The position numbers were made by a program, and so were the translations under genes. From Oscillospiraceae bacterium (lineage in GTDB: Bacteria; Bacillota; Clostridia; Oscillospirales; Ruminococcaceae), in the NCBI GenBank assembly GCA_009784825.1, contig WQXO01000002.1, positions 124,001 to 188,000 on the forward strand: a stretch of DNA of 64,000 nucleotides, in the 5' to 3' direction. Below, piece by piece: positions 1-64,000 of the stretch (positions are counted from its first letter, which is position 1; each line of letters opens with the position of its first letter). Under the pieces are notes generated by a model. It was not told the DNA's origin and did no database searches. It saw nothing but the letters and a program-made list of their open reading frames with translations.

Positions 1-3000
1 ATTTGCGTGGTCACACATGAAACCCATGAAGCTTAAGAAACCGGGGACTACTGCTTCTGCACCCTCCTGTTCTACTAAATCAACCACGTAGTTATTGGCG
101 ACGGGATGGTATTTTACAAGAACCTCACCCACTATGCCTACTCTGGGTTTTTCGATTTCTAAAACAGGGAGATTGTTAAAATCCTCCACGATTGCTTTGA
201 CATTTTTCTTAAAACGACTGCGGTTAAGCGACTTGATTTGGGGTTTTAATAACTCGTTCCACTTTTCGTATAACGCATTGGCACTGCCTTTTTCAAGCTC
301 GTAGGGACGTACACGGTATAGGCAACGGCTTAATAAATCACCATATATTAACGCTACTGCCGCCCTCATTAAAATAATCGGGGTCAATGAGAAGCCGGGG
401 TTTTTCTCCATGCCTACGATGTTCAGTGAAATGAGAGGAATATGGCTGTAGCCCGCCTCTTTCATCGCTTTTTTCAACATTCCGATATAGTTGGTCGCAC
501 GGCATGCCCCACCTGTTTGGGTAATCATTACCGACAGGTTGTCCATATCGTATTCACCGCTTTGAAGTGCGTGCATGAGCTGTCCTATTGTGATAATCGC
601 AGGGTAGCAGGCATCGTTATTAACGTATTTCAAGCCCTCTTCTACTACTTCCTTCGATTCGTCACGCAGGATAACCATGTTAATTCCCGAATGAATGAAC
701 GCCTGTTCAAGCAGTTCAAAGTGAATGGGGGACAGCTGCGGTGCTATAACTGTGTGCTGCTTCCGCATTGCCTTAGTGTACAACGGGTGACGCTTGAACG
801 CCTCAATCTCGCCCTCAGCCTTGTAGTTCTTTCTGCGGCGTTCCTCGACTACCGAGATTAGTGAACGTAAGCGAATTCTCGCCGCACCAAGGTTATTCAC
901 CTCATCAATTTTCAAAAGCGTGTAGAGCCTTCCGCAGGCACGCAGCATTTCCTCGACTTGGTCGGTGGTTACTGCGTCAATCCCGCACCCGAACGAGTTA
1001 AGCTGGACTAATTCTAAACAGGGTTTCTCGGTAACTAATGTTGCCGAAGCGTAAAGACGAGTATGGTACATCCATTGGTCAACGCTCCTAATCGGGCGGA
1101 GAACCTTTGTCATATGCGACACACTGTCCTCGGTGAATACCGCAAAACCGTACCCGCTGACCATTTCGGGAATACCGTGGTTGATTTCCGGGTCAACATG
1201 GTAGGGTCGTCCCGCTAAGACTATTCCCTGTCCGCCGGTTTCCTCTAACATTTTGAGTGTTTCGTCGCCTTTTTTACGAATGTCGTTTTTGAATTTAGCG
1301 TCCTCGGAATATGCCAATGCCAATGCTCGTCCGATTTCCTCGCCGGTTATCCCGAGAGGGAGGAACTCTTCCACTAAGCGTTCTGCCATTCGTTCATGGT
1401 GGTATATGGGTAGGAACGGGTTCATAAGTTCTACCGAATGCTCCCGTAGCTCTGGAACGGAATTCTTGATAACCTCACTGTAGGTCGCAACTACGGGGCA
1501 GTTATAGTGGTTATCGCCGCCGTGACCCTCGTCCATTTCATAAGTCAGGCAGGGAAAGAAAATGAACTTCACGCCGTCATCAATCAGTGACATTATGTGT
1601 CCGTGTGCTAACTTTGCGGGGTAACATACCGATTCGCTGGGCATGGTTTCTATACCTCTGTCGTATAATTCACGGGAAGATTTCGGGGAGAGCTTCACGC
1701 TGTAGCCCAATTCAGTGAAGAAAGTGAACCAGAACGGGTAGTTCTCGTAAAAGCCTAATACACGGGGAATTCCTATAACCCCACGCTCGGCATCTTCTTC
1801 CTTAAGCGGTTCATAGTCAAACAGGCGATTGTACTTATACTGATATAAGTTAGGCAATCCGGATTCCGAATTTTCAGAGCCTACGCCGATTTCACACCTG
1901 TTGTTGGTTATAAATTTGTTTCCGTCGTTAAATTTGCTGATAGTTAATAAACAATAATTCTGACATTTATTACACCGTGCTGTGGACTTCTTAATCGAAA
2001 AATTATCGAGTTTTTCGGGTTTTGCAATGGTTGAGCCTTTGCCGTCGTCACGCTCTAATGCGATTAATGCACCACCATATGCACCCATTAATCCGGCTTT
2101 GTCCGGTCGGATTACATCACGTCCGCAGGTTAATTCAAACGCACGCAGTACCGATTGGTTTAAGAATGTTCCGCCTTGGACGATGATTTTTTTACCCATT
2201 GCCTCCGGTTCACGGATTTTGATTACTTTAAATAATGCGTTCTTAACTACGGAATAGCTCAGTCCTGCTGAAATATCGGCGACACTCGCACCCTCTTTCT
2301 GGGCTTGTTTAACCCTACTGTTCATAAAAACAGTACAGCGTGAACCTAAGTCCACAGGGTTGTCCGCCGTTAAGCCGATTTCCGAGAATTCTGCGGCGGT
2401 CATGTCTAAAGCATTTGCGAAGTTTTCGATAAACGAGCCGCAACCGGACGAACATGCCTCGTTCAATAAAATTGACTCGATTTCACCGTTATGAACACGC
2501 ATACACTTCATGTCCTGCCCACCGATGTCAAGAATAAACTCAACCCCGGGGAGCAGCTTTTCTGCCGCTTTATAGTGTGCCATTGTTTCGATTTCACCGA
2601 AGTCGATTCCTAAGGCACTAATTACCAAATGCTCGCCGTAGCCCGTAGCTGTCGCTTTACTTATGTAACTGTTATCGGGGAGCTTTGAGTAGATGTCTTT
2701 TAGAATACCTATAACCGATTTAAGCGGGTCGCCCATGTTATTGTTATAGTGGGTGTACAGAATTTCCGATTTATCGTTAATTAATACCGCTTTTGTGGTG
2801 GTAGAACCCATGTCCACTCCGAGGTATGCCGCTCCCTTGTGTTTTGAAATGTCAGCTTCCGGAATGGCGTTGCTTTTGTGCCTGTTGAGAAACTCTTGTT
2901 TTTCCTCATCGTTATTAAACAGGGGTTGCAGGCGTTCCACCTCACGCACCTCAACCGAGGATAGTCCATCGATTTTTTCACGCAAGTCCGACAGTGTGAC

Positions 3001-3774
3001 TTCTCCGCTGTTATCAGACAGAGCCGCACCCATTGCTACGAACAGGTTAGCGTTTTCGGGGAAGATGATGTTTTCGGGTTTTAAGTCAAGCGTTTCGATG
3101 AAGCGTTTACGCAGTTCTGATAAATAATGCAAGGGCCCGCCTAAGAATGCCACATTCCCTCTAATTGGTTTTCCGCATGCCAAGCCGCTGATTGTCTGGT
3201 TCACCACTGATTGGTAAATAGAAACAGCTATGTCGGCTTTGCTTGCACCGTCATTCAGAAGCGGCTGAATATCACTTTTAGCGAATACGCCGCAACGTGA
3301 GGCAATGGGGTAAATAGTCTTGTAATTCTTTGCTTTTTCGTTGAGTCCCTGAATGTCGGTATTCAGCAATGCCGCCATCTGGTCGATGAACGCACCGGTT
3401 CCGCCCGCACAAGTACCGTTCATGCGTTGCTCCAACCCACCCGCAAAGTAGGTGATTTTAGCGTCCTCACCGCCTAATTCTATGGCGACGTCAGTTTGAG
3501 GGATTAAGGCTTGGACTGCCCACGCTCCCGCCGTAACCTCCTGCACGAAAGGAATGTCTAACCATTTTGCGGCGTTAATCCCGCCCGAGCCGGTTACTGC
3601 GATGTTCGCCTTATCCTCTTTCAAGGAATCGACTGCCTCACTCAATAACTCAGCCAAGGTTTTCTTTATATCGGAATAGTGCCTTTGATACTTTTGATAG
3701 GTGATTTTGTTATTCTCATCTAACACAGCGATTTTTACCGTGGTTGAACCCACGTCAAGTCCGATGTTTTTCAT
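1..3774 (-). CDS. Acyl-CoA dehydratase activase, two-ASKHA-domain type, 3' end outside window
   Basis: Large open minus-strand frame of 1258 codons that runs off the left edge. It starts at ATG 3774 after an AGAAAGGA Shine-Dalgarno. Residues 1-260 form a first BcrAD/BadFG ATPase domain with DVGSTTVK, GGEDAK, GTCAGGTG and ASRCGVF. A second copy follows from about residue 320 with DMGSTTTK, GGQDMK, ACSSGCGSF and GSRCTVF. The Cys residues match those that hold the bridging [4Fe-4S] cluster in HgdC-type activators. The C-terminal half carries conserved Cys-containing DUF2229-like segments (SESVCYPAK, NNDACYPA, TGGACR). Family members of about 1400 residues use ATP to drive electron transfer to 2-hydroxyacyl-CoA dehydratases; many clostridial copies have no known partner. 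No HgdAB-like dehydratase lies nearby, so the substrate is unknown. Family call is firm; physiological role is inferred. Confidence 0.9.
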   Translation of the reverse strand, partial: MKNIGLDVGSTTVKIAVLDENNKITYQKYQRHYSDIKKTLAELLSEAVDSLKEDKANIAVTGSGGINAAKWLDIPFVQEVTAGAWAVQALIPQTDVAIELGGEDAKITYFAGGLEQRMNGTCAGGTGAFIDQMAALLNTDIQGLNEKAKNYKTIYPIASRCGVFAKSDIQPLLNDGASKADIAVSIYQSVVNQTISGLACGKPIRGNVAFLGGPLHYLSELRKRFIETLDLKPENIIFPENANLFVAMGAALSDNSGEVTLSDLREKIDGLSSVEVREVERLQPLFNNDEEKQEFLNRHKSNAIPEADISKHKGAAYLGVDMGSTTTKAVLINDKSEILYTHYNNNMGDPLKSVIGILKDIYSKLPDNSYISKATATGYGEHLVISALGIDFGEIETMAHYKAAEKLLPGVEFILDIGGQDMKCMRVHNGEIESILLNEACSSGCGSFIENFANALDMTAAEFSEIGLTADNPVDLGSRCTVFMNSRVKQAQKEGASVADISAGLSYSVVKNALFKVIKIREPEAMGKKIIVQGGTFLNQSVLRAFELTCGRDVIRPDKAGLMGAYGGALIALERDDGKGSTIAKPEKLDNFSIKKSTARCNKCQNYCLLTISKFNDGNKFITNNRCEIGVGSENSESGLPNLYQYKYNRLFDYEPLKEEDAERGVIGIPRVLGFYENYPFWFTFFTELGYSVKLSPKSSRELYDRGIETMPSESVCYPAKLAHGHIMSLIDDGVKFIFFPCLTYEMDEGHGGDNHYNCPVVATYSEVIKNSVPELREHSVELMNPFLPIYHHERMAERLVEEFLPLGITGEEIGRALALAYSEDAKFKNDIRKKGDETLKMLEETGGQGIVLAGRPYHVDPEINHGIPEMVSGYGFAVFTEDSVSHMTKVLRPIRSVDQWMYHTRLYASATLVTEKPCLELVQLNSFGCGIDAVTTDQVEEMLRACGRLYTLLKIDEVNNLGAARIRLRSLISVVEERRRKNYKAEGEIEAFKRHPLYTKAMRKQHTVIAPQLSPIHFELLEQAFIHSGINMVILRDESKEVVEEGLKYVNNDACYPAIITIGQLMHALQSGEYDMDNLSVMITQTGGACRATNYIGMLKKAMKEAGYSHIPLISLNIVGMEKNPGFSLTPIILMRAAVALIYGDLLSRCLYRVRPYELEKGSANALYEKWNELLKPQIKSLNRSRFKKNVKAIVEDFNNLPVLEIEKPRVGIVGEVLVKYHPVANNYVVDLVEQEGAEAVVPGFLSFMGFMCDHAN

Positions 3775-3821
3775 AATAAATCCTTTCTTTTCGGGACGCC
3801 CGGATGTGCGTCCCCAACATC

Positions 3822-4691
3822 CTATGCGGCTGATTTATATACCGCATTTTCAAATGGTTCAAAAACCATCCGACAATCGTCGGAAATATATTGATAGGTC
3901 ATTTTCATTATGTATTCAACCTTTTGATAAAGCGGTTCGTTGTTAGTGTTACCTAACCTTGCTTCCATGTCGTGCGGTTGATACACGAGATATTCAAATA
4001 TGGTGGCAATATCCTCATAAAAATTGCTCATACCGTATGAATATGCAAAGGTTGTGCTGTGTTTGTGCCTGTCCCATAATGAGTGATAGCTGTTACCTAC
4101 ATAATTCATGCCCCTGTTTATGGAGTTCATATCGTTTTCTAACCGGATATATCCGATTTTCGTTTCTTGTATTATAAATGTAATTGCGTGGGCGATTTCG
4201 TGTGCAAGAGTTTGTGCGGTTATTCCGTTTAGGTATGCCATTCTGTTATAGTGCAGGGTTATGACCAAGTCTTCCTTCCACTCCATTGTTCCCGCATATA
4301 TGTCAGAGGGCTGGTCTAATATTATGATAAAGTACATCAGCCTTTTCTCGTACATGGCTGTCATGCTTTTGATAAAGTCCGGTGAGAATACGCCTAAGCC
4401 TAACTCAATTTCATCCATCATCCGCTCACCGCCTGTCCCCGATAAATACCCGAACGCATCACGCAGTCTTATGTCATAAACCTCTCTTACATCCTCGATA
4501 AACGCTTCGGGCGATGATTTATCTAACTTGATATAACCGTCAAAATAATCGTTATTATTCGAGAAGTAATAATCATAGTTCCCGTATAACACGTCACGGA
4601 CAAAGTCAACAGTTACATGGACGGAAAGCCCAATGAGAACTAAAGCAATACCTATCGCTATTTTTAACTGCTTTTTATTAGATTCGGTCAT
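3822..4691 (-). CDS. Membrane-anchored zincin-like protein (HEIAH)
   Basis: 289 residues. A single hydrophobic segment at about residues 9-31 suggests an N-terminal anchor with the remainder outside the cell. The centre holds HEIAH (His164, Glu165, His168), the HExxH zinc signature, inside TLAHEIAHAITF. About 45-55 residues later FYEDIATIFEYL could give the third, glutamate ligand as in gluzincins. I do not recognise a named family; peptidases of the lethal-factor-like superfamily have similar spacing. It ends 47 bases before the CoA activase, so the two may be co-transcribed. A strong promoter with a 12-base palindrome lies just upstream (4714-4742). Peptidase activity is inferred from the motif only; a non-catalytic zinc protein is possible. 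Confidence 0.6.
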   Translation of the reverse strand: MTESNKKQLKIAIGIALVLIGLSVHVTVDFVRDVLYGNYDYYFSNNNDYFDGYIKLDKSSPEAFIEDVREVYDIRLRDAFGYLSGTGGERMMDEIELGLGVFSPDFIKSMTAMYEKRLMYFIIILDQPSDIYAGTMEWKEDLVITLHYNRMAYLNGITAQTLAHEIAHAITFIIQETKIGYIRLENDMNSINRGMNYVGNSYHSLWDRHKHSTTFAYSYGMSNFYEDIATIFEYLVYQPHDMEARLGNTNNEPLYQKVEYIMKMTYQYISDDCRMVFEPFENAVYKSAA

Positions 4692-4713
4692 ATTTGGTGC
4701 TCCATAGATTTAG

Positions 4714-4742
4714 ATTATACAACATGTTGTGCAACTTTGCAA
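4714..4742 (-). promoter_or_regulatory. SigA-type promoter with internal palindrome, for the zincin gene
   Basis: On the minus strand, TTGCAA (4737-4742) and TATAAT (4714-4719) are separated by 17 bases. The spacer and the edge of the -10 contain the perfect palindrome ACAACATGTTGT (4719-4730), a good candidate operator. The zincin-like gene starts 23 bases downstream of the -10. Confidence 0.6.
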
Positions 4743-4753
4743 GACATAATTTT

Positions 4754-6709
4754 TTACATTTTTGTTAAAAAGTCGTTTAATATGAAACTTATGACATCTT
4801 TCATGCTTTCACAATTCTTTAATGCCGCTTTCAATGAACGGACATAACCCAACTTATCGCCGTCCTCAAGTGAATTATGACCCACTGCCAAATAATACCC
4901 GAATCTGTGAAGCGGCGGCAATACACTTATATCATCATCGTTGAATATGTCAGTGTTATATATATTCGTAACATATACCGCTGTTAACTGTGTGAACCGA
5001 ATATATAGTTCTGTTTTTTCCGTTTTTTGTAAATTTTCGGATAATAATACTGCTTTTTCTAATGCTGTGACAGCAAAGTATAATTCTTTTATTGTTCCTG
5101 TGAACGCTTCGGGAACACAGTACCCGAGCATTAGTTTTGTGTAGTCCTCGTGTTTTTCGGAAATTATTGACAGTGCTTGTTCAATTTTTTCTTGATTAAT
5201 TTTTTTAATATATTGTGAAAGATTGGCGTTGTGTTTTGCGGCTAAGTATACCGCTTCGGAATAACCTCGTGTTTTATCCGTAGTATCAAGGAATTCCTGC
5301 AACCCGTCTGCATTGTCCTGTGCGGACAGCTTCATTAGAGTGAAGAAACCGTTTTCTGAGGCATGAGAGGCGTTTTTCGCAAAATCCTCCCTATTCGGGG
5401 AATCGTAATACAGCTTTTCTAATGCGGTGTCCATTAACCCGATTTTGTCCGGGTCATTTGTTTGAATAATCGCCGAATAGTATTGAGCCAATCTGTCAAA
5501 GTCAGCGTGAATGCTCGTTATGTCCGTTACAGCGAATATCGCCTCACGGAATTGTGCGGCGGGCAGGGCTTCGACAAAAGCAGTTTCTTTAAGGTTATAC
5601 GCTTTTTCTAAATAATCATAGGCTTCGCTGAACTGCTTTTCCTTAGCATGGCTGACGGCGGCAAGTCCTGTTATATATTGCAGGACGTTCTCCTCAACGT
5701 AATGCACGACACCGTAAATCATGGTGGATTTATCAAGCTCGTCTGCGTGGAATTTTTTATAGTATTCCCTGTATTTATCGACTGCTTCGATACATTCGTT
5801 ATACTTTTTCAACTTAAATAACGCCATTGACTTAAACGCATAAGCGTCGATTAAATGAGCTTCATCAGCTTTTGCGATTTTGATATACTCATCAGCATAT
5901 GAAACAGTTTTCTTAAAATTGCTGTCGGCATAATGGTTTATTGCACCGAGGTATGGTTTGACGTAAGCGAAAGGAGTGCCTGCGGTTTTGGACAGCTCAA
6001 TCGCTTTAGTTATATACTGCTCGGCTTCGGGGTTGGGTGAAAGACAGTCGCTGATTTGGCACAGTACACGAATGTTATCGGGGGCTTCCTCAAGCTCCTG
6101 AAACAATAAGTCGAGGTTTCTTTTCTTTTTCGATTGCTCTTGTTCACGGGTTTCATACACATAACCGTAGTGATGTGCGAAGGTTTTTAGGTAATACGAC
6201 GGCAGGAATACATTATCGAAGCCCTCATGGATTTTCCCCTTGAAGCATAATTCGGGAGTTCGCCTTGCTATTCTTTGGACTAATAAATCTGAGTGTGTGC
6301 TGTCGCCCGGTTTTGAATAATTGCGTGTTACGTAATAAGCGGAATTATATAAACTGCTGATACCCTTATTGTTGAAGAAGTTCACTGCCTCGCTTACGTC
6401 TTCATCAAAAATATCGTCAGCATCGAGGAACATGAACCATTCGCCCGTGCATTTCTCTAAACCGAAATTGCGTGCGGCAGAAAAGTCATTAACCCATTCA
6501 AAATCGAATACTTTATCGGTGAATTTCTTAGCAATTTCAACAGTTTTGTCGGTTGAGCCTGTATCAACGATAATTAATTCCGAGGGAACTGCGTTAAGCA
6601 GGGGTGTTATCGCTGAAAGGCATTTCCCCAAATACTTCTCCTCGTTTTTAACTATCATTGAGATTGAAAGAACGATTTCCTTTTTAACTTCGGCAATTCT
6701 CGCTTTCAT
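4754..6709 (-). CDS. Family 2 glycosyltransferase with C-terminal helical (TPR-like) repeats
   Basis: 651 residues. It starts at ATG 6709 after GGAGGAAGTTT. Residues 13-110 are a GT-A fold glycosyltransferase 2 domain: ISMIVKNEE, then IIVDTGSTDKT, then FMFLDADD, the DxD-type metal/nucleotide-sugar site. The remaining ~450 residues are helix-rich with TPR-like periodicity (for example AYDYLEKAYNL and AYAFKSMALFKLKKYNECIEA split over two helices). This GT2-plus-TPR layout is common in Firmicutes (SunS-like proteins) and is thought to modify proteins or peptides, but donor and acceptor cannot be told from sequence. The upstream DUF4358-like lipoprotein gene ends 28 bases away, so they are probably one transcript together with the flavodoxin-fold gene. 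Confidence 0.85.
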   Translation of the reverse strand: MKARIAEVKKEIVLSISMIVKNEEKYLGKCLSAITPLLNAVPSELIIVDTGSTDKTVEIAKKFTDKVFDFEWVNDFSAARNFGLEKCTGEWFMFLDADDIFDEDVSEAVNFFNNKGISSLYNSAYYVTRNYSKPGDSTHSDLLVQRIARRTPELCFKGKIHEGFDNVFLPSYYLKTFAHHYGYVYETREQEQSKKKRNLDLLFQELEEAPDNIRVLCQISDCLSPNPEAEQYITKAIELSKTAGTPFAYVKPYLGAINHYADSNFKKTVSYADEYIKIAKADEAHLIDAYAFKSMALFKLKKYNECIEAVDKYREYYKKFHADELDKSTMIYGVVHYVEENVLQYITGLAAVSHAKEKQFSEAYDYLEKAYNLKETAFVEALPAAQFREAIFAVTDITSIHADFDRLAQYYSAIIQTNDPDKIGLMDTALEKLYYDSPNREDFAKNASHASENGFFTLMKLSAQDNADGLQEFLDTTDKTRGYSEAVYLAAKHNANLSQYIKKINQEKIEQALSIISEKHEDYTKLMLGYCVPEAFTGTIKELYFAVTALEKAVLLSENLQKTEKTELYIRFTQLTAVYVTNIYNTDIFNDDDISVLPPLHRFGYYLAVGHNSLEDGDKLGYVRSLKAALKNCESMKDVISFILNDFLTKM

Positions 6710-6737
6710 AAACTTCCTCCAAAAATATGGGAAAACC

Positions 6738-7262
6738 CTATATATGTTTTAACAATTCTGCTTCGGCGGCTAAGGCGTTCTCGTGGCAGATGAAATATAC
6801 GATACTCCCCTGCTTCCCTGCGACTGAGCTTGCTATGCTTTGCTGTTGTCCGGGGTATAAATCGATTTTACTCAGCAATGACTCCTGCCGCTCCTGAACG
6901 ACTTTGTAAACCTCATTAGTTTTCCCGTTTACCGCTTTTATCAGTATAACCTCATTAAAGAACACTGTAATTGCACTGACCTCGACAATGTATTCCTCAA
7001 CATTATCGTTATTCAGGATATTATCGGGGAGCAGTTCTTCACTCTGCTCCATCATATACGGGAATTCTACCGAGTTTATAATTATGTCATACAGTTCCTG
7101 CAAGTCGGGTTCGGCGATTGTCTCGGTAGCTTGAGATACCGTAGTAGTCGTTGATTGAGCTGTGGTGGTTGATTGAGTTGTGGTTTGTGATTGGTTTTCC
7201 CGAACGCCGCACGCCGTCACTAACATCATCGCTGTCAATAATAATAACAGCATTTTTTTCAT
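6738..7262 (-). CDS. DUF4358-like lipoprotein
   Basis: 174 residues. The N-terminus is a lipoprotein signal: Lys residues, an eight-to-ten residue Leu/Met-rich core, then the lipobox VTAC with Cys18 as the lipidated residue. A Thr/Ser/Gln-rich linker (about residues 24-48) follows, then a compact domain with ELYDIIINSVEFPYM and a C-terminal region resembling DUF4358 proteins of Clostridia. Function unknown; it should be anchored to the outer face of the membrane. Its ATG overlaps the stop of the upstream flavodoxin-fold gene by 4 bases (ATGA), indicating translational coupling. The DUF4358 assignment is from memory of the family pattern. Confidence 0.7.
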   Translation of the reverse strand: MKKMLLLLLTAMMLVTACGVRENQSQTTTQSTTTAQSTTTTVSQATETIAEPDLQELYDIIINSVEFPYMMEQSEELLPDNILNNDNVEEYIVEVSAITVFFNEVILIKAVNGKTNEVYKVVQERQESLLSKIDLYPGQQQSIASSVAGKQGSIVYFICHENALAAEAELLKHI

Positions 7263-7870
7263 ATAAAATTAGTCCTCACTTTCGTAACAGCCGGGGGTTC
7301 GGGCAGTCCGCTCGCCGCTTTTATTCTGAGCAGATATGCCATGTTTTTGCCAATAACCTCCATCATCTGCACGCCCTCACCGTCTAAAGCGGCTTGTTCG
7401 CCGTTTAAGCCGTGGATTCCGCTCCAGTAAATCGTTGGGGTTATCAGCATTTCTGCCAACTCGAAGTATTGGTTAATGGTTTGCAATGCCGCAGTACCCC
7501 CTGCCCTCCTCATTGCTACTACTCCTGCGGCGGGCTTGAAGCGGTATTTCCCTGTTCCCGAATAGAACGCACGGTCTAAAAAGGATTTTAATGTTCCGTT
7601 GATTCCGGCATAATATACCGGTGAGCCGATTACTATTCCGTCGGCTTCCTGCATTTTTTTGGCAATGTCGTTGAGCTCATCATCATTTATGACACATTCA
7701 CCGACACCATAACAGCCGCCGCACCCTTGGCAGCCTTGAATTTTCATGTTTCCTATGTGAATGGTTTCGACTTCTATGTTTTCCGCTGACAGGGCATTTG
7801 CGATTACGCTTAACGCATACGCTGTTGTGCCGCTTTCGTGCGGACTTCCGTTGATAAGTACAGTTTTCAT
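7259..7870 (-). CDS. Flavodoxin-fold NAD(P)H-dependent FMN reductase / iron-sulfur flavoprotein
   Basis: 203 residues. The start MKTVLINGSPHESGTT is the FMN-phosphate loop of the NADPH-dependent FMN reductase (flavodoxin-like) family. CQGCGGCYGVGEC at about residues 48-60 is the compact Cys motif of archaeal/clostridial iron-sulfur flavoproteins (Isf) that binds a [4Fe-4S] cluster. IGSPVYYAGINGTLKSFLDR is the second flavin-contact loop. Likely a cytoplasmic electron-transfer flavoprotein or quinone/FMN reductase; the partner is unknown. It has its own strong promoter (7904-7932), divergent from the rnf promoter 34 bases away, and the SD GGAGGAATATC before ATG 7870. Likely first gene of a three-gene unit with the lipoprotein and glycosyltransferase. 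Confidence 0.88.
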   Translation of the reverse strand: MKTVLINGSPHESGTTAYALSVIANALSAENIEVETIHIGNMKIQGCQGCGGCYGVGECVINDDELNDIAKKMQEADGIVIGSPVYYAGINGTLKSFLDRAFYSGTGKYRFKPAAGVVAMRRAGGTAALQTINQYFELAEMLITPTIYWSGIHGLNGEQAALDGEGVQMMEVIGKNMAYLLRIKAASGLPEPPAVTKVRTNFI

Positions 7871-7903
7871 GATATTCCTCCTTAATCAATGTAAGCAAAT
7901 TGC

Positions 7904-7932
7904 ATTATACCACACAATTATCGTTTAGTCAA
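7904..7932 (-). promoter_or_regulatory. Promoter of the flavodoxin-fold gene
   Basis: Minus strand: TTGACT (7927-7932), a 17-base spacer, then a perfect TATAAT (7904-7909). The gene start is 34 bases further on. Confidence 0.75.
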
Positions 7933-7965
7933 CATCAGTTATAATAAATAACATTATAAAAACTA

Positions 7966-7994
7966 TTGACTTATCCATTATTTTATTATATTAT
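7966..7994 (+). promoter_or_regulatory. Promoter of the rnf operon
   Basis: Plus strand: TTGACT (7966-7971), a 17-base spacer, then TATTAT (7989-7994). It lies 30 bases upstream of rnfC, whose SD AAGGAG is at 8010-8014. It is back-to-back with the flavodoxin-gene promoter, so a regulator between them could affect both. Confidence 0.75.
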
Positions 7995-8024
7995 TAATAT
8001 ATGTATGCTAAGGAGTAGTAAATC

Positions 8025-9299
8025 ATGGCTTTAAATGCAGTTAGGCTTCCCCACTTAAAAACCTCTGCCGAGAAGAAGACGATTAAGCTGTTTTTGCCGC
8101 AGAAGGTGATTATCAGCTTGTCGCAGAACATCGGTGCCCCCTGTGAACCCCTTGTCAAAAAAGGTGACACAGTATTAACGGGGCAAGTTATCGGTGACAG
8201 TAATGCTTTTGTGTCTGTACCCATTCATGCCTCTGTTTCGGGGACTGTGACCGACGAAACCGAGATTCTCAGTGCTTCCGGGAAATTAAGCAAGGCTATC
8301 GTTATTACCACGGACAGCCTGCAAACCATGCACAAAAGTGTAGCCCCTCCGAATGTTACTGACCGTGAGAGCTTTCTGAAAGCGGTTAGGGACAGCGGAA
8401 GTGTGGGGTTAGGCGGTGCGGGATTCCCCACCCACGTGAAGCTCTCTTATGACGCTAAGAAAACACCCGTTGATACCTTAATCATTAACGGTGCCGAGTG
8501 TGAGCCTTTTATCACCAGCGACTACCGTGAAATTATGGAAAACACGCAGAACATTTTAGACGGCATTAGCCTTGTTATGAAGTATCTCGATATTCCGAGA
8601 ACTGTTGTCGGGATTGAAAAAGACAAACCTAAAGCAATCGAAAAACTGCGTGAGCTGACCGCCTCTATTCCGGAAATCTCGATTTTACCGCTTCCCTTGA
8701 AGTATCCTCAAGGAGCGGAAAAAATTCTGATACATCAGACCACGGGTAAGCTAATAAAAGAGGGTGAATTGCCTTTAAACGCAGGGTGCATGGTTTTGAA
8801 CATTTCGACGGTTTCGTTTTTGTCGGAATATATTAAAACCGGTGTTCCTTTAATAAAACGCCGCCTTACCATTGACGGGGATATTGTAAACGAGCCTAAA
8901 AATGTATTTGTTCCGGTGGGGATTACGCTTTCGGAATTGTTGAAAATCGCCAATACCCGTGTCGCTCCCGACCGAATATTATTCGGGGGACCTATGATGG
9001 GTTCGTGCGTTTATGATATGAATACGCCGGTTACTAAGACTACCGGTGCATTATTGCTGTTCGGTAACTCGAAAATCCATAAAGAGAGTGCGTGTATTCG
9101 CTGCGGAAAATGCATTCATGTGTGTTCCATGAACCTGTCACCGATTGAGTTGAATATAGCGTTCGACAGAAACAACGTCGAGTTATTGAAAAAACTCCGT
9201 GTAAACCTATGCATGAACTGTGCGGCATGTTCCTACATCTGCCCGGCAAAACGTAATGTTTCCGAAAAAAACAACATGGCTAAAGGACTATTAAGATGA
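8025..9299 (+). CDS. rnfC: Rnf complex subunit C (ferredoxin:NAD+ oxidoreductase, NADH side)
   Basis: 424 residues. RnfC is the soluble subunit that binds FMN and NAD(H) and carries two [4Fe-4S] clusters. The GLGGAGFPTHVK stretch (about residues 127-138) is the glycine-rich nucleotide loop shared with NuoF, followed by INGAECEPFITSDYR. Near the C-terminus two ferredoxin motifs are complete: CIRCGKCIHVC and CMNCAACSYIC followed by P. The length is typical of the short clostridial RnfC without the extended C-terminal tail. It is first gene of the complete operon rnfCDGEAB and overlaps rnfD by 4 bases. The complex oxidises reduced ferredoxin, reduces NAD+ and pumps Na+ or H+ at the membrane. Confidence 0.97.
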   Translation: MALNAVRLPHLKTSAEKKTIKLFLPQKVIISLSQNIGAPCEPLVKKGDTVLTGQVIGDSNAFVSVPIHASVSGTVTDETEILSASGKLSKAIVITTDSLQTMHKSVAPPNVTDRESFLKAVRDSGSVGLGGAGFPTHVKLSYDAKKTPVDTLIINGAECEPFITSDYREIMENTQNILDGISLVMKYLDIPRTVVGIEKDKPKAIEKLRELTASIPEISILPLPLKYPQGAEKILIHQTTGKLIKEGELPLNAGCMVLNISTVSFLSEYIKTGVPLIKRRLTIDGDIVNEPKNVFVPVGITLSELLKIANTRVAPDRILFGGPMMGSCVYDMNTPVTKTTGALLLFGNSKIHKESACIRCGKCIHVCSMNLSPIELNIAFDRNNVELLKKLRVNLCMNCAACSYICPAKRNVSEKNNMAKGLLR

Positions 9300-10261
9300 G
9301 CAACAAATTCATAGTTGAACCTGCACCCCATATCAGAAGCGGAAACACCACATCAATGATTATGCTTCATGTAATTATTGCGTTGACTCCCGCTTTGATT
9401 GCTTCGGTGATTATATTCGGAGCAAGAGCACTTTTGCTGACAATTACTTGTGTTACAACTTGTGTGATATGCGAGTATTTCTTCCGAGTGATTGCGAAAA
9501 GAGAACAGACTGTCACCGATTTATCCGCAGTTGTTACGGGAATGATATTGGCGTTTAATCTGCCGGTTACTCTGCCGTTATATATGGCGGCACTCGGCTC
9601 GGTTGTTGCAATTGTTCTTGTTAAGCAGGCGTTCGGGGGCATAGGGCAGAACTTCGCAAACCCTGCCGCCGTCGGGAGAATTGTGCTAATGCTTTCCTTC
9701 CCGTCGCATATGTCAAGCTATGCTGTGCCATTTTATTACCAAAGTGGCATTGACATTAAAACATCTGCTACACCTTTAGGTTTAGAGGCAGGTGATGTTA
9801 TTCCATCGGTGAAGGAGCTTTTCTTCGGAATTCACGGGGGCAGCTTGGGTGAGACCTGTGCTTTCGCATTGTTACTCGGATTTGCCTATCTGTTAGTCAT
9901 GAAAATCGTTCGCCCGATTATACCGATTGTGTTTGTGGGAACAGTCGCAATCGGTACGGCTATTTCGGGGGGAGATGCCGTGTTCTCAATGTTGTCGGGA
10001 GGGTTGCTGCTCGGTGCAATATTCATGGCAACGGATTATACGACTAATCCGATGACACTTGCGGGAAAAGTGGTATTCGCTGTAGGGTGCGGTGTTATTA
10101 CATTAGTAATCCGTTTGTTGGGGTCAATGCCTGAGGGGGTTGTCTTTTCCATATTAGTCATGAATATTCTGACCCCGTATATTGATAAAATGACCCGCCC
10201 CCGTCCGCTGGGAATGAAAAAGACTCCTAAAGAACCTAAGGAGGATAAGCGTGAAATTTAA
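9296..10261 (+). CDS. rnfD: Rnf complex subunit D (membrane flavoprotein)
   Basis: 321 residues with about nine or ten hydrophobic segments; integral membrane subunit homologous to NqrB. The sequence KTSATPLG (around residues 159-166) matches the RnfD site where FMN is joined through phosphoester linkage to a threonine, with the Thr of SATPL as the predicted attachment residue. AFGGIGQNFANPAAVGRI is also typical for the family. The start ATG overlaps the rnfC stop (ATGA), and the end overlaps rnfG by 11 bases, so translation is coupled along the operon. The C-terminus ends in a charged, Lys/Pro-rich tail. Confidence 0.96.
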   Translation: MSNKFIVEPAPHIRSGNTTSMIMLHVIIALTPALIASVIIFGARALLLTITCVTTCVICEYFFRVIAKREQTVTDLSAVVTGMILAFNLPVTLPLYMAALGSVVAIVLVKQAFGGIGQNFANPAAVGRIVLMLSFPSHMSSYAVPFYYQSGIDIKTSATPLGLEAGDVIPSVKELFFGIHGGSLGETCAFALLLGFAYLLVMKIVRPIIPIVFVGTVAIGTAISGGDAVFSMLSGGLLLGAIFMATDYTTNPMTLAGKVVFAVGCGVITLVIRLLGSMPEGVVFSILVMNILTPYIDKMTRPRPLGMKKTPKEPKEDKREI

Positions 10262-10799
10262 ATTTGAAATGTTTAAACCTGCGATTGTCCTCACGGTTAT
10301 TACTGTGATAATCAGTGCGGTGCTTATTATCACTGCTAATTTCATGCCGGATACCTCAGGGGTTATCACAGATAAACTACGTAACAAATGCGTTGAGTTA
10401 ATGGGGGAGGGCGAGTTTGAGTTAGTCCTCGATAAACCGGATTTGGTTGATAAAATGATAGTTAAAGACGATGGTAGCGTCGCTTTTGAGATAACCGTTC
10501 GGGGGTATAAGCCCGACGGGTTAACACTGCTTGTTGCGATGAATGGGGACGGAAGCGTTCGGGGAGTGGCAGTGATTGCCGTGCGGGACGACCCCGGTAT
10601 CGGCACTAAGGTTGAAGACCCCGGTTTCTTAAGCCGTTTCGTAAACGCAGACAGCCCTGTTTCAATTGTTCGGGGGACACCGAAAGACGACAACGAAATT
10701 GAGGGAATTACCGGTGCGACATATTCCGCTAAAGGAGTCGCTGACGCAGTTAACATAGCAATGGAAGTGTATTCTCAATTAGGGGGTGTTTCTGATTAA
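10251..10799 (+). CDS. rnfG: Rnf complex subunit G (covalent FMN protein)
   Basis: 182 residues, with an N-terminal membrane anchor (about residues 9-30) and an extracytoplasmic FMN-binding domain. GITGATYS at residues 152-159 is the flavinylation motif, with Thr157 as the predicted residue carrying FMN; attachment by ApbE is known for the family. No apbE is visible in this window. It starts with GTG 10251 inside the end of rnfD, behind AAGGAGGATAAGC. It overlaps rnfE. Confidence 0.96.
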   Translation: MKFKFEMFKPAIVLTVITVIISAVLIITANFMPDTSGVITDKLRNKCVELMGEGEFELVLDKPDLVDKMIVKDDGSVAFEITVRGYKPDGLTLLVAMNGDGSVRGVAVIAVRDDPGIGTKVEDPGFLSRFVNADSPVSIVRGTPKDDNEIEGITGATYSAKGVADAVNIAMEVYSQLGGVSD

Positions 10800-11478
10800 C
10801 AGCTACTTAAAAACCTTTACAAACGGCATAATTAAAGAAAATCCCGCTCTTGTTATGTTACTGGGAATGTGCCCTGCCTTGGCAGTTACCACTACAGCGG
10901 CAAACGGATTAGGTATGGGGCTTGCAACCATGTTCGTTTTAATCTGCTCGAACGTGGCAATATCACTTTTGAAAAATATCATACCGAATCAAGTTCGTTT
11001 ACCGTGTTATATTATAATTATTGCGGGGTTTGTGACCTTTGTTAAGCAAATGCTTGAAGCGTTTATTCCGTGGCTTTATGACAGCTTGGGATTGTTTTTG
11101 CCGTTAATCGCAGTCAACTGCATTATATTCGGGAGAGCGGAGGCGTTCGCTTCAAGGAATAACCCGCTTAAATCAGCGGTAGACGGTGCGGGCATGGGAA
11201 TAGGGTTCACACTTGCACTGTTAATCATGGGTTCTGTTCGTGAAATTCTCGGCTCGGGTACATTAATGGCAGGGACAGCCTTAGCGATGGACATTCCGGG
11301 GTTTAAGGACGAGCCGATAATTTTATTTGTTCTGCCGGCGGGAGGGTTTTTGACATACGGGTTGATAATTGCGGTAATGAACAAAATCATGAAAAAGCCT
11401 GCCCGTGACATTAGCTGTGAAACCTGCCCGTCTAAGAGCGTGTGCAAGAAATATTCCGATAAACAGGAGAGTAAATAA
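10786..11478 (+). CDS. rnfE: Rnf complex subunit E (membrane)
   Basis: About 230 residues with six hydrophobic segments; homologue of NqrD, together with RnfA forming the membrane core that holds a [2Fe-2S] cluster. ENPALVMLLGMCPALAVTT is the conserved first helix with its Cys. The start is uncertain. The longest frame begins with GTG 10786, but that GTG is part of the AGGGGGTG Shine-Dalgarno itself (10781-10788). Family proteins begin close to the NSYLKTFTNGI segment, so the ribosome may use CTG 10792 or ATT 10795, 5-8 bases after the SD. There is no ATG in a suitable place. The C-terminus has several Cys (CETCPSKSVC), a feature of some clostridial RnfE. Confidence 0.93.
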   Translation: MFLINSYLKTFTNGIIKENPALVMLLGMCPALAVTTTAANGLGMGLATMFVLICSNVAISLLKNIIPNQVRLPCYIIIIAGFVTFVKQMLEAFIPWLYDSLGLFLPLIAVNCIIFGRAEAFASRNNPLKSAVDGAGMGIGFTLALLIMGSVREILGSGTLMAGTALAMDIPGFKDEPIILFVLPAGGFLTYGLIIAVMNKIMKKPARDISCETCPSKSVCKKYSDKQESK

Positions 11479-11479
11479 G

Positions 11480-12058
11480 ATGGAAATTGCTCAAAAAATG
11501 ATTGTAATACTTATTGCCGGGGTTTTGACCGAGAATTTCATTTTATCGAAGTTCCTCGGGATATGCCCGTTCTTGGGTGTTTCTAAAAAAATATCCAGCT
11601 CCCTTGGAATGGGGCTGGCTGTTATGCTGACTATGGTTTTTGCGACAATATTCACCTTCCCGATTTATACGCTGGTTCTTGTGCCGCTCAAAATCGAATA
11701 TATGAGTACCATTACATTTGTTTTGATTATTGCCCTGTTCGTTCAGATTATGGAAATGGTGATGAGGAAGTATATCCCTCCGCTTTATGAAAGCCTTGGG
11801 ATATTCCTGCCGCTGATTACCACGAATTGTGCGGTTCTCGGTGTTGCTATATTAAACATAGGCGGGGATTTCGGGTTCGGTTTAGCTATATTTAATGCAT
11901 TCTGTGCGGGGCTGGGGTTCTTAATCGTAATGCTTTTGTTTTCGAGTATTCGGGAACGGGTTGAGCAGAGTGATATTCCGCACGCATTAAAAGGAACACC
12001 GATTACACTAATTGCGGCGGCGATTATGTCGTTATCATTCGTGGGTTTTACTTTCTAA
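11480..12058 (+). CDS. rnfA: Rnf complex subunit A (membrane)
   Basis: 192 residues with six hydrophobic segments. I start it at ATG 11480, one base after the rnfE stop and behind AGGAGAGTAAATAAG, giving MEIAQKMIVILIAGVLTENF; the longer upstream frame (from 11405) is inside rnfE and has no homology to RnfA. LSKFLGICPFLGVS contains the conserved Cys, and TTNCAVLGVAI the second one. These cysteines from RnfA and RnfE coordinate an intramembrane iron-sulfur cluster in known Rnf/Nqr structures. The length matches the family (190-193 residues). Confidence 0.96.
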   Translation: MEIAQKMIVILIAGVLTENFILSKFLGICPFLGVSKKISSSLGMGLAVMLTMVFATIFTFPIYTLVLVPLKIEYMSTITFVLIIALFVQIMEMVMRKYIPPLYESLGIFLPLITTNCAVLGVAILNIGGDFGFGLAIFNAFCAGLGFLIVMLLFSSIRERVEQSDIPHALKGTPITLIAAAIMSLSFVGFTF

Positions 12059-12070
12059 GGAGAAATAATT

Positions 12071-12859
12071 ATGATTGTTTCAATTGTATTCTTCATAATA
12101 ATCAGCTTTGCTTCAGGTATAATCTTAACCGTTGCGGGTAAGGTTCTTGAGGTTAAAATTGATGACCGTGTCGAACGCCTTAACGAGTGTTTACCGGGGA
12201 TTAACTGCGGTGCATGCGGTTATTCCGGCTGTGAAAGATATGCTGTTGCTGTTATTGCGGGGGAAGCCGAGCCTAACCAATGTAAGCCCGGCGGTGAAGA
12301 ATGTGTTGAGAAAATCAGTAAAGTCCTCGGGGTGGAGGTTAAGGCGGCAGAACCCGATGTCGCATTCGTGCATTGCAGTGGTTCTTGCTCGGTGAAATAC
12401 GACTATAGGGGGACGGTGAGCTGCCGTGCTTCCGAATTATACTATAACGGTATGGAGGAATGTCGTTTCGGGTGTGCGGGATTGGGTGATTGTGTTTATG
12501 TTTGCCCCGAGGAAGCGATTGTTATAAAAGATAACCTTGCCGTGGTTATTCCCAGTAAATGTAACGCCTGTGGGTTATGCGTCAAAGCCTGCCCGAAGAA
12601 AATCATCACTATTCAAAAAGCACGGCAGTCGGTTCATGTGATGTGCGGTTCAAAAGATATTGGAAAAATCACAAAAGCGGCGTGCAAAAGCGGTTGCTTG
12701 GGGTGTAGAATATGTGAGAAGAAATGCCCGAAAGAGGCGATTATTGTTCGGGATAACTGTGCTGTAATTAATGGGGAGTTATGCGACAATTGCACGTTAT
12801 GCGTGTCGGTTTGTCCGACCAAGTGTATTGCTGTTAAAAAAGAGTGTGAGGCAGGGTAA
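12071..12859 (+). CDS. rnfB: Rnf complex subunit B (ferredoxin-type iron-sulfur subunit)
   Basis: 262 residues. An N-terminal membrane helix (about residues 1-24) is followed by the 4Fe-4S motif NCGACGYSGCERYA (about 45-58). Several ferredoxin-like CxxCxxCxxxC motifs follow: CNACGLCVKAC, CLGCRICEKKC and CDNCTLCVSVC. RnfB receives electrons from reduced ferredoxin. It has the SD AAGGAGAAATAATT before ATG 12071, and it is the last gene of the operon. The convergent gene ends 18 bases away, with no obvious terminator hairpin between them. Confidence 0.97.
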   Translation: MIVSIVFFIIISFASGIILTVAGKVLEVKIDDRVERLNECLPGINCGACGYSGCERYAVAVIAGEAEPNQCKPGGEECVEKISKVLGVEVKAAEPDVAFVHCSGSCSVKYDYRGTVSCRASELYYNGMEECRFGCAGLGDCVYVCPEEAIVIKDNLAVVIPSKCNACGLCVKACPKKIITIQKARQSVHVMCGSKDIGKITKAACKSGCLGCRICEKKCPKEAIIVRDNCAVINGELCDNCTLCVSVCPTKCIAVKKECEAG

Positions 12860-12876
12860 GAAGAATAACACTGTCA

Positions 12877-15324
12877 TTAATCCATGCCGCTCATATACAT
12901 TTCTAACGCCTTATAGAATATAATCCCTGTCGCCCCGTTTACGATACAGCCGTCGCAAATTCTCCGAGGTGATTCGTCACAATAAAAGCATTGTCTTATT
13001 TCGTCTAATTCATCAAAAATATCAAATGTAAAAGCACACTCATAAGCAATTTCTATATCGTTAAGGACTGCATTCATAAAGCCTATAAACTCTGACAATC
13101 GCTCAGGGTATTCACTTTCAGGGACAAGCTGTTTTGACATAATGTTGAAATTCCCGTTATCGTTTCGTGTAAATGTACAGAGGATATATTCCATATCGGT
13201 GATATAATAGCCGTCACCCCATTCTACTTTAAGTGCATAAACGCTGTAAATGCCGTTTTCTTCACGAATTTCGGTGATGTGCGAGCTTCTCCACATATGC
13301 AAACCGCCCCCGTATATAGAACCGACAATTAATCCCCTTTCGCTGTCCCACATTGTTATTGCTTTATAATCGTAGCTTTCGATTGAAAAATCGGGGTTAT
13401 AATATTCCTGCATAAAACTATTCAGCCGTGCGGGGGAAACACCGAGCTTGACACCGAAATAATCGTCATCAATATAATGATGCTGGTCTTCCCCGTCTGA
13501 AAACACAGAGGTATCGTTCCAATCCCAACCGTATGCGTTAAAATATTGATGAAGAATTGTTATTAATTGAACATCGTTAATATCGTTGAAATACGGCATC
13601 ATTGCCCGTGCATCGCAGATTCTTTGAACAAACTCCGATAATATTACTTCATCGGTAAATGGTTGTATCGGGTAATTTGGTTGAACAATAACAGCTTCGG
13701 GCGGTTTGTACCCGTTAAACCCGATAATGCCCCACTTGCCGTCCTTATTCGCAAACGCAGTAGTTTCACTAATTGTGACAATTACCCATGACTCAAAAGG
13801 AACAATTATAACTCCGTCTTTGTTAACAATCCCGTATTTTCCCTCTTCGCTTCCGTCCCCGTCACGATTTATCGCTACTATACTCATTTGCTCTTTGCCA
13901 AGATTTGTCTGCATTATATATTCAAATTCGGTGATAAATTCGTTGCCGTACATAACTGCATCCCCCGAATATCCCTCACCCGGTAAAAACTCACTTCCAC
14001 GGGTTGATACAGTTGTATCATACCGCCGAACTGTTCTGATTCGGTCAACCTCTTTAGGGAATCGCTCGGCGAACTCGCTCATCGGATATAACTCATATAT
14101 CGCCCCGACATCAGGACTAATATGCTGGAACCACCCGAATAAATCTAAGTCAGGGTCATATACCCATACTATTCCTCCCGGAAGAGAATATTTCGGGTGA
14201 GGTTCATGGAACTCGCCTGTAAGCTGCCCCATTTCGTTTAATATATAATTTAAAGGCATATCATACTCACTCATATTATTCTCACTGTAGTCAAAACCAT
14301 AAAAAACATCACAATATGAGCAATAACTTATAACGTCATATTCAAGTGTGGGTTCGACAACCCATGTATAACCGATTAAGGGAGCTTCCTCGTGAACATA
14401 ATCACCAAACCCGATAATGCCCCACTTACCGTCCGGCAGTCGTGCAAACGCAGTGGTTTCGTTAATCAAGTTAATCTCCCAAAACACGACCGGAACGATT
14501 ATATCGCCATATTTATTAATTATTCCGACACCGCCGCTTCCGTCGTTTCCGTCTACGTCATAAACGGTAATTATGTCAAAAAGCTCACGCCCGACCGACC
14601 CGCTTCCTCTATATGGGGCATCGTCGATAATTTGTTCACCATTGAAAAATACTGTTCCGGGCGGAGTGCCGCTACCACTTTGGAACGCATTTTCATCGTC
14701 AAATGTCAGGCTGTCGATTAGATATACGTGTTTAATACGCCCGACCGCTTCGGGAAATCTTTCCGCAAATTCAGATATGGGATACATTTCGATTGAATAT
14801 TCACCCATTTCATATGTTCTGCGTCCGAATAATTCAAGCTCCTCGTCATACAGCCAGTTTACAAATATTTGTCCGGGGGTAAGGTCTTCATAATCATCAC
14901 CGCTGACCGTGAATACTCTGCCGTGTTCTCCGGTGGTTTCGCTTAACACAGCATAGTCTATTTCATATCCGGTGTAGTCGAAATCAACAGGCACAAAATA
15001 ATAGTCCTTAGCTAAGTCGTAGCTGATATAAGAATAGTCCAGTGTCGGCTCGACAATCCATGACCATACAGGTTCAATATCATGGGTTGCAGGCGGTTTG
15101 GGTGGGTCAATAATATCGTCCGGTGCGAGGTAGGTAAACATTGCAAATGTCCCAACTGCTAATAGAATTGCCGCCGCCGCTATTCCGGTAAACTGAACAA
15201 CACGGAAATTCGTGCGTTTTTCTTTAATCGGGGCATTATTCCGTAACGCTCCTACTGCTTCGATATGTTTATCATTTATACCGCCTATGGCAGTATTTAA
15301 TTTTTCTGCTTTTATATTTTTCAT
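12877..15324 (-). CDS. Membrane protein with WG-like repeats, probable anti-sigma/sensor partner of the ECF sigma factor
   Basis: 815 residues. A short cytoplasmic head (1-42) contains AIGGINDKHIEAV, a pattern I associate with clostridial proteins encoded after ECF sigma factors. One transmembrane segment follows (about 45-66), then a large outer part. The outer part has two homologous halves. Each holds WxVEPTLxYxxISY, YPxSEFAERFPxxVxRI, a WG-like repeat (GxxGIINKYGDIIVP and GKYGIVNKDGVIIVP) and ISETTAFANKDGKWGIIG or its counterpart. The C-terminus has CFYCDESPRRICDGC, a possible metal site. The gene overlaps the sigma factor by 4 bases (ATGA). An anti-sigma or signal-sensing role is inferred from this context; no ZAS-type zinc anti-sigma motif was seen. 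Confidence 0.65.
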   Translation of the reverse strand: MKNIKAEKLNTAIGGINDKHIEAVGALRNNAPIKEKRTNFRVVQFTGIAAAAILLAVGTFAMFTYLAPDDIIDPPKPPATHDIEPVWSWIVEPTLDYSYISYDLAKDYYFVPVDFDYTGYEIDYAVLSETTGEHGRVFTVSGDDYEDLTPGQIFVNWLYDEELELFGRRTYEMGEYSIEMYPISEFAERFPEAVGRIKHVYLIDSLTFDDENAFQSGSGTPPGTVFFNGEQIIDDAPYRGSGSVGRELFDIITVYDVDGNDGSGGVGIINKYGDIIVPVVFWEINLINETTAFARLPDGKWGIIGFGDYVHEEAPLIGYTWVVEPTLEYDVISYCSYCDVFYGFDYSENNMSEYDMPLNYILNEMGQLTGEFHEPHPKYSLPGGIVWVYDPDLDLFGWFQHISPDVGAIYELYPMSEFAERFPKEVDRIRTVRRYDTTVSTRGSEFLPGEGYSGDAVMYGNEFITEFEYIMQTNLGKEQMSIVAINRDGDGSEEGKYGIVNKDGVIIVPFESWVIVTISETTAFANKDGKWGIIGFNGYKPPEAVIVQPNYPIQPFTDEVILSEFVQRICDARAMMPYFNDINDVQLITILHQYFNAYGWDWNDTSVFSDGEDQHHYIDDDYFGVKLGVSPARLNSFMQEYYNPDFSIESYDYKAITMWDSERGLIVGSIYGGGLHMWRSSHITEIREENGIYSVYALKVEWGDGYYITDMEYILCTFTRNDNGNFNIMSKQLVPESEYPERLSEFIGFMNAVLNDIEIAYECAFTFDIFDELDEIRQCFYCDESPRRICDGCIVNGATGIIFYKALEMYMSGMD

Positions 15325-15887
15325 AATACATAACCCTCTCTTTCCAAAAACTCTTTCAACCCTTTTCTGGCACGGAATAATATACTTTTCGTCTTAGATT
15401 CACTCATATTGCAATATGCCGCAACATCTTTAACCGAATCCATATAGTAATACCGCCCGACAAACACATTGCGGATTTCCTTTGAAACACTGTCAAGCCA
15501 TTTGTCAATTAACTCAGTCAACAGCTTGGTTTCATATTCCTCTTCGGGAGACCCGCCGCCGGTTGAGCTTATACATTCCTCTAACTCCGATAAAGACAAG
15601 GTATACTGTGAACCCTGCCGTTTTTTACGGGTGCTTTTACGGAAGAAATCAATAGATGATTCCCTTGTGATTTTTCCGAGATACGCAGATAAAACATTAG
15701 GTCTGTGTGTTGGCATGGAGTTCCACGCTTTTAAATAAGTATCGTTGACAATTTCTTTACCGTCCTCAAGGCTTCCGACTACGTTGAACGCAATTTTCAT
15801 CAGATATTTACTGTATTTCTTCTCAGTTTCTTTAATTGCGGTTTCGTCACGGTTCCAGTACAGGTCAACAATCATGGTGTCATTCAT
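15321..15887 (-). CDS. ECF-family RNA polymerase sigma factor
   Basis: 188 residues. Region 2 is visible at about residues 18-85 (YLMKIAFNVVGSLEDGKEIVNDTYLKAW, shown in part; then AYLGKITRESSIDFFRK). Region 4 is at about 130-185 with the helix-turn-helix KDVAAYCNMSESKTKSILFRARKGLKEFL. It lacks regions 1.1 and 3, as ECF factors do. It has a good housekeeping-type promoter (15965-15993) and the SD GAGAGGGGGTTATAGAC before ATG 15887. It is translationally coupled to the 815-residue membrane protein, the usual arrangement for a sigma/anti-sigma pair. Its regulon is not evident; the divergent glycan cluster is an obvious candidate but no shared promoter element was established. Confidence 0.93.
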   Translation of the reverse strand: MNDTMIVDLYWNRDETAIKETEKKYSKYLMKIAFNVVGSLEDGKEIVNDTYLKAWNSMPTHRPNVLSAYLGKITRESSIDFFRKSTRKKRQGSQYTLSLSELEECISSTGGGSPEEEYETKLLTELIDKWLDSVSKEIRNVFVGRYYYMDSVKDVAAYCNMSESKTKSILFRARKGLKEFLEREGYVL

Positions 15888-15964
15888 GTCTATAACCCCC
15901 TCTCTGTATATATAACCCGCTAAAATTTGGGTTTGGTTGCACGAGAATTAATTTTTCTGTCTTA

Positions 15965-15993
15965 ATAATATCACTAAAACTATAAATCGTCAA
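15965..15993 (-). promoter_or_regulatory. Promoter of the ECF sigma operon
   Basis: Minus strand: TTGACG (15988-15993), 17-base spacer, TATTAT (15965-15970). The 77-base leader also contains GTGCAACC (about 15937-15944 on the minus strand), which resembles ECF-type -35 elements and could mark an autoregulated promoter; that second assignment is weak. Confidence 0.6.
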
Positions 15994-16021
15994 ACAATAA
16001 ATATTTTTATTGATTTTTGAA

Positions 16022-16066
16022 TTGAATTATGGTAATATTAATGTTATTATGTTTTGTATAACATAA
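16022..16066 (+). promoter_or_regulatory. Promoter and candidate operator of the glycan cluster
   Basis: Plus strand: TTGAAT (16022-16027), 17-base spacer, TATTAT (16045-16050). An inverted repeat TTATGTT...AACATAA (16047-16053 and 16060-16066, 6-base gap) overlaps the -10 and the expected start site, so a repressor could act there. The first gene begins at 16092. I saw no other promoter of this quality inside the cluster, which fits one long transcript. Confidence 0.6.
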
Positions 16067-16091
16067 ACTAAGGACTTATGAGGAAGCTTCA

Positions 16092-17441
16092 ATGAAAAAG
16101 GTAATCACTTACGGCACTTTCGACTTGCTCCACAATGGGCATTATAACTTGTTACAACGTGCAAAAGCTCTCGGTGATTATTTAATTGTCGGTGTCACTA
16201 CAGAGCAGTTTGACGAGTATAGGGGCAAGGTAAACATTAATGATTCGCTTATGGCGAGAATCGAAAATATCAGGCAAACCGGTTTTGCTGATGAAATAAT
16301 AGTCGAAGACCATATGGGGCAAAAAGTGGAAGACGTTCAAAAATATGGTATTGACATTTTCACCTGCGGCTCTGACTGGGTCGGAGAATTCGATTTTTTA
16401 AAGCCGCTGTGTGAAGTGATTTATCTTGAACGAACCAAAGATGTTTCAAGCACTATTCTGCGTGAAAAAAATCGTAAAATTATTAAGCTCGGGATTATTG
16501 GTTCGGGCAGAATTGCAAAACGGTTTGTTCCCGAATCTAAAAGTGTTGCCGGTATAAATATTGAAGCGGTTTACAATCCCAACTTCGAGAGTGCGAGAGA
16601 ATTCGGCGAACGCTTTGAACTCGATACATATACCGATGATTGGGATTTGTTTATTAAAAAGATTGATGCCGTGTATATTGCCTCCCCCCACAATACGCAT
16701 TATGAATACATTAAATCGGCATTAAACGCAGGGAAACATGTTCTTTGTGAAAAGCCGATGGTTCTAAAAAAATCGCACGCCGAGGAAGTTTTCGCTTTAG
16801 CCAAAAAACAAAGGCTTGTGCTTATGGAAGCAATCAAAACAGCATACGCACCGGGATTTCTAAAGCTGCTGAGTATCGCTAAAATTGGTAGCATCGGTAA
16901 AATATATGATGTTGAGGCTTGTTTCACAAAACTGACTAACAGCAACACAAGAGAGTTTAAACCGGAGGAAAACGGCGGCAGTTTTACTGAATTGGCGAGT
17001 TATCCTCTCCTTGCAATAATTAAACTACTCGGCAAGGATTATGAAGATTTACGTTTTGACAGCTTCACCGACAAGAATGGAATTGATATTTATACAAAAG
17101 CTCACTTGAAATATAAGGACAGCATTGCTACAATTAAAGTAGGGTTAGGTGTGAAGTCAGAGGGGCAGTTGATTATTTCGGGGTCGCACGGGTATATAAT
17201 TGTTGAAGCACCTTGGTGGAAAACTGAAAGCTTTGAGACCCGTTATGAGGACAGGAGCAAAAACGATAAGTTTTTTATTAAATTCCGTGGTGAAGGCTTA
17301 CAATATGAAGTTAATGAATTTGTTTCTATGATTAATGCCGGCAATGAAAAAAATCAATTTAAGCTTACAGCCGGCGAATCAATTACTATTGCAGGGGTTA
17401 TTGAAAGTTTTTTAGATAACCGCACAGCAAGCAGAGATTAA
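16092..17441 (+). CDS. Fused cytidylyltransferase-like and Gfo/Idh/MocA oxidoreductase
   Basis: 449 residues in two domains. Residues 1-128 are a glycerol-3-phosphate cytidylyltransferase-like nucleotidyltransferase with GTFDLLHNGHYNLL (the HxGH site), and RTKDVSSTIL at about 118-127, corresponding to the RTxGISTT motif of TagD/GCT. Residues 132-449 are a Gfo/Idh/MocA NAD(P)-dependent oxidoreductase: LGIIGSGRIAKRF as dinucleotide loop, then HVLCEKPMVL with the conserved EKP lysine. The first domain may make a CDP-activated polyol or aminoalkyl group, and the second may reduce or oxidise a sugar or polyol. The two may act in sequence. First gene of the glycan cluster; SD AGGAAGC. Substrates are unknown. 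Confidence 0.85.
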   Translation: MKKVITYGTFDLLHNGHYNLLQRAKALGDYLIVGVTTEQFDEYRGKVNINDSLMARIENIRQTGFADEIIVEDHMGQKVEDVQKYGIDIFTCGSDWVGEFDFLKPLCEVIYLERTKDVSSTILREKNRKIIKLGIIGSGRIAKRFVPESKSVAGINIEAVYNPNFESAREFGERFELDTYTDDWDLFIKKIDAVYIASPHNTHYEYIKSALNAGKHVLCEKPMVLKKSHAEEVFALAKKQRLVLMEAIKTAYAPGFLKLLSIAKIGSIGKIYDVEACFTKLTNSNTREFKPEENGGSFTELASYPLLAIIKLLGKDYEDLRFDSFTDKNGIDIYTKAHLKYKDSIATIKVGLGVKSEGQLIISGSHGYIIVEAPWWKTESFETRYEDRSKNDKFFIKFRGEGLQYEVNEFVSMINAGNEKNQFKLTAGESITIAGVIESFLDNRTASRD

Positions 17442-17460
17442 TTAAGAAAGCCGGTGTTTT

Positions 17461-19038
17461 ATGATTAAGTCAAAAATAAGTCTTAATGCTTTCTTAAATG
17501 CAGATGGTGTTATCGAAAAATCATTAATAGAATTCTTCTATGAGTCCGGCAGTGATATTGATTATTTTTCGCCCTTGATTGAGGAAATACAAGCGGTTAT
17601 GCTTTCACATGATGAAAAAACTGCCGAACAAATCGAGAATAAAGCGTTATATGTTATTAATAATTCAAAGCTGTCTGCCCAATCAAAAATACTGCTTTTG
17701 CGTGTGCTTTTTAAAGCGAAGTGTTTTTCACCAGCATTAATGAAATGCTTGGTTCGCTTATTAGGAGAAATCAAAGACAATGTTTGCCTAAAGTATTGGT
17801 TGTTGTTTGATTTATCGTTTATGTGGATATATCATCATAATATATTGTATGATGAGTTTTGGCAAGAGAAAAAGCAACTCAATGAGGATTACGCACGAGA
17901 GCTTAATCTTAGTTGGAATCCGCCTGTTTATGACTGCTCGGACAATAACAGAATATGCGTGCTGGTTAATGTTTTGGACATTCGAGGCACTAATTTATAT
18001 ATTTCTCCTATAGTGCGAGCTGTTAAAAATCAAGGCTACAATGTAGACATAATCTGCCTTTCCCCCAAGAGATATGATTCGTCCATGAGTTTTATGAAAC
18101 CGTTTTTCGCCGTTAATAATCAAGGAATTATTCCGCGTGAAGAATTGTTGAATTTGTATCCGGAGGATATAAAACTGCACTATACATTTAATGATACGAT
18201 GAAAAATCGGCAGCAGGATGCACTTGATTTAATTTGCAAAATCAACCCCTATTGTATTCTCGATTTCACTGACGAACAAGCCCCCGTTTCTTATTATTAC
18301 AGCAAGAGCTATCCGACAATATATTTCCCGATTAGAAAACAGGGTTGCTCAAGCTCATTCTTCCATAAGTGTGTGGTGTGGGAAAGCGGAGATAGTGTTC
18401 AAATTTCCCCACCCGCTAAAGAAGAACAAGTGATTAGACTTCCGTTATTTAAAGAATATGTCAAACCGTTTAAGAAATTTATCCGCACAGATTATAGTAT
18501 AGCGACTGATGATGTAGTTGTTGTTTCTGTTGGCGGAAGATTAGTTTTTGAAACATCAAACGAATTATTGAAATCAATGTGTGAGTTGTTATGTTATAAC
18601 AATTCAATTAAATGGCTGATTGTCGGGTGTTCCTCTTTCCCGTATATTGAATGTAATTATCCGGATTTAATCACGAATAGAAACATCGTTCTGATAGATT
18701 ATGAAACAGATTTACCCGGTTTTTTCAGCATATGTGATATTTATCTTAACCCAAGCAGAATAGGTGGCGGAACAACTGTGGCATGGGCAATGCAGCAAGG
18801 GTTAGCAATTGTGTCACCACTGAACTCTTCGGACGCTACTGTTCACATCGGCAAGAGGAACGCTCATGCAAATGAAAGCGATTTAGTTCCTTATATCGAG
18901 AAACTGTCTTCATGCAACAGCTTATTAACACGGGAAAAAGAAAAATATCGCACAATCGCAGAAGAATGGGATATTAATAAATTTACTGATACTTTTATTC
19001 CCGAAATGAGAGATTTGGCAATCAGCTTTAACACTTGA
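17461..19038 (+). CDS. Glycosyltransferase-like protein (copy 1 of a tandem pair)
   Basis: 525 residues. The C-terminal third resembles the donor-binding half of GT-B enzymes (GT4-like): VVVVSVGGRL, WLIVGCSSF, then CDIYLNPSRIGGGTTVAWAMQQGLAIVSP. The N-terminal ~170 residues are helical with FFYESGSDIDYF and precede a second Rossmann-like part with NTMKNRQQ-like and YYYSKSYPTIYFPIRKQG segments. It is closely related along its full length to the next protein, which carries an extra N-terminal domain, so the pair arose by tandem duplication. It probably transfers a cluster-made sugar to a cell-surface or protein acceptor. Donor and acceptor are unknown. Confidence 0.7.
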   Translation: MIKSKISLNAFLNADGVIEKSLIEFFYESGSDIDYFSPLIEEIQAVMLSHDEKTAEQIENKALYVINNSKLSAQSKILLLRVLFKAKCFSPALMKCLVRLLGEIKDNVCLKYWLLFDLSFMWIYHHNILYDEFWQEKKQLNEDYARELNLSWNPPVYDCSDNNRICVLVNVLDIRGTNLYISPIVRAVKNQGYNVDIICLSPKRYDSSMSFMKPFFAVNNQGIIPREELLNLYPEDIKLHYTFNDTMKNRQQDALDLICKINPYCILDFTDEQAPVSYYYSKSYPTIYFPIRKQGCSSSFFHKCVVWESGDSVQISPPAKEEQVIRLPLFKEYVKPFKKFIRTDYSIATDDVVVVSVGGRLVFETSNELLKSMCELLCYNNSIKWLIVGCSSFPYIECNYPDLITNRNIVLIDYETDLPGFFSICDIYLNPSRIGGGTTVAWAMQQGLAIVSPLNSSDATVHIGKRNAHANESDLVPYIEKLSSCNSLLTREKEKYRTIAEEWDINKFTDTFIPEMRDLAISFNT

Positions 19039-19054
19039 GAGGTAACGAGGTAAT

Positions 19055-20983
19055 ATGTGGATTAATTCTTTTCCGTTCGAGAAAATTCATAAAGACAGCA
19101 GAGTGGTTTTATACGGTTCCGGCGAAAGAGAGAAACAAATTTACAGGTTGATAACAAAAACAAATTATTGTAAGCTCACGCTTTGGCTCGACAAGAACGC
19201 AGACGGAACCCTCATAAAATCCCCTGAAACAATAAGGGAATTATGCTCAGATGATTATGATTATGTTTTAATATCGTTATACTGTTCTGAAACCAATAAA
19301 GAAATTACACAGGAATTAATTGATTATGGTGTACCTCGGGAGAAAATCATCGGCGGCGTCGGAGTATACAGTGGCTGTAACACCGGCATGTCTTTTCTTA
19401 CAGTTTCGGATTTTTTAAACAATCCGGAAAAGGTTCAGGAGTGTTTAGTTAAATATTTTTATGAATCCGGCGGTGATATTGATTATTTTTATTTGTTCAT
19501 TGACGAATTCAAGGAAAAGTGTAATTCATTAGACGAAAATGAAGCTTTATGTTTCAAGAATGATATTTTAAACAAGTCGCTCGAATATATAAATAAACTT
19601 GACTTACCCGCAGAAGCAAAAATAGTGTTGTTGTATCTTATTATTAAAACTAACTGTTTTTCTAAAGAGCTTTTAAGTCAATTCGTTAATTTAACAGGAC
19701 AAATTGAAGATAATTTATCATTTAAACACTGGTTAATAACTGATTTATCAGCGATTTGGTATTTGTATCCCGACATTATTTATGATGAGTTCTTTATCGA
19801 ACTGAAGGAGCTGCGACGCAGTTACGCATGTGAAATGGCGTTAAATCGAGTACCGCCTTGTGTATCGAGCGGGAATTCAAAAGTTATTTGTGCAGTGGTA
19901 AACAATTTGAACATTTCGCCCGGTTCTATGTCTACTATAATGAGTACATCTTCAATACTGAATGCTATGGCTTCACTCGGATATGAAATACATGTTGTTG
20001 GTTTAAATTCGTTCAACTATGATTCAAGTATGAGTATAGTAAAGCCTTTTTACAGAATAAATTCTCTCCCTACCACAGCAAGAGAAGAGTATGCACCTTA
20101 TTTTTCTGATGGCATTAAAATACATCATGTGATTAACACTACAATGAAAAATCGTCAGCAAGATACACTTGATTTGATATATAATCTTAAACCCGAGTGC
20201 ATTTTTGACTTTAGTGATGAATTCTCAACAATTTCGTATTACTACAGCCGGCATTTTCCCACTATATATTTTCCATTAAGGAAACAAGGACACAGTTGTT
20301 CTTCATTCTTTCATAAATATGTGATTATTCAAGGTGAAGACAACGTAAAAATTCGTTCACCGCTTACAGAAAGTGATATTCTGCGTTTACCCTTGTTCAT
20401 TAAACGAATTGAACCGCTGAACGAGTTCAGCAGAAAAGACTATGGCTTGAATAAAGATGACATTGTTGTAATTACTGTCGGGAAAGTATTGAATTATGAA
20501 ATGTCCAAAGAACTTACAGAGCAGATGTGCGGTTTATTACGTTCAAACACAAAGATTAAATGGTTTGTTGTGGGTTGTAAAAATCTTAATCACATTGACA
20601 AACGACACATAGACTTAATAGGTGAAAGTATTATTTTTATAAGTCACGAAAAGGATTTACCCGGGCTTTACGGTATATGTGATATTTATCTCAACCCGAG
20701 CCGTGTCGGCGGCGGAACATCAGTGGCTTGGGCAATGCAGCATGGATTGGCGATTGCCTCCCCGGTAACTGCTGCAGACGGAACTCTCTATGTCGGCAAG
20801 GACAATTCTTTACCGATTGAATCAGATTTAGTCCCCCATATTCAAAAGCTGTGTGAAGATACCAACCTCTTGAACATCGAAAAAGAAAAGTTCCAAGCTA
20901 TCGCCGATAAGTGGGATATAAATATTTTTGCGGACAAGCTGATAAAAGGAATGAATGATTTAATTGAAAGCGGAGGTCAGTAG
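19055..20983 (+). CDS. Glycosyltransferase-like protein with N-terminal Rossmann-like domain (copy 2)
   Basis: 642 residues. Residues 1-110 are a small Rossmann-like domain (RVVLYGSGEREKQIYRL, then YDYVLISLYCSETNKEI, then YGVPREKIIGG) related to domains in four other proteins of this cluster. From about residue 130 the protein parallels the preceding glycosyltransferase: KYFYESGGDIDYF, TMKNRQQDTLDLI, YYYSRHFPTIYFPLRKQG and CDIYLNPSRVGGGTSVAWAMQHGLAI. The latter is the GT-B donor-site region. SD GAGGTAACGAGGTAAT. The extra domain might bind a nucleotide-sugar or position the enzyme with its partners; this is inference. Confidence 0.7.
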   Translation: MWINSFPFEKIHKDSRVVLYGSGEREKQIYRLITKTNYCKLTLWLDKNADGTLIKSPETIRELCSDDYDYVLISLYCSETNKEITQELIDYGVPREKIIGGVGVYSGCNTGMSFLTVSDFLNNPEKVQECLVKYFYESGGDIDYFYLFIDEFKEKCNSLDENEALCFKNDILNKSLEYINKLDLPAEAKIVLLYLIIKTNCFSKELLSQFVNLTGQIEDNLSFKHWLITDLSAIWYLYPDIIYDEFFIELKELRRSYACEMALNRVPPCVSSGNSKVICAVVNNLNISPGSMSTIMSTSSILNAMASLGYEIHVVGLNSFNYDSSMSIVKPFYRINSLPTTAREEYAPYFSDGIKIHHVINTTMKNRQQDTLDLIYNLKPECIFDFSDEFSTISYYYSRHFPTIYFPLRKQGHSCSSFFHKYVIIQGEDNVKIRSPLTESDILRLPLFIKRIEPLNEFSRKDYGLNKDDIVVITVGKVLNYEMSKELTEQMCGLLRSNTKIKWFVVGCKNLNHIDKRHIDLIGESIIFISHEKDLPGLYGICDIYLNPSRVGGGTSVAWAMQHGLAIASPVTAADGTLYVGKDNSLPIESDLVPHIQKLCEDTNLLNIEKEKFQAIADKWDINIFADKLIKGMNDLIESGGQ

Positions 20984-20988
20984 CATAA

Positions 20989-22350
20989 ATGACGAGAAAA
21001 ACTTCCCAGCTGATGTTGCATTCATGGCTGACCGATAAACAATATAATAAAACATCGGATATATTAAACTGGATTAAACATTTAAATGATACAGTGAGTG
21101 TTGATATTAAGAAAACTTCTTTAGTTGATACAAAGTGGTTTTATGATGAGCAGGCGGGGCAAATTGTTAATGAACGAGGAACCTTTTTCCAAATCAGCGG
21201 AATAAGAAACGGTGAAAAAGAACAACCGATACTAATTCAAAATGAAATTGGGTATCTTGGAATATTATGTAAACCCATTGACGGAATTCTGCATTTTTTA
21301 ATTCAAGCAAAGATTGAACCGGGGAATGTCAACAATATTCAATTATCACCCACACTTCAAGCCACAAAGTCTAATTTCACACAAGCTCATGGCGGAGTTA
21401 AACCGGCTTATTTGGAATGGTTTTTGAATTGTGAAAAACATGAAATAGTTGTTGACCAAATTCAGTCGGAGCAGTCATCACGTTTTTTAGGTAAGCGGAA
21501 CAGGAATATTATAATTATACTTGATGAAGACATCGAGATTGATGAGCTTCCGTCGCATAAATGGCTTACACTGCGTCAAATAAAACAGTTAATCCGCATA
21601 GATAACCTTGTTAATATGGACACTCGTACGGTGCTTAGTTGTATTCCGTTTTATAAATGTGATTTCTCTATTCTTGATTCACCATTGGCACATTCAATTT
21701 CACAGGAAAATCAACCGGAAATTGTTCAAAGCATATACTGTCATTTCAATAATTATAAAATGTTTAACAGCTGTAACTCGGTTCTCGTACCCTTGTATTC
21801 AATCAAAAATTGGGAAACAAAGGTGCATAACGGTGTTGAAGAGTTTGTCAGCAAATCGGAATACCCGTTTAAAATAGTGTTTTGCAATATATCTATTGAG
21901 GGTAGGGAGGTCAGATGTTGGGGGCAACCGCTTTTCGAGGCGACAGGAATGGCAGTGTTCGGGTTGTTCGCAAGAATACACAATGGCGTATATGAATTCT
22001 TGGTTCGTGCCATGCCGGAGATTGGCTGTTTCGATAAAATTGAACTGGGACCCACTGTTCAGCTTGAAGCGGTTGAAAAAGCTGAAGATAGTATTGGCGA
22101 ATTATTTTTTAAACAATATAACTCAAAACACGGGATTATTTGTGATGTGATACTGTCGGAGGAGGGCGGTCGCTTTTATCACGAGCAAAACAGGAATGTA
22201 ATTATTGAAATTGAAGATGATGTTATTTCCACCCCGCCTCCCGGATATTGGTGGTGTACCTATCGAACGCTGAATAAACTGACACAGATTAATAATATTC
22301 TCAACATTCAGCTTCGGAATCTTCTTTCACTTTTGGAGGTTAAGCAATGA
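20989..22350 (+). CDS. NDP-hexose 2,3-dehydratase
   Basis: 453 residues, matching the EvaA/TylCVI/SpnO family in length and in its tandem duplication. Each half ends in the same pattern: SSRFLGKRNRNIIIILDED plus LRQIKQLIRIDNLVNMDTR, and GRFYHEQNRNVIIEIEDD plus YRTLNKLTQINNILNIQLR. The enzyme removes water from dTDP-4-keto-6-deoxyglucose across C2-C3, giving an unstable dTDP-3,4-diketo-2,6-dideoxyglucose that the partner ketoreductase traps. It is the committed step to 2-deoxy sugars. SD GGAGGT; it overlaps the next gene, the putative 3-ketoreductase, by 4 bases, which fits metabolic coupling. Confidence 0.9.
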   Translation: MTRKTSQLMLHSWLTDKQYNKTSDILNWIKHLNDTVSVDIKKTSLVDTKWFYDEQAGQIVNERGTFFQISGIRNGEKEQPILIQNEIGYLGILCKPIDGILHFLIQAKIEPGNVNNIQLSPTLQATKSNFTQAHGGVKPAYLEWFLNCEKHEIVVDQIQSEQSSRFLGKRNRNIIIILDEDIEIDELPSHKWLTLRQIKQLIRIDNLVNMDTRTVLSCIPFYKCDFSILDSPLAHSISQENQPEIVQSIYCHFNNYKMFNSCNSVLVPLYSIKNWETKVHNGVEEFVSKSEYPFKIVFCNISIEGREVRCWGQPLFEATGMAVFGLFARIHNGVYEFLVRAMPEIGCFDKIELGPTVQLEAVEKAEDSIGELFFKQYNSKHGIICDVILSEEGGRFYHEQNRNVIIEIEDDVISTPPPGYWWCTYRTLNKLTQINNILNIQLRNLLSLLEVKQ

Positions 22351-23297
22351 AAATCGGAATTCTCGGCACATCGGACATAGCATTTCGACGGTTTTTGCCC
22401 GCTTTAAAAAAATGTGGATTTTTTGAATTTGCAGGGGTTGCTTCAAGGGATATTTCAAAAACCGTTAATTTCACAAACACTTACGGTGGCAAGGGTTATG
22501 ACGGTTATGAAGCGTTACTTAACGATGAAGAAATCGACTGTGTATATATCCCGTTACCCCCTGCACTGCATTATGAATGGGCGAAAAAAGCAATAGAACA
22601 CTCGAAGCATGTTATGCTTGAGAAGCCTTTTACAACCTCAGTTAATGACACTTCTGATTTAATAAACCTTGCACATTCAAAAAAACTTGCCTTGCACGAA
22701 AACTATATGTTTGAATATCATAACCAAATTGAATGGATACGTTCTAAGCTACCCGAACTCGGCGATTTACGGCTGTTTCGCATTGACTTCGGATTTCCGT
22801 TTCGCAGCGGTGATGATTTTCGTTATAACAAAACTCTCGGCGGCGGTGCATTGCTCGATTGCGGCGGATACACATTAAAGCTTGCGGCGTTGCTTCTCGG
22901 TAGCTCAGCCGAGATTACAGATGCAGCATTAGGTTATAAGGGCGGCTTTGATGTAGATATTTACGGTTCTGCAACTTTACGGAATACCGATGGATTGATT
23001 GCACAAGTATCTTTCGGAATGGACAACAGTTATCGCTGTTCACTTGACGCATGGGGGAGCGTGGGCAGTCTTTATACCGGTCGCATATTTACTGCACCTG
23101 ACACATTAGAGCCTGTTGCGGAGATAAAAATCGGCAGCGACACAAAAGAGTACAAGCTCCCTGCCGATGATTCGTTCGCAAAATCAATAGATAAATTTTC
23201 AAAGTGCATAAATGAAGAAGATGTCCGCCATGAAAATTATAATGCGATAATTAAACAAGCAGAAATAATTAAACAATTTGAGGTGAAATTAAGATGA
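22347..23297 (+). CDS. Gfo/Idh/MocA family NDP-hexose 3-ketoreductase
   Basis: 316 residues. IGILGTSDIAFRRFLPAL is the NAD(P)-binding loop, IPLPPALHYEWAKKA and HVMLEKPFTTS (EKP) complete the N-terminal Rossmann signature, and GGGALLDCGGYTLKLAALLLG is a conserved substrate-domain stretch. Members of this family such as KijD10 reduce the C3 keto group of the 2,3-dehydratase product, making dTDP-4-keto-2,6-dideoxyhexose. Stereochemistry at C3 cannot be predicted. The assignment rests on family and on direct coupling with the 2,3-dehydratase; it overlaps both neighbours by 4 bases. Confidence 0.85.
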   Translation: MKIGILGTSDIAFRRFLPALKKCGFFEFAGVASRDISKTVNFTNTYGGKGYDGYEALLNDEEIDCVYIPLPPALHYEWAKKAIEHSKHVMLEKPFTTSVNDTSDLINLAHSKKLALHENYMFEYHNQIEWIRSKLPELGDLRLFRIDFGFPFRSGDDFRYNKTLGGGALLDCGGYTLKLAALLLGSSAEITDAALGYKGGFDVDIYGSATLRNTDGLIAQVSFGMDNSYRCSLDAWGSVGSLYTGRIFTAPDTLEPVAEIKIGSDTKEYKLPADDSFAKSIDKFSKCINEEDVRHENYNAIIKQAEIIKQFEVKLR

Positions 23298-24427
23298 TTA
23301 AATTCACAAAATCTGCTATAACAGAGCTTGAGGAGGAATATGTTCTCGATGTGCTTCGCAACGGAAGTCTGTCGGGGGACGGTAAATATACCCCGCTTGT
23401 TTATAAACAATTTGAAGAACTCTTCGGTATAAAAAACATGCTTTTGACAACCTCCTGCACTACAGCACTTGAAATGGCGTCTATTCTTATCGACTTAAAA
23501 AACGATGATGAAGTTATTGTACCGTCGTTTACATTTTCATCTACTGCCAACGCATTTTTATTGCGGGGAGCAAAACCAATATTCTGCGACATTCGCAAGG
23601 ACACAATGAACATTGATGAAACACTTATTGAATCTCTGATAACCGATAAAACAAAAGCGATATACACCGTTGATTATGCGGGAGTTTCCTGCGAATATGA
23701 TGCCATAAACCGCATTGCTGAGAAGCATGGTCTATTCGTAATTGAAGATGCGGCACAAGCTGTCGGAGCGTATTATAATGATATACCGTGCGGAACACTG
23801 ACTACGCTTGGGTGCTACAGCTTTCATGAAACAAAAAACTATGTCATGGGTGAGGGCGGTGCAATAGTATTTAACTCGGACAAGTTCATTGAACGTGCCG
23901 AAATAATCCGTGAAAAAGGCACAAACCGCCGTCAAGTGATACAGGGATTAGTGGATAAGTATACTTGGCATGACATTGGCTCATCGTTTCTGCCGTCTGA
24001 TTTGTTATCGGCTTTGTTGTATGCTCAAATGCTCAGATTTGATGAAATAATGTCTAAGAGAGTTAATGTCTGGAACACATATCATAACATACTCAAACCT
24101 TTTGAGGATTCCGGGAAGCTGCGTTGCCCGATTGTTCCGAACAATTGCAAGCACAACGGGCATATGTATAATATTATTCTGCCGAATTCAGATGTGAGGG
24201 CGAAATTAATTGACGAGATGAAGAAAAAAGAGGTTATTTGTTATATATGTTATGTCCCCTTACATTCATCACCTATGGGGCGTAAACTCGGTTATTCCCC
24301 CGATGCTTGCCCGGTTACCGAGGACTATGGTGAGCGGGTATTGCGATTACCTTTATATGCGGATATGACGACGGAAAATGCGGAATATGTTGCTGACAGC
24401 ATTTGTGAAATTCTGCGAAATCTATAA
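23294..24427 (+). CDS. dTDP-4-keto-hexose 4-aminotransferase (DegT/DnrJ/EryC1/StrS, WecE-like)
   Basis: 377 residues. PLP-dependent sugar aminotransferase of fold type I. The lysine that binds PLP is Lys181 in YSFHETKNYVMGEGGA, a version of the motif characteristic of WecE/RffA (dTDP-4-amino-4,6-dideoxygalactose synthase). TSCTTALEMA (residues 53-62), VPSFTFSSTANA and VIEDAAQAVGA are also conserved. Given the upstream genes, its expected substrate is dTDP-4-keto-2,6-dideoxyhexose and its product a dTDP-4-amino-2,4,6-trideoxyhexose, with glutamate as amino donor. It overlaps the ketoreductase by 4 bases. Confidence 0.9.
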   Translation: MIKFTKSAITELEEEYVLDVLRNGSLSGDGKYTPLVYKQFEELFGIKNMLLTTSCTTALEMASILIDLKNDDEVIVPSFTFSSTANAFLLRGAKPIFCDIRKDTMNIDETLIESLITDKTKAIYTVDYAGVSCEYDAINRIAEKHGLFVIEDAAQAVGAYYNDIPCGTLTTLGCYSFHETKNYVMGEGGAIVFNSDKFIERAEIIREKGTNRRQVIQGLVDKYTWHDIGSSFLPSDLLSALLYAQMLRFDEIMSKRVNVWNTYHNILKPFEDSGKLRCPIVPNNCKHNGHMYNIILPNSDVRAKLIDEMKKKEVICYICYVPLHSSPMGRKLGYSPDACPVTEDYGERVLRLPLYADMTTENAEYVADSICEILRNL

Positions 24428-24449
24428 AACTTTAATCAAGGAGTAAATC

Positions 24450-25718
24450 ATGGCGGCTACAATTTTCTATGGTGCGGGTGAATATGCACGAGTCAACCTA
24501 ACCTGTTGGAGAGACAGCGGATTAAACCCCGTATGTTTTGTTGACCGTGACGAAAAAAAGCACTATACCAAATTTCCGGGAACAGAAATAGAAATTCTAC
24601 CTTTGAGTGAAGCGATTTCAAGGTATCCCGATTACAAAATCTACATCTCAGTTTCCCCGGAAAATGCTGTTGCCGTTCATAATCATTTGTTGGAGTCCGG
24701 TGTGTCGAAGGAGCGGATTGATTTTGCGGGTGGAGGAGCTTTTTACAAGGGTTGCCATATGCTAAGCACAGGGTATTTTTCAATTTTACAAACCTCACTT
24801 GGAATTAAATTTAGAGCTTGTTGCTGTCCTCAAGGGCCTTTCACTTTCACAACAAGCAAGGACAAAGACGACTTAATACATGAGCTTTTAAAATGTGAAG
24901 AAATCGCTCAAGAATTGATGGACAAACACCGCAACAATGAATCGTGCGTGTGTGACGGGTGTGCAAATCTTATAGACGGTTATTATTCTACAAAACGACG
25001 CATCCAAAAGCTGGTGCCGGACGGTGTTTACCGTGGGGAACGATGTAACGTGAGCTGCATTTATTGCAACGCAAAAGGGATACTAAAAAATAGTAAGGAT
25101 GAAAACTATTTTTCATATGATGAAATATTAGATATTGTCGGCGAGCATATCCCTGATAATGTAACCCTGCTCCCGGGGGCGGGTGAGTTCTTTTTCTCAC
25201 CTAATAAAGAAAAAATATATGAAATAATGAAAAACAAAAACTGGCACGGTTTATTCTTAACAAACGGTCTGATTTTTGACAAAGAGGCTGCCGATATGAT
25301 GCGACAGCGGAAGGCAAGCATTGATATAAGCATTGATGCCGGAACACGTGAAACCTTTGCAAAAATTAAAAGTGTTAATTATTGGGACAAGTTACTTGCG
25401 AATTTAGAAAAATATGCTCAAACCGGCGGATATATACAGTTGAAATACATTTTCTTGGAAAACATAAACGATAACAAAACAGAAATAGATGGCTTTTTTG
25501 ATGTGGCTGTCAAATATGCGAGTGCGGTTAAAATAGCTGCTGACATGGTGGATATGAAAAAACGAAGCACGCCACTATCAGAAAACTGCCGAGATATGAT
25601 GAAATATTTCATCGAAACAGCAAAGAATAAAGAAATCCCTCTGCGTGTGGATTGGCGGGTTTTTGATTATGATAAAGAGTTATGCGATGAACTGAAACAA
25701 GCATTGGCAAGCTGTTAA
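24450..25718 (+). CDS. Radical SAM protein with N-terminal Rossmann-like domain
   Basis: 422 residues. Residues 1-95 are the cluster's recurring small domain (IFYGAGEYAR, CFVDRDEKKHYTKF, EILPLSEAISRYP, GVSKERI). A Cys-rich linker (Cys124-126; Cys166, 168, 171 in SCVCDGC) could hold an extra iron-sulfur cluster. The radical SAM core begins at about residue 195 with CNVSCIYC (Cys199, 203, 206), the Cx3Cx2C [4Fe-4S] site, followed by LLPGAGEFFFSPNKEK and ISIDAGTRETF, the usual strand-end motifs. No SPASM Cys pattern was recognised at the C-terminus. The reaction is unknown: epimerisation, dehydration or carbon-branching of a sugar are all possible. SD AAGGAG. Confidence 0.8.
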   Translation: MAATIFYGAGEYARVNLTCWRDSGLNPVCFVDRDEKKHYTKFPGTEIEILPLSEAISRYPDYKIYISVSPENAVAVHNHLLESGVSKERIDFAGGGAFYKGCHMLSTGYFSILQTSLGIKFRACCCPQGPFTFTTSKDKDDLIHELLKCEEIAQELMDKHRNNESCVCDGCANLIDGYYSTKRRIQKLVPDGVYRGERCNVSCIYCNAKGILKNSKDENYFSYDEILDIVGEHIPDNVTLLPGAGEFFFSPNKEKIYEIMKNKNWHGLFLTNGLIFDKEAADMMRQRKASIDISIDAGTRETFAKIKSVNYWDKLLANLEKYAQTGGYIQLKYIFLENINDNKTEIDGFFDVAVKYASAVKIAADMVDMKKRSTPLSENCRDMMKYFIETAKNKEIPLRVDWRVFDYDKELCDELKQALASC

Positions 25719-25742
25719 ATTAATATAGGACAGGGAATTTTT

Positions 25743-27176
25743 ATGGTATACAGAAAACACAATAATAATAATCTGTCCTTATTGGGTTTCGGTTTTTTGC
25801 GGCTTCCGCTTCTCTCCGGGAAACCGGGCGTACCTGTATCCGGTGATGAAATTGATTATGAACATTTGCAAACAATGGTGGATTATTCAATTGAAAACGG
25901 CATAAACTTTTTTGACACTTCTCATGTGTATACTGACGGTTACTCAGAGATTGCACTCGGGCAGGCTCTTAAAAAGCATGACAGGTCAAAGGTTTATATT
26001 TCCACAAAAATGACCGCAGGAAGAAACAGAACCGTTGATGAAATGTCGGCTATTTTCGATGCACAGCTTGAAAGATTGCAAACAGATTATATAGATTATT
26101 ATTTGTTTCATAATATAAGAAATCAAAGCTGGGACAGTTTTAAACAAAGCGGATTGTGGGATTTTTTATGTAAAAAAAAGAAAGAGGGACAGGTTCGGCA
26201 TATTGGCTTTTCTTTTCACGGAACGACAGATTTATTACGAGAGGTTGTTGAAGAATATGACTTTGAATTAGTCATGCTTCAGCTCAATTATTTAGATTGG
26301 ATAATGCAAAGTGCAGATGAACAATATAAGATATGTGCCGAGAAGAACATTCCGATAGCGGTGATGGAACCGGTTCGAGGTGGTGCATTAGCGAAGTGGC
26401 CCGATGATATAAACCCTCCTAAAAACGAAATGTCGCCTGCTTCATATGCAATCAGATGGGTTGCCTCTTTGCCGAAGGTTGTGTGCGTATTAAGCGGCAT
26501 GAGTAACATGGAGCACGTCAGAGATAATGTAAAAACTATGCAGGAGTTTAAACCGATAAGTGATGGCGAGCAGGAATTCATTGACGATGTTGTCAGAAAG
26601 CATTTATTGATGGATAATATTCCGTGTACTGCTTGCGGATATTGTGTGCCTCATTGTCCTAAAAAAATTGAAATATCACGAGTATTTCCTTTATACAACG
26701 ATAATATCCGTTCAAGCCGTTGGACTTCACTATGGCTTATTTCTTCTGAGGACAGGTTTAATATTGATTGCATTAAATGCAATCAATGTTTGCCGCATTG
26801 CCCACAGAACATCAGCATTCCGGGCGAATTAGAGAAAATGCAAGCTTCATTGAATATTTTACAAAAAGAGAACCGGCATTACTTTACCGAGTATATTCCG
26901 CATGGCGAAGTAATTCTATACGGTGCCGGCGTTAATGCGGCTTTAATGTTAAAAGCATGGAAATCACAAGGGCTTCATGCGGTGTGCTTTGCCGACGCCG
27001 ATAACGCTAAGCATTACACAAGGTTTAATGAAACATGTTACGAAATCTTGCCGCCTCTTGAAGCCATTTCGCATTATCCCAATGCTTGCATATATATTGC
27101 ATTAGCACAGAACAATTTCAGAAGTGCTGTCAAATATTTAATAGAAATCGGGTTTCCGGAGGAGCGGATTTTTTAG
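25743..27176 (+). CDS. Aldo/keto reductase with ferredoxin domain and C-terminal Rossmann-like domain
   Basis: 477 residues in three parts. Residues 1-270 are an aldo/keto reductase TIM barrel: LGFGFLRLPLL, FFDTSHVYTDGYSE (catalytic Asp/Tyr), ISTKM, and YYLFHNI. Residues about 290-365 carry two ferredoxin-type motifs, CTACGYCVPHCPKK and CIKCNQCLPHCPQN. Residues about 380-477 repeat the small domain found at the N-terminus of the preceding radical SAM protein (VILYGAGVNAALMLKAW, KHYTRF, EILPPLEAISHYP, EERIF). The iron-sulfur AKR family is common in Clostridia; the third domain is unusual. It may reduce an aldehyde or keto group made by neighbouring enzymes, possibly with electrons passed through the clusters. 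Confidence 0.82.
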   Translation: MVYRKHNNNNLSLLGFGFLRLPLLSGKPGVPVSGDEIDYEHLQTMVDYSIENGINFFDTSHVYTDGYSEIALGQALKKHDRSKVYISTKMTAGRNRTVDEMSAIFDAQLERLQTDYIDYYLFHNIRNQSWDSFKQSGLWDFLCKKKKEGQVRHIGFSFHGTTDLLREVVEEYDFELVMLQLNYLDWIMQSADEQYKICAEKNIPIAVMEPVRGGALAKWPDDINPPKNEMSPASYAIRWVASLPKVVCVLSGMSNMEHVRDNVKTMQEFKPISDGEQEFIDDVVRKHLLMDNIPCTACGYCVPHCPKKIEISRVFPLYNDNIRSSRWTSLWLISSEDRFNIDCIKCNQCLPHCPQNISIPGELEKMQASLNILQKENRHYFTEYIPHGEVILYGAGVNAALMLKAWKSQGLHAVCFADADNAKHYTRFNETCYEILPPLEAISHYPNACIYIALAQNNFRSAVKYLIEIGFPEERIF

Positions 27177-27190
27177 AAATGAGGTAATAT

Positions 27191-27850
27191 ATGACTTTAG
27201 GGATTTACGGTTCGGGCGGACTCGGGCGGGAGGTATTAGAGACAATCCGTGCGATTAACGCTGTTTCCGATACATGGCAGCATATCGTATTCATAAACGA
27301 TTTTAAAACGGACGAATCATTAGTAAACGGTATAAAGGTGTTTACATTTGATGAGTTTAAAGCGGAATTTCTTCCCGAAACTACAAAAACAGTTATCGCT
27401 GTTGGTGAACCGCAACCACGAAAAATGCTGCGTGAAAAAGTAACAGCGAGTGGTTACAGCTTGCAAACGATTATTCACCCTACTGCTTTTATCGCAAGTG
27501 AAACGCAAATCGGCGATGGTACAATTGTTCAATTCGGCAGCTTAGTGTCATGCAATGTAACAATTGGCGAAAGTGTTGCAATTCATCCTAACACAAATAT
27601 CGGGCATGACAGTGTTGTCGGAAATGATGTTGTTTTCTCACCGTTTGTTGCGTTATCGGGACATTGTATAGTAGGTGACGAGGTATACTTGGGTGTCGGA
27701 GCAATTGTTAAGGAGAGAATAACAATCGGTAAAAACACGATTATAGGAATGGGTTCCGCCGTTATGCGTGATATTCAAGAGGATGTGATTGCGTTAGGAA
27801 ATCCCGCACGTGCAATGAAAAAGAACGAAGACGGTCGTGTTTTCAAATAG
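27191..27850 (+). CDS. PglD/NeuD-type sugar N- or O-acyltransferase
   Basis: 219 residues. Residues 1-90 form the PglD N-terminal Rossmann-like domain that binds the nucleotide-sugar (LGIYGSGGLGREVLETI, then VIAVGEPQPRKMLREKV). Residues 92-210 are a left-handed beta-helix of hexapeptide repeats (TAFIASETQIGDGTIVQFGS in part; IHPNTNIGHDSVVGND), with His139 as the probable base that deprotonates the sugar amine. The end, ALGNPARAMKKNED, is typical. In context it should acylate the C4 amino group of the dTDP-amino sugar, using acetyl-CoA or perhaps an acyl-ACP made by the following genes. SD GAGGTAATAT. Confidence 0.88.
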   Translation: MTLGIYGSGGLGREVLETIRAINAVSDTWQHIVFINDFKTDESLVNGIKVFTFDEFKAEFLPETTKTVIAVGEPQPRKMLREKVTASGYSLQTIIHPTAFIASETQIGDGTIVQFGSLVSCNVTIGESVAIHPNTNIGHDSVVGNDVVFSPFVALSGHCIVGDEVYLGVGAIVKERITIGKNTIIGMGSAVMRDIQEDVIALGNPARAMKKNEDGRVFK

Positions 27851-27860
27851 TGGAGGTAAT

Positions 27861-28580
27861 ATGTTAGATAATAAAGTTGCTCTTGTCACAGGTGCTTCGA
27901 GGGGCATTGGTAAAGCGATAGTCGAGGTTTTTGCAAAAAACGGTGCAATCGTATATGCCAACGCCAGAAAAGAAGGAGATTTAGATGACATAATCAGCGA
28001 GAATATTATTCCGTTATACTTTGATGTCACAGACAACAGCGGAATTAAAAATGCTTTTTCTCAAATTAAAAAAGAGCAAGGCAGGTTGGATATTCTTGTA
28101 AACAATGCGGGAATAATGAAAGACGCTTTAATCGGCATGATTTCCGGCGAAGTCATGCGTGAAATTTTTGAAACAAATGTGTTTGCCGTAGCAGAATTAA
28201 TTCAATTTGCATCGAAATTCATGATACGGCAGAAGTCAGGAAGCATTATAAATATATCAAGCCTTGTAGGAGTCAACGGCAATAAGGGGCAATTGGTTTA
28301 TTCAGCTTCTAAGGGAGCAGTTATCTCAATGACTAAGACTGCGGCGAAGGAGCTTGCACAATATAATATCCGTGTGAATTCAATTGCACCGGGGATTATT
28401 GACACCGATTTACACAGCTTCGTCGGCAAGGAACATATGGCGGAACGAATTGCCGGCATCGGCATGAAACGTCTCGGAACACCGTGCGATGTTGCTAATT
28501 CTTGTTTATTCTTGGCATCCGATTTATCAGAATATGTAACAGGACAGGTTATCGGTGTTGACGGAAGTGCTTTAATATAA
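27861..28580 (+). CDS. SDR-family reductase, FabG-like
   Basis: 239 residues. I use ATG 27861 behind TGGAGGTAAT; the longer frame from 27837 adds eight residues without homology. VTGASRGIGKAIVEV is the NADP(H)-binding TGxxxGIG loop, NNAGIMKD follows, and YSASKGAVISMTKTAAKEL is the YxxxK catalytic region, with Ser in ISSLVG. The C-terminus has RLGTPCDVANSCLFLASDLSEYVTGQ, typical of FabG. Because an acyl carrier protein gene follows directly, it is likely to reduce a 3-oxoacyl-ACP for a dedicated acyl group rather than for general lipid synthesis, which has its own fabG at 52980. A sugar substrate is the alternative. Confidence 0.85.
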   Translation: MLDNKVALVTGASRGIGKAIVEVFAKNGAIVYANARKEGDLDDIISENIIPLYFDVTDNSGIKNAFSQIKKEQGRLDILVNNAGIMKDALIGMISGEVMREIFETNVFAVAELIQFASKFMIRQKSGSIINISSLVGVNGNKGQLVYSASKGAVISMTKTAAKELAQYNIRVNSIAPGIIDTDLHSFVGKEHMAERIAGIGMKRLGTPCDVANSCLFLASDLSEYVTGQVIGVDGSALI

Positions 28581-28605
28581 TTAAATAAATTATGGAGGTT
28601 TATTA

Positions 28606-28842
28606 ATGACAAACTTACAAAAATACGAAAATGCTTTTATCGAAACACTCGGCATTGAGCAAAACCAAACAACAAATCTTGAATATCAAGCAATACCCGA
28701 GTGGGACAGTATCGGACATATGTCGCTTATCACCGCATTAGAAGATGTTTTTGACATAATGATGGATACCGATGATATAATTGACTTCAGCAGTTTTGAA
28801 AAAGGCAAAGAATTGCTCAAGAAATATGATGTTCAAATTTGA
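28606..28842 (+). CDS. Acyl carrier protein (cluster-specific)
   Basis: 78 residues, acidic and helical. EWDSIGHMSLITALED contains Ser35, the predicted phosphopantetheine site (DS[IL] motif). It differs clearly from the housekeeping AcpP at 44789 (GADSLDIV), so it is a dedicated carrier. SD ATGGAGG before ATG 28606. Flanked by a FabG-like reductase and an acyl-AMP ligase and followed by LuxE-like and LuxC-like genes, it probably carries the acyl group handled by all of these. The next gene overlaps its 3' end by 17 bases. Confidence 0.9.
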   Translation: MTNLQKYENAFIETLGIEQNQTTNLEYQAIPEWDSIGHMSLITALEDVFDIMMDTDDIIDFSSFEKGKELLKKYDVQI

Positions 28843-30238
28843 CGAATTCGCCGACAATGTTGCGATAATATGCGAAGATGGTGAGAGCATTTCTTATACC
28901 GAATTGCAATCGGCGTGCGATGAACTTTCCGCAAGAATAAAAACACGTTCGATTATATTCAATTTATGTGCCAATGAAAAAGGCTCTTTGTTAGGGTATG
29001 TCACATTCATCAACGCCGGAATTGTCCCCGTTATGCTTGACGCAACACTCGATAAGGAGTTGCTTTCCGCTTTGATTGAAAGCTATAGCCCCGACTATTT
29101 GTGGGTTCCTCAAACACAAGCAGAATTTTTCGGCGATTGTGAGCAGGTTTTCGTTATTTGGGATTATACTCTTTTGAAAACACCATACACAAATGTTTAC
29201 CCGTTGCATGATGAGCTTGCGTTGCTGTTGACAACGTCCGGTTCAACCGGAAGCCCGAAATTCGTTCGGCAAAGCTATACAAATATTCGTGCAAACACAG
29301 AATCGATTGTCGAGTATTTGCAATTAGAATCGAATGAACGCCCGATTACGACAATGCCTATGAGCTACACCTACGGTCTCTCAATCATTAACAGCCATTT
29401 ATGGGTGGGGGCGTCTGTAATTCTGACACAGAAAACACTTATGCAAAAAGAGTTTTGGCAGCAGTTTAAAGACCACGGTGCAACCTCATTCGGCGGAGTA
29501 CCTTATGTCTACGAAATGCTGGATAAACTTCGCTTTTTCAGAATGGACTTACCCTCTTTAAGAGCGATGACACAAGCAGGCGGAAAGCTCTCGCCTGAAC
29601 TGCACAAAAAGTTCGCTGAATATGCAATTGCCAACAATAAGAAATTCATAGTTATGTATGGGCAAACCGAAGCCACAGCACGAATGTCCTACTTACCTGC
29701 CGAAAAATCTCTCGAAAAATACGGCAGCATGGGAATTGCCATACCCGGCGGCGAGTTTTCTTTAGCAGATGTTGACGGTAACGAGATTATTGAATCGGAT
29801 AAAGTGGGAGAGCTCGTTTACAAAGGTGCTAATGTTACGCTTGGTTATGCACAAAGCGGTTCAGATTTGCTTAAGGGTGATGAACGCTTTGGTGTATTAA
29901 TTACAGGTGATATGGCAAAACGTGATAAGGATGGGTTTTATTACATCGTCGGGCGTAAGAAACGGTTTTTGAAAATATTCGGAAGCAGAGTAAATCTTGA
30001 CGAAACAGAGCGGCTTCTGAACAGTGCATTTACTGATATTGAATGTGCCTGCGGCGGTGTCGACGATAGGATGACAGTTTTCATAACCAATCCCGAGCTT
30101 GCCCAAAGTATAATTAGTTTTTTAGTTGAAAAAACAGGATTAAACAGGATTGCTTTTAAAGTTATTCATGTTGAAAAAATCCCCCGAAATGAAGCGGGGA
30201 AAATATTGTATAGTGAGTTGAACAAAATTGATGTTTAA
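28826..30238 (+). CDS. AMP-dependent acyl/amino acid ligase
   Basis: 470 residues from ATG 28826 (an alternative ATG is at 28829). The ANL-superfamily motifs are visible: LLLTTSGSTGSPKFVRQ (P-loop-like A3), YGQTEATARMSYLP (A5), GELVYKGANV, LITGDMAKRDKDGFYYIVGRKKRF (A7/A8), and a final NEAGKILYSEL with the catalytic Lys. The enzyme activates a carboxylic acid with ATP. The upstream ACP makes acyl transfer to its phosphopantetheine likely. The residues that set the substrate cannot be read reliably. The start lies inside the ACP gene with a poor SD, suggesting translational coupling and near-equal production. Confidence 0.85.
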   Translation: MMFKFDEFADNVAIICEDGESISYTELQSACDELSARIKTRSIIFNLCANEKGSLLGYVTFINAGIVPVMLDATLDKELLSALIESYSPDYLWVPQTQAEFFGDCEQVFVIWDYTLLKTPYTNVYPLHDELALLLTTSGSTGSPKFVRQSYTNIRANTESIVEYLQLESNERPITTMPMSYTYGLSIINSHLWVGASVILTQKTLMQKEFWQQFKDHGATSFGGVPYVYEMLDKLRFFRMDLPSLRAMTQAGGKLSPELHKKFAEYAIANNKKFIVMYGQTEATARMSYLPAEKSLEKYGSMGIAIPGGEFSLADVDGNEIIESDKVGELVYKGANVTLGYAQSGSDLLKGDERFGVLITGDMAKRDKDGFYYIVGRKKRFLKIFGSRVNLDETERLLNSAFTDIECACGGVDDRMTVFITNPELAQSIISFLVEKTGLNRIAFKVIHVEKIPRNEAGKILYSELNKIDV

Positions 30239-31307
30239 TGAAATATTGCAACTGTCGCCGTTTTCGCTCAGTAAATCCGAGAAAGAACTGCTGTTGACAC
30301 GGCGACTGTCAGAATTAACAAATCACCATATCAAAAACTGCCCTGAGTACGCTTCAATACTGAGTGGAATTGGGTTTGACATTGCCGAGTGCGGGAGTTA
30401 TTATGACCTGCCCTTCTTACCTGTGAGCCTTTTTAAAGAACTTGATTTAAAAAGCATAACACAGGAAGAAATATTTAAAGTCATGACTTCTTCAGGAACA
30501 ACCGGACAAGCAGTTTCAAAAATCTATCTGGATAAGACTACAGCGAACAATCAACAAAAAGCTTTGGCAAAAATTGTATCAGAATTCACCGGCTCTTCAC
30601 GAATGCCTATGTTGATTATCGACAGCCCCTCAGTCATTAAAAACCGCACAATGTTTTCGGCAAGAGGAGCGGGGATTTTGGGATTTTCGATTTTCGGAGC
30701 AGACAAGGCTTATGCACTAAACGACGATATGGAGATTGACCTTCCTGCAATTGAGGCTTTTTTTGAAAAGCACAGCGGTAAACGCATACTTCTATTCGGG
30801 TTCACATTTATGGTGTGGTCGCATTTTTATAAAGAATTGTTGAAAATAAAACACAGATTTGATTTACACAACGGTATATTGATTCATGGCGGCGGGTGGA
30901 AGAAATTAGTCGGCGAATCTGTTTCAAAAAGTGAATTCAAAAGCAAACTGACCGACATATGCGGGCTTAACGACATTCATGATTATTATGGAATGGTTGA
31001 GCAAACCGGATGTATTTACATGGAATGTGAACACGGTCATTTACACGCAAGCATCTTTTCAGACGTAATTACGAGACGGCATATCGATTTCTCCCCATGT
31101 GAATTTGGCGAACCCGGAATTGTGCAGGTTGTCTCGGTTTTACCGGAATCCTACCCCGGACATTCCCTGCTCACAGAAGATGAGGGTGTCATTCTCGGCG
31201 AAGATGATTGCCCCTGCGGACGCAAGGGGAAATACTTTCAAATAAACGGCAGACTAAAAATGGCTGAAATACGGGGGTGCAGTGACACTTATGCAGTTAA
31301 CAGATAA
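30228..31307 (+). CDS. LuxE/PaaK-like acyl-protein synthetase
   Basis: 359 residues. LuxE activates a fatty acid as acyl-AMP and passes it to a Cys and then to the LuxC reductase in bioluminescent bacteria. Visible features: FLPVSLFKELDL near residue 65, VMTSSGTTGQAVSKIYLD (adenylate P-loop), ILIHGGGWKKL, and DYYGMVEQTGCIYMECEHGHLHA, which corresponds to the LuxE YGMxE-GxxxxEC active region. The length (~360-370) matches LuxE. No luxAB genes are present, so this is not a light system. Together with the next gene it should form an acyl-to-aldehyde reducing pair acting within the glycan cluster. It overlaps both neighbours. Confidence 0.85.
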   Translation: MMFNEILQLSPFSLSKSEKELLLTRRLSELTNHHIKNCPEYASILSGIGFDIAECGSYYDLPFLPVSLFKELDLKSITQEEIFKVMTSSGTTGQAVSKIYLDKTTANNQQKALAKIVSEFTGSSRMPMLIIDSPSVIKNRTMFSARGAGILGFSIFGADKAYALNDDMEIDLPAIEAFFEKHSGKRILLFGFTFMVWSHFYKELLKIKHRFDLHNGILIHGGGWKKLVGESVSKSEFKSKLTDICGLNDIHDYYGMVEQTGCIYMECEHGHLHASIFSDVITRRHIDFSPCEFGEPGIVQVVSVLPESYPGHSLLTEDEGVILGEDDCPCGRKGKYFQINGRLKMAEIRGCSDTYAVNR

Positions 31308-32445
31308 TTTAGAAGGCTTGATTAACGCCAAACCGCTTGTCCCTTTTGATGATGACGTATTGGAATTCTTCGGCGATTTGTCAAAACAATTGACAAAGGT
31401 TCGTGAATATTCTGATGTAGCAACCTTCGGGTTTTGGTGCAGAAAAGCAGCACTGCTTAAAGAAAAATCGAATTATAATGATTTAGACAAACGGCTCGGT
31501 AAAGGAGTGGTGTTTCACTCAACACCATCGAATGTTCCGGTAAACTTTGCATTCAGCCTTGCAGCAGGGTTGCTCGCAGGCAACGCAAATATTGTTCGCT
31601 TACCCGGCAAGAATTTTGAGCAGGTTGAAATCATAGTTAATGCAGTGAATGAATTGTTAGCGGGTAAACATAAAAATCTTGCTCCGTATATAAACTTCGT
31701 GAAATATCCCCCTAATAAAGAACTGCATGATAAATTCTCTGCCGTTTGCGATGTTCGTGTGATTTGGGGCGGAGACAACACGATTAATGAATTGCGTCAA
31801 TCACCGTTAAAACCGAGAGCAACCGAGCTGACATTCGCTGACAGATATTCCGTAGCAGTGATAAACGCCGATGAATATATTAATGCTCAGGATAAAGAAA
31901 AAATTGCACAGGATTTTTATAACGATACGTATTTCACCGACCAAAACGCCTGCACCTCACCTCGAATAGTGTACTGGCTCGGGAGTAATATTGATGAAGC
32001 GAAATCGACTTTTTGGGGGAAACTGCACACTCTCGTTAAATCAAAATATGAATTAGCACCTGTTCAATCAGTCGGAAAGCTGTCAGCACTTTACAAAGCA
32101 GCTGCCAATATGCCGATAAATTATTGCAAATCAGCGGATAATTATATCACACGTGCTGAAATAAATAACACCGATGAAAATCTTATGGAGTTTAAATATA
32201 ACAGCGGATTTTTCTTTGAACAAAGCATTGCCGAATTAAAGGAAATCCTGCCAATTTGCGGCGAACGCTTGCAAACGCTAACCTATTACGGTTTATCAAA
32301 TGATGAATTAGCGTTTTTCTTCACAGAACACAGACCCAAAGGGATAGACCGTGCAGTGCCATTTGGAAAGTCAATGGATTTTTCATTAGTGTGGGACGGA
32401 CATGACTTAATCAGTCAGCTTTCAAGAAAGGTAATTATATCATGA
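31282..32445 (+). CDS. LuxC-like acyl-CoA/acyl-enzyme reductase (aldehyde forming)
   Basis: 387 residues from GTG 31282 (ATG 31291 is an alternative). GVVFHSTPSNVPVNFAFSL and LLAGNANIVRLPGKN are the aldehyde-dehydrogenase-like NADPH region of LuxC, and DQNACTSPRIVYW contains Cys224 (GTG numbering), the acyl-accepting cysteine. Known LuxC enzymes reduce a thioester-bound acyl group to an aldehyde. Family length is usually about 480, so this copy is short by roughly 90 residues, mainly at the N-terminus. It starts 26 bases inside the LuxE-like gene, so the two are translated together and very likely form a complex. Confidence 0.85.
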   Translation: MTLMQLTDNLEGLINAKPLVPFDDDVLEFFGDLSKQLTKVREYSDVATFGFWCRKAALLKEKSNYNDLDKRLGKGVVFHSTPSNVPVNFAFSLAAGLLAGNANIVRLPGKNFEQVEIIVNAVNELLAGKHKNLAPYINFVKYPPNKELHDKFSAVCDVRVIWGGDNTINELRQSPLKPRATELTFADRYSVAVINADEYINAQDKEKIAQDFYNDTYFTDQNACTSPRIVYWLGSNIDEAKSTFWGKLHTLVKSKYELAPVQSVGKLSALYKAAANMPINYCKSADNYITRAEINNTDENLMEFKYNSGFFFEQSIAELKEILPICGERLQTLTYYGLSNDELAFFFTEHRPKGIDRAVPFGKSMDFSLVWDGHDLISQLSRKVIIS

Positions 32446-33377
32446 ACAGCGGAAAAGTTGCAATAATAGGTGTGGGATACGTTGGTTCAAGCATTGCATA
32501 CGCTCTCACAATCAAAGGAACAGCTCGGGAAATTGTTTTAATTGAACAATCCGGCTCGCATGAAAAATGCAAGGCGGAAATCAGCGATATTCGTCACGGA
32601 ATACCTTTCATGGGGACATCTGATATATATAACGGTGATTATTCCGATATTAAGGACTGCGATTTAATCATAATAACAGCAGGCCGTAACCGCAAGCCGG
32701 GCGAAAAACGCATCGACATGAAAAACGACAACCTCAAAACCGCAGCACAAGTAGCAAACGAAATTAAAAAACACTACACAAAAGGGGTTGTCCTTATTGT
32801 AACAAATCCGGTTGACACAATCACTCGTGCAATGAGCGAATGGCTCGATTTGCCCGACGGAATCGTGTTCGGAACAGGGTGTTTGTTAGATAGCTCGCGA
32901 TTTGTCAATGTTGTTGCCGATTATGCAGGAATTACCTCAAACAGCATTAATGCTCATATCATCGGAGAACACGGAGAAGGTCAAATCGCTTTGTGGAGCA
33001 AGGTGATGATAGCGGGAATCCCTATCGAGGAATACTGCCAAATGACCGGAATTCCTTTCACGAATGAAACAAAAATAATTATGGAGGAAAAGGTTCGTCT
33101 TATGGGGGCAGAAATCATCAAAGGAAAGGGACGAACACATTTCGGCATAGCTACTTGTGTATGTTATATCGCAGACGCTATCCTAAACCACAGACCTACG
33201 ATTGTCAGTGTTTCAAGTATGCTGCAGGGTGAATACGGGATTAGCAGAGTCGCACTCAGTTTACCGTGCGTGGTTGACTCAAGCGGCGTTGAGCGGCGGT
33301 TAATGGAGAAGTTAAGCGAGCTTGAATTAAGCAGACTAACCGAGGTCGCTGATTCACTCTTATCTGTTTGGGAATAA
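32442..33377 (+). CDS. Lactate/malate dehydrogenase-family enzyme with malate-type specificity residue
   Basis: 311 residues. VAIIGVGYVGSSIAY is the NAD loop. Catalytic residues correspond to LDH: Asp150 and Arg153 in LLDSSRF (D168/R171), His177 in GEHGEG (H195), and Arg90 (R109). The position equal to LDH Gln102, which sets substrate preference, is Arg84 in AGRNRKPGEKR. Arg is the malate dehydrogenase residue, and the Q102R change is known to convert lactate to malate dehydrogenase. The preferred substrate may therefore be oxaloacetate or another 2-oxo-dicarboxylate. In context it could supply a hydroxyacid for acylation of the sugar. It overlaps the LuxC-like gene by 4 bases. Confidence 0.85.
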   Translation: MNSGKVAIIGVGYVGSSIAYALTIKGTAREIVLIEQSGSHEKCKAEISDIRHGIPFMGTSDIYNGDYSDIKDCDLIIITAGRNRKPGEKRIDMKNDNLKTAAQVANEIKKHYTKGVVLIVTNPVDTITRAMSEWLDLPDGIVFGTGCLLDSSRFVNVVADYAGITSNSINAHIIGEHGEGQIALWSKVMIAGIPIEEYCQMTGIPFTNETKIIMEEKVRLMGAEIIKGKGRTHFGIATCVCYIADAILNHRPTIVSVSSMLQGEYGISRVALSLPCVVDSSGVERRLMEKLSELELSRLTEVADSLLSVWE

Positions 33378-33389
33378 TCGGAGGTAAAA

Positions 33390-34469
33390 ATGGAATTTAT
33401 TAAAATGGATTTCAAGGCAGAATTAGCAAAGGTTTCCCCGAAATTAAGGAGAGGTGCGAATATATATATTTGGGGAACGGGGCATGATTGGGAGCATATA
33501 AGAAAGCTGTATAAGCTTTATAAAAGAATAAATCTTGAAGATTCCGTATACGCTTTTATTGATAATGACCCGTTGAAGCAAGGCACCGAGTATTATGGGA
33601 AGAAAGTTATTTCACCTGATGAAATAGATATAGACAATGCTGTAGTTATAGTATCCTTGGCGAATTATTTGGGTACATCTGTAATTAAGCAATTGATAGA
33701 GATGGGGTTTCATTTCAAAAGTGATTGCTTTGACAGAGTATATTTTTATTTTATGCTTCGTCGTTTCAGCAGGCTTCAGTTTTCTCAATTTGAAAATAAA
33801 CATAAGGGAGAGCGTTGTTTTATTATCGGGAATGGTCCAAGTTTAAAAACACAAGACTTGGATTTATTAAAAAACGAATTCACCTTTGCCACAAATCAAA
33901 TATATCTCGCCTTCGAGGAAACTGCATGGCGACCGACTTATTATGTTGTTGAAGACGATATGTTTATGGAAACAAAGCACAAGGAGTTTTGCAACATTAT
34001 TACAGGAATTAAATTTCTTGCCTCACATAAGATTCCTGCCATCGAATCCTTCGAGGCGGAAAACGCTTATTATTATAATGTCGATGCTGACAGCTCCTAT
34101 CAACAGCTCCCATATAAATTGAAGTTCAGCATTGAGCCGGGATTGGTTTATCACTGCGACACAGTCACATACACCTGCTTGCAATTTGCGGCGTTTATGG
34201 GTTTCAAAGAGATATATTTATTAGGTGTAGATAACAGCTATAGTGTTTTAAGAAAAGCAGACGGTGAAATAATTTATAAAAATCAAAAACAAAACCATTT
34301 CAACCAAAATTATTCTGCATCGCATTATATTGGTGATATTGATTTAGTAAACGCCGGCTATCAAGCCGCACGGGAATATGCAGACAATAACGATATAAAA
34401 ATCTATAATGCCACACGTGCAGGAGAGCTTGAAGTATTTGAGCGTGTTACATTGGAAGATATACTTTAA
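33390..34469 (+). CDS. DUF115/Maf-like protein with N-terminal Rossmann-like domain
   Basis: 359 residues. Residues 20-115 are the cluster's small Rossmann-like domain (NIYIWGTGHDWEHIRKL, VYAFIDNDPLKQGTEYYG, VVIVSLANYLGTSVIKQL). From residue 140 comes CFIIGNGPSLKTQDLDLL, with GNGPS at 147-151. This motif is shared by DUF115 proteins (including motility-associated factors that transfer nonulosonic acids to flagellin) and by CST-type sialyltransferases. NQIYLAF, YYVVEDDMF and IYLLGVDNSY follow the same family order. It is a good candidate for the transferase that attaches the cluster product to its protein or glycan acceptor. SD GGAGGTAAAA. Confidence 0.75.
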   Translation: MEFIKMDFKAELAKVSPKLRRGANIYIWGTGHDWEHIRKLYKLYKRINLEDSVYAFIDNDPLKQGTEYYGKKVISPDEIDIDNAVVIVSLANYLGTSVIKQLIEMGFHFKSDCFDRVYFYFMLRRFSRLQFSQFENKHKGERCFIIGNGPSLKTQDLDLLKNEFTFATNQIYLAFEETAWRPTYYVVEDDMFMETKHKEFCNIITGIKFLASHKIPAIESFEAENAYYYNVDADSSYQQLPYKLKFSIEPGLVYHCDTVTYTCLQFAAFMGFKEIYLLGVDNSYSVLRKADGEIIYKNQKQNHFNQNYSASHYIGDIDLVNAGYQAAREYADNNDIKIYNATRAGELEVFERVTLEDIL

Positions 34470-34494
34470 ATAAAAAACTAAGCGGAGGTATAAA

Positions 34495-35370
34495 TTGAAA
34501 TCAATAATCTTATCGGGCGGTCACGGAACCCGCCTTTACCCTATGACTAAAGTTATCTCGAAACAGCTTCTGCCGATTTATGACAAGCCAATGATATACT
34601 ATCCCTTGTCCGTGCCGTTGCTTGCGGGAATTCGGGATATACTCATTATTTCAACCCCTCGGGATTTGCCGATGTATCGGGAGCTTCTCGGAGATGGTTC
34701 ACGTCTGGGAATCAACCTTGAATATGCTGAACAATCCGCCCCGAAAGGGCTTGCAGAAGCGTTCATAATCGGCGAGAAATTCATTAACGGTGACAGTGTA
34801 AACTTAATTCTCGGCGACAATGTTTTCTACGGACAGGCTTTTTCACGCACTCTCGAGCTTGCATTGAACAATAAACATGGTGCTACTGTTTTCGGTTATC
34901 CCGTGAAAAACCCGAAAGAATTCGGTGTGGTGGAATTCGACGATAACGGCAAGGCAATTTCACTCGAAGAAAAGCCGGCAAAACCCAAATCAAACTACGC
35001 AATTCCGGGGTTATACTTCTATGATAGTGAGGTTGTCAATATTTCCAAAAATATTACCCCGTCAGCACGGGGCGAGCTCGAAATAACGGCGGTGAATAAC
35101 GAATACTTAAAGCAGGGTAAATTAAACTGCGTTCTTATGGGACGCGGAATGGCGTGGCTCGACACGGGGACTCCGCAGGGATTGCTAAAGGCAGCCGAAT
35201 TTGTAGAAACCATGCAATCACGTCAAGGCTTTTACATTTCCTGTATTGAAGAAATTGCATGGCGTAAAGGATTTATAAACACAGAGCAATTGATGAAATT
35301 AGGCGAAGAATTAAAAATGACCGAATATGGCGAGTATATTATATCGCTGTGTGAAAGCGAGGTAATGTAA
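34495..35370 (+). CDS. rfbA: Glucose-1-phosphate thymidylyltransferase
   Basis: 291 residues. It starts with TTG 34495, with the SD GCGGAGGT upstream and no in-frame ATG nearby. [36 protein letters not shown] (only partly quoted: GGHGTRLYP and [10 protein letters not shown]) is the nucleotide-binding and catalytic signature of RmlA/Rfb[11 protein letters not shown] and [11 protein letters not shown] are also characteristic. It makes dTDP-glucose from dTTP and glucose-1-phosphate, the first step for all dTDP-deoxy sugars of this cluster. No rfbC or rfbD (rhamnose branch) is present. Confidence 0.96.
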
Positions 35371-35375
35371 ATCAT

Positions 35376-36359
35376 ATGAGAATAATTGTAACAGGCGGAG
35401 CGGGGTTCATTGGCGGAAATTTCATACATTATATGACAAAAAAATATCCGAATTATCGTATAATCAATGTGGATTGCCTCACTTACGCAGGAAATTTAGC
35501 CACGCTCAAAAGCGTTGTCAATAACCCCAATTACAAGTTTTATAAAACCGATATTACTGACCGCAACGCCATAAACGACATTTTCGAGAATGAAAAACCC
35601 GATATAGTGGTCAATTTTGCGGCGGAGAGTCACGTTGACCGCAGCATTGAAAACCCGGCAGTGTTTTTGAACACGAACATAATCGGAACACAAGTTTTAA
35701 TGGACGCTTGCCGCAAACATGGAATTCAACGTTTCCACCAAGTCTCCACTGACGAGGTTTACGGGGATTTACCGTTAGACCGCCCCGATTTAATGTTCAC
35801 AGAGCAGACCCCGATTCACACATCAAGTCCGTATTCGGCGAGTAAGGCGAGTGCAGATTTGCTGGTGCAGGCTTATTACAGGACGTTTAAGCTACCTGTT
35901 ACAATCTCACGCTGCTCAAATAATTACGGGCCGTATCACTTCCCCGAAAAGCTGATTCCGCTTATGATTGTTAACGCTCTCCATGATAAACCGCTCCCTG
36001 TTTACGGAAAGGGCGAAAACGTGCGTGACTGGTTATATGTCGAAGACCATTGTTCTGCGATTGATTTAATTATTCACAGCAACGCAGTCGGCGAGGTTTT
36101 TAACATCGGCGGTCATAACGAAATGCGTAACATTGATATTGTTAAGCTGATTATAAGTGAACTCGGCAAAAGCGAGGATTTAATCACATTTGTTGAGGAT
36201 AGGAAAGGTCACGATTTACGTTATGCAATCGACCCTGCAAAAATCAACAATAAACTCGGTTGGCTTCCGCAAATAAAATTCGCTGACGGTATTATTATGA
36301 CAATTCAGTGGTATCTCGAAAACCGTTGGTGGTGGGAACCGCTGTACATGAATAGGTGA
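35376..36359 (+). CDS. rfbB: dTDP-glucose 4,6-dehydratase
   Basis: 327 residues, SDR extended family. TGGAGFIGGNFIHYM is the NAD loop, STDEVYGDL carries the catalytic Thr/Asp/Glu, and YSASKASAD the YxxxK. RCSNNYGPYHFPEKLIP (family signature) and GENVRDWLYVEDH follow. It converts dTDP-glucose to dTDP-4-keto-6-deoxyglucose, the substrate for the 2,3-dehydratase encoded at 20989. It lies five bases after rfbA and its own stop overlaps the start region of the following lipoprotein gene. Last biosynthetic gene of the cluster. Confidence 0.97.
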   Translation: MRIIVTGGAGFIGGNFIHYMTKKYPNYRIINVDCLTYAGNLATLKSVVNNPNYKFYKTDITDRNAINDIFENEKPDIVVNFAAESHVDRSIENPAVFLNTNIIGTQVLMDACRKHGIQRFHQVSTDEVYGDLPLDRPDLMFTEQTPIHTSSPYSASKASADLLVQAYYRTFKLPVTISRCSNNYGPYHFPEKLIPLMIVNALHDKPLPVYGKGENVRDWLYVEDHCSAIDLIIHSNAVGEVFNIGGHNEMRNIDIVKLIISELGKSEDLITFVEDRKGHDLRYAIDPAKINNKLGWLPQIKFADGIIMTIQWYLENRWWWEPLYMNR

Positions 36360-36364
36360 GATAT

Positions 36365-37243
36365 ATGAAAAAATTCTTTCTGATTATCCTTGTTCTCTCA
36401 ATGCTTTTAACGATTACTTCATGTAATGACGTTAATACGAATCAAAATGAGAGCTATGGGGATATTTTCGTATATGATAAAGGTGGTGAAGGTGTATTTA
36501 TAAGCCGTTACATTGGTTTAAATCCACATGTAATAATTCCGGATTATATTGAAGGATTACCGGTTATTGGAATTGATAATGGAACCTTCTATTCTCCTTA
36601 TATAGAAATAATCAGTATAGAAACATTGCGTTTACCTGATACATTAATCTATATGCCGTCATTGAATAATCTTGAAAAATTAACAACGGTTAATATTCCT
36701 ATTTCTGTTGATGAGATAATTAGTTTTAATAATTGCATTAGTTTAGAAGAGATTGAAATACCTAACAATATTATAAAGATTAATTCAGATTGTTTTAACG
36801 GTGCAGGTATTAAAATAATAAAAATTCCTGATAGTGTAACAGAGATAGGACCGAGAGCTTTTAAAGGGTGCTTATCATTGGAAGAGGTTAGTGTTTCACC
36901 TAACATAACTGCTATATATGGAAGCACATTCTCAGGCTGTATAAATTTAAAGGAAGTAATAATACCTAATTCTGTTTATTTAATTGATAATGATGCTTTT
37001 AGAGAGTGTATATCGTTAAAAGAAATTACAATACCTAATTATGTTGAGATAATAGGCGAACGTGCATTTTATAAATGTGGGGCACTGGAGAAAGTGATTA
37101 TATTATCAAAAACAATAAATGATATAGGTAAGAAAGCATTCTCAGAAACACATGAAAATTTAACAATTTATTGCTATAGCGACAGTGAAATAGTAATTGA
37201 ATATGCACGTGCGAATGGAATTAATGTTGAATTTTTAGATTAA
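36365..37243 (+). CDS. BspA-like leucine-rich repeat lipoprotein
   Basis: 292 residues from ATG 36365, with AGGTGA five bases before it (GTG 36356 would add MRY). The lipoprotein signal KKFFLIILVLSMLLTITSC ends at the lipobox Cys. The rest consists of about seven LRR_5 (BspA/Treponema) repeats with the pattern I-x-x-x-A-F-x-x-C-x-x-L-x-x-V-x-I-P (for example EIGPRAFKGCLSLEEV and IIGERAFYKCGALEKV). Such surface proteins often bind host or matrix components. Codon use is visibly more AT-rich than in the preceding genes (many AAT, ATA, TTA), which may reflect later acquisition. It is the last gene before a terminator. Confidence 0.85.
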   Translation: MKKFFLIILVLSMLLTITSCNDVNTNQNESYGDIFVYDKGGEGVFISRYIGLNPHVIIPDYIEGLPVIGIDNGTFYSPYIEIISIETLRLPDTLIYMPSLNNLEKLTTVNIPISVDEIISFNNCISLEEIEIPNNIIKINSDCFNGAGIKIIKIPDSVTEIGPRAFKGCLSLEEVSVSPNITAIYGSTFSGCINLKEVIIPNSVYLIDNDAFRECISLKEITIPNYVEIIGERAFYKCGALEKVIILSKTINDIGKKAFSETHENLTIYCYSDSEIVIEYARANGINVEFLD

Positions 37244-37265
37244 TTAGTGAGTTTAATAATAATCT

Positions 37266-37293
37266 CCCCTGCCGGTTTTATAATCGGCAGAGG
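37266..37293. terminator. Hairpin between convergent genes
   Basis: CCCCTGCCG (37266-37274) and CGGCAGAGG (37285-37293) pair over 9 bases with one mismatch around a 10-base loop. It sits between the LRR lipoprotein (plus) and the esterase (minus) with only short T-rich tails, so it may serve both directions. Confidence 0.6.
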
Positions 37294-37299
37294 TTTACT

Positions 37300-38262
37300 T
37301 TAACAACAATTATTCTTCCGATTAATCCAGCTAACCGCTGTGTCCATTGCAATTCTGCAGGCGTTGGTCTTGTCTAAGGCGTTCAGCATGACAAAATCGT
37401 GAATAATACCGAGAACCCTTACAGCGGTTACGTCTACGCCCGCCTCTAACAGTTTTTTGGCATACGCCTCCCCCTCGTCCCGTAAGACATCGGCTTCACC
37501 GGTTATGACCAATGCGGCGGGGAGATTCCGCAACTGTTCAGTAGACGCACGAAGCGGTGATGCGGTTATTTGAGCACGCTCATTTTCTAAAGTCGTGTAT
37601 TGATTCCAAAACCATTCCATTCCCTCACGATAAAGGTAATACCCCTCGGCAAATTCGTTATACGAATCGGTGTCAAAGGCGGCGTTTGTCACCGGATAGA
37701 ATAATAACTGCTTATGTATGCACCGACCTCGCCGCTTTTTTGAAAGAAGCGTAATAGCGGTTGCCATGTTCCCGCCCACACTGTCCCCTGCGACTGTCAG
37801 GGTATCTGTGCGGGCTTTTAATCGAAGCTGCTGCATTACGCAGGGAAGCTCATCTAAAACATAATAGCATTGCTCAAGTGCGACAGGATACTTCGCCTCG
37901 GGGGACAGGCTGTATTCCGGAAACAGCACGATTGAGTTGGTTCTCGACGCTAATTCCCGAACTAACTTTTCATGTGTGTGGAAATTCCCGAACACCCACC
38001 CTGCCCCGTGTATGTATATGATTACGTTCGGTGTTCCTGTAAGGTTAAGCGGGCGGACACAGTATAGCGGGAAGCTATTGAGATTTTTTGCCCTTATTTG
38101 AATACAGGATATGCTTACGTGGCATTTGCAAACCGGTGAGTTTTGTGCTTGGATTAATTTTTCCCTGCCCTCCTGTGGGGGGAGCTGGTATATTCTCGGA
38201 GGAATTGCGGCTGCGTTACTGACAGTAATCGCCGCTTGCTCTAACGGTATTCGTTTTTCCAT
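37300..38262 (-). CDS. Alpha/beta hydrolase, hormone-sensitive-lipase/acetylesterase type
   Basis: 320 residues. YIHGAGWVFGN is the oxyanion-hole motif of the HSL family (normally HGGGW/F), and AGDSVGGNMA is the GxSxG-type nucleophile elbow with Ser in GDSVG. VITGEADVLRDEGEAY holds the catalytic Asp, and IIHDFVMLNAL the His. The protein likely hydrolyses small acyl or aryl esters, perhaps removing acetyl groups from glycans. There is no signal peptide, so it is cytoplasmic. SD GAAAGGG before ATG 38262. It is transcribed alone, convergent to the glycan cluster. Confidence 0.9.
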   Translation of the reverse strand: MEKRIPLEQAAITVSNAAAIPPRIYQLPPQEGREKLIQAQNSPVCKCHVSISCIQIRAKNLNSFPLYCVRPLNLTGTPNVIIYIHGAGWVFGNFHTHEKLVRELASRTNSIVLFPEYSLSPEAKYPVALEQCYYVLDELPCVMQQLRLKARTDTLTVAGDSVGGNMATAITLLSKKRRGRCIHKQLLFYPVTNAAFDTDSYNEFAEGYYLYREGMEWFWNQYTTLENERAQITASPLRASTEQLRNLPAALVITGEADVLRDEGEAYAKKLLEAGVDVTAVRVLGIIHDFVMLNALDKTNACRIAMDTAVSWINRKNNCC

Positions 38263-38329
38263 ATGTATTACCCTTTCAGTTAATGATAGGATAGTATATG
38301 TTTCTGGGGGATTATGGTGAGGGGGCAGG

Positions 38330-38363
38330 AAAAAAACAAGGGGTTACTGTATATCAGTAACCC
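38330..38363 (-). terminator. Rho-independent terminator downstream of tRNA-Ser
   Basis: GGGTTACTG (38341-38349) and CAGTAACCC (38355-38363) make a perfect 9-bp stem with a 5-base loop. On the minus strand it is followed by CTTGTTTTTTT (38330-38340), as expected for a terminator of the minus-strand tRNA transcript. Confidence 0.75.
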
Positions 38364-38401
38364 TGTATAAAACCGGGGTGGTACAGTCTAAATGTGAACC
38401 C

Positions 38402-38452
38402 CGACACGCTTGGGCGAATTGACATTGCGATTCACTCAAATGCTGCGTGTCG
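38402..38452. other. Long imperfect hairpin in the tRNA-Ser trailer region
   Basis: CGACACGC (38402-38409) pairs with GCGTGTCG (38445-38452). Inside, 38410-38421 pairs with 38428-38439 over 12 positions with one mismatch and two G-U pairs when read as plus-strand RNA, leaving a 6-base loop. A further 6-bp stem (CGGGGT/ACCCCG) lies next to it at about 38374-38403. With the terminator this makes three stems in about 120 bases without a gene. The fold is better on the plus strand than on the minus strand. Function unknown; it may be a processed trailer, a small RNA or a decayed element. Confidence 0.35.
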
Positions 38453-38463
38453 AGGCTCTCGAC

Positions 38464-38551
38464 CGGAGGCGGAGAGATTCGAACTCTCGTGCCGTTTTAC
38501 CGGCAACTCGATTTCGAGTCGAGCTCGTTATGACCACTTCGATACGCCTCC
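38464..38551 (-). tRNA. tRNA-Ser (anticodon CGA)
   Basis: 88-base gene on the minus strand. Acceptor stem GGAGGCG/CGCCTCC, discriminator G, anticodon stem CTCGA/TCGAG with loop CTCGAAA giving anticodon CGA (codon UCG), a long class II variable arm (GCCGGT...ACGGC type) and a T arm with GTTCGAATC. CCA is not encoded. The flanks hold a trailer hairpin and a terminator. Confidence 0.95.
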
Positions 38552-38598
38552 ACGCAAACCATTTTACCATATAACAAATTAATTGTCAATACTGTGTC

Positions 38599-38628
38599 TT
38601 GACATATATTGGTATAATGTGGTATACT
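38599..38628 (+). promoter_or_regulatory. Promoter of the YkgJ-like gene (leaderless transcript likely)
   Basis: TTGACA (38599-38604), 18-base spacer, TATACT (38623-38628). The predicted transcription start, about seven bases on, coincides with the ATG at 38636, and there is no Shine-Dalgarno, so the mRNA may be leaderless. Confidence 0.6.
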
Positions 38629-38635
38629 TTACAGC

Positions 38636-39004
38636 ATGATACATGAACTCTTACCCCCTTCATCCTGTGCTTTGTGCAAGGGCTGTTGTTTCTTTGATGA
38701 AAACGATAAATGGGAAATCCCCGCTTCGGTTAACACTGATGAGAATATGCGGTGCTGTTATCTCAATAAAAACGGTTGTGCTTTAGGTGAGAACAAACCT
38801 CCCGAATGTGCGTTATACCCGTTTAGGGTAATGCGTTTCGGCGAGCTTATGGTAATCGCACTATGCACCTATTGCCCGGAAATACTAAAACTGCCGCTTT
38901 CGGTGTTGCATGAATTTGTTGAGAATAATTATAAAAAAATGCTTGAATTAAAGACGGAAATTAAAGAATACAAAAACAACTATATTATATTGAAAGTGCT
39001 ATGA
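38636..39004 (+). CDS. YkgJ-family cysteine cluster protein
   Basis: 122 residues with a cysteine pattern typical of YkgJ/Fe-S or zinc-chelating proteins: CALCKGCC near residue 12, MRCCYLNKNGC, PPECALYPFRV and CTYCPE. These Cys residues probably bind a metal centre. In this family the molecular function is not established; some members are linked to modification or redox reactions. The start has no SD and is placed exactly at the likely +1 of a strong promoter. The stop overlaps the start of the following tcdA (ATGA), so the two are co-transcribed. Confidence 0.8.
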   Translation: MIHELLPPSSCALCKGCCFFDENDKWEIPASVNTDENMRCCYLNKNGCALGENKPPECALYPFRVMRFGELMVIALCTYCPEILKLPLSVLHEFVENNYKKMLELKTEIKEYKNNYIILKVL

Positions 39005-39702
39005 ATATGTATGAACGTACAGAAAAAGTCATAGGTGCAAAAGCTTTAGAAAAACTGCAAAACTCCCGCATTGCCGTATTCGGTGCGGGCGGGGTCGGTG
39101 GTGCGGCAATCGAGGCGTTGGTGCGAGTGGGCATAGGCACGATTGACATATTCGACGGGGACGAAATCACCCAAAGCAATCTCAACCGCCAAATAATCGC
39201 AACAACACACACAATCGGTCAACGCAAGGTTAATGCCGCAAGGGAGCGGATTCTCTCAATCAACCCGAACTGCATTGTTAACGCACATGATGTGTTCGTC
39301 ACCGCTGAGAATATTAACGAAATCGACTTCTCGGAATACGATTATGTAATTGACGCAATTGACACTGTTTCATCAAAAATCGCAATTATCGAGAATTGCA
39401 AATCGCCGATTATTTCAAGCATGGGAACAGGGAATAAATTAGACCCGACACGCTTTATGATAAGTGATATTTACACAACCTCGGTCTGCCCTTTAGCTAA
39501 GGTAATGCGGTATGAATTAAAGCGGCGAAATATAGAAAAACTCGATGTTCTGTGGTCAGAAGAACAGTCACTGACTGTTTTGCCGGCTTCGCCGGATTTA
39601 CCGGCTCGAAAAGCAGCGATAGGTAGTGTGTCGTTTGTGCCGCCGGTTGCGGGAATGATAATCGCAGGTTATGTCATCAGGAGGTTAATATGTACCCTAT
39701 GA
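39001..39702 (+). CDS. tcdA: tRNA threonylcarbamoyladenosine dehydratase (ThiF/MoeB family)
   Basis: 233 residues. FGAGGVGGAAIEALVRVGIG is the ATP-binding glycine loop of E1-like enzymes; DGDEITQSNLNRQI contains the Asp/Asn/Arg residues of the adenylation site. DYVIDAIDTVSSKIAI and CPLAKVMRYELKRRNI agree with TcdA/CsdL, which uses ATP to cyclise t6A at position 37 of ANN-decoding tRNAs. The start ATG overlaps the preceding stop; an alternative ATG lies at 39007. Length is close to 250, the usual size. Confidence 0.9.
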   Translation: MNMYERTEKVIGAKALEKLQNSRIAVFGAGGVGGAAIEALVRVGIGTIDIFDGDEITQSNLNRQIIATTHTIGQRKVNAARERILSINPNCIVNAHDVFVTAENINEIDFSEYDYVIDAIDTVSSKIAIIENCKSPIISSMGTGNKLDPTRFMISDIYTTSVCPLAKVMRYELKRRNIEKLDVLWSEEQSLTVLPASPDLPARKAAIGSVSFVPPVAGMIIAGYVIRRLICTL

Positions 39703-40553
39703 AGCTTATCGCCCCATGCAAGGATTATATCTGGGGGGGAACACGTTTGAGAAACGAATTCGGGAAAACCTCTAACTCAAAACGCATTGCCGAAAGCTGG
39801 GAGCTATCCTGCCACCCCGACGGCGAAAGCGTAATAGCGAACGGCGAATTCTCCGGAAAAACACTCACCCAAGCGGGATATAACATTCCTATATTGATTA
39901 AACTGATTGACGCCGAGGATAATTTATCAATCCAAGTCCACCCCAATGACGAACAAGGGAAAACCGACAACGATAACGGCAAAACCGAGATGTGGTATAT
40001 CATTGACCACGCCCCCGACGCAGAATTAATCTATGGATTCAAGCATGAACTAACCCAAGAAGAGTTTCGGGAAAGAATAAAAAACAACACGCTCCTTGAG
40101 GTGGTAAATCGTGTAAAAGTCAAAAAAGGCGATATATTTTTCATACCGGCGGGAACACTCCACGCAATAGGGAAAGGTATATTAATTGCAGAAATTCAAC
40201 AATGCTCGAACCTGACCTATCGTGTTTACGATTACATGAGAACAGACAAAAACGGCAACCCACGTGAGCTTCATATTGAAAAAGCGTTGCAGGTCACTGA
40301 GTTAAAACCACCCCCGGAATTTCATAATCAAACCTCATGTGAATACTTCAACGTGAATATACAAAACATAAACGGCGAAATCAGTTTTAATACAGAGTTA
40401 TCGTTCAACGCAATTCTTGTATTAAACGGCGAAATCCGTATAGACAATCTGATTATTAAAAAAGGCGAAACCTGTTTCGTTCCGGAAAAATTCGGGAATT
40501 ACACAATCACAGGCAACGCAGATATAATTATAACCGAGAAAGGTAAAGTGTGA
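39690..40553 (+). CDS. manA: Mannose-6-phosphate isomerase, class I
   Basis: 287 residues. Cupin-fold zinc enzyme: IQVHPND (zinc-binding Gln/His, as QVHPxD), GKTEMWYII (zinc Glu), IFFIPAGTLHAIGKGILIAEIQQ (His) and YDYMRTDKNGNPRELHIEKAL with the catalytic Arg region. It interconverts fructose-6-phosphate and mannose-6-phosphate. The short form (under 320 residues) is usual in Firmicutes. SD AGGAGGTTAAT is excellent. It overlaps tcdA by 13 bases and precedes a sugar kinase by one base, so these may form a small sugar-phosphate unit. Confidence 0.92.
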   Translation: MYPMKLIAPCKDYIWGGTRLRNEFGKTSNSKRIAESWELSCHPDGESVIANGEFSGKTLTQAGYNIPILIKLIDAEDNLSIQVHPNDEQGKTDNDNGKTEMWYIIDHAPDAELIYGFKHELTQEEFRERIKNNTLLEVVNRVKVKKGDIFFIPAGTLHAIGKGILIAEIQQCSNLTYRVYDYMRTDKNGNPRELHIEKALQVTELKPPPEFHNQTSCEYFNVNIQNINGEISFNTELSFNAILVLNGEIRIDNLIIKKGETCFVPEKFGNYTITGNADIIITEKGKV

Positions 40554-40554
40554 A

Positions 40555-41520
40555 ATGGCAGTATTCAATAAATATTACATCGGGGTAGACATAGGCGGAA
40601 CCAATGTCAAATGCGGAATAGTAGATGACGGCGGGAAAATCCTGTATAAGCAGTCCATAAAAACCGAAAGCGACAGAGGTTATAAGGAGGTTGTGCAGGA
40701 CATAGCAAAGCTTGTTCAAGAGGTTGTGGAAACCTCAAATATCCCGCTCAAAAAAATAGAATGGCTGGGTGTAGGCTGTCCGGGTATCTGCAATAAGGAC
40801 ACAGGAATAGTTGAGGTTTCCAACAACCTAAACTGGCACAATGTCCCACTGCTTACCGATTTAGCAAAATTGACCGGGTTCCCCGTCCACATTGATAATG
40901 ACGCTAATGCGGCGGCTTATGGTGAATTCATCGCAGGTGCGGCAAAAGGCACATCAAGTGCAATCATTATCACTCTCGGAACAGGCGTAGGCTCAGGGAT
41001 TATTCTCAACAAAAAAATGTATTCCGGCATGAACTACGCAGGCGGTGAAATCGGGCATATGGTTATCGAAGCCGACGGTGCAGAATGTACCTGCGGGCGT
41101 AAGGGCTGCTTCGAGGCATACTCGTCGGCAACGGGATTAATCCGCATGACAAAGGAAGCCCTTGAGAAAGACAGGGGTTCAAAAATGCACGAATTGGTTG
41201 AACTCAACGGAAAAATCAGTGCAAGGACAGCATGGAATGCAGCGAAGTTAGAGGACAAATCCGGTAAAGAAGTAGTCGAAAAATTCATAAAATACCTTGC
41301 CTGCGGAATAACCAACGTCATTAATATTTTCCAACCCGATATAGTTTGCATAGGCGGGGGCGTTTGCGGGGAGGGTGACAACCTTTTAAAACCGCTGAAG
41401 AAAATTGTCAATGCAGAGGTTTTCTCGAAAAACAGCAATAAAAAGACCGATTTAGCCATTTGCAAACTCGGTAACGATGCAGGGATAATCGGTGCGGCAA
41501 TGCTCGGCAAATTAGAGTGA
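40555..41520 (+). CDS. glcK: ROK-family glucokinase
   Basis: 321 residues. IGVDIGGTNVKCGIVDDGG is the ATP phosphate-1 loop; LGVGCPGICN and VHIDNDANAAAYGE hold the sugar site and catalytic Asp; GEIGHMVIEADGAECTCGRKGCFEAYSS (quoted in part, CTCGRKGCFE) is the ROK zinc motif with CxCGxxGCxE. VCIGGGVCGEG is the adenosine region. It phosphorylates glucose with ATP, giving glucose-6-phosphate. It starts one base after the manA stop. Glucose specificity is the usual role for this subfamily in Clostridia but other hexoses are possible. Confidence 0.9.
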   Translation: MAVFNKYYIGVDIGGTNVKCGIVDDGGKILYKQSIKTESDRGYKEVVQDIAKLVQEVVETSNIPLKKIEWLGVGCPGICNKDTGIVEVSNNLNWHNVPLLTDLAKLTGFPVHIDNDANAAAYGEFIAGAAKGTSSAIIITLGTGVGSGIILNKKMYSGMNYAGGEIGHMVIEADGAECTCGRKGCFEAYSSATGLIRMTKEALEKDRGSKMHELVELNGKISARTAWNAAKLEDKSGKEVVEKFIKYLACGITNVINIFQPDIVCIGGGVCGEGDNLLKPLKKIVNAEVFSKNSNKKTDLAICKLGNDAGIIGAAMLGKLE

Positions 41521-41562
41521 CATCGCCAATAATATAATTTATCATATTATTTACAAAAACAC

Positions 41563-41590
41563 TTGACAAATCAAAAAAGTGTGGTATAAT
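41563..41590 (+). promoter_or_regulatory. Promoter of tRNA-Asn
   Basis: Perfect TTGACA (41563-41568) and perfect TATAAT (41585-41590) with a 16-base spacer, 26 bases upstream of the mature tRNA 5' end. Confidence 0.85.
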
Positions 41591-41616
41591 GTTGTAGTGT
41601 AACTGTAAAATGATAT

Positions 41617-41689
41617 TCCTCCTTAGCTCAGTCGGTAGAGCATGCGGCTGTTAACCGCAGGGTCGTCCGTTCAAGTCGGACAGGGGGAG
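41617..41689 (+). tRNA. tRNA-Asn (anticodon GTT)
   Basis: 73 bases. Acceptor TCCTCCT/AGGGGGA (one T-G pair), D arm AGCTCAGTCGGTAGAGC, anticodon stem TGCGG/CCGCA with loop CTGTTAA giving anticodon GTT, T arm GTCCGTTCAAGTCGGAC and discriminator G. CCA is not encoded. It has its own promoter and terminator. Confidence 0.96.
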
Positions 41690-41697
41690 TGACAATT

Positions 41698-41724
41698 AAA
41701 GGGTGGAAATATCCACCCTTTTTT
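41698..41724 (+). terminator. Rho-independent terminator of tRNA-Asn
   Basis: GGGTGGA (41701-41707) pairs with TCCACCC (41712-41718) around AATA, with an A-rich foot and a T6 run at 41719-41724. Its T-tract touches the stop codon of the convergent pyridoxamine kinase gene. Confidence 0.9.
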
Positions 41725-42536
41725 CATTCATTTTTCCCCATAACCAACGGCAAAACCTCCTCAATCATAACCCCGTTCCTCGGAACACTCCCCTGCTCAT
41801 AAGTCCTTTGTACCGCTGTCTGCGAGAACACAGTCGCCTGCTTCATCGCATAAGACAGGTCATTCCCCCGAAGCAGCTCCCCTGTCAGAACACTTGCAAA
41901 AATATCCCCCGTCCCGGGATAATGCTCGGGAATAAACTCGTAGTCCACTTGATAATAACTATCATTTACTAAACCTATATTGCATATCCGGTTATTCATC
42001 GAAACCCCCGTAATAACCACAGACGGGACAAATTCGTTTAACCGTTTAAGCCATTCTAACGCCTTTTCGCAAGACAATTCGGGGGTGTATTCCTCCCCGA
42101 GTAAAATTGCCGCCTCGGTTAAATTCGGGGTAACAACATCGGCAACCCGCACCAACTCGCTCATTCTCTCGCATAATTTCCCGGTGTATGTCTTATAAGG
42201 CTTACCATAATCCCCCATAACAGGGTCAACTATTTTGAGTGCGTTTTTGTACCCGCCAAAAAATTCAAGACACAGGTCAATCTGTGCTTCAGAGGCAAGA
42301 AACCCGCTATACACCGCATCAAATTCAATACCAAGTGTCTTATAATGGTTATAACACGGTTTAATAAAATCGGTCAAATCCTTAAAAACCATATTATCAA
42401 AACCGCCCGTATGCGTTGAAAGAACCGCTGTAGGTACAGGGCAAACTTGAACTCCCATAGCACTCAGCACAGGAATAATAACCGTCAATGAGCATCTGCC
42501 GAAACCGGATAAATCGTGAATGGCGGCAACTCTCAT
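41724..42536 (-). CDS. Pyridoxamine/pyridoxal kinase (PfkB-like)
   Basis: 270 residues. VAAIHDLSGFGRCSLTVIIPVL at the N-terminus, PVPTAVLSTHTGGF with the pyridoxal-binding region, VDPVMGDYGKPY, VTPNLTEAAILLG and YPGTGDIFASVLTGELL with the catalytic Asp in GTGD. These are the ribokinase-like pyridoxal kinase motifs. It phosphorylates vitamin B6 vitamers for the salvage of PLP. Its start overlaps the upstream GGDEF/EAL gene by 4 bases, an unexpected pairing. It ends at the tRNA-Asn terminator. Confidence 0.9.
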   Translation of the reverse strand: MRVAAIHDLSGFGRCSLTVIIPVLSAMGVQVCPVPTAVLSTHTGGFDNMVFKDLTDFIKPCYNHYKTLGIEFDAVYSGFLASEAQIDLCLEFFGGYKNALKIVDPVMGDYGKPYKTYTGKLCERMSELVRVADVVTPNLTEAAILLGEEYTPELSCEKALEWLKRLNEFVPSVVITGVSMNNRICNIGLVNDSYYQVDYEFIPEHYPGTGDIFASVLTGELLRGNDLSYAMKQATVFSQTAVQRTYEQGSVPRNGVMIEEVLPLVMGKNE

Positions 42537-44728
42537 ACACTGTCCGCCATAAGGAACTTCTTCTCTATATCAGCGGCAGACAGCGGCTTTCCGTGGAAAT
42601 AACCCTGTGCCTCGTCACAGCCCAATTTATTCAGAATATCCCACTGCTCCTGCGTTTCAACCCCCTCGGCGACTACTAAGAAGTTCATCGCCTTACCCAT
42701 TTCTATAACAGCACGAGCGATATTCTCCGAAGCGGGATTGTCACATAAATCATGGATAAGACTACGGTCAACCTTCAAAATATCAATCGGCAATTGTTTA
42801 ATCGAAGAAAGGGAGGAATACCCCGTCCCGAAATCGTCCATCGAAATAGAAACACCGAGTTTCTTAATATTTTCCAAAACCCGAATAGTATGCTTAATAT
42901 CTTGAACCGCCATAGTTTCGGTAAGCTCAATTTCGATATACTGCGGCTCAAGCCCCGATTCATCTAATGCCCGTTTAAGCGTTTCAACCACATTAGTTTT
43001 ATACAGTTGAATCTGCGACATATTAACAGAAACCTTGATATTCCTATACCCCTTTACCTGCCAATACTTATTCTGGTTACACGCCTGTTTAAGCCCCCAC
43101 TCGTCCATTTTTATAATAATGCCTATATCCTCGGCAACAGGAATAAACTCATAAGGATAGATAATCCCGCGTTTGGGGTGGTTCCAGCGGATAAGTGCCT
43201 CTGCCCCGATAATTTCACCGGTTCTGAAGCTGACCTTAGGCTGATAATACAGCTCAAACTCGTTATATTTAAGGGCATGTCCGATTTCAAACTCGATTAA
43301 CTCACGGTCATGCAGTTTTTTCTCAACATCGTCATTGTAATAATGGCAGATTTTATTACCAATCTCGCTGCTTGCATAAAGCATAATATTCGCTTTATAA
43401 TACAGTGTTTGAATATCGTCCATCCCGTCATAAATGCATATCCCCGCATCGAAACGAACCTGGTCCTTCAGATTAGCGGGCAGTGTATTATCATCGCAGT
43501 TATTTTCTAAAAACAAGAACAGCTCTTTCGTAAACGCCTCAATATCATGATAAGGATTATCACTCGCAATGATTAGAGCAAAGTCATCAGTACCAATTCT
43601 GCCGGCGACAGAATTCTCACCGGTGAACTTAACCAACCCCTCGGCGTAGCATTTTATAAGTCTTTCCCACATTTCATTCCCGAAAAGCGAGGTGATTTTA
43701 AGCATACGCTCAATTTTTATAGACGCCATAACAGCATTCCCGAAATTCTCGTTTTCCTTATTTCGGTTAAGCAGGGCTAAAAGCTCACTGCCTTTCTCCA
43801 TGAAGCCCTTGCGGTTATACAACCCCGACATCGGGTCAAGCAAGCTCACCGCATCATACAAGCTATACCGTTCTCTCTGCGAGGTGACATCAATGAATGC
43901 CCCGGTAATCTTGGTCAGCGTACCGAACTCGTCCTTAGTGCCGTTCCATTTCAGCATAAAATTATGATACTCGTTATTGGCAGAAAGCATCTTAATTTCT
44001 ATTTCAAGGGCGGAGCTGTTACCGTTTAACAGGTTTTTCAGCTTATGCTCATAATTATTAAGGTCAACTGCATAAACCTTTTCTTTTAAGTCCTCGAGCG
44101 TTATATCGTCAATACTGTTAAACCCTAACATTTTCTTGCCGACGGGCGACATTTCGATATAGGGCAACGCATGAGTCGAAATGTGGATAATCCCGATTTC
44201 CGCACTTTCCATTGCCATTTCAAAATTCTCTTCCGAGATAAAGTTATCTCTTCTTTGTTTATACAATTCATTTTTTAAATAGCGCAGTTCTGTTTCATCA
44301 CTGCCCACAGACATAATAAATCCGGACACACCTTTAACCTCAACCGAATCGCTACGCCACTTAATATAACAAGGGTTGCCCGTCAAATCATTAAAAACGC
44401 TCTCGGTTCCGCTCTCGTCTAAAGCGTTGACAATCAGAGTAGCCGGCGAGAATTTATCGGGAGTTTTCTCACTGTCAAAAACAGAAAGGACAAATCCGGC
44501 ATCTGCGTTTGCCCCTAAAGAAAACAGCTTCATTCTCAAAGCGTCATTCACATAAACATAGGAAAGGTCGTCCTTCCATAACATGATATACTTATTGCTT
44601 GCGTTATAAAGTGCATTAAGCCGGCGTTCCAAGGAACCGGCTTTCTTTTTTATCCGAGCAAACGCAACAAACATAACCACCGCAACGATAGCCAAAACAG
44701 CGATAATAAGTATAAACAACCATTCCAT
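42533..44728 (-). CDS. Membrane GGDEF/EAL protein, probable c-di-GMP phosphodiesterase
   Basis: 731 residues. A transmembrane helix (4-24) is followed by PAS-like regions (about 35-290), a GGDEF-like domain (about 300-455) and an EAL domain (about 475-728). The GGDEF active loop is degenerate: RIGTDDF in place of GGDEF, so diguanylate cyclase activity is unlikely. The EAL domain looks intact: GAEALIRWNHP, then ELTE, then DDFGTGYSSL, then KVDRSLI, AEGVETQEQW and DEAQGYFHGKPL. It therefore probably degrades c-di-GMP, with the GGDEF-like part perhaps sensing GTP. Transcribed with pyridoxamine kinase; 60 bases downstream of acpP, which lies upstream in this direction. Confidence 0.88.
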   Translation of the reverse strand: MEWLFILIIAVLAIVAVVMFVAFARIKKKAGSLERRLNALYNASNKYIMLWKDDLSYVYVNDALRMKLFSLGANADAGFVLSVFDSEKTPDKFSPATLIVNALDESGTESVFNDLTGNPCYIKWRSDSVEVKGVSGFIMSVGSDETELRYLKNELYKQRRDNFISEENFEMAMESAEIGIIHISTHALPYIEMSPVGKKMLGFNSIDDITLEDLKEKVYAVDLNNYEHKLKNLLNGNSSALEIEIKMLSANNEYHNFMLKWNGTKDEFGTLTKITGAFIDVTSQRERYSLYDAVSLLDPMSGLYNRKGFMEKGSELLALLNRNKENENFGNAVMASIKIERMLKITSLFGNEMWERLIKCYAEGLVKFTGENSVAGRIGTDDFALIIASDNPYHDIEAFTKELFLFLENNCDDNTLPANLKDQVRFDAGICIYDGMDDIQTLYYKANIMLYASSEIGNKICHYYNDDVEKKLHDRELIEFEIGHALKYNEFELYYQPKVSFRTGEIIGAEALIRWNHPKRGIIYPYEFIPVAEDIGIIIKMDEWGLKQACNQNKYWQVKGYRNIKVSVNMSQIQLYKTNVVETLKRALDESGLEPQYIEIELTETMAVQDIKHTIRVLENIKKLGVSISMDDFGTGYSSLSSIKQLPIDILKVDRSLIHDLCDNPASENIARAVIEMGKAMNFLVVAEGVETQEQWDILNKLGCDEAQGYFHGKPLSAADIEKKFLMADSV

Positions 44729-44788
44729 AGTATCACCTAAACGTAGGGCGGCAGTTTCGGTTCTGCCGCCCGCCGAATGTATAATTTT

Positions 44789-45019
44789 TTATTCCGTCTT
44801 ACCCTCGATATATTTTACAATATCCTCTACGGTTTTAATGTTTTCCACTTGGTCATCGGGTATTTCTAAATCAAACTCGTCCTCAAACGTCATAACAAGG
44901 TCAACAATGTCGAGAGAGTCTGCACCCAAATCATCTTGAATATTCGCTGTAAGTGTTACCTTTTCTTCATCCACGTCCAATTGGTCAATAATAATCCCTT
45001 TTACTTTTTCAAATACCAT
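44789..45019 (-). CDS. acpP: Acyl carrier protein (housekeeping)
   Basis: 76 residues, acidic. [19 protein letters not shown] contains Ser35, the phosphopantetheine site in the canonical DSL motif. It carries acyl chains through FAS II. SD GGAGGATTAT before ATG 45019, and its own strong promoter at 45054-45082. It lies downstream of accA in the same direction but can be expressed separately, which suits its need for high amounts. Confidence 0.97.
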
Positions 45020-45053
45020 TTTTTATAATCCTCCATGCTGTTATTTTATTTAT

Positions 45054-45082
45054 TATAAGACATTGTACGAAAATAATCAATA
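45054..45082 (-). promoter_or_regulatory. Promoter of acpP
   Basis: Minus strand: TTGATT (45077-45082), 17-base spacer, perfect TATAAT (45054-45059), 35 bases upstream of the acpP start. Confidence 0.75.
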
Positions 45083-45132
45083 GAAATTCCTGCAAATTTT
45101 ATCCAAATATTATTAACATTTGCCGTGGAAAA

Positions 45133-45951
45133 CTATTCCTCTTGCACAAAATCGAACATTCCGATTTTCCTGAACTTGTTGTATCTGTTGTCCAAAAGCG
45201 TATCAACATTGAATTTGACATGCCTCTTAACAGCTTCATAAAGATGCTCGGAAATGTTCTCGGCGGTCAACTGCATATCGTTATGTGCCCCACCTGACGG
45301 TTCGGGAATAATTTTCTCACACACACCGAACTCCAATAAATCCTCGGCAGTTATTCTCATAAGCTCCGCCGCTTCCTTTTCCCTCGACGGGTCTTTCCAA
45401 AGAATGGAGGCGAACCCACGTGGCGAAATCACCGAATACAGTGCATTTTCTAAGACAAGCAGTTCGTCGCACACCGCCAACGCCAACGCACCGCCGCTTC
45501 CACCCTCTCCGAGGACTACCGAGATAATCGGCGTTTTAAGCGTCATAAACTCCATTAAATTTTTTGCAATGGCCTCACCCTGCCCTCTTTTTTCCGCTTC
45601 AATTCCGCAGAACGCACCCGGCGTATCAATCAAGCAGATTACGGGGCGGTGGAACTTTTCAGCCTGCTTAGCCAGCCTCAACGCTTTTCTGTACCCCTCG
45701 GGGTGCGGCATAGCGAAGTTGGATTTTTTATTCTCGTCGATGTTCCTACCCTTGACCTGTGCAATAACCGTAACGGGGATTCCGTTAAAGCTCGCAATCC
45801 CGCCCATAATCGCATGGTCATCACCGTAATGGCGGTCACCGTGGAACTCCATAAAATTCTGGAATATCAGGGGAATATAGTCATTGACGGTGGGGCGGTG
45901 TTTATTCCTGATTAATTCAAGGCGTTCAGTAGCTTTATTCATATTAAACAA
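45133..45951 (-). CDS. accA: Acetyl-CoA carboxylase carboxyltransferase subunit alpha
   Basis: 272 residues, a shorter Firmicute-type AccA. MEFHGDRHYGDDHAIMGGIA, PHPEGYRKALRLAKQAEKF (in part), CLIDTPGAFCGIEAEKRGQGEAIA (in part) and VLGEGGSGGALALAV are the crotonase-fold signatures, and SPRGFASILWKDPS the C-terminal helix. With AccD it moves the carboxyl group from biotin on AccB to acetyl-CoA, giving malonyl-CoA. It overlaps accD by 8 bases. Confidence 0.96.
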   Translation of the reverse strand: MFNMNKATERLELIRNKHRPTVNDYIPLIFQNFMEFHGDRHYGDDHAIMGGIASFNGIPVTVIAQVKGRNIDENKKSNFAMPHPEGYRKALRLAKQAEKFHRPVICLIDTPGAFCGIEAEKRGQGEAIAKNLMEFMTLKTPIISVVLGEGGSGGALALAVCDELLVLENALYSVISPRGFASILWKDPSREKEAAELMRITAEDLLEFGVCEKIIPEPSGGAHNDMQLTAENISEHLYEAVKRHVKFNVDTLLDNRYNKFRKIGMFDFVQEE

Positions 45952-46828
45952 CCTCCTCCCGCTTGATGTAATTATGGATTCTCAAAATCCTCGAAAGCGT
46001 CTTCCTCATTTTCTTCCTGTCAACAATCATATCGACAAACCCGTTTTCCATAAGGAACTCGGCAGACTGGAAGTCGTCGGGCAGCTGCTGTTTTATAGTA
46101 TCTTGAATAACTCTACGCCCCGCAAACCCGATTAACGCCTTAGGCTCTGCGATGATAATATCACCCAACGACGCAAACGAAGCGGTCACACCGCCGGTGG
46201 TCGGGTCGGTCATAACAGTTATATAAAGCTGCCCCGCCTCGTTATGCTTAGAAATCGCACCGCTCGTCTTAGCCATCTGCATAAGAGAAATAATCCCCTC
46301 CTGCATTCTCGCACCGCCGGAAGCAGTAAAAAGAACAACCGGCAGTTTCTTTTTAGCGGCATATTCAAACGCCCGTGTAATCTTTTCACCGACTACACTA
46401 CCCATGCTCGCCATCATGAAGTGACTGTCCATAATCCCGATAACAACCGGATACCCTAATATGGTACATTCTCCTGTAACTACCGCCTCATTGGTTTTAC
46501 AGCTTTTCGACAACCCCTCAATCTTCTTTTCATAATCGGGGAATCCGATAGGGTTGAGCGAAACCATATTTGAATCGAACTCACGAAAGCTGTCCTTATC
46601 GGCAGTCATGAGCAATCTCTCTTGCCATGTCAAGCGGGAATGATAATTACATGAGGTGCAGATTTTCCTGTTCCTCTCGAACTCTTCCATGTAGACAGTC
46701 GCCCTGCAACGCGGACATTTGAACAAAATGTTCCCGGGGATTTCCGGTTTCCGTGACGGAATGGGTTCTGCGGGTTCGTCCTTGTTCAAACGATGTTTTA
46801 CGGTTTTTAAGAGGTCTTCAAGTCCCAT
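45944..46828 (-). CDS. accD: Acetyl-CoA carboxylase carboxyltransferase subunit beta
   Basis: 294 residues. An N-terminal zinc ribbon is visible: FKCPRCRATVYMEEF then RKICTSCNYHSRLT (two CxxC). The carboxyltransferase core has FTASGGARMQEGIISLMQMAKTSGA (in part), DPTTGGVTASFASLGD and EPKALIGFAGRRVI. Partner of AccA. SD AAGGAG before ATG 46828. It is separated from the upstream accC by about 2.2 kb of unrelated genes, and its 160-base leader may contain its own promoter. Confidence 0.97.
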   Translation of the reverse strand: MGLEDLLKTVKHRLNKDEPAEPIPSRKPEIPGNILFKCPRCRATVYMEEFERNRKICTSCNYHSRLTWQERLLMTADKDSFREFDSNMVSLNPIGFPDYEKKIEGLSKSCKTNEAVVTGECTILGYPVVIGIMDSHFMMASMGSVVGEKITRAFEYAAKKKLPVVLFTASGGARMQEGIISLMQMAKTSGAISKHNEAGQLYITVMTDPTTGGVTASFASLGDIIIAEPKALIGFAGRRVIQDTIKQQLPDDFQSAEFLMENGFVDMIVDRKKMRKTLSRILRIHNYIKREEVV

Positions 46829-46991
46829 AATTTCTCCTTTGTATATTTTATGTATTTATACATTATTGCTGTTTCTCGCGCGTGTGCGCGTTTTATTAAT
46901 TATATTAAAAGGGGTTAAAATTAATCGGAAATTATACGGTTTTTCGGGGTTTTAATTGTGCATAAATGTTGCATAATGTATGAATATGTTA
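46829..46991 (-). promoter_or_regulatory. AT-rich leader of accD with GC-rich inverted repeat
   Basis: No gene here. On the minus strand there are two TATAAT sequences (complements of 46931-46936 and 46899-46904) but no good -35 at the expected distance. CGCGC-GTGT-GCGCG (46877-46890) is a GC-rich inverted repeat standing out in an otherwise AT-rich leader. A near-palindrome TGTATTTATACA lies at 46850-46861. A promoter for accDA is plausible but not proven. Confidence 0.35.
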
Positions 46992-47033
46992 AATTGTCTC
47001 GTATCCTGTGCCGTCGGTGCGTACTCTTGTCAA
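46989..47033 (-). pseudogene. Remnant of the 3' end of a DUF5050-type gene
   Basis: Read on the minus strand this stretch encodes LTRVRTDGTGYETI followed by TAA. The intact lipoprotein at 47741-48688 ends in LSRVRTDGTGYEIVG followed by TGA. The fragment is not open further upstream, because it runs into the HEPN gene. It is therefore a scar of a second copy or of an insertion event, and it marks one boundary of the MNT/HEPN module. Confidence 0.75.
46992..47027. repeat. Direct repeat, left copy, flanking the MNT/HEPN pair
   Basis: 36 bases matching 47747-47782 at 31 of 36 positions in the same orientation (common core TATCCTGT[AG]CCGTCGGTGCG). It is the 3' coding end of the DUF5050-type gene. 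Confidence 0.75.
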
Positions 47034-47419
47034 TGAAACACAAAGCCATTAACAAATTCATAGATTTTATCAGCGTATTTCAACGCTGTTTCGGAATCGA
47101 GCTCTTCTAATTCAAGCTCGGTGGGATAGCGTGGCAAAACACCGTATTCGGAAAGTAATTCAGCTTCTTTATCAAGGGTGTTGAAAGTGCTTTCAATTTC
47201 TGCACACATATCAACAAGTTGTTGCAAATCGTGCGTTTTAGGCGGCATAATTGAATTGTGAACCAAGAAACACTTCAATATCTTTTCTGCCGCTTGTTGT
47301 GAGTGAAAACAGATGATTTCATGCGGCATGGGGCGGTGAAGTTCAAAAATTCGTTGTGCAGTTACTAAATCCATTTCAGCAAGCCGTTTCCATTCTAAAA
47401 TGTTTTCTTCAACACTCAT
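47030..47419 (-). CDS. HEPN-domain protein (probable toxin of MNT/HEPN pair)
   Basis: 129 residues from ATG 47419, with SD AAGGGGG ten bases upstream; the longer frame to 47482 lies inside the MNT gene. Features of the HEPN domain: WKRLAEMDLVTAQRIFE, then HEIICFHSQQAAEKILKCFLV, then PKTHDLQQLVDMC. HEPN proteins are all-helical and many are RNases; here the R-x4-6-H RNase motif is not evident, so nuclease activity is uncertain. In known pairs the MNT partner adds AMP to HEPN and silences it. The gene overlaps the MNT gene by 11 bases. Confidence 0.82.
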   Translation of the reverse strand: MSVEENILEWKRLAEMDLVTAQRIFELHRPMPHEIICFHSQQAAEKILKCFLVHNSIMPPKTHDLQQLVDMCAEIESTFNTLDKEAELLSEYGVLPRYPTELELEELDSETALKYADKIYEFVNGFVFH

Positions 47420-47729
47420 AAAGCACAACCCCCTTTTCCGCAATTGTTCGCTCCATAGTAAGCCCTTGTGAACGATATGCAAATCTCTCGCTTGTATTCG
47501 CTAACAAATCTACAGATTTACTTCTTTTCAACCCTCGTAACGCTCCCCTCGCTTGATGCATTGCATCAATCGGGCGTATACCGCCGTTCGGAATTACCAT
47601 GTAAAAATCATAATCGCTGTCCTCGTTTGGCGTTCCATAAGCATATGAGCCGAAAAGATACAGCCTTTCGACATCGACAGCCGCTATAATAAGGTCTTTG
47701 ATTTTTAAGATTTCCTCGTTATTTATCAT
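47409..47729 (-). CDS. MNT-type minimal nucleotidyltransferase (probable antitoxin)
   Basis: 106 residues from ATG 47729 with SD GAGGGGTGG; the longer frame adds five residues. LFGSYAYGTPNEDSDYDFYMV is the GSx10DxD signature (Gly27-Ser28, Asp39, Asp41) of DNA polymerase-beta-like minimal nucleotidyltransferases. In MntA/HepT-type systems this protein AMPylates the HEPN toxin. Order and overlap with the HEPN gene are as expected. The pair sits inside the FAS II/ACC operon between direct repeats. Confidence 0.87.
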   Translation of the reverse strand: MINNEEILKIKDLIIAAVDVERLYLFGSYAYGTPNEDSDYDFYMVIPNGGIRPIDAMHQARGALRGLKRSKSVDLLANTSERFAYRSQGLTMERTIAEKGVVLYEC

Positions 47730-47740
47730 TATACCACCCC

Positions 47741-48688
47741 TCACCCAACTATCTCATATCCTGTACCGTCGGTGCGGACTCTGCTTAACTGCTCATTATT
47801 TAAATCAATGACATCTGCGAAATAAACCCAATCACCTACTATAGATATTGCCAAGCATCTTTCAAAATCAAAATCAGTTTTATCCGAACCGTCAGTGCGG
47901 ACTTTCCTCAGCACGAAACCGCCTCCGCTTACTGTATAATATATCCAACCGTCGGCTACATTCATATTAAAAGCCCTGTCTGCGGTAATCAGTTCTTTAC
48001 CTAAACCGTCTGTGCCGAGTTTGCTAATCCCCGAATAATCGGTATAATAAATCCAATCACCGACAACAACAATGTTAGTAGCCGTTTCGTTTCTGAGGAA
48101 TTCATTATTCTCGCCGTTTAAATCAATTTTGCGGATTGCACCGTCACAGTAATAAATGAAACCGTCGTCCGCCACAAAGAAACTATAGACATATTTATCA
48201 ATCAGAATTGTTTCTAATGTCCCGTCGGTACGCATTTTCCGGACAGAACCTTTTATATCATATTCGTTAGCATTGTTTAACACGGATTCATCAGCATAAT
48301 AATAAATCCAGTCACCGATTACATTTATGTAACTGCTGACCTCTTTATTTAATCTTGCTCTTTCTGTACCATCGGTGCGAATTCGGTAAACATTCCCCTT
48401 ATCCCCCGCATAATAAATCCAATCACCGACTACGTTAATATAAAACCCGATGTCGTCGGTCAGCTTTTCTTTCTCTGTACCGTTTTCACGGGATTTGTAA
48501 ATCCCGTCGCCGACTTTCACGTAATACAGCCAGCCGTCTTTTAATACAACCTGCCCGAGCTGATTAATGTTTCCCGAATTGTTCCCCCGTTCATTCGAGT
48601 TATCAGCGGGGTGAAACTCAGTTGAGCAAGCGGTTACGGTTAAGAGTAAAACCGCTGTAACGCAAATTAAAGCTATGTATTTTTTCAT
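47741..48688 (-). CDS. DUF5050-type beta-propeller lipoprotein
   Basis: 315 residues. A lipoprotein signal ends at LTVTAC. The rest is built from about six repeats of 40-43 residues with the pattern GDWIYYxDxxxxxxIxRxRTDGTxxxxL (for example VVGDWIYYAGDKGNVYRIRTDGTE in part), giving a propeller-like DUF5050 domain. It should be attached to the outside of the membrane. Function unknown; such proteins often appear in clostridial genomes in many copies. It lies 10 bases after a STAS gene and 11 bases before the MNT gene, so it is in one transcript with them. Its 3' end is duplicated at 46989-47033. Confidence 0.82.
   Translation of the reverse strand: MKKYIALICVTAVLLLTVTACSTEFHPADNSNERGNNSGNINQLGQVVLKDGWLYYVKVGDGIYKSRENGTEKEKLTDDIGFYINVVGDWIYYAGDKGNVYRIRTDGTERARLNKEVSSYINVIGDWIYYYADESVLNNANEYDIKGSVRKMRTDGTLETILIDKYVYSFFVADDGFIYYCDGAIRKIDLNGENNEFLRNETATNIVVVGDWIYYTDYSGISKLGTDGLGKELITADRAFNMNVADGWIYYTVSGGGFVLRKVRTDGSDKTDFDFERCLAISIVGDWVYFADVIDLNNEQLSRVRTDGTGYEIVG
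47747..47782. repeat. Direct repeat, right copy, flanking the MNT/HEPN pair
   Basis: The intact 3' coding end of the DUF5050-type gene, 31 of 36 bases identical to 46992-47027. The MNT and HEPN genes occupy the space between the two copies. Confidence 0.75.
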
Positions 48689-48698
48689 GTTTTTCCAA

Positions 48699-49010
48699 TC
48701 ACATCAACAGGTCATTTAACGCCACCATACCGAGGACGTTTCTGACATTTTCCGACGGGTTAACAATTTTGAACTTTGTTTGTCCCTTAAATGTTCTTTT
48801 ATATGCAGAAAGTAAAACTCTTATACCCATTGAGCTTAAAAATTTTACACCCAGCATATCCAATAGAATTATCGGCGGTTCTTCCTCGAACGCTTTATCA
48901 ATTCTTAAATCGAGGATATTCGCTTCCTTTGTTGTGATATGCCCCCGTGCGAATAAGTGAATAGAACCGTCGGGTTTGTCTTCTCTTAAAACCTCAACCA
49001 AAAAATCCAT
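48699..49010 (-). CDS. STAS-domain protein (anti-sigma-factor antagonist type)
   Basis: 103 residues, one STAS domain. IHLFARGHITT, then PIILLDMLGVKFLSSMGIRVLLSAY, in which Ser60 matches the serine phosphorylated in SpoIIAA-type antagonists. Such proteins bind or release anti-sigma kinases according to phosphorylation. No SpoIIAB/RsbW-like kinase or sigma gene is next to it, so the partner is elsewhere or absent. Its ATG overlaps the accC stop by one base (TAATG), so it is translated from the FAS/ACC transcript, an odd location for a signalling protein. Confidence 0.88.
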   Translation of the reverse strand: MDFLVEVLREDKPDGSIHLFARGHITTKEANILDLRIDKAFEEEPPIILLDMLGVKFLSSMGIRVLLSAYKRTFKGQTKFKIVNPSENVRNVLGMVALNDLLM

Positions 49011-50347
49011 TACATCTTCCTCCCCAGAAAACCTATATCATACTTACCACCTAAGAATGTTTCATCCTCCAATATACCGAGCTGGAAATCTATATTGGTG
49101 ACAATCCCCTCAATCAAGAATTCCGACAATGCCACCCGCATTTTCTGAATTGCCTCCTCCCGATTATCCCCTCTGACGATTACTTTTGCAATCATGCTGT
49201 CATAATAAGGCGGAATGGTATACCCTTGATAAACCGCCGTGTCCATTCTCACCCCGAACCCGCCGGGTAAATGCAGCGACTCTATTTTCCCCGGTGACGG
49301 GCGGAAATCATGTGCGGGGTCTTCAGCGTTGACACGGCACTCAATAACATGTCCGGTCATTTTTATATCCTCTTGTTTGAAAGGCAGCTTCTCGCCTGCC
49401 GCAACTCTGATTTGTGCTTTAATTAAATCAATTCCTGTAACAATTTCGGTGACGGGATGTTCCACCTGAATACGGGCGTTCATCTCCATGAAATAGAAAT
49501 CGCCGTTTGCGTCGAGCAAAAACTCAATCGTCCCCGCATTGGAATAACCGCAAGCCTTAGCCGCATTAACCGCCGCCATACCCATACGGTTGCGTAATTC
49601 CTCAGTCATTACGGGAGAGGGGGACTCCTCTAAAACTTTCTGGTTTCGGCGTTGACTGGAGCAGTCACGTTCCCCCATGTGAACGGTATTGCCGAATTCG
49701 TCTGCTAACAGTTGAATTTCCACGTGCTTGGGATTTACAATAAACTTTTCGATATACACATCGCCGTTGCCGAAGAAGGTCAGTGCGTCTTGTTTTGACG
49801 ACAGCAACGCCGCCTCAAGCTCACTCTCCTCTTGAACGAAGCGAATTCCACGTCCTCCGCCGCCTGCACTCGCCTTAACCATAACAGGGTAGCCTATTTC
49901 GGCGGCGATTTTCTTAGCCTCATCAAGGTCGGAAACAACCCCCTCAGACCCCGGAACAACCGGAACTCCCGCTTTAATAACCGTCTGCTTTGCGTTAGCT
50001 TTATCGCCCATTGCCTCCATAGCCTCGGGAGAGGGACCAATCCATTTAATCCCGCACTTCGCACACAATTTCACGAACGCAGGGTTCTCCGACAAAAAGC
50101 CGAACCCCGGGTGAATGGCTTCAGCCCCGGTAATTTCACAGGCGGCGATTATAGCTTTAGTATTGAGGTAGCTGTCCTTAGAGGCGGGCGGGCCTACGCA
50201 GATTGCCTCGTCGGCAATATGTGCGTGAAGTGCCGATTTATCCGCCTCGGAATAAATAGCCACTGTTTTAATTCCCATTTCTCGACAGGCACGGATTACA
50301 CGGACTGCAATCTCACCCCGATTGGCGATTAGTATTTTTTTGAACAT
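49010..50347 (-). CDS. accC: Acetyl-CoA carboxylase, biotin carboxylase subunit
   Basis: 445 residues, the standard length. KILIANRGEIAVRVIRACREMGI at the start, ATP-grasp motif KASAGGGGRGIRFV, MGERDCSSQRRNQKVLEE, FLLDANGDFYFMEMNARIQVEHPVTE (in part) and the C-terminal YDSMIAKVIVRGDNREEAI. It carboxylates biotin on AccB using ATP and bicarbonate. It starts with ATG 50347, two bases before the stop of the HicB-like gene in transcription order, and is tightly packed with the following STAS gene. Confidence 0.98.
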   Translation of the reverse strand: MFKKILIANRGEIAVRVIRACREMGIKTVAIYSEADKSALHAHIADEAICVGPPASKDSYLNTKAIIAACEITGAEAIHPGFGFLSENPAFVKLCAKCGIKWIGPSPEAMEAMGDKANAKQTVIKAGVPVVPGSEGVVSDLDEAKKIAAEIGYPVMVKASAGGGGRGIRFVQEESELEAALLSSKQDALTFFGNGDVYIEKFIVNPKHVEIQLLADEFGNTVHMGERDCSSQRRNQKVLEESPSPVMTEELRNRMGMAAVNAAKACGYSNAGTIEFLLDANGDFYFMEMNARIQVEHPVTEIVTGIDLIKAQIRVAAGEKLPFKQEDIKMTGHVIECRVNAEDPAHDFRPSPGKIESLHLPGGFGVRMDTAVYQGYTIPPYYDSMIAKVIVRGDNREEAIQKMRVALSEFLIEGIVTNIDFQLGILEDETFLGGKYDIGFLGRKM

Positions 50348-50349
50348 GA

Positions 50350-50817
50350 TTATGAACTCCCTTGTAAAAAGTAAATATACTCATCTATAGCACTGTGAAA
50401 ATCTTCTTTTAATGAATCTGTGTCATCACCTTCAAAAGAAATTAAGTCAGATGTGCCGACAACTATTCCGTAATAAATATTATCCTCTTTTGAAAAATAC
50501 ACATTACCGATATATTCTTTATAATGAAGTTGATTAATTAACTTTAATCTTTTATCTAACATTTTATGCTTGCGTATATAAACCTCTTGGTTGTTTGTGT
50601 TTACACCAATATATTTATTCCCTTTGAAAAAACCGACAAGTGTAATTATTAATCCGAGAAGCGGAGCAAAAAAAGATATGATGCCTGCTAAAAATGATAT
50701 AATGTTTTCCAGTTCACTTGCCTGATGATATGAACCGCCGTATATACGGTAGGCTACATACCCGAAAAGCATTAATGCAATTCCTAATAATATCAGTTTT
50801 ATGTTTTTAATGTTCAT
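50350..50817 (-). CDS. Membrane protein with C-terminal HicB-like domain
   Basis: 155 residues from ATG 50817 (SD GAGGGTG); the longer frame to 50928 overlaps fabZ and is rejected. Two hydrophobic segments (about 6-24 and 38-64) are followed by a cytoplasmic linker and a HicB-like domain at about 99-150: YKEYIGNVYFSKEDNIYYGIVVG and DLISFEGDDTDSLKEDFHSAIDEYI (each quoted in part). HicB normally neutralises the HicA mRNA interferase, but no HicA gene is present and there is no DNA-binding helix-turn-helix. The membrane anchor is unusual. It sits between fabZ and accC in the FAS operon. Confidence 0.7.
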   Translation of the reverse strand: MNIKNIKLILLGIALMLFGYVAYRIYGGSYHQASELENIISFLAGIISFFAPLLGLIITLVGFFKGNKYIGVNTNNQEVYIRKHKMLDKRLKLINQLHYKEYIGNVYFSKEDNIYYGIVVGTSDLISFEGDDTDSLKEDFHSAIDEYIYFLQGSS

Positions 50818-50854
50818 AACACCCTCACTTAATTGCAGAAACTCATGTTCGCAA

Positions 50855-51280
50855 TTATTTAATTGCGAATGAAATCTCCGCACTGACCGCTTTCTCCCCG
50901 TTAACAGTTGCGACACCTTTCCCGACACCGACAGGACCTTTAACCTTTACAATCTCTACTTCCAGTTTAAGCACATCTCCCGGCACTACCTGACGGCGGA
51001 ACTTAGCCTCTTTCACCCCGCCGAAGAAACCGATTTTCCCTTTATTTTCAGCAAGCGAAAGCATAGCACACGCACCCGCCTGTGCAAGCATTTCAAGCAT
51101 GAGAACCCCCGGCACAACCGGATAATTCGGGAAATGCCCCTTAAACCAAAAATCGTCCTCTTTAATATTTTTAATCGCAACAACGCTTTTCCCCGGTTCC
51201 ATTTCAACAATTTCATCAATCAATAAAAACGGGTCACGGTGGGGGATAATCTCCATAATTTGTTGTTGATTAAGCTTCAT
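50855..51280 (-). CDS. fabZ: 3-hydroxyacyl-ACP dehydratase
   Basis: 141 residues, hot-dog fold. IIPHRDPFLLIDEI at the N-terminus, FKGHFPNYPVVPGVLMLEMLAQAG with the catalytic His (GHFP) and the acidic residue on the long helix, and IGFFGGVKEAKFRRQVVPGD. It removes water from 3-hydroxyacyl-ACP to give trans-2-enoyl-ACP. SD AAGGAG-like sequence before ATG 51280; 12 bases after accB. Confidence 0.97.
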   Translation of the reverse strand: MKLNQQQIMEIIPHRDPFLLIDEIVEMEPGKSVVAIKNIKEDDFWFKGHFPNYPVVPGVLMLEMLAQAGACAMLSLAENKGKIGFFGGVKEAKFRRQVVPGDVLKLEVEIVKVKGPVGVGKGVATVNGEKAVSAEISFAIK

Positions 51281-51292
51281 AATTCTTACTCC

Positions 51293-51736
51293 TTAATCCA
51301 ACATAATCAATTCTTTACCGAAGTCTACCGCTTCACCGTCTTTCACAAGGATTTCCGCAACAGTCCCGTCATAGTCACTGGTAATCTCGTTCATGACCTT
51401 CATGCTTTCGACAATGCAGACCACCTGCCCTTTTGTGACCTTGTCGCCTGCTTTCACGTAGGGTGCTTTATCGGGAGCGGGAGCGGAATAAAACGTCCCC
51501 ACTATCGGCGATTTTATGAATGTGCCGTCCTTAACAACGGGAGCTATTTCCTCTGCAGCAGGTGCAACAGGCACACTCACCGCAACCGGTACACCCGCAG
51601 GTGTAGTATAGCTGACAGGTGCTGCCTGCTTTGCGGCAAGCTGGATTTCCAAATCACCGCTCTTGATGCTGATAACGGAAAGATTTTTCTCGTTTAAGGT
51701 AGTCGCCAGACCATTAACTGTTTCGATTAAATTCAT
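51293..51736 (-). CDS. accB: Acetyl-CoA carboxylase biotin carboxyl carrier protein
   Basis: 147 residues. An N-terminal helical region is followed by a Pro/Ala/Val-rich linker (about 38-68) and a biotinyl domain. CIVESMKVMNEITSDYDG holds Lys113, the biotinylated residue (usual EAMKMMN, here ESMKVMN). PIVGTFYSAPAPDKAPYV is the family 'thumb'-type signature. It shuttles carboxybiotin between AccC and AccA/AccD. Confidence 0.97.
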   Translation of the reverse strand: MNLIETVNGLATTLNEKNLSVISIKSGDLEIQLAAKQAAPVSYTTPAGVPVAVSVPVAPAAEEIAPVVKDGTFIKSPIVGTFYSAPAPDKAPYVKAGDKVTKGQVVCIVESMKVMNEITSDYDGTVAEILVKDGEAVDFGKELIMLD

Positions 51737-51753
51737 TACTTTATCTCCTTAGT

Positions 51754-52983
51754 TTATATTTTTTTGAAACATAGTGATACGTTATGTCCGCCGAACCCCA
51801 GCGAATTTGATACAGCCGCATTTATTTGAGAGCTGCGGCACCCCTCAACCACATAATCAAGGTCACATTCCTCGTCGGGGACTTTATAACCCGCTGTTTG
51901 GTGAATGAACCCGTGTTCCATTTGCATAGCAACCGCAATTGCTTCAACGCCGCCTGCCGCACCGAGTAAATGCCCGGTCATCGACTTAGTGGAGTTGACC
52001 GCCATTTTGTAGGCGTGTTCCCCGAATGCTGTCTTAATCGCATTTGTTTCGGTGGGGTCATTAATTGGGGTAGAAGTCCCGTGGGCGTTTACATAATCCA
52101 CTTCATGGGGTTTCAACCCTGCTTCCTCATAAGCTAAAATCATCGCTTTAGCACCGCCTGAGCCGTCAGGGTTAGGGCTGGTTTCATGGAAAGCGTCACA
52201 GGTGCTTCCGTAGCCCGCTAATTCTGCATAAATTTTCGCCCCTCTCGCTTTGGCGTGTTCGTATTCCTCAAGAACAAGAGTTGCCGCACCGCTCCCCAAA
52301 ACAAAGCCGTTGCGTTCCTTATCAAAAGGAATGGAAGCCCTGTCAAGATTATCGGTTATATTAAGTGCAGTCATATTCCCGAATGCCGAATAAGCGAACC
52401 CCATATGACACCCCTCTGTACCGCCCGCAAGTGCCATATCTAAATAACCGTGCTTGATTGCCCGAAACGCCTCACCTAATGCATGGGCAGAGGTACTGCA
52501 CGCCGAAACAGGGCAATAGTTGCTCCCCATAAATCCGGTTTTAATGGCAACTAACCCGCCTGCCATATTCCCAATCATCATAGGAATGGTGAACACCGAT
52601 ACCCGGCGGCTGCCTTTATTTTTATAAACTAAAATCTGCTCTTCACAGGTTTCTATACCGCCTATCCCCGAACCGATGATTACCCCGCATTTGTACGGGT
52701 CTAAATCCTTGAAGTCGCTTCCTGAGTCCTCCAACGCTTTCATGGAGGTGTAGACAGCGTATTGTGTAATTATGTCGGTTCTGCGTAATTCTTTTTTCTC
52801 AAAGTATTCCTCGGCGGGAAAGTCCTTGACTCTCGCACTCACTAAAACTTCGTCTGAATGCTCGGGATACCACTTTTCTAATGTGAACCCGTGCTTCCCC
52901 GCTTTTAAGTTTTCAGTAAATGCTTTAACATCGTTTCCGATTGGGCTTATCACACCTAAGCCCGTTATTACTACACGTTTCAT
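51754..52983 (-). CDS. fabF: 3-oxoacyl-ACP synthase II
   Basis: 409 residues. VVITGLGVISPIGND at the start, CPVSACSTSAHALGEAF with the nucleophilic Cys, VNAHGTSTPINDPTETNAIK and STKSMTGHLLGAAGGVEAI with the two catalytic His, and SNSLGFGGHNVSLCFKK at the end. It elongates acyl-ACP with malonyl-ACP. It overlaps fabG by 4 bases and is followed by accB. Confidence 0.97.
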   Translation of the reverse strand: MKRVVITGLGVISPIGNDVKAFTENLKAGKHGFTLEKWYPEHSDEVLVSARVKDFPAEEYFEKKELRRTDIITQYAVYTSMKALEDSGSDFKDLDPYKCGVIIGSGIGGIETCEEQILVYKNKGSRRVSVFTIPMMIGNMAGGLVAIKTGFMGSNYCPVSACSTSAHALGEAFRAIKHGYLDMALAGGTEGCHMGFAYSAFGNMTALNITDNLDRASIPFDKERNGFVLGSGAATLVLEEYEHAKARGAKIYAELAGYGSTCDAFHETSPNPDGSGGAKAMILAYEEAGLKPHEVDYVNAHGTSTPINDPTETNAIKTAFGEHAYKMAVNSTKSMTGHLLGAAGGVEAIAVAMQMEHGFIHQTAGYKVPDEECDLDYVVEGCRSSQINAAVSNSLGFGGHNVSLCFKKI

Positions 52984-53708
52984 ATTGTCAACCCTCCACT
53001 GATTTCAATAGTCTGCCCTGTCACGTATGACGAATCACTCCCCGATAAAAACGACACCACACCCGCAATTTCCTCCACCTGACCGTAACGCTTCATGGCA
53101 ATTAGATTAAGTATCATCGCCTTTTGTTCATCGGTTAATGCGTCGGTCATAGGTGTTTGAATGAACCCGGGTGCAATCGCATTAACGGTAATCCCCCTCG
53201 AACCCAATTCCTTTGACATGGTTTTGGTCATACCGACAATCGCCGCTTTCGACGCACTGTAATTGAGCTGTCCCGCATTTCCGTGAACCCCTGCAACTGA
53301 TGAAACGCTGATAATTCTACCGCTTTTCTGTTTCATCATAATCGCACCGACTAACTTCATCATATTAAACACGCTCTTTTGATTAACACGGATTACAAGG
53401 TCATAATCCTCCTCTTTCATGCGGACTGCCAACCCGTCACGTGTAATCCCCGCATTATTCACAAGAACGTCAATGCTCCCGAATTTTTCTTTAATCGATT
53501 TTACCATAGTTTCACACGCCGCATAATCCGATACATCAGCGGGGAAACACTCGGCGGTGACACCGAACGCACGGCATTTCTCGGCAACATTTGGTGCATC
53601 ACGCAAATCGTTGACGGCTATATTAAACCCGTCCTTCGCTAAACGAAGTGCGATTGCTTCACCAATTCCCTGACCCGCTCCCGTAATCAAAGCAGTTTTT
53701 CTGTCCAT
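52980..53708 (-). CDS. fabG: 3-oxoacyl-ACP reductase
   Basis: 242 residues, SDR family. ALITGAGQGIGEAIAL (NADPH loop), LVNNAGITRDGLAVRM, ISVSSVAGVHGNAGQLNYSASKAAI (in part; Ser, Tyr and Lys of the active site) and FIQTPMTDALTDEQK. Reduces 3-oxoacyl-ACP in FAS II. This is the housekeeping copy, in contrast to the glycan-cluster SDR at 27861. Tightly packed within the operon. Confidence 0.96.
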   Translation of the reverse strand: MDRKTALITGAGQGIGEAIALRLAKDGFNIAVNDLRDAPNVAEKCRAFGVTAECFPADVSDYAACETMVKSIKEKFGSIDVLVNNAGITRDGLAVRMKEEDYDLVIRVNQKSVFNMMKLVGAIMMKQKSGRIISVSSVAGVHGNAGQLNYSASKAAIVGMTKTMSKELGSRGITVNAIAPGFIQTPMTDALTDEQKAMILNLIAMKRYGQVEEIAGVVSFLSGSDSSYVTGQTIEISGGLTI

Positions 53709-53723
53709 AAAATAACTCTCCTG

Positions 53724-54143
53724 TTAAGAATTTGATAACTTTTTATATTTCTGATATTTCATTAAACATATCACATTAATCACTGCCAACACTATTCCGA
53801 CAGCAGCGTACACAAAAATCCAGCGGTTGGCATGGTGATAAAACTCCCCGAATATTCTAATCCGCCCTTGAAAGTTAAAAACAAACACCGTCACCACAAG
53901 CTGAACATACGCCGCTATTAACAAAAACCTCGTGAAATAAAAATGCTTAATCGCAGTAACCACTGAAAAAATAGTAATCTCCGCAAACGCCATCAGAAAC
54001 GCAGTTTGAAGCTTACCGTCCAACAAAACGAAACTGTCAGGTCTTAACCCGTAATAAAAAAACCACGCCGCCACCACCTGCGGTAAAAATGAAAAGTCCA
54101 TATACAATGCCCAAAAGCTTAAATTCAACTTCTTGTTTTTCAT
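53724..54143 (-). CDS. Small integral membrane protein of unknown function
   Basis: 139 residues, with four hydrophobic segments at about 13-32, 46-64, 69-90 and 109-129 and a Lys-rich C-terminus (YQKYKKLSNS). I do not recognise a family. It overlaps fabK by 4 bases and precedes fabG by 15, so it is translated with the FAS enzymes, occupying the place where fabD is commonly found in clostridial FAS operons. Possibly linked to membrane lipid sensing, but that is only positional inference. Confidence 0.65.
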   Translation of the reverse strand: MKNKKLNLSFWALYMDFSFLPQVVAAWFFYYGLRPDSFVLLDGKLQTAFLMAFAEITIFSVVTAIKHFYFTRFLLIAAYVQLVVTVFVFNFQGRIRIFGEFYHHANRWIFVYAAVGIVLAVINVICLMKYQKYKKLSNS

Positions 54144-55060
54144 TTTTGTAACAGCTTTCCCGCCAAAGCGAACATCTCCTCAATGATTTCCTTTGCCGAC
54201 TGCTCTTTATCAATCATTCCCGCAATTGACCCTGCCATGAAGCTTCCCATATCAATATCGCCGTCTACTGCTTTTTTCAAAGCCCCTGCGGTTTTTTCCT
54301 CGAAGCTTTCCGGTGTCCCCCCGTCACGCTCGAAGCTTAATAGCCCTCGTGAAAACTTGGTCTTAATCCCCCGAACAGGGTGTCCCGTGAACCGCCCTGT
54401 GACTATAAAATCTGTGTCCTTAGCATCGATGACTAATTTTTTATAATTCTCGTGTATTTGACATTCATGAGCCACTAAGAACCGTGTTCCCACTTGAACC
54501 CCTTGAGCTCCCAGCATAATACATGCGGCAATTCCTCTGCCGTCTGCAATTCCTCCCGCCGCAATAACAGGGATTTCTAAAGCGTCAACCACCTGAGGAA
54601 CAAGGCACATTGTCGTGTTCTCCCCGATATGCCCGCCTGCCTCATTTCCTTCGGCAATAACTGCGTCAGCACCCGAACGCTCCATTCTCTTAGCCAAGCC
54701 CACACTCGGAACAACAGGGATTACCTTAACACCTGCCGCTTTCCACCCCTCGATGAACTTACCCGGATTACCCGCACCGGTGGTCACGAAAGCCAATTTC
54801 TCGTCAATGACAAGCTGTGCCAACCCCTCAGAATTCGGCGACATAAGCATGATGTTCACTCCGAACGGTTTATCGGTTAACTCCTTAGCCTTGCGTATCT
54901 CCTCCCTAATGACCTCGACAGGGGCGTTCCCGCCTGCGATTATGCCCGCTCCCCCCGCATTAGAAACGGCGGCGGCTAACTTATGCTCCGCAATCCACGC
55001 CATTCCTCCTTGAAGAATGGGGTATTTTATCCCCAATAATTTTGTTAGTTCAGTAGTCAT
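54140..55060 (-). CDS. fabK: Enoyl-ACP reductase II (FMN-dependent)
   Basis: 306 residues from ATG 55060 behind TGGAGGTTTAAGC; the 20-residue longer frame overlaps fabH. LLGIKYPILQGGMAWIA, NAGGAGIIAGGN, EGNEAGGHIGENTT, VIAAGGIADGRGIAA and GAQGVQVGTRFLVA are the FMN-binding barrel motifs of FabK/nitronate monooxygenase-type enzymes. FabK does the last reduction of each cycle. No FabI is seen, and FabK enzymes are known to be insensitive to triclosan. Confidence 0.96.
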   Translation of the reverse strand: MTTELTKLLGIKYPILQGGMAWIAEHKLAAAVSNAGGAGIIAGGNAPVEVIREEIRKAKELTDKPFGVNIMLMSPNSEGLAQLVIDEKLAFVTTGAGNPGKFIEGWKAAGVKVIPVVPSVGLAKRMERSGADAVIAEGNEAGGHIGENTTMCLVPQVVDALEIPVIAAGGIADGRGIAACIMLGAQGVQVGTRFLVAHECQIHENYKKLVIDAKDTDFIVTGRFTGHPVRGIKTKFSRGLLSFERDGGTPESFEEKTAGALKKAVDGDIDMGSFMAGSIAGMIDKEQSAKEIIEEMFALAGKLLQK

Positions 55061-55062
55061 GC

Positions 55063-56055
55063 TTAAACCTCCATAGCAATAGAGCCGTAGGTGAATCCTG
55101 CCCCGAACGCCGTCATGCATATTTTCATACCGGGCTTAATCCTCCCCGAAGAAAACAGCTCGTCCAAACAGGTAGGCACACACGCACTCGAAATGTTTCC
55201 GGTATCGTGAATATTCACATAAACCTTTTCAACGGGAATATCAAGGTTTTTCATCGCTGTATTAATTATGCGGATATTGGCTTGGTGCGGAATAAGCAGG
55301 TCAATCTCGGACAAAGCATACCCTGCCTCGGTACAAGCCTGCTCGGTCGCCCTCACCATAATATCCACAGCAAATTTATAAACTTCCTTACCGTCCATAT
55401 TAATAAATTGTGAATTGTGAATTGTGAATTGTGAATTGTTATTAAACGGCGAATTGTTGTTATAGTTTACTTTACAGTATAACAGCGGGTTTTCGTGATT
55501 GTCGGCGATAACCCCTAAAACCGAGGCGTATGTCTTATCCGAAGCCTCGACTACTGCTGCTGCCGCCCCGTCCCCGAATAAAACGCAGGTGCCTCTGTCG
55601 GTGAAGTCCACCTGCTGTGACAGGGACTCGCTCGCGATTACAAGAATTTTCTTATATTTCCCGACGACTAAATAACTCCTCGCCATATCCAAAGCACTCA
55701 CAAACCCGGTGCAAGCCGCACTAATATCAACAGCACAGGCATTTTTCGCACCGAGAACGCTCTGCACCAAACAAGCACATGACGGGTAAAAATAATCGGG
55801 TGAACCCGTCGCAACGATAATCATATCGATTTCCTCGGGGGAAACATTAGAACTCGCCAAAGCCCTCTCCGCCGCCGCACTTGCCATAGAAAAAGTAGTC
55901 CCGTCTATGTTATAACGACGCTGAGAAATCCCGGTACGGGTGAAAATCCATTCGTCAGTGGTGTCAATATATTTGGTGAAATCCGCATTTTTAACGACAA
56001 AATTCGGCTTAAAACTGCCTGTCCCGAGAATTTTTATTCCCTGTTTCAAACTCAT
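55063..56055 (-). CDS. fabH: 3-oxoacyl-ACP synthase III, with a repeat-encoded insertion
   Basis: 330 residues from ATG 56055 (SD AAGGAG); the longer frame lacks support. It starts chain synthesis from acetyl-CoA (or branched acyl-CoA) and malonyl-ACP. The catalytic Cys is in DISAACTGFVSAL, the His in LIPHQANIRII, and the Asn in DTGNISSACVPT. Between NPLLYCKVNYNNNSPF and INMDGKEVYKFAV there is an insertion, NNSQFTIHNSQF, encoded by a 7-base tandem repeat (55406-55439). This is a surface-loop position in the family. Loss or gain of one repeat unit would shift the frame. First gene of the FAS operon. Confidence 0.95.
   Translation of the reverse strand: MSLKQGIKILGTGSFKPNFVVKNADFTKYIDTTDEWIFTRTGISQRRYNIDGTTFSMASAAAERALASSNVSPEEIDMIIVATGSPDYFYPSCACLVQSVLGAKNACAVDISAACTGFVSALDMARSYLVVGKYKKILVIASESLSQQVDFTDRGTCVLFGDGAAAAVVEASDKTYASVLGVIADNHENPLLYCKVNYNNNSPFNNNSQFTIHNSQFINMDGKEVYKFAVDIMVRATEQACTEAGYALSEIDLLIPHQANIRIINTAMKNLDIPVEKVYVNIHDTGNISSACVPTCLDELFSSGRIKPGMKICMTAFGAGFTYGSIAMEV
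55406..55439. repeat. Heptanucleotide tandem repeat inside fabH
   Basis: AATTGTG repeated 4.9 times (55406-55412, 55413-55419, 55420-55426, 55427-55433, then AATTGT at 55434-55439). The unit is not a multiple of three. A related GCGAATTGTTG sequence follows within 15 bases. Confidence 0.95.
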
Positions 56056-56069
56056 ACTAAAAATTCTCC

Positions 56070-56097
56070 TTGATTTTATAAAAAAATGTGTTATAAT
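56070..56097 (+). promoter_or_regulatory. Promoter of fabD
   Basis: TTGATT (56070-56075), 16-base spacer, perfect TATAAT (56092-56097). It overlaps the leader of the divergent fabH transcript and leaves a leader of about 90 bases before fabD. Confidence 0.6.
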
Positions 56098-56142
56098 AGA
56101 AATGTTGTAGTTATTATCCATAATTTACCGATTGTCCTATAT

Positions 56143-56172
56143 ATTCTAACCCATAGTATACTGATTTGTCAA
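56143..56172 (-). promoter_or_regulatory. Promoter of the FAS operon (fabH first)
   Basis: Minus strand: perfect TTGACA (56167-56172), 18-base spacer, TAGAAT (56143-56148), about 88 bases upstream of fabH. The fabD and fabH transcripts overlap by about 40 bases at their 5' ends. I did not find a convincing FapR-type operator. Confidence 0.65.
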
Positions 56173-56195
56173 GTAAAAAATAAGGAGAGGGTATT

Positions 56196-57035
56196 ATGTC
56201 TGCAAAAAAAATGCTGTTATTCCCGGGACAAGGCTCACAATTTGTCGGAATGGAGGAGGCGTTCCCCGACGAAAAGCAGGTTTTTGAATGTGCTTATGAC
56301 ATTCTCGGATACGACTTGAAGAAAAAAATCGCACAAAGCACCGAGGAAGAGCTGTCGCAGACTATTCTTTCACAGCCGGCAATCCTTGCAGTATCGTTGG
56401 CAGCACTTAAATCGGCAGAACTCGACTTCGATTATGCGGTGGCAGGTCATTCCTTAGGGGAATATGCGGCATTGTACGCTTGCGGTGTTCTTGATATGGA
56501 GAACGCATTTAAGGCGATTAAATTACGTGTAGGGGCGATTTGCAATCGCCCGCCGACTATTCCGGGTGCAATGACTGCTGTTCTCGGGCTTAACGCCGAA
56601 GTCGTAGAAGACGTCTGCAACAGTATAGACGATGTCGAACCCGTCAACTATAATTCACCTCAGCAGATTGTCATTGCGGGAACACTTGAGGCGTTACAAT
56701 CAGCAGAGGAAGCCTTAACCGCTAAGGGTGCTAAGAGAGCGATACGGCTGAACGTCTCAGCGGCATTCCACTCAAAATTCATGACCCCTGCGTCTGAGGA
56801 ATTCGGTGAAGCGGCAAAATCGCTGACTTTCGGTAAACCCAACCGTGATTTTTATTCAAACGTAACAGGAAAACTATTAACCGACTTTTCCGATATGCCG
56901 GAATACTTAGCTAAGCATATGCGTTCCCCCGTGAGATTCACCGATGAAATAAATGCGGCAAAGCAAGCGGGAATTGAAGAGTTTATTGAAATCGGCCCCG
57001 GAAAAACATTAACCGGCTTAGTTAAAAAGATATAA
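56196..57035 (+). CDS. fabD: Malonyl-CoA:ACP transacylase
   Basis: 279 residues. LLFPGQGSQFVGM at the start; VAGHSLGEYAAL with the nucleophile Ser86; RVGAICNRPPTIPGAMTAVLGL; SAAFHSKFMTPA with the catalytic His; and EIGPGKTLTGL. It is 25-30 residues shorter than most FabD, chiefly in the first third. It loads malonate onto ACP. Unusually it is divergent from the FAS operon rather than inside it. SD AAGGAGAGGG before ATG 56196. Confidence 0.95.
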   Translation: MSAKKMLLFPGQGSQFVGMEEAFPDEKQVFECAYDILGYDLKKKIAQSTEEELSQTILSQPAILAVSLAALKSAELDFDYAVAGHSLGEYAALYACGVLDMENAFKAIKLRVGAICNRPPTIPGAMTAVLGLNAEVVEDVCNSIDDVEPVNYNSPQQIVIAGTLEALQSAEEALTAKGAKRAIRLNVSAAFHSKFMTPASEEFGEAAKSLTFGKPNRDFYSNVTGKLLTDFSDMPEYLAKHMRSPVRFTDEINAAKQAGIEEFIEIGPGKTLTGLVKKI

Positions 57036-57051
57036 GGGGGTAGGGATAATT

Positions 57052-57939
57052 ATGAAGATTAATCCGCTACTCAGCGGCGGTTCAGCCGGAAAGGACTATA
57101 GAATGATGAAATACGGATTATTGGGGTATCCTTTAGAGCATTCCATATCCCCGTTTATACATAGGCGAATCTTCGAGCTTATGGGGTTAGACCATTGCGA
57201 ATATGCGTTATACGAGGTTAAGCCGGACATGCTTTCCCACGAGGCGGAAAGGATTAAGGAGCTGCAGGGGTTTAATGTGACAATCCCGTATAAGGTGCAG
57301 ATTATCCCTTTTCTTGATGAGCTTGACGAAAGTGCAAAACGCTACGGTGCGGTCAACTGTGTCAAATCATCAGACAGCATAATCGGGTATAACACAGATG
57401 TTTACGGTTTCTTGAAGTCTGTTGAGCTTCTCGGTGCTTCGCTTGAATCGAAGATTCTCTTGTTAGGCTGCGGAGGTGTGGGCAGGATGATGGCGATTGA
57501 AGCGGCAATAGCGGGTGCAGAATTAACCATTGCCATTCGCCACGATTCTGAGGAGGAGAAGGCGGCAGGGAAAATCTCCGCCGAAATAAGGGAGCTGTCC
57601 GACAAAGGTTCGGTCAGGATTACATATTCCGACCGCTTGAACATTACTAATCAATATGACTTAATGCTTAACGCCACCCCTGTCGGAATGTACCCCAACC
57701 CCGAGGAAATGCCGGTTGTCTCAGACATATTAGGCAAGGTTAAATATGTGTTTGACGCGGTATACAATCCCTCCCCGACGAAGCTTGTCACCGAGGCACA
57801 GAAACGTGGTGTAAAAGCCATTGACGGTATTCCCATGTTAGTGTATCAAGCGGCGTTAGCGGAACAAATCTGGAACGACATTTATGTCAGTGAGGATGAT
57901 TTGGCAGAAATAATTAAAGAGGCGAAATGGCAGCTATGA
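57052..57939 (+). CDS. aroE: Shikimate dehydrogenase
   Basis: 295 residues from ATG 57052 (SD AAGGGGGTAGGG), with a 17-residue N-terminal extension before the conserved YGLLGYPLEHSISP; ATG 57103/57106 would remove it but has a weaker SD. GFNVTIPYKVQI with catalytic Lys, GAVNCVKSSD, GYNTDVYGFLKS with Asp, and LLLGCGGVGRMMAIEAA for NADP(H). NATPVGMYPNPEE and DAVYNPSPTKL are also typical. It reduces 3-dehydroshikimate to shikimate. It overlaps aroK by 13 bases. Confidence 0.96.
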   Translation: MKINPLLSGGSAGKDYRMMKYGLLGYPLEHSISPFIHRRIFELMGLDHCEYALYEVKPDMLSHEAERIKELQGFNVTIPYKVQIIPFLDELDESAKRYGAVNCVKSSDSIIGYNTDVYGFLKSVELLGASLESKILLLGCGGVGRMMAIEAAIAGAELTIAIRHDSEEEKAAGKISAEIRELSDKGSVRITYSDRLNITNQYDLMLNATPVGMYPNPEEMPVVSDILGKVKYVFDAVYNPSPTKLVTEAQKRGVKAIDGIPMLVYQAALAEQIWNDIYVSEDDLAEIIKEAKWQL

Positions 57940-58454
57940 CAAGGAAGAAAAAATCGGTTTATCTTTGCGGGTTTATGGGGAGCGGCAAAACCTATGCAGG
58001 CGAGATGGTTGCGAAAAAACTCAACCTGCCGTTCATTGATTTAGACAAGTATATCGAACAAAAGGAAAAACGCACCATTCCCGAAATATTCGAGGAAAGC
58101 GGCGAGCGTTATTTCCGTGAGTTAGAGGTTGCCGCAATCAGCAGAATGACCGACGGTTACATAATTGCACTCGGCGGGGGGGCAATTGTCAGCCGAAAAA
58201 ATGCCAAGATGATTAACGAATTCGGCATTTCCATATTCATTGACACGGAATTTGAAGCCTGCTACAGCAGAATAAAAGGCGACGCCACCCGCCCGTTAGC
58301 GTACAATTCACCGAAGAAAAAAATCGAAAAGCTTTACAACAGCAGAAAAATTATATACACCAACAACTCACAGCACACGATTGACGGGAACACAAGCGGC
58401 GAACTCATAACAGAGCAGATTATTGCAATTTATAACAAGGAGAACAAATGCTGA
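57927..58454 (+). CDS. aroK: Shikimate kinase
   Basis: 175 residues. GFMGSGKTYAG is the Walker A loop; FIDLDKYIEQ binds shikimate; ERYFRELEVAAI (the Arg of FRExE) and IALGGGAIV (GGG motif) follow; TRPLAYN is the lid. It phosphorylates shikimate with ATP. ATG 57936, which overlaps the aroE stop, is an alternative start. It overlaps the amidohydrolase by 7 bases. The rest of the aromatic pathway is not in this window. Confidence 0.95.
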   Translation: MAAMTRKKKSVYLCGFMGSGKTYAGEMVAKKLNLPFIDLDKYIEQKEKRTIPEIFEESGERYFRELEVAAISRMTDGYIIALGGGAIVSRKNAKMINEFGISIFIDTEFEACYSRIKGDATRPLAYNSPKKKIEKLYNSRKIIYTNNSQHTIDGNTSGELITEQIIAIYNKENKC

Positions 58455-59605
58455 TATACAACGCACGGATTATCACACTCGACAAGAGCAGCACGATTTA
58501 TGAAAACGGTTACATCGAATTTACTGACAAAATCACAAAAATCGGTCAAATGGGCGATTGTCCCGAGATTTCCGAAGCCGATTACAACGCCCAAGGGCAG
58601 ACAGTATACCCCGGGTTCATCGACGCACACAGTCACATCGGCGTGTGGGAGAATGCGGCGGGGTTCGAGGGGGACGACGGCAACGAAGTCACCGACCCGT
58701 GTACCCCGCATTTGCGTGCAATTGACATGGTCAACCCTACCGACTTATGCTTCACCGAAGCGGCAAAGGCGGGTATAACCACAGTCGCCGTAGGTCCGGG
58801 AAGTGCCAACACCATTTCCGGAGCATTCCTGATTATGAAAACGGCAGGCTCTCCCCGAATAGAGAACCGTGTTATAAAATCGCCCTCCTCGATGAAATTC
58901 AGCTTCGGGGAAAACCCCAAGCGTATGTACTACGAACGCAGTGAAACCCCCGTCACACGAATGGCTACAGCGGCGATTATCCGTGAGCAATTATACAAAG
59001 CCATGCGGTATATGGACTCAATTGCACAACACGAGAAAGACAGCGAGAACTCACTGCCCGACTATGACATGAAGTGCGAGTCCCTCCTGCCGCTTCTGCG
59101 AGGCGAAATAAAAATGCACGCCCACTGTCACCGTTCCGATGATATATTCACCGCCGTAAGAATAGCGGAAGAATTTAAACTAAACCTTGTCATAATCCAC
59201 GGGACAGACTCGGCAATCATAGCAGACGAGCTTGCCGGATTAAATATTCCGGTTCTGTTAGGGCCGATAATCTGTGACAGAGGTAAACCGGAGCTGCTTA
59301 ATCATTCGATTGAAACAGCCGCAAGGCTTTATGAAAGCGGCGTAAAATTCGCAATAACCACCGACCACCCCGTTGTCCCCGCACAATATCTTCCGCTGTC
59401 GGCGGGATTGACAATGCGAGGCGGGTTATCCGAGGAACATGCGTTACGTGCAATAACAGTCGAAGCGGCAGAAATTCTAAATATCGCTGACCGTGTCGGA
59501 ACTGTTGAGATTAACAAGGACGCAGATTTCACAATATTCAAAGGGAATTTCTACGAGGTAACACAAACGCCTAATGCAGTATTCATCGGGGGAAATAAAC
59601 AATAA
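58448..59605 (+). CDS. Amidohydrolase family protein
   Basis: 385 residues. Metal-dependent hydrolase fold: PGFIDAHSHIGVWE (HxH metal ligands), KMHAHCHRSDDIF, NLVIIHGTDS (His) and KFAITTDHPVVPAQ (Asp), then GSVE-like VGTVEINKDADFTIF at the C-terminal beta-sandwich. The middle SFGENPKRMYYER and LPLSAGLTMRGGLSEEHAL recall imidazolonepropionase-like proteins, but I cannot assign a substrate. SD AACAAGGAGAACAA. In operon with aroEK and the following membrane protein gene. Confidence 0.85.
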   Translation: MLIYNARIITLDKSSTIYENGYIEFTDKITKIGQMGDCPEISEADYNAQGQTVYPGFIDAHSHIGVWENAAGFEGDDGNEVTDPCTPHLRAIDMVNPTDLCFTEAAKAGITTVAVGPGSANTISGAFLIMKTAGSPRIENRVIKSPSSMKFSFGENPKRMYYERSETPVTRMATAAIIREQLYKAMRYMDSIAQHEKDSENSLPDYDMKCESLLPLLRGEIKMHAHCHRSDDIFTAVRIAEEFKLNLVIIHGTDSAIIADELAGLNIPVLLGPIICDRGKPELLNHSIETAARLYESGVKFAITTDHPVVPAQYLPLSAGLTMRGGLSEEHALRAITVEAAEILNIADRVGTVEINKDADFTIFKGNFYEVTQTPNAVFIGGNKQ

Positions 59606-60138
59606 TGGCTTTTATAATATTTTCAACAGACGTATTAGTCGACGGGAATATCACATCTGAGCTTGCACGGCAAAGGTGGAGTGAATATGAGCAGGAGCAG
59701 ATTAGGGGTAAACCGTTGTTTATTCATTCAATGAAAGACGGCAAATACATGCTCCACTATCACCAAAGCTACAAGACTGATTTATGCGACACGGTTTTCC
59801 TTGGGGAGATTTTTGAATATGAGGAAAGCGGCAGTCAGATACTGGGTAAAGTCACTGCCTCTAAAAGCATGAGGCGTTTCGGAATAGCAACGATTATTGC
59901 CGCATTTCCGGTGGCATGGCTGGTTAACGTACTGCTGTTTCATGTTGACGAGCTGCTCAATAACATGGAGATGATTAATCCCATAAGACTTAATAATTTC
60001 AACCCGACATTAACTTTCTTCGCCTCAGCCATAATCGCCGCAGGAGTTGCGATAATGTCGCAGAACGTGGACAAACGCAGAGTAAAGGACATTACCGAGC
60101 ACCTCCATAAGTTTTTGAATGTTTCTGAGGATGAATAA
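59605..60138 (+). CDS. Hypothetical two-helix membrane protein
   Basis: 177 residues. An N-terminal soluble part (1-90) with STDVLVDGNITSEL and KDGKYMLHYHQ is followed by two hydrophobic segments at about 93-112 and 134-152 and a charged tail (NVDKRRVKDITEHLHKF). No recognised family. Its ATG overlaps the amidohydrolase stop by one base (TAATG), so it is the last gene of that unit. A separate promoter for the M50 gene follows. Confidence 0.6.
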   Translation: MAFIIFSTDVLVDGNITSELARQRWSEYEQEQIRGKPLFIHSMKDGKYMLHYHQSYKTDLCDTVFLGEIFEYEESGSQILGKVTASKSMRRFGIATIIAAFPVAWLVNVLLFHVDELLNNMEMINPIRLNNFNPTLTFFASAIIAAGVAIMSQNVDKRRVKDITEHLHKFLNVSEDE

Positions 60139-60155
60139 TTGTCGAAATAAAATCC

Positions 60156-60184
60156 TTGATTTTAGCAAAAACTTATGTTAGAAT
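60156..60184 (+). promoter_or_regulatory. Promoter of the M50-scpAB gene group
   Basis: TTGATT (60156-60161), 17-base spacer, TAGAAT (60179-60184), 30 bases before the M50 protease gene. Confidence 0.6.
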
Positions 60185-60213
60185 AATAGAAAACTTCCGA
60201 AAGGATAAAATAA

Positions 60214-60906
60214 ATGCTTAGAGGGCCGATATTCGTTTTATTTGACTTTTTTACAGGCAACGCCGGAATTATGGATGTGGTCATTCGTTTTTTCGCCGTA
60301 TTAGTTATCCTTTTTGTAATATTCCCGGTTCACGAATGTGCCCACGCACTCGCCGCAAAGTGGTTAGGCGACAAAACAGCAGAGCGTGCGGGCAGAATTA
60401 CATTGAACCCGTTCGCACACATTGACCCAATGGGAGCAATCTTCATGTTTATCATGAGCTTCGGCTGGGCGAAGCCTGTACCGGTTAATCCGAGGAACTG
60501 CCACAAGGTCGGAATAAAAGCGGCTGTTTCATTAACTGCCGCCGCTGGACCGATTTCAAATGTTATTATGTCGCTTTTGTGCATAATAATCGCAAAAACA
60601 ATTCTCGTAATATCGCCTAATCCGGCAATGGAATACGTTTCATTAGCGTTTAGAATAACCGCTCAGCTGAGTGTCTACCTTGCGGTATTTAACCTAATCC
60701 CGATTCCGCCGCTTGACGGGTCGAAAATCCTGTTCTTTTTCTTGAAAGACAAGCAGGTGTTCTTCATGGAAAAAAACGCAAATATAATCAGATTGGTCTT
60801 CCTCGCATTAATTTTCTTCCCACCCTATATTTTATCAACTGCAATTTCATTCGTGGGCGGATTTATCTTAATGGGGCTTGACTTAATTACGTGGTTCATC
60901 AAATGA
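60214..60906 (+). CDS. Site-2 protease-like M50 family membrane peptidase
   Basis: 230 residues with five to six hydrophobic segments. PVHECAHALAAKWLGD contains the zinc HExxH (His40, Glu41, His44) within a membrane segment; NPFAHIDPMGAI follows, and NLIPIPPLDGSKIL provides the third ligand Asp (NxxPxxxLDG). This is the short rhomboid-like YwhC group of M50, with no PDZ domain. Substrate unknown. In many Firmicutes this gene precedes scpA, as here; its stop overlaps the ATG of scpA. SD AAAGGA. Confidence 0.92.
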   Translation: MLRGPIFVLFDFFTGNAGIMDVVIRFFAVLVILFVIFPVHECAHALAAKWLGDKTAERAGRITLNPFAHIDPMGAIFMFIMSFGWAKPVPVNPRNCHKVGIKAAVSLTAAAGPISNVIMSLLCIIIAKTILVISPNPAMEYVSLAFRITAQLSVYLAVFNLIPIPPLDGSKILFFFLKDKQVFFMEKNANIIRLVFLALIFFPPYILSTAISFVGGFILMGLDLITWFIK

Positions 60907-61616
60907 GAGAAATTGATACAATTAACTTCAAAACAGAAATATTCGAGGGACCGCTTGAATTAATGCTGACGCTTATTGCAAAACACAAGCTGAACATTCA
61001 AGACATAGAAATCTCGATATTACTCGAACAGTTCCTGAATTATATCGGACAAGCACAGGACGCTGATATAGAATTAGCGGGCGAGTTCATGGAAACGGCG
61101 GCACGGCTGATTTATATCAAAACCGCGTCACTGCTCCCGAAGCACGAAGCCGAACAACTCAAAAAAGAGTTAGAGGGTGCATTAATAGAATACGCTTTAT
61201 GTAAAGCAACCGCAGAGCGTTTACGGGAAAGATTCGTAGGCAACGATATTTTCATAAGAGAGCCGGTGACTTATGAAACAGAAACCTCCCCCGAATACAC
61301 GCTAATTCATAATATAGCGGAATTAACCGAAGCCGCAGGGTTCATCATAAGCAGGGACAGGATTAAGAATATACCCATTCCGCCGGTTGCCGAATCGCTT
61401 AATGTAACCTACGTCACGGTGTTCACGAAAATCGTGTATGTCTTAAAACGATTACGCAAGGGCGGAAAAATGGAGTTGAAGAAGCTGTTCATGGGGCAGG
61501 AGCGTTCCGAGCAGGTTGCGACGTTTATGGCGTTGCTGGAGCTGACGAGCAGCGGCAGATTGAAATTATCGAAAAACTTAAAATATATCGAATTCATAAA
61601 AGGGGTGCAAACATGA
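60903..61616 (+). CDS. scpA: Segregation and condensation protein A
   Basis: 237 residues from ATG 60903, overlapping the upstream stop (ATGA); GTG 60891 would add four residues. FEGPLELMLTLIAKHKLNI is the N-terminal kleisin motif; EFMETAARLIYIKTASLLP continues it, and the C-terminal winged helix has RSEQVATFMALLELTSSGRLKL (in part). ScpA links the SMC ATPase heads and binds ScpB; the complex condenses and segregates chromosomes. It overlaps scpB by 4 bases. Confidence 0.95.
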   Translation: MREIDTINFKTEIFEGPLELMLTLIAKHKLNIQDIEISILLEQFLNYIGQAQDADIELAGEFMETAARLIYIKTASLLPKHEAEQLKKELEGALIEYALCKATAERLRERFVGNDIFIREPVTYETETSPEYTLIHNIAELTEAAGFIISRDRIKNIPIPPVAESLNVTYVTVFTKIVYVLKRLRKGGKMELKKLFMGQERSEQVATFMALLELTSSGRLKLSKNLKYIEFIKGVQT

Positions 61617-62155
61617 TTTCCGCTGTAATAGAAGCTATTCTGTTCGCTTCAGCCGAACCGGTCACGGCAGACAAGTTAGCACAAGCCGCCGAGGTGACAA
61701 AAAATGATATACTCATTGTAATCGACGAAATTGAGCAGAGGTACAATGCACCCGAAAGCGGGCTGACTTTGTTAAGGCTTGCCAATGCCTACCAGATTGC
61801 GACTAAACAGGAATACGCCCCCCAGATTAAAGCGGCGATTGACATTAAACGGCAGACCCCCTTATCGGGAGCGGCAATGGAAACACTTGCAATAATTGCG
61901 TATAATCAGCCGATTTCCAAAGCGTTTATAGAACAAGTCAGAGGGATTGATTCATCGAGTGTTGTCAACACACTTACAGAGCGTGGTTTAGTGGAGGAGG
62001 CAGGCAGGTTAGACCTCCCGGGGAAACCCGTCGCCTATCGCACCACCGAGAACTTTCTGCGTTGCTTCGGCATTTCCGCCTTACACGAGCTGCCCCCCCT
62101 CCCCGGTGAGGAGGAACAATTGTCGTTTGATGCTGTAATCGAGGAATCACCATGA
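61613..62155 (+). CDS. scpB: Segregation and condensation protein B
   Basis: 180 residues, two winged-helix domains. AVIEAILFASAEPVTADKLAQ at the start; GLTLLRLANAYQIATKQEY; LSGAAMETLAIIAYNQPISKAFIEQVRGIDS (in part) and RGLVEEAGRLDLPGKPVAYRTTENFLRCFGI (in part) are strongly conserved. It dimerises and binds ScpA. It overlaps both scpA and the DUF2953-like gene by 4 bases. Confidence 0.96.
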   Translation: MISAVIEAILFASAEPVTADKLAQAAEVTKNDILIVIDEIEQRYNAPESGLTLLRLANAYQIATKQEYAPQIKAAIDIKRQTPLSGAAMETLAIIAYNQPISKAFIEQVRGIDSSSVVNTLTERGLVEEAGRLDLPGKPVAYRTTENFLRCFGISALHELPPLPGEEEQLSFDAVIEESP

Positions 62156-62850
62156 TTGGCTGGATAATCCTCATTATATTCGGCGGGCTGACGTTGATAA
62201 TTGCATTCCTGTGTATGCTCTCGGTGAGGGCATATATCGAATACAAGGACAAACAATTTACGGCAACGGTGAAATACCTGTTTATCACGGTTTACCCCCG
62301 TCCGGAAAAACCCGAAAAACCTCAAAAAAAGCAGAAAAAGCAGAAAATTAAAAAAACGAAAAAACAAATAAAACAACAACCCGCTCCCGACAATCTTGAA
62401 ACACCGCAACCCGACACTCCCCAAAAACCCGCCTCCCCCACTGAGGAAAGTGCAAAAAAACTTGTTAAAGACGTGAAAGACGCCAACAAAAACAAGCTCG
62501 ATTTAGAAATGATAATGCTGTTGATTGACTCGGCGGCATCCCCGTTCAAGAAGCTGCTGCACAAAACAAGGGTTCACAATTTCGAGGTAAGCTTCATAAT
62601 CGGCGGTGACGATGCGGCGAAAATCGCAATATCCTACGGAATACATTCGGCGGCGGTAGGCGTGTTTATGGTTTGGCTGAGAGAAGCGGTAAGGCTGAAG
62701 GTCAAGGAGGTTAGTGTGACCGCCGACTTTAACCGTGAAGAAACAATGCAGTATTTCCGTTGTGTGGTAAAAATCCGATTATTCACGGCGTTAGTGGCGT
62801 TGGCACACTTCGGGATAAAGGTGTATAAGGAAAAGAAGAGTAGTAAATAA
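62152..62850 (+). CDS. DUF2953-like membrane protein
   Basis: 232 residues. An N-terminal hydrophobic segment (4-26), a short strand region (AYIEYKDKQFTATVKYLF), then a long Lys/Pro/Gln-rich stretch (about 44-100) with alternating PEKPEKPQKK and KKTKKQIK, and a C-terminal part with RVHNFEVSFIIGGDDAAKIAISYG and a second hydrophobic region. The pattern and its place between scpB and gerW fit the DUF2953 proteins of spore-formers (B. subtilis YtfI). Function unknown, possibly in sporulation. Confidence 0.78.
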   Translation: MIGWIILIIFGGLTLIIAFLCMLSVRAYIEYKDKQFTATVKYLFITVYPRPEKPEKPQKKQKKQKIKKTKKQIKQQPAPDNLETPQPDTPQKPASPTEESAKKLVKDVKDANKNKLDLEMIMLLIDSAASPFKKLLHKTRVHNFEVSFIIGGDDAAKIAISYGIHSAAVGVFMVWLREAVRLKVKEVSVTADFNREETMQYFRCVVKIRLFTALVALAHFGIKVYKEKKSSK

Positions 62851-62882
62851 TCAAAATCCATATATAGAAAGGAACCATTATC

Positions 62883-63275
62883 ATGGCTAACAATCATCTT
62901 GAAGACTTAATGGGCACATCAATGGACAAAATCCGAGAGCTTGTCGATGTCAACACCATTATAGGCGAGGCGATAACCACCCCCGACGGAACAACGATAA
63001 TCCCTGTATCAAAGGTATCGTTCGGCTTCGTATCGGGCGGGTCGGACATTCCCTCTTCTTCCCAAAAAGACATATTTGCGGGAGGAGCGGGTGCAGGTGT
63101 CACCATTAAACCCATGACGTTTATAATCGTCAGAAGCGACGGCGACGTAAAGCTGCTTGAGGTAGGCAAGGACGGTAATCTCATGGAGGGTATATTTGAA
63201 GCCGCACCGGAATTCATCGAAAAAATCAAATCAATGTTCTCCAAAAATAAGGACACGTCACAAATTGACGAATAA
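62883..63275 (+). CDS. gerW: GerW family spore protein (YtfJ)
   Basis: 130 residues. LVDVNTIIGEAITTPDGTTIIPVSKVSFGFVSGGSD (shown in part) is the diagnostic GerW/YtfJ segment; GGAGAGVTIKPMTFIIV and VKLLEVGKDGN follow. YtfJ is a forespore protein made under sigma-F/G control and needed for normal germination in Bacillus. Its presence suggests that this organism forms spores or descends from spore-formers. SD GAAAGGAACC. Confidence 0.93.
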   Translation: MANNHLEDLMGTSMDKIRELVDVNTIIGEAITTPDGTTIIPVSKVSFGFVSGGSDIPSSSQKDIFAGGAGAGVTIKPMTFIIVRSDGDVKLLEVGKDGNLMEGIFEAAPEFIEKIKSMFSKNKDTSQIDE

Positions 63276-63303
63276 CAGCAAAAAATAACAGCATAATAAT
63301 CAC

Positions 63304-64000
63304 ATGAAAAAACTTTCGATTATTATATGTGTTATAATTGTTATGTCGGGATTAACCCATTCAAACAGTGCAGTTGATTTACAAAAGCCCGACTTATCTG
63401 CGGTCAGTGCAATTGTGATTGACGCAGACACGGGTAAGGTTATATTCGCCAAGAATGAGCATGAAATTCGGGCAATGGCGAGCCTCACAAAAGTGATGAC
63501 GACTATTCTCACAATCGAAGCGGGTGAACCCGACAAACGCTTCTCGGTGGATAACTATGCCGTTCACGTCGAGGGGACGACAATGGGCTTGCGTGAGAAT
63601 GACATTGTCACACGACTTGCCTTGTGTTACGGAATGATGTTACCCTCAGGGAACGATGCATCTAACGTAGCGGCGGTGAATGTTTCAGGGAGCATACCGG
63701 AATTCGTCAAGCTGATGAACGCTAAGGCTATGCGAATAGGCATGTACAATACCCACTTCGCCAACCCCCACGGACTTGACTCGGCAAAGCACTATTCCAC
63801 CGCTCATGACATGGCAATACTGACGGCATACGCCATGAAGAACCCGACATTCCGTGAAATATGTTCATTGCAGACTGTTCGTACAGAATTCGGTAATCCC
63901 CCGTATAAACGATGGCTCAGGAACAACAACAAAATGCTGTTAAATTATCAAGGGTGTATTGGTGTAAAAACAGGGTTCACAGATAACGCACGCAGGTGTC
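63304..64000 (+). CDS. D-alanyl-D-alanine carboxypeptidase (S11), 3' end outside window
   Basis: 232 residues visible from ATG 63304. A signal peptide (about 1-23) is followed by the penicillin-binding motifs in order: MASLTKVMT (SxxK; Ser in SLTK), PSGNDASN (SxN-type SGN) and GVKTGFTDNARR (KTG). HFANPHGLDS is also typical. It trims the terminal D-Ala of peptidoglycan stem peptides outside the membrane. Placed after gerW it matches the DacF group, sporulation-linked in Bacillus. There is no recognisable SD before the ATG, which is odd beside neighbours with strong ones. Confidence 0.94.
   Translation, partial: MKKLSIIICVIIVMSGLTHSNSAVDLQKPDLSAVSAIVIDADTGKVIFAKNEHEIRAMASLTKVMTTILTIEAGEPDKRFSVDNYAVHVEGTTMGLRENDIVTRLALCYGMMLPSGNDASNVAAVNVSGSIPEFVKLMNAKAMRIGMYNTHFANPHGLDSAKHYSTAHDMAILTAYAMKNPTFREICSLQTVRTEFGNPPYKRWLRNNNKMLLNYQGCIGVKTGFTDNARRC

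Follow-up and report, generated by a model that had tools for sequence, protein, structure and literature searches.

What do relatives of the bioluminescence proteins LuxE and LuxC do among the genes of a deoxyamino sugar? The question is raised by a DNA stretch of 64,000 nt, called here the window (GCA_009784825.1, contig WQXO01000002.1, positions 124,001 to 188,000, forward strand), whose own numbering is used for all gene coordinates (Table 1). The five genes listed by a first-pass annotation, i.e., SDR, ACP, ANL, LuxE and LuxC, are indeed there, coordinates and Pfam/NCBIfam matches being in agreement, and dTDP-deoxyamino-sugar genes flank them, in line with the 4-amino-sugar setting it had described. 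They were said to be contiguous and overlapping: ACP/ANL, ANL/LuxE and LuxE/LuxC do overlap, but SDR and ACP are 25 bases apart. They were also taken as the whole module; all five are real, but an LDH-fold gene, which overlaps the LuxC stop, had been missed. It is likely that these genes supply the N-acyl donor for a 4-amino sugar.

Table 1. Genes of the module and of its surroundings (window numbering).
Product	Position	Strand	Match or feature
Glycosyltransferase	19055..20983	+	Glycos_transf_1 4.3e-07
NDP-hexose 2,3-dehydratase	20989..22350	+	PF03559 7e-114
GFO/IDH/MocA oxidoreductase, presumed 3-ketoreductase (role inferred)	22347..23297	+	PF01408 3.6e-24
WecE-type sugar 4-aminotransferase	23294..24427	+	PRK11706 515.3 bits, cut-off 375
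NeuD/PglD-type hexapeptide sugar N-acyltransferase, putative acyl transferase	27191..27850	+	TIGR03570 184.4 bits, cut-off 160.8
FabG-like SDR, putative reducer of the LuxC aldehyde	27861..28580	+	Pfam adh_short_C2 2.5e-57
Dedicated ACP	28606..28842	+	Ser35 in WDSIGHM
ANL acyl-AMP ligase, putative ACP loader	about 28826..30238 (start codon chosen by the analyst)	+	Pfam AMP-binding 8.1e-45
LuxE-like acyl-protein synthetase, Cys351	30228..31307	+	Pfam LuxE 2.3e-53
LuxC-like thioester reductase, Cys224	31282..32445	+	Pfam LuxC 8e-26
LDH-fold enzyme, Arg102 (malate type) and Arg100	32442..33377	+	Ldh_1_N and Ldh_1_C
MptE-like protein	33390..34469	+	PF01973 6.1e-14
RfbA, glucose-1-phosphate thymidylyltransferase	34495..35370	+	TIGR01207 458 bits, cut-off 360.65
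RfbB, dTDP-glucose 4,6-dehydratase	35376..36359	+	TIGR01181 486.5 bits, cut-off 365.1

The solved relatives of the NeuD/PglD-type transferase include perosamine N-acetyltransferase and VioB; the sole solved match of the 2,3-dehydratase is EvaA. The PF01973 domain of the MptE-like protein is also found with a Maf domain in locus L237. For ACP, Pfam gives no match at 0.001 and NCBIfam a weak ACP match (6.5e-4); its Ser35 is invariant in 7 aligned sequences. LuxE Cys351 and LuxC Cys224, which we take to be the acyl-acceptor Cys and the active Cys, respectively, are kept in 7/7 rows of each alignment (7 rows each, no true lux operon among them). The LuxC cysteine on which the earlier reading relied is thus kept, as far as residue conservation goes.

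Among solved chains, the LuxE family profile matches 7xc6_E (LuxE, 6.8e-28) and the LuxC family profile matches 7xc6_A (6.2e-10, positions 78-374). The window has both families and their catalytic cysteines in common with the luxCDE fatty acid reductase (7xc6). It differs from luxCDE in that no LuxD-like or luciferase gene is found among the scanned window proteins (22 for the luciferase family) and in that LuxE and LuxC stay far below the lux NCBIfam equivalog cut-offs (68.9 of 550 and 41.3 of 750 bits, respectively). Given these low scores and the lack of a luciferase family among the 22 proteins, light production is rejected, as it had been at first. The genomes of L242 and L243, candidates for true lux controls, looked unlike lux operons and were left unused.

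Across 197 genomes the LuxE profile gives strong matches (E < 1e-30) at 10 places in 9 genomes, the window's genome included; the remaining matches, limited to the C-terminal part of the model, were regarded as other AMP-forming ligases and not retained. For lack of an ACP or ANL match, three of the 10 places (L039-L041) were excluded, and L054 for being on the same contig as L034. The set analyzed has 85 loci (6 family loci plus 79 of 80 kept loci), i.e., the best LuxE matches and not a random sample, a broader search having given at least 530 stretches of species genomes. The loci read carry eight phylum-level labels. Twenty Enterobacterales-order loci, selected from 48 hit genomes among 394, form a separate set.

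On the same strand and at most 8 genes from LuxE, LuxC is found in 84, ANL in 83 and ACP in 70 of the 85 loci; the set is therefore no chance neighbourhood. At least one glycan-type neighbour (from a gene panel chosen for the analysis) is present in 67/85 loci, and FabZ or FabH in 23/85. A location mainly beside unrelated lipid genes, which the first-pass annotation named as contrary to its view, is thus not what is observed. The window's combination of LuxE, LuxC and LDH-fold enzyme with aminotransferase, oxidoreductase and 2,3-dehydratase recurs in L075 (Lachnospiraceae); no ACP is found at this locus and its SDR match is weak.

In which order do these enzymes act? It had been proposed that the acid is loaded on ACP and then reduced. 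This order is probably wrong, since LuxE is expected to activate its own acid and ANL/ACP need not feed LuxE. Judging from its family, LuxE would be an ATP-dependent activating enzyme in its own right, and SSGTTG, a motif usual in AMP-forming enzymes, is retained by the window protein in the alignment. In 13/20 Enterobacterales-order loci, a gene for a GNAT resembling PseH (a 4-amino-sugar N-acyltransferase) directly precedes ACP. All 13 match PseH at 49.6-84.9 bits, i.e., below the cut-off of 93.1, and they form one cluster of the LuxE tree (a quick tree), hence they are not 13 independent cases. A WecD-like GNAT is present in 16/85 loci and in 9/10 loci with a WecE-type aminotransferase > 300 bits, the label being weak (one member has 24.4 bits vs. 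a cut-off of 219; L075 has none). Any of three N-acyltransferase classes, searched with PseH queries from three of the 20 Enterobacterales-order loci, is found in 45/85 loci only. In the window, the NeuD-type transferase stands before SDR and a PseH-type gene directly before ACP is absent. The position of ACP beside 4-amino-sugar N-acyltransferases in relatives suggests that ANL and ACP deliver the final acid, not an acid to be reduced.

According to the opposite order, which we consider unlikely, ANL would load an acid, perhaps fatty, on ACP and LuxE/LuxC would turn it into an aldehyde or alcohol on the glycan. This agrees with the thioesterase gene directly before LuxE in 18/85 loci (presumably comparable to LuxD in luxCDE), with the ANL-LuxE fusions of L224 and L225, with the loci containing FabZ or FabH, which point to chemistry on ACP at those loci, and with a long-chain-fatty-acid ligase subfamily ranking second among the NCBIfam models matched by ANL (140.5 of 476 bits). 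However, the window set contains no thioesterase, ANL is closest to oxalate-CoA ligases among solved structures, and both the SSGTTG motif and the 13 ACP genes directly after a PseH-like N-acyltransferase argue against it; moreover, it gives the LDH-fold enzyme no role. It is the 'liposugar' guess found in print: the available text of PMC7874193 and PMC4875605 reads the genes as fatty-acid genes.

The LDH-fold gene is the sole Ldh_1_N match of the host genome, in which no malic enzyme, Ldh_2 or class I fumarase match is found. Its product has Arg102 and a GEHG motif, as in LDH-like malate dehydrogenase, and Gln102 of L-lactate dehydrogenase is absent. Judging from these residues, the enzyme is probably malate-type; lactate as its product is disfavoured by Arg102. 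Arg102 is found in 13/13 module enzymes (window and 12 loci), as is a basic residue at position 100 (12 Arg, 1 Lys), which we take to be the alignment column labelled 99, in usual LDH numbering. In comparison, the 30 LDH-fold loci of other genomes of the host family have Gln102 (24) or Arg102 (6) and never a basic residue at 100. The available text of PMC3268733 gives Arg at 102 as the mark of malate dehydrogenase, the Arg-bearing protein of C. cellulolyticum being its primary one. The gene directly follows LuxC in 10/12 loci holding it; this position and the basic residue at 100 disfavour a housekeeping passenger. In a genome of the same genus (G015), the module is present with other partners and there is no Ldh_1_N match. 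An AGRNR motif is found in two class homologues with no LuxC within about 1.5 kb.

Within the likely role of N-acyl supply, a C4 route can be tentatively drawn, to which we give somewhat less than an even chance: from malate to 2,4-dihydroxybutyrate, then to the N-acyl group of a dTDP-4-amino-2,4,6-trideoxyhexose. Starting from the observed gene identities, kept catalytic residues, Arg102 and recurrent neighbourhoods, we infer all substrates, the step order and the final structure as follows: (i) the LDH-fold enzyme would reduce oxaloacetate to L-malate; (ii) LuxE would activate malate with ATP and transfer it via Cys351 to Cys224 of LuxC; (iii) LuxC would reduce the malate it has received to malate semialdehyde; (iv) SDR would reduce the latter to (S)-2,4-dihydroxybutyrate (3-deoxy-L-glycero-tetronate); (v) ANL would adenylate this acid and load it on ACP; (vi) the NeuD-type transferase would transfer the acyl group from ACP onto the 4-amino nitrogen of the sugar, whose synthesis would fall to RfbA, RfbB, the 2,3-dehydratase, the oxidoreductase and the WecE-type aminotransferase. 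Thioesterase (21/85 loci) and MBL (12/85) are not required by this scheme.

The same N-acyl logic could hold with another short acid, i.e., 3,4-dihydroxybutyrate, an O-methylglycerate-like acid or the product of another 2-oxo acid via the Arg100/Arg102 enzyme. With their Arg100 signature and drifting KPG loop, the module LDH-fold enzymes may have a substrate other than oxaloacetate, and the masses are isobaric. Nevertheless the set offers no enzyme suggestive of a methylated acid, and the acyl group of V. cholerae O1 is 3-deoxytetronate according to the available text of PMC3441752; the chances of such an acid appear low.

The C4 route can be compared with masses from Aeromonas AH-3, which like V. 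cholerae O1 has a comparable gene set and whose flagellin carries a 102 Da group of unassigned identity and a 376.14 Da pseudaminic acid. C4H6O3, the acyl group of V. cholerae O1, has a computed mass of 102.03 Da, and Pse(Ac)(C4H6O3) one of 376.148 vs. the 376.14 reported. It must be noted that O-methylglyceryl and other dihydroxybutyryls have the same mass as C4H6O3, and that three further formulas lie within 0.02 Da. In the literature, the 102 Da group is drawn as the terminal unit of the glycan. If true, the C4 reading would replace the printed 'liposugar' guess by a testable identity for this group and for the 376 Da pseudaminic acid.

To our knowledge, no product of such modules has been identified outside V. 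cholerae O1, whose ACP is presumably VC0248. The first-pass annotation did not know such a surface modification as characterised, which is true in part. The available text of PMC7874193 describes the same five enzyme classes beside 4-amino-sugar genes in Aeromonas flagellin glycosylation islands, and in PMC3441752 and PMC9201469, as far as their available text goes, the V. cholerae O1 LuxE/LuxC-ligase set is assigned to tetronate. The module itself is already in print, as fatty-acid 'liposugar' genes. All five classes are contiguous in the window as in the Aeromonas-type module, but the order is SDR-ACP-ANL after the NeuD type vs. ACP-SDR-ANL after pseH (PMC7874193, available text). An LDH-fold relative, present in the window, is absent from the 20 Enterobacterales-order loci (none known to be Aeromonas). 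Compared with L231 and L240 (Enterobacterales-order loci with Aeromonas-type gene order, no named Aeromonas sequence), identity is 49% and 45% for LuxE, 25% and 26% for LuxC.

Like the window, VC0248-VC0252 of V. cholerae O1 comprise a ligase (RfbL), an acyl protein synthase/acyl-CoA reductase (RfbN) and an acetyltransferase in a 4-amino-sugar cluster; unlike it, they have an iron alcohol dehydrogenase, between the ligase and LuxE/LuxC, in place of SDR, and RfbN is one gene (available text of PMC3441752 and PMC9201469). The iron alcohol dehydrogenase is also found in the V. cholerae-like L222 and L223, 36% (LuxE part) and 19% (LuxC part) identical to the window. LuxC, LuxE, ligase, FabG and ACP occur together in Dickeya zeae EC1 and in Enterobacteriaceae flagellar islands (available text of PMC4522980 and PMC4875605); the former set also has an acetyltransferase and two transketolase genes (PMC4522980, same limit), transketolase being likewise found in 39/85 of our loci. 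A literature search on the acyl group and the module, most subscription papers lying outside its scope, gave no C4 reading among the matches listed.

Transketolase, NeuB and TPP carboligase are enzyme classes able to take an aldehyde acceptor. One of these carbon-chain builders is found in 1/12 loci with a window-like SDR vs. 44/46 loci, p-values ignoring relatedness and the SDR cut-off of 225 bits having been picked after viewing the scores (220, 226, 262; L077, at 226, is borderline). This near mutual exclusion looks like the outcome of a choice between reducing and extending one shared aldehyde. Partner type changes along the LuxE tree about as often as in shuffles (transketolase: 31 changes vs. 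32.3; NeuB/TPP: 20 vs. 19.4), hence it is not followed by the tree. More speculatively, and at rather low probability, LuxE/LuxC may act as an 'aldehyde hub', i.e., yield one common short aldehyde whose fate is set by swappable partners: a window-like SDR or an iron alcohol dehydrogenase would reduce it, transketolase, NeuB or TPP carboligase would extend it, and ANL and ACP would load the resulting acid for N-acylation. The presence of the LDH-fold enzyme does not mark the reducing route, since it is found in just 1/12 loci with a window-like SDR and since 9/12 LDH-fold loci have transketolase, TPP enzyme or NeuB; the other SDR loci might draw on a housekeeping malate dehydrogenase.

It is improbable that the aldehyde, instead of leading to an acyl group, serves to build the sugar or is used as a building block by the neighbouring radical SAM and aldo/keto reductase enzymes. 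Genes of the radical SAM and 4Fe-4S aldo/keto reductase types are indeed located in the window between those for the aminotransferase and the acyltransferase, and another radical SAM is found in L058; yet relatives of these two window proteins occur in 0 and 1 of the 85 loci, respectively.

The window thus shows a small enzyme set akin to a bioluminescence feeder in a gut-type bacterium, which most likely produces a short hydroxy-acid and attaches it to an amino sugar of a surface glycan. Similar sets are common: nearly all of the 85 loci, from many phyla, have LuxC and ANL. If partner swapping is true, glycan side chains would be predictable from gene content, and a common aldehyde would make these modules a widespread, combinatorial way of producing acyl groups of bacterial surfaces that are as yet uncharted.

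Five genes, encoding an SDR, an ACP, an ANL ligase, LuxE and LuxC, lie on the + strand at about 27861-32445, where the first-pass annotation had proposed an acyl-to-aldehyde module. Family matches agree with each of them, weakly for the ACP, and the module finding is real. The genome is 2.18 Mb long and 98.7% complete. Upstream are found a 2,3-dehydratase, a GFO/IDH/MocA oxidoreductase, a WecE-type aminotransferase, a radical SAM protein, an aldo/keto reductase with 4Fe-4S motifs and a NeuD/PglD transferase; downstream, the LDH-fold gene, an MptE-like protein, RfbA and RfbB. The aminotransferase, the NeuD/PglD transferase, RfbA and RfbB each score above their own cut-offs. These neighbours make dTDP-4-amino-2,4,6-trideoxyhexose the most likely amino sugar. 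The 22 window proteins scanned include no flippase or polymerase, and three flagellin matches occur elsewhere in the genome search, so this cluster may possibly glycosylate flagellin. A stretch of the type "YGSG/GAGEYARV...CFVDRD", Rossmann-like and resembling PglD_N, was noticed by eye at the N- or C-terminus of several cluster proteins.

Features of the sugar cluster (window positions) and fused proteins of two Enterobacterales-order loci
Feature	Sequence	Position	Strand	Remark
Fused cytidylyltransferase-like domain and GFO/IDH/MocA oxidoreductase	window	16092-17441		start of sugar cluster
Glycosyltransferase with PglD_N-like stretch	window	19055-20983		by eye
Radical SAM protein with the stretch	window	24450-25718		by eye
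Aldo/keto reductase with the stretch	window	25743-27176		by eye
LDH-fold enzyme	window	32442-33377	+	L-LDH model 286.8 bits, below cut-off 303.55
MptE-like protein with the stretch	window	33390-34469		by eye
ANL-LuxE fusion	L224	8841-11471		877 residues
ANL-LuxE fusion	L225	6470-9274		935 residues

Strong LuxE matches are found at 10 places in 9 of the 197 host-family genomes, that of the window included. The species-genome scan gave at least 591 pattern matches and at least 530 relatives, the best 80 of 530 being kept. Among the 85 loci compared (partner families assigned from representatives with Pfam and NCBIfam), LuxC is present in 84, ANL in 83, ACP in 70, SDR in 56, transketolase (TK) in 39, NeuB in 21, thioesterase in 21, a TPP enzyme in 15, MBL in 12 and an LDH-fold enzyme in 12; in 8, a single frame encodes both LuxE and LuxC. 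The 2,3-dehydratase is found in L075 only, where the window's LDH-fold enzyme, aminotransferase and oxidoreductase also recur beside LuxE/LuxC; there no ACP match is present and the SDR match is weak. LuxC Cys224 (NACTSP) and LuxE Cys351 (RGCSD) are kept in 7/7 alignment rows, including the remote fused L222/L223, and the ACP serine is invariant (n=7 aligned sequences). Among solved structures, 7xc6 provides the strongest relatives, its LuxC and LuxE chains.

It must be added that: (i) in 18 of the 85 loci (among them L033, L034 and L051) a thioesterase directly precedes LuxE, giving glycan clusters a LuxD-LuxE-LuxC-like trio; (ii) FabZ, FabH and an NMO-family gene, possibly FabK-like, accompany the same ACP in L058, L120, L078 and others, which suggests small fatty-acid-like pathways within some glycan clusters; (iii) L039, L040 and L041 carry a second type of LuxE/LuxC pair with no ACP or ANL match, adjoined in L039 by a YhhN-family gene.

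TK, TPP or NeuB, i.e., the extenders, occur in 1/12 loci with a close SDR (at least 225 bits to that of the window) vs. 44/46 loci with other SDRs. Among the 72 loci having both ACP and ANL, an extender occurs in 57 and a close SDR without extender in 11; 4 lack both. A LuxE tree of 106 rows, built by a quick method, scatters the TK and NeuB/TPP types much as shuffles do; clustering is mild for the "plain" set (23 changes vs. 27.7) and strong for the PseH set (2 vs. 12.5). Such a pattern would be expected if one aldehyde were shared and its partners exchanged; recombination, if frequent, could by itself give the same result.

In the Kosakonia (L106) order, LuxE is detected at 1e-15 in 48 of 394 genomes, and 20 loci were read. 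In 13 of these, all within one cluster of the LuxE tree, a GNAT gene directly precedes the ACP; all 13 match PseH, each below its cut-off. In L222 and L223 the ACP and ANL matches are weak, and an Fe-ADH and a LuxE-LuxC fusion are present; from RfbL on, their gene order is like that of V. cholerae O1 in the published portion compared. GNAT genes of a WecD-like type, a weak naming, are present in 16/85 loci, among them 9 of the 10 bearing a WecE-type aminotransferase. From these GNAT neighbours, a 4-amino sugar is the most likely destination of the ACP cargo. In V. vulnificus, a gene table in PMC11264103 places a putative ACP and two RfbN pieces beside a NeuC homologue and a 4-amino-sugar acetyltransferase; judged from that table, this set is possibly another module of the LuxE/LuxC-ACP kind.

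The LDH-fold gene, sixth of the set, is alone in matching Ldh_1_N in this genome, in which malic enzyme, Ldh_2 and class I fumarase (the only fumarase class searched) have no match. Its product and all 12 module copies have Arg102, with Arg or Lys at position 100 (13/13). The 30 LDH-fold loci from other host-family genomes have Gln102 (24) or Arg102 (6), and none is basic at 100. Arg102 is present in 29/29 nearest class homologues fetched, the AGRNR motif in 2; none of the 29 has a LuxC match within ~1.5 kb on each side. Excerpts of PMC3268733 link Gln102Arg to malate dehydrogenase and report that the clostridial protein bearing Arg is the primary MDH, its mutant retaining 28% of the activity.

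In A. piscicola AH-3, orf1-3, luxE and luxC lie downstream of pseH (PMC7874193). A pseudaminic derivative of 376.14 Da and an unassigned moiety of 102 Da are reported for its flagellin glycan. The computed mass of Pse5Ac7Ac, 316.127, becomes 376.148 with C4H6O3 in place of one acetyl. According to part of PMC3441752, 3-deoxytetronic acid acylates perosamine in V. cholerae O1; we derived C4H6O3 as its acyl formula. The AH-3 masses fit this acyl without being proof, and we infer the link; the fit uses one nominal and one two-decimal mass, which isomers and a few other formulas also match.

The gene set is already in print for other bacteria, and the window product is not. Supply by the module of a 2,4-dihydroxybutyrate-type acyl (C4H6O3) to the 4-amino sugar, with putative substrates, fits the presence of the LDH-fold gene, the neighbouring transferases and the AH-3 masses.
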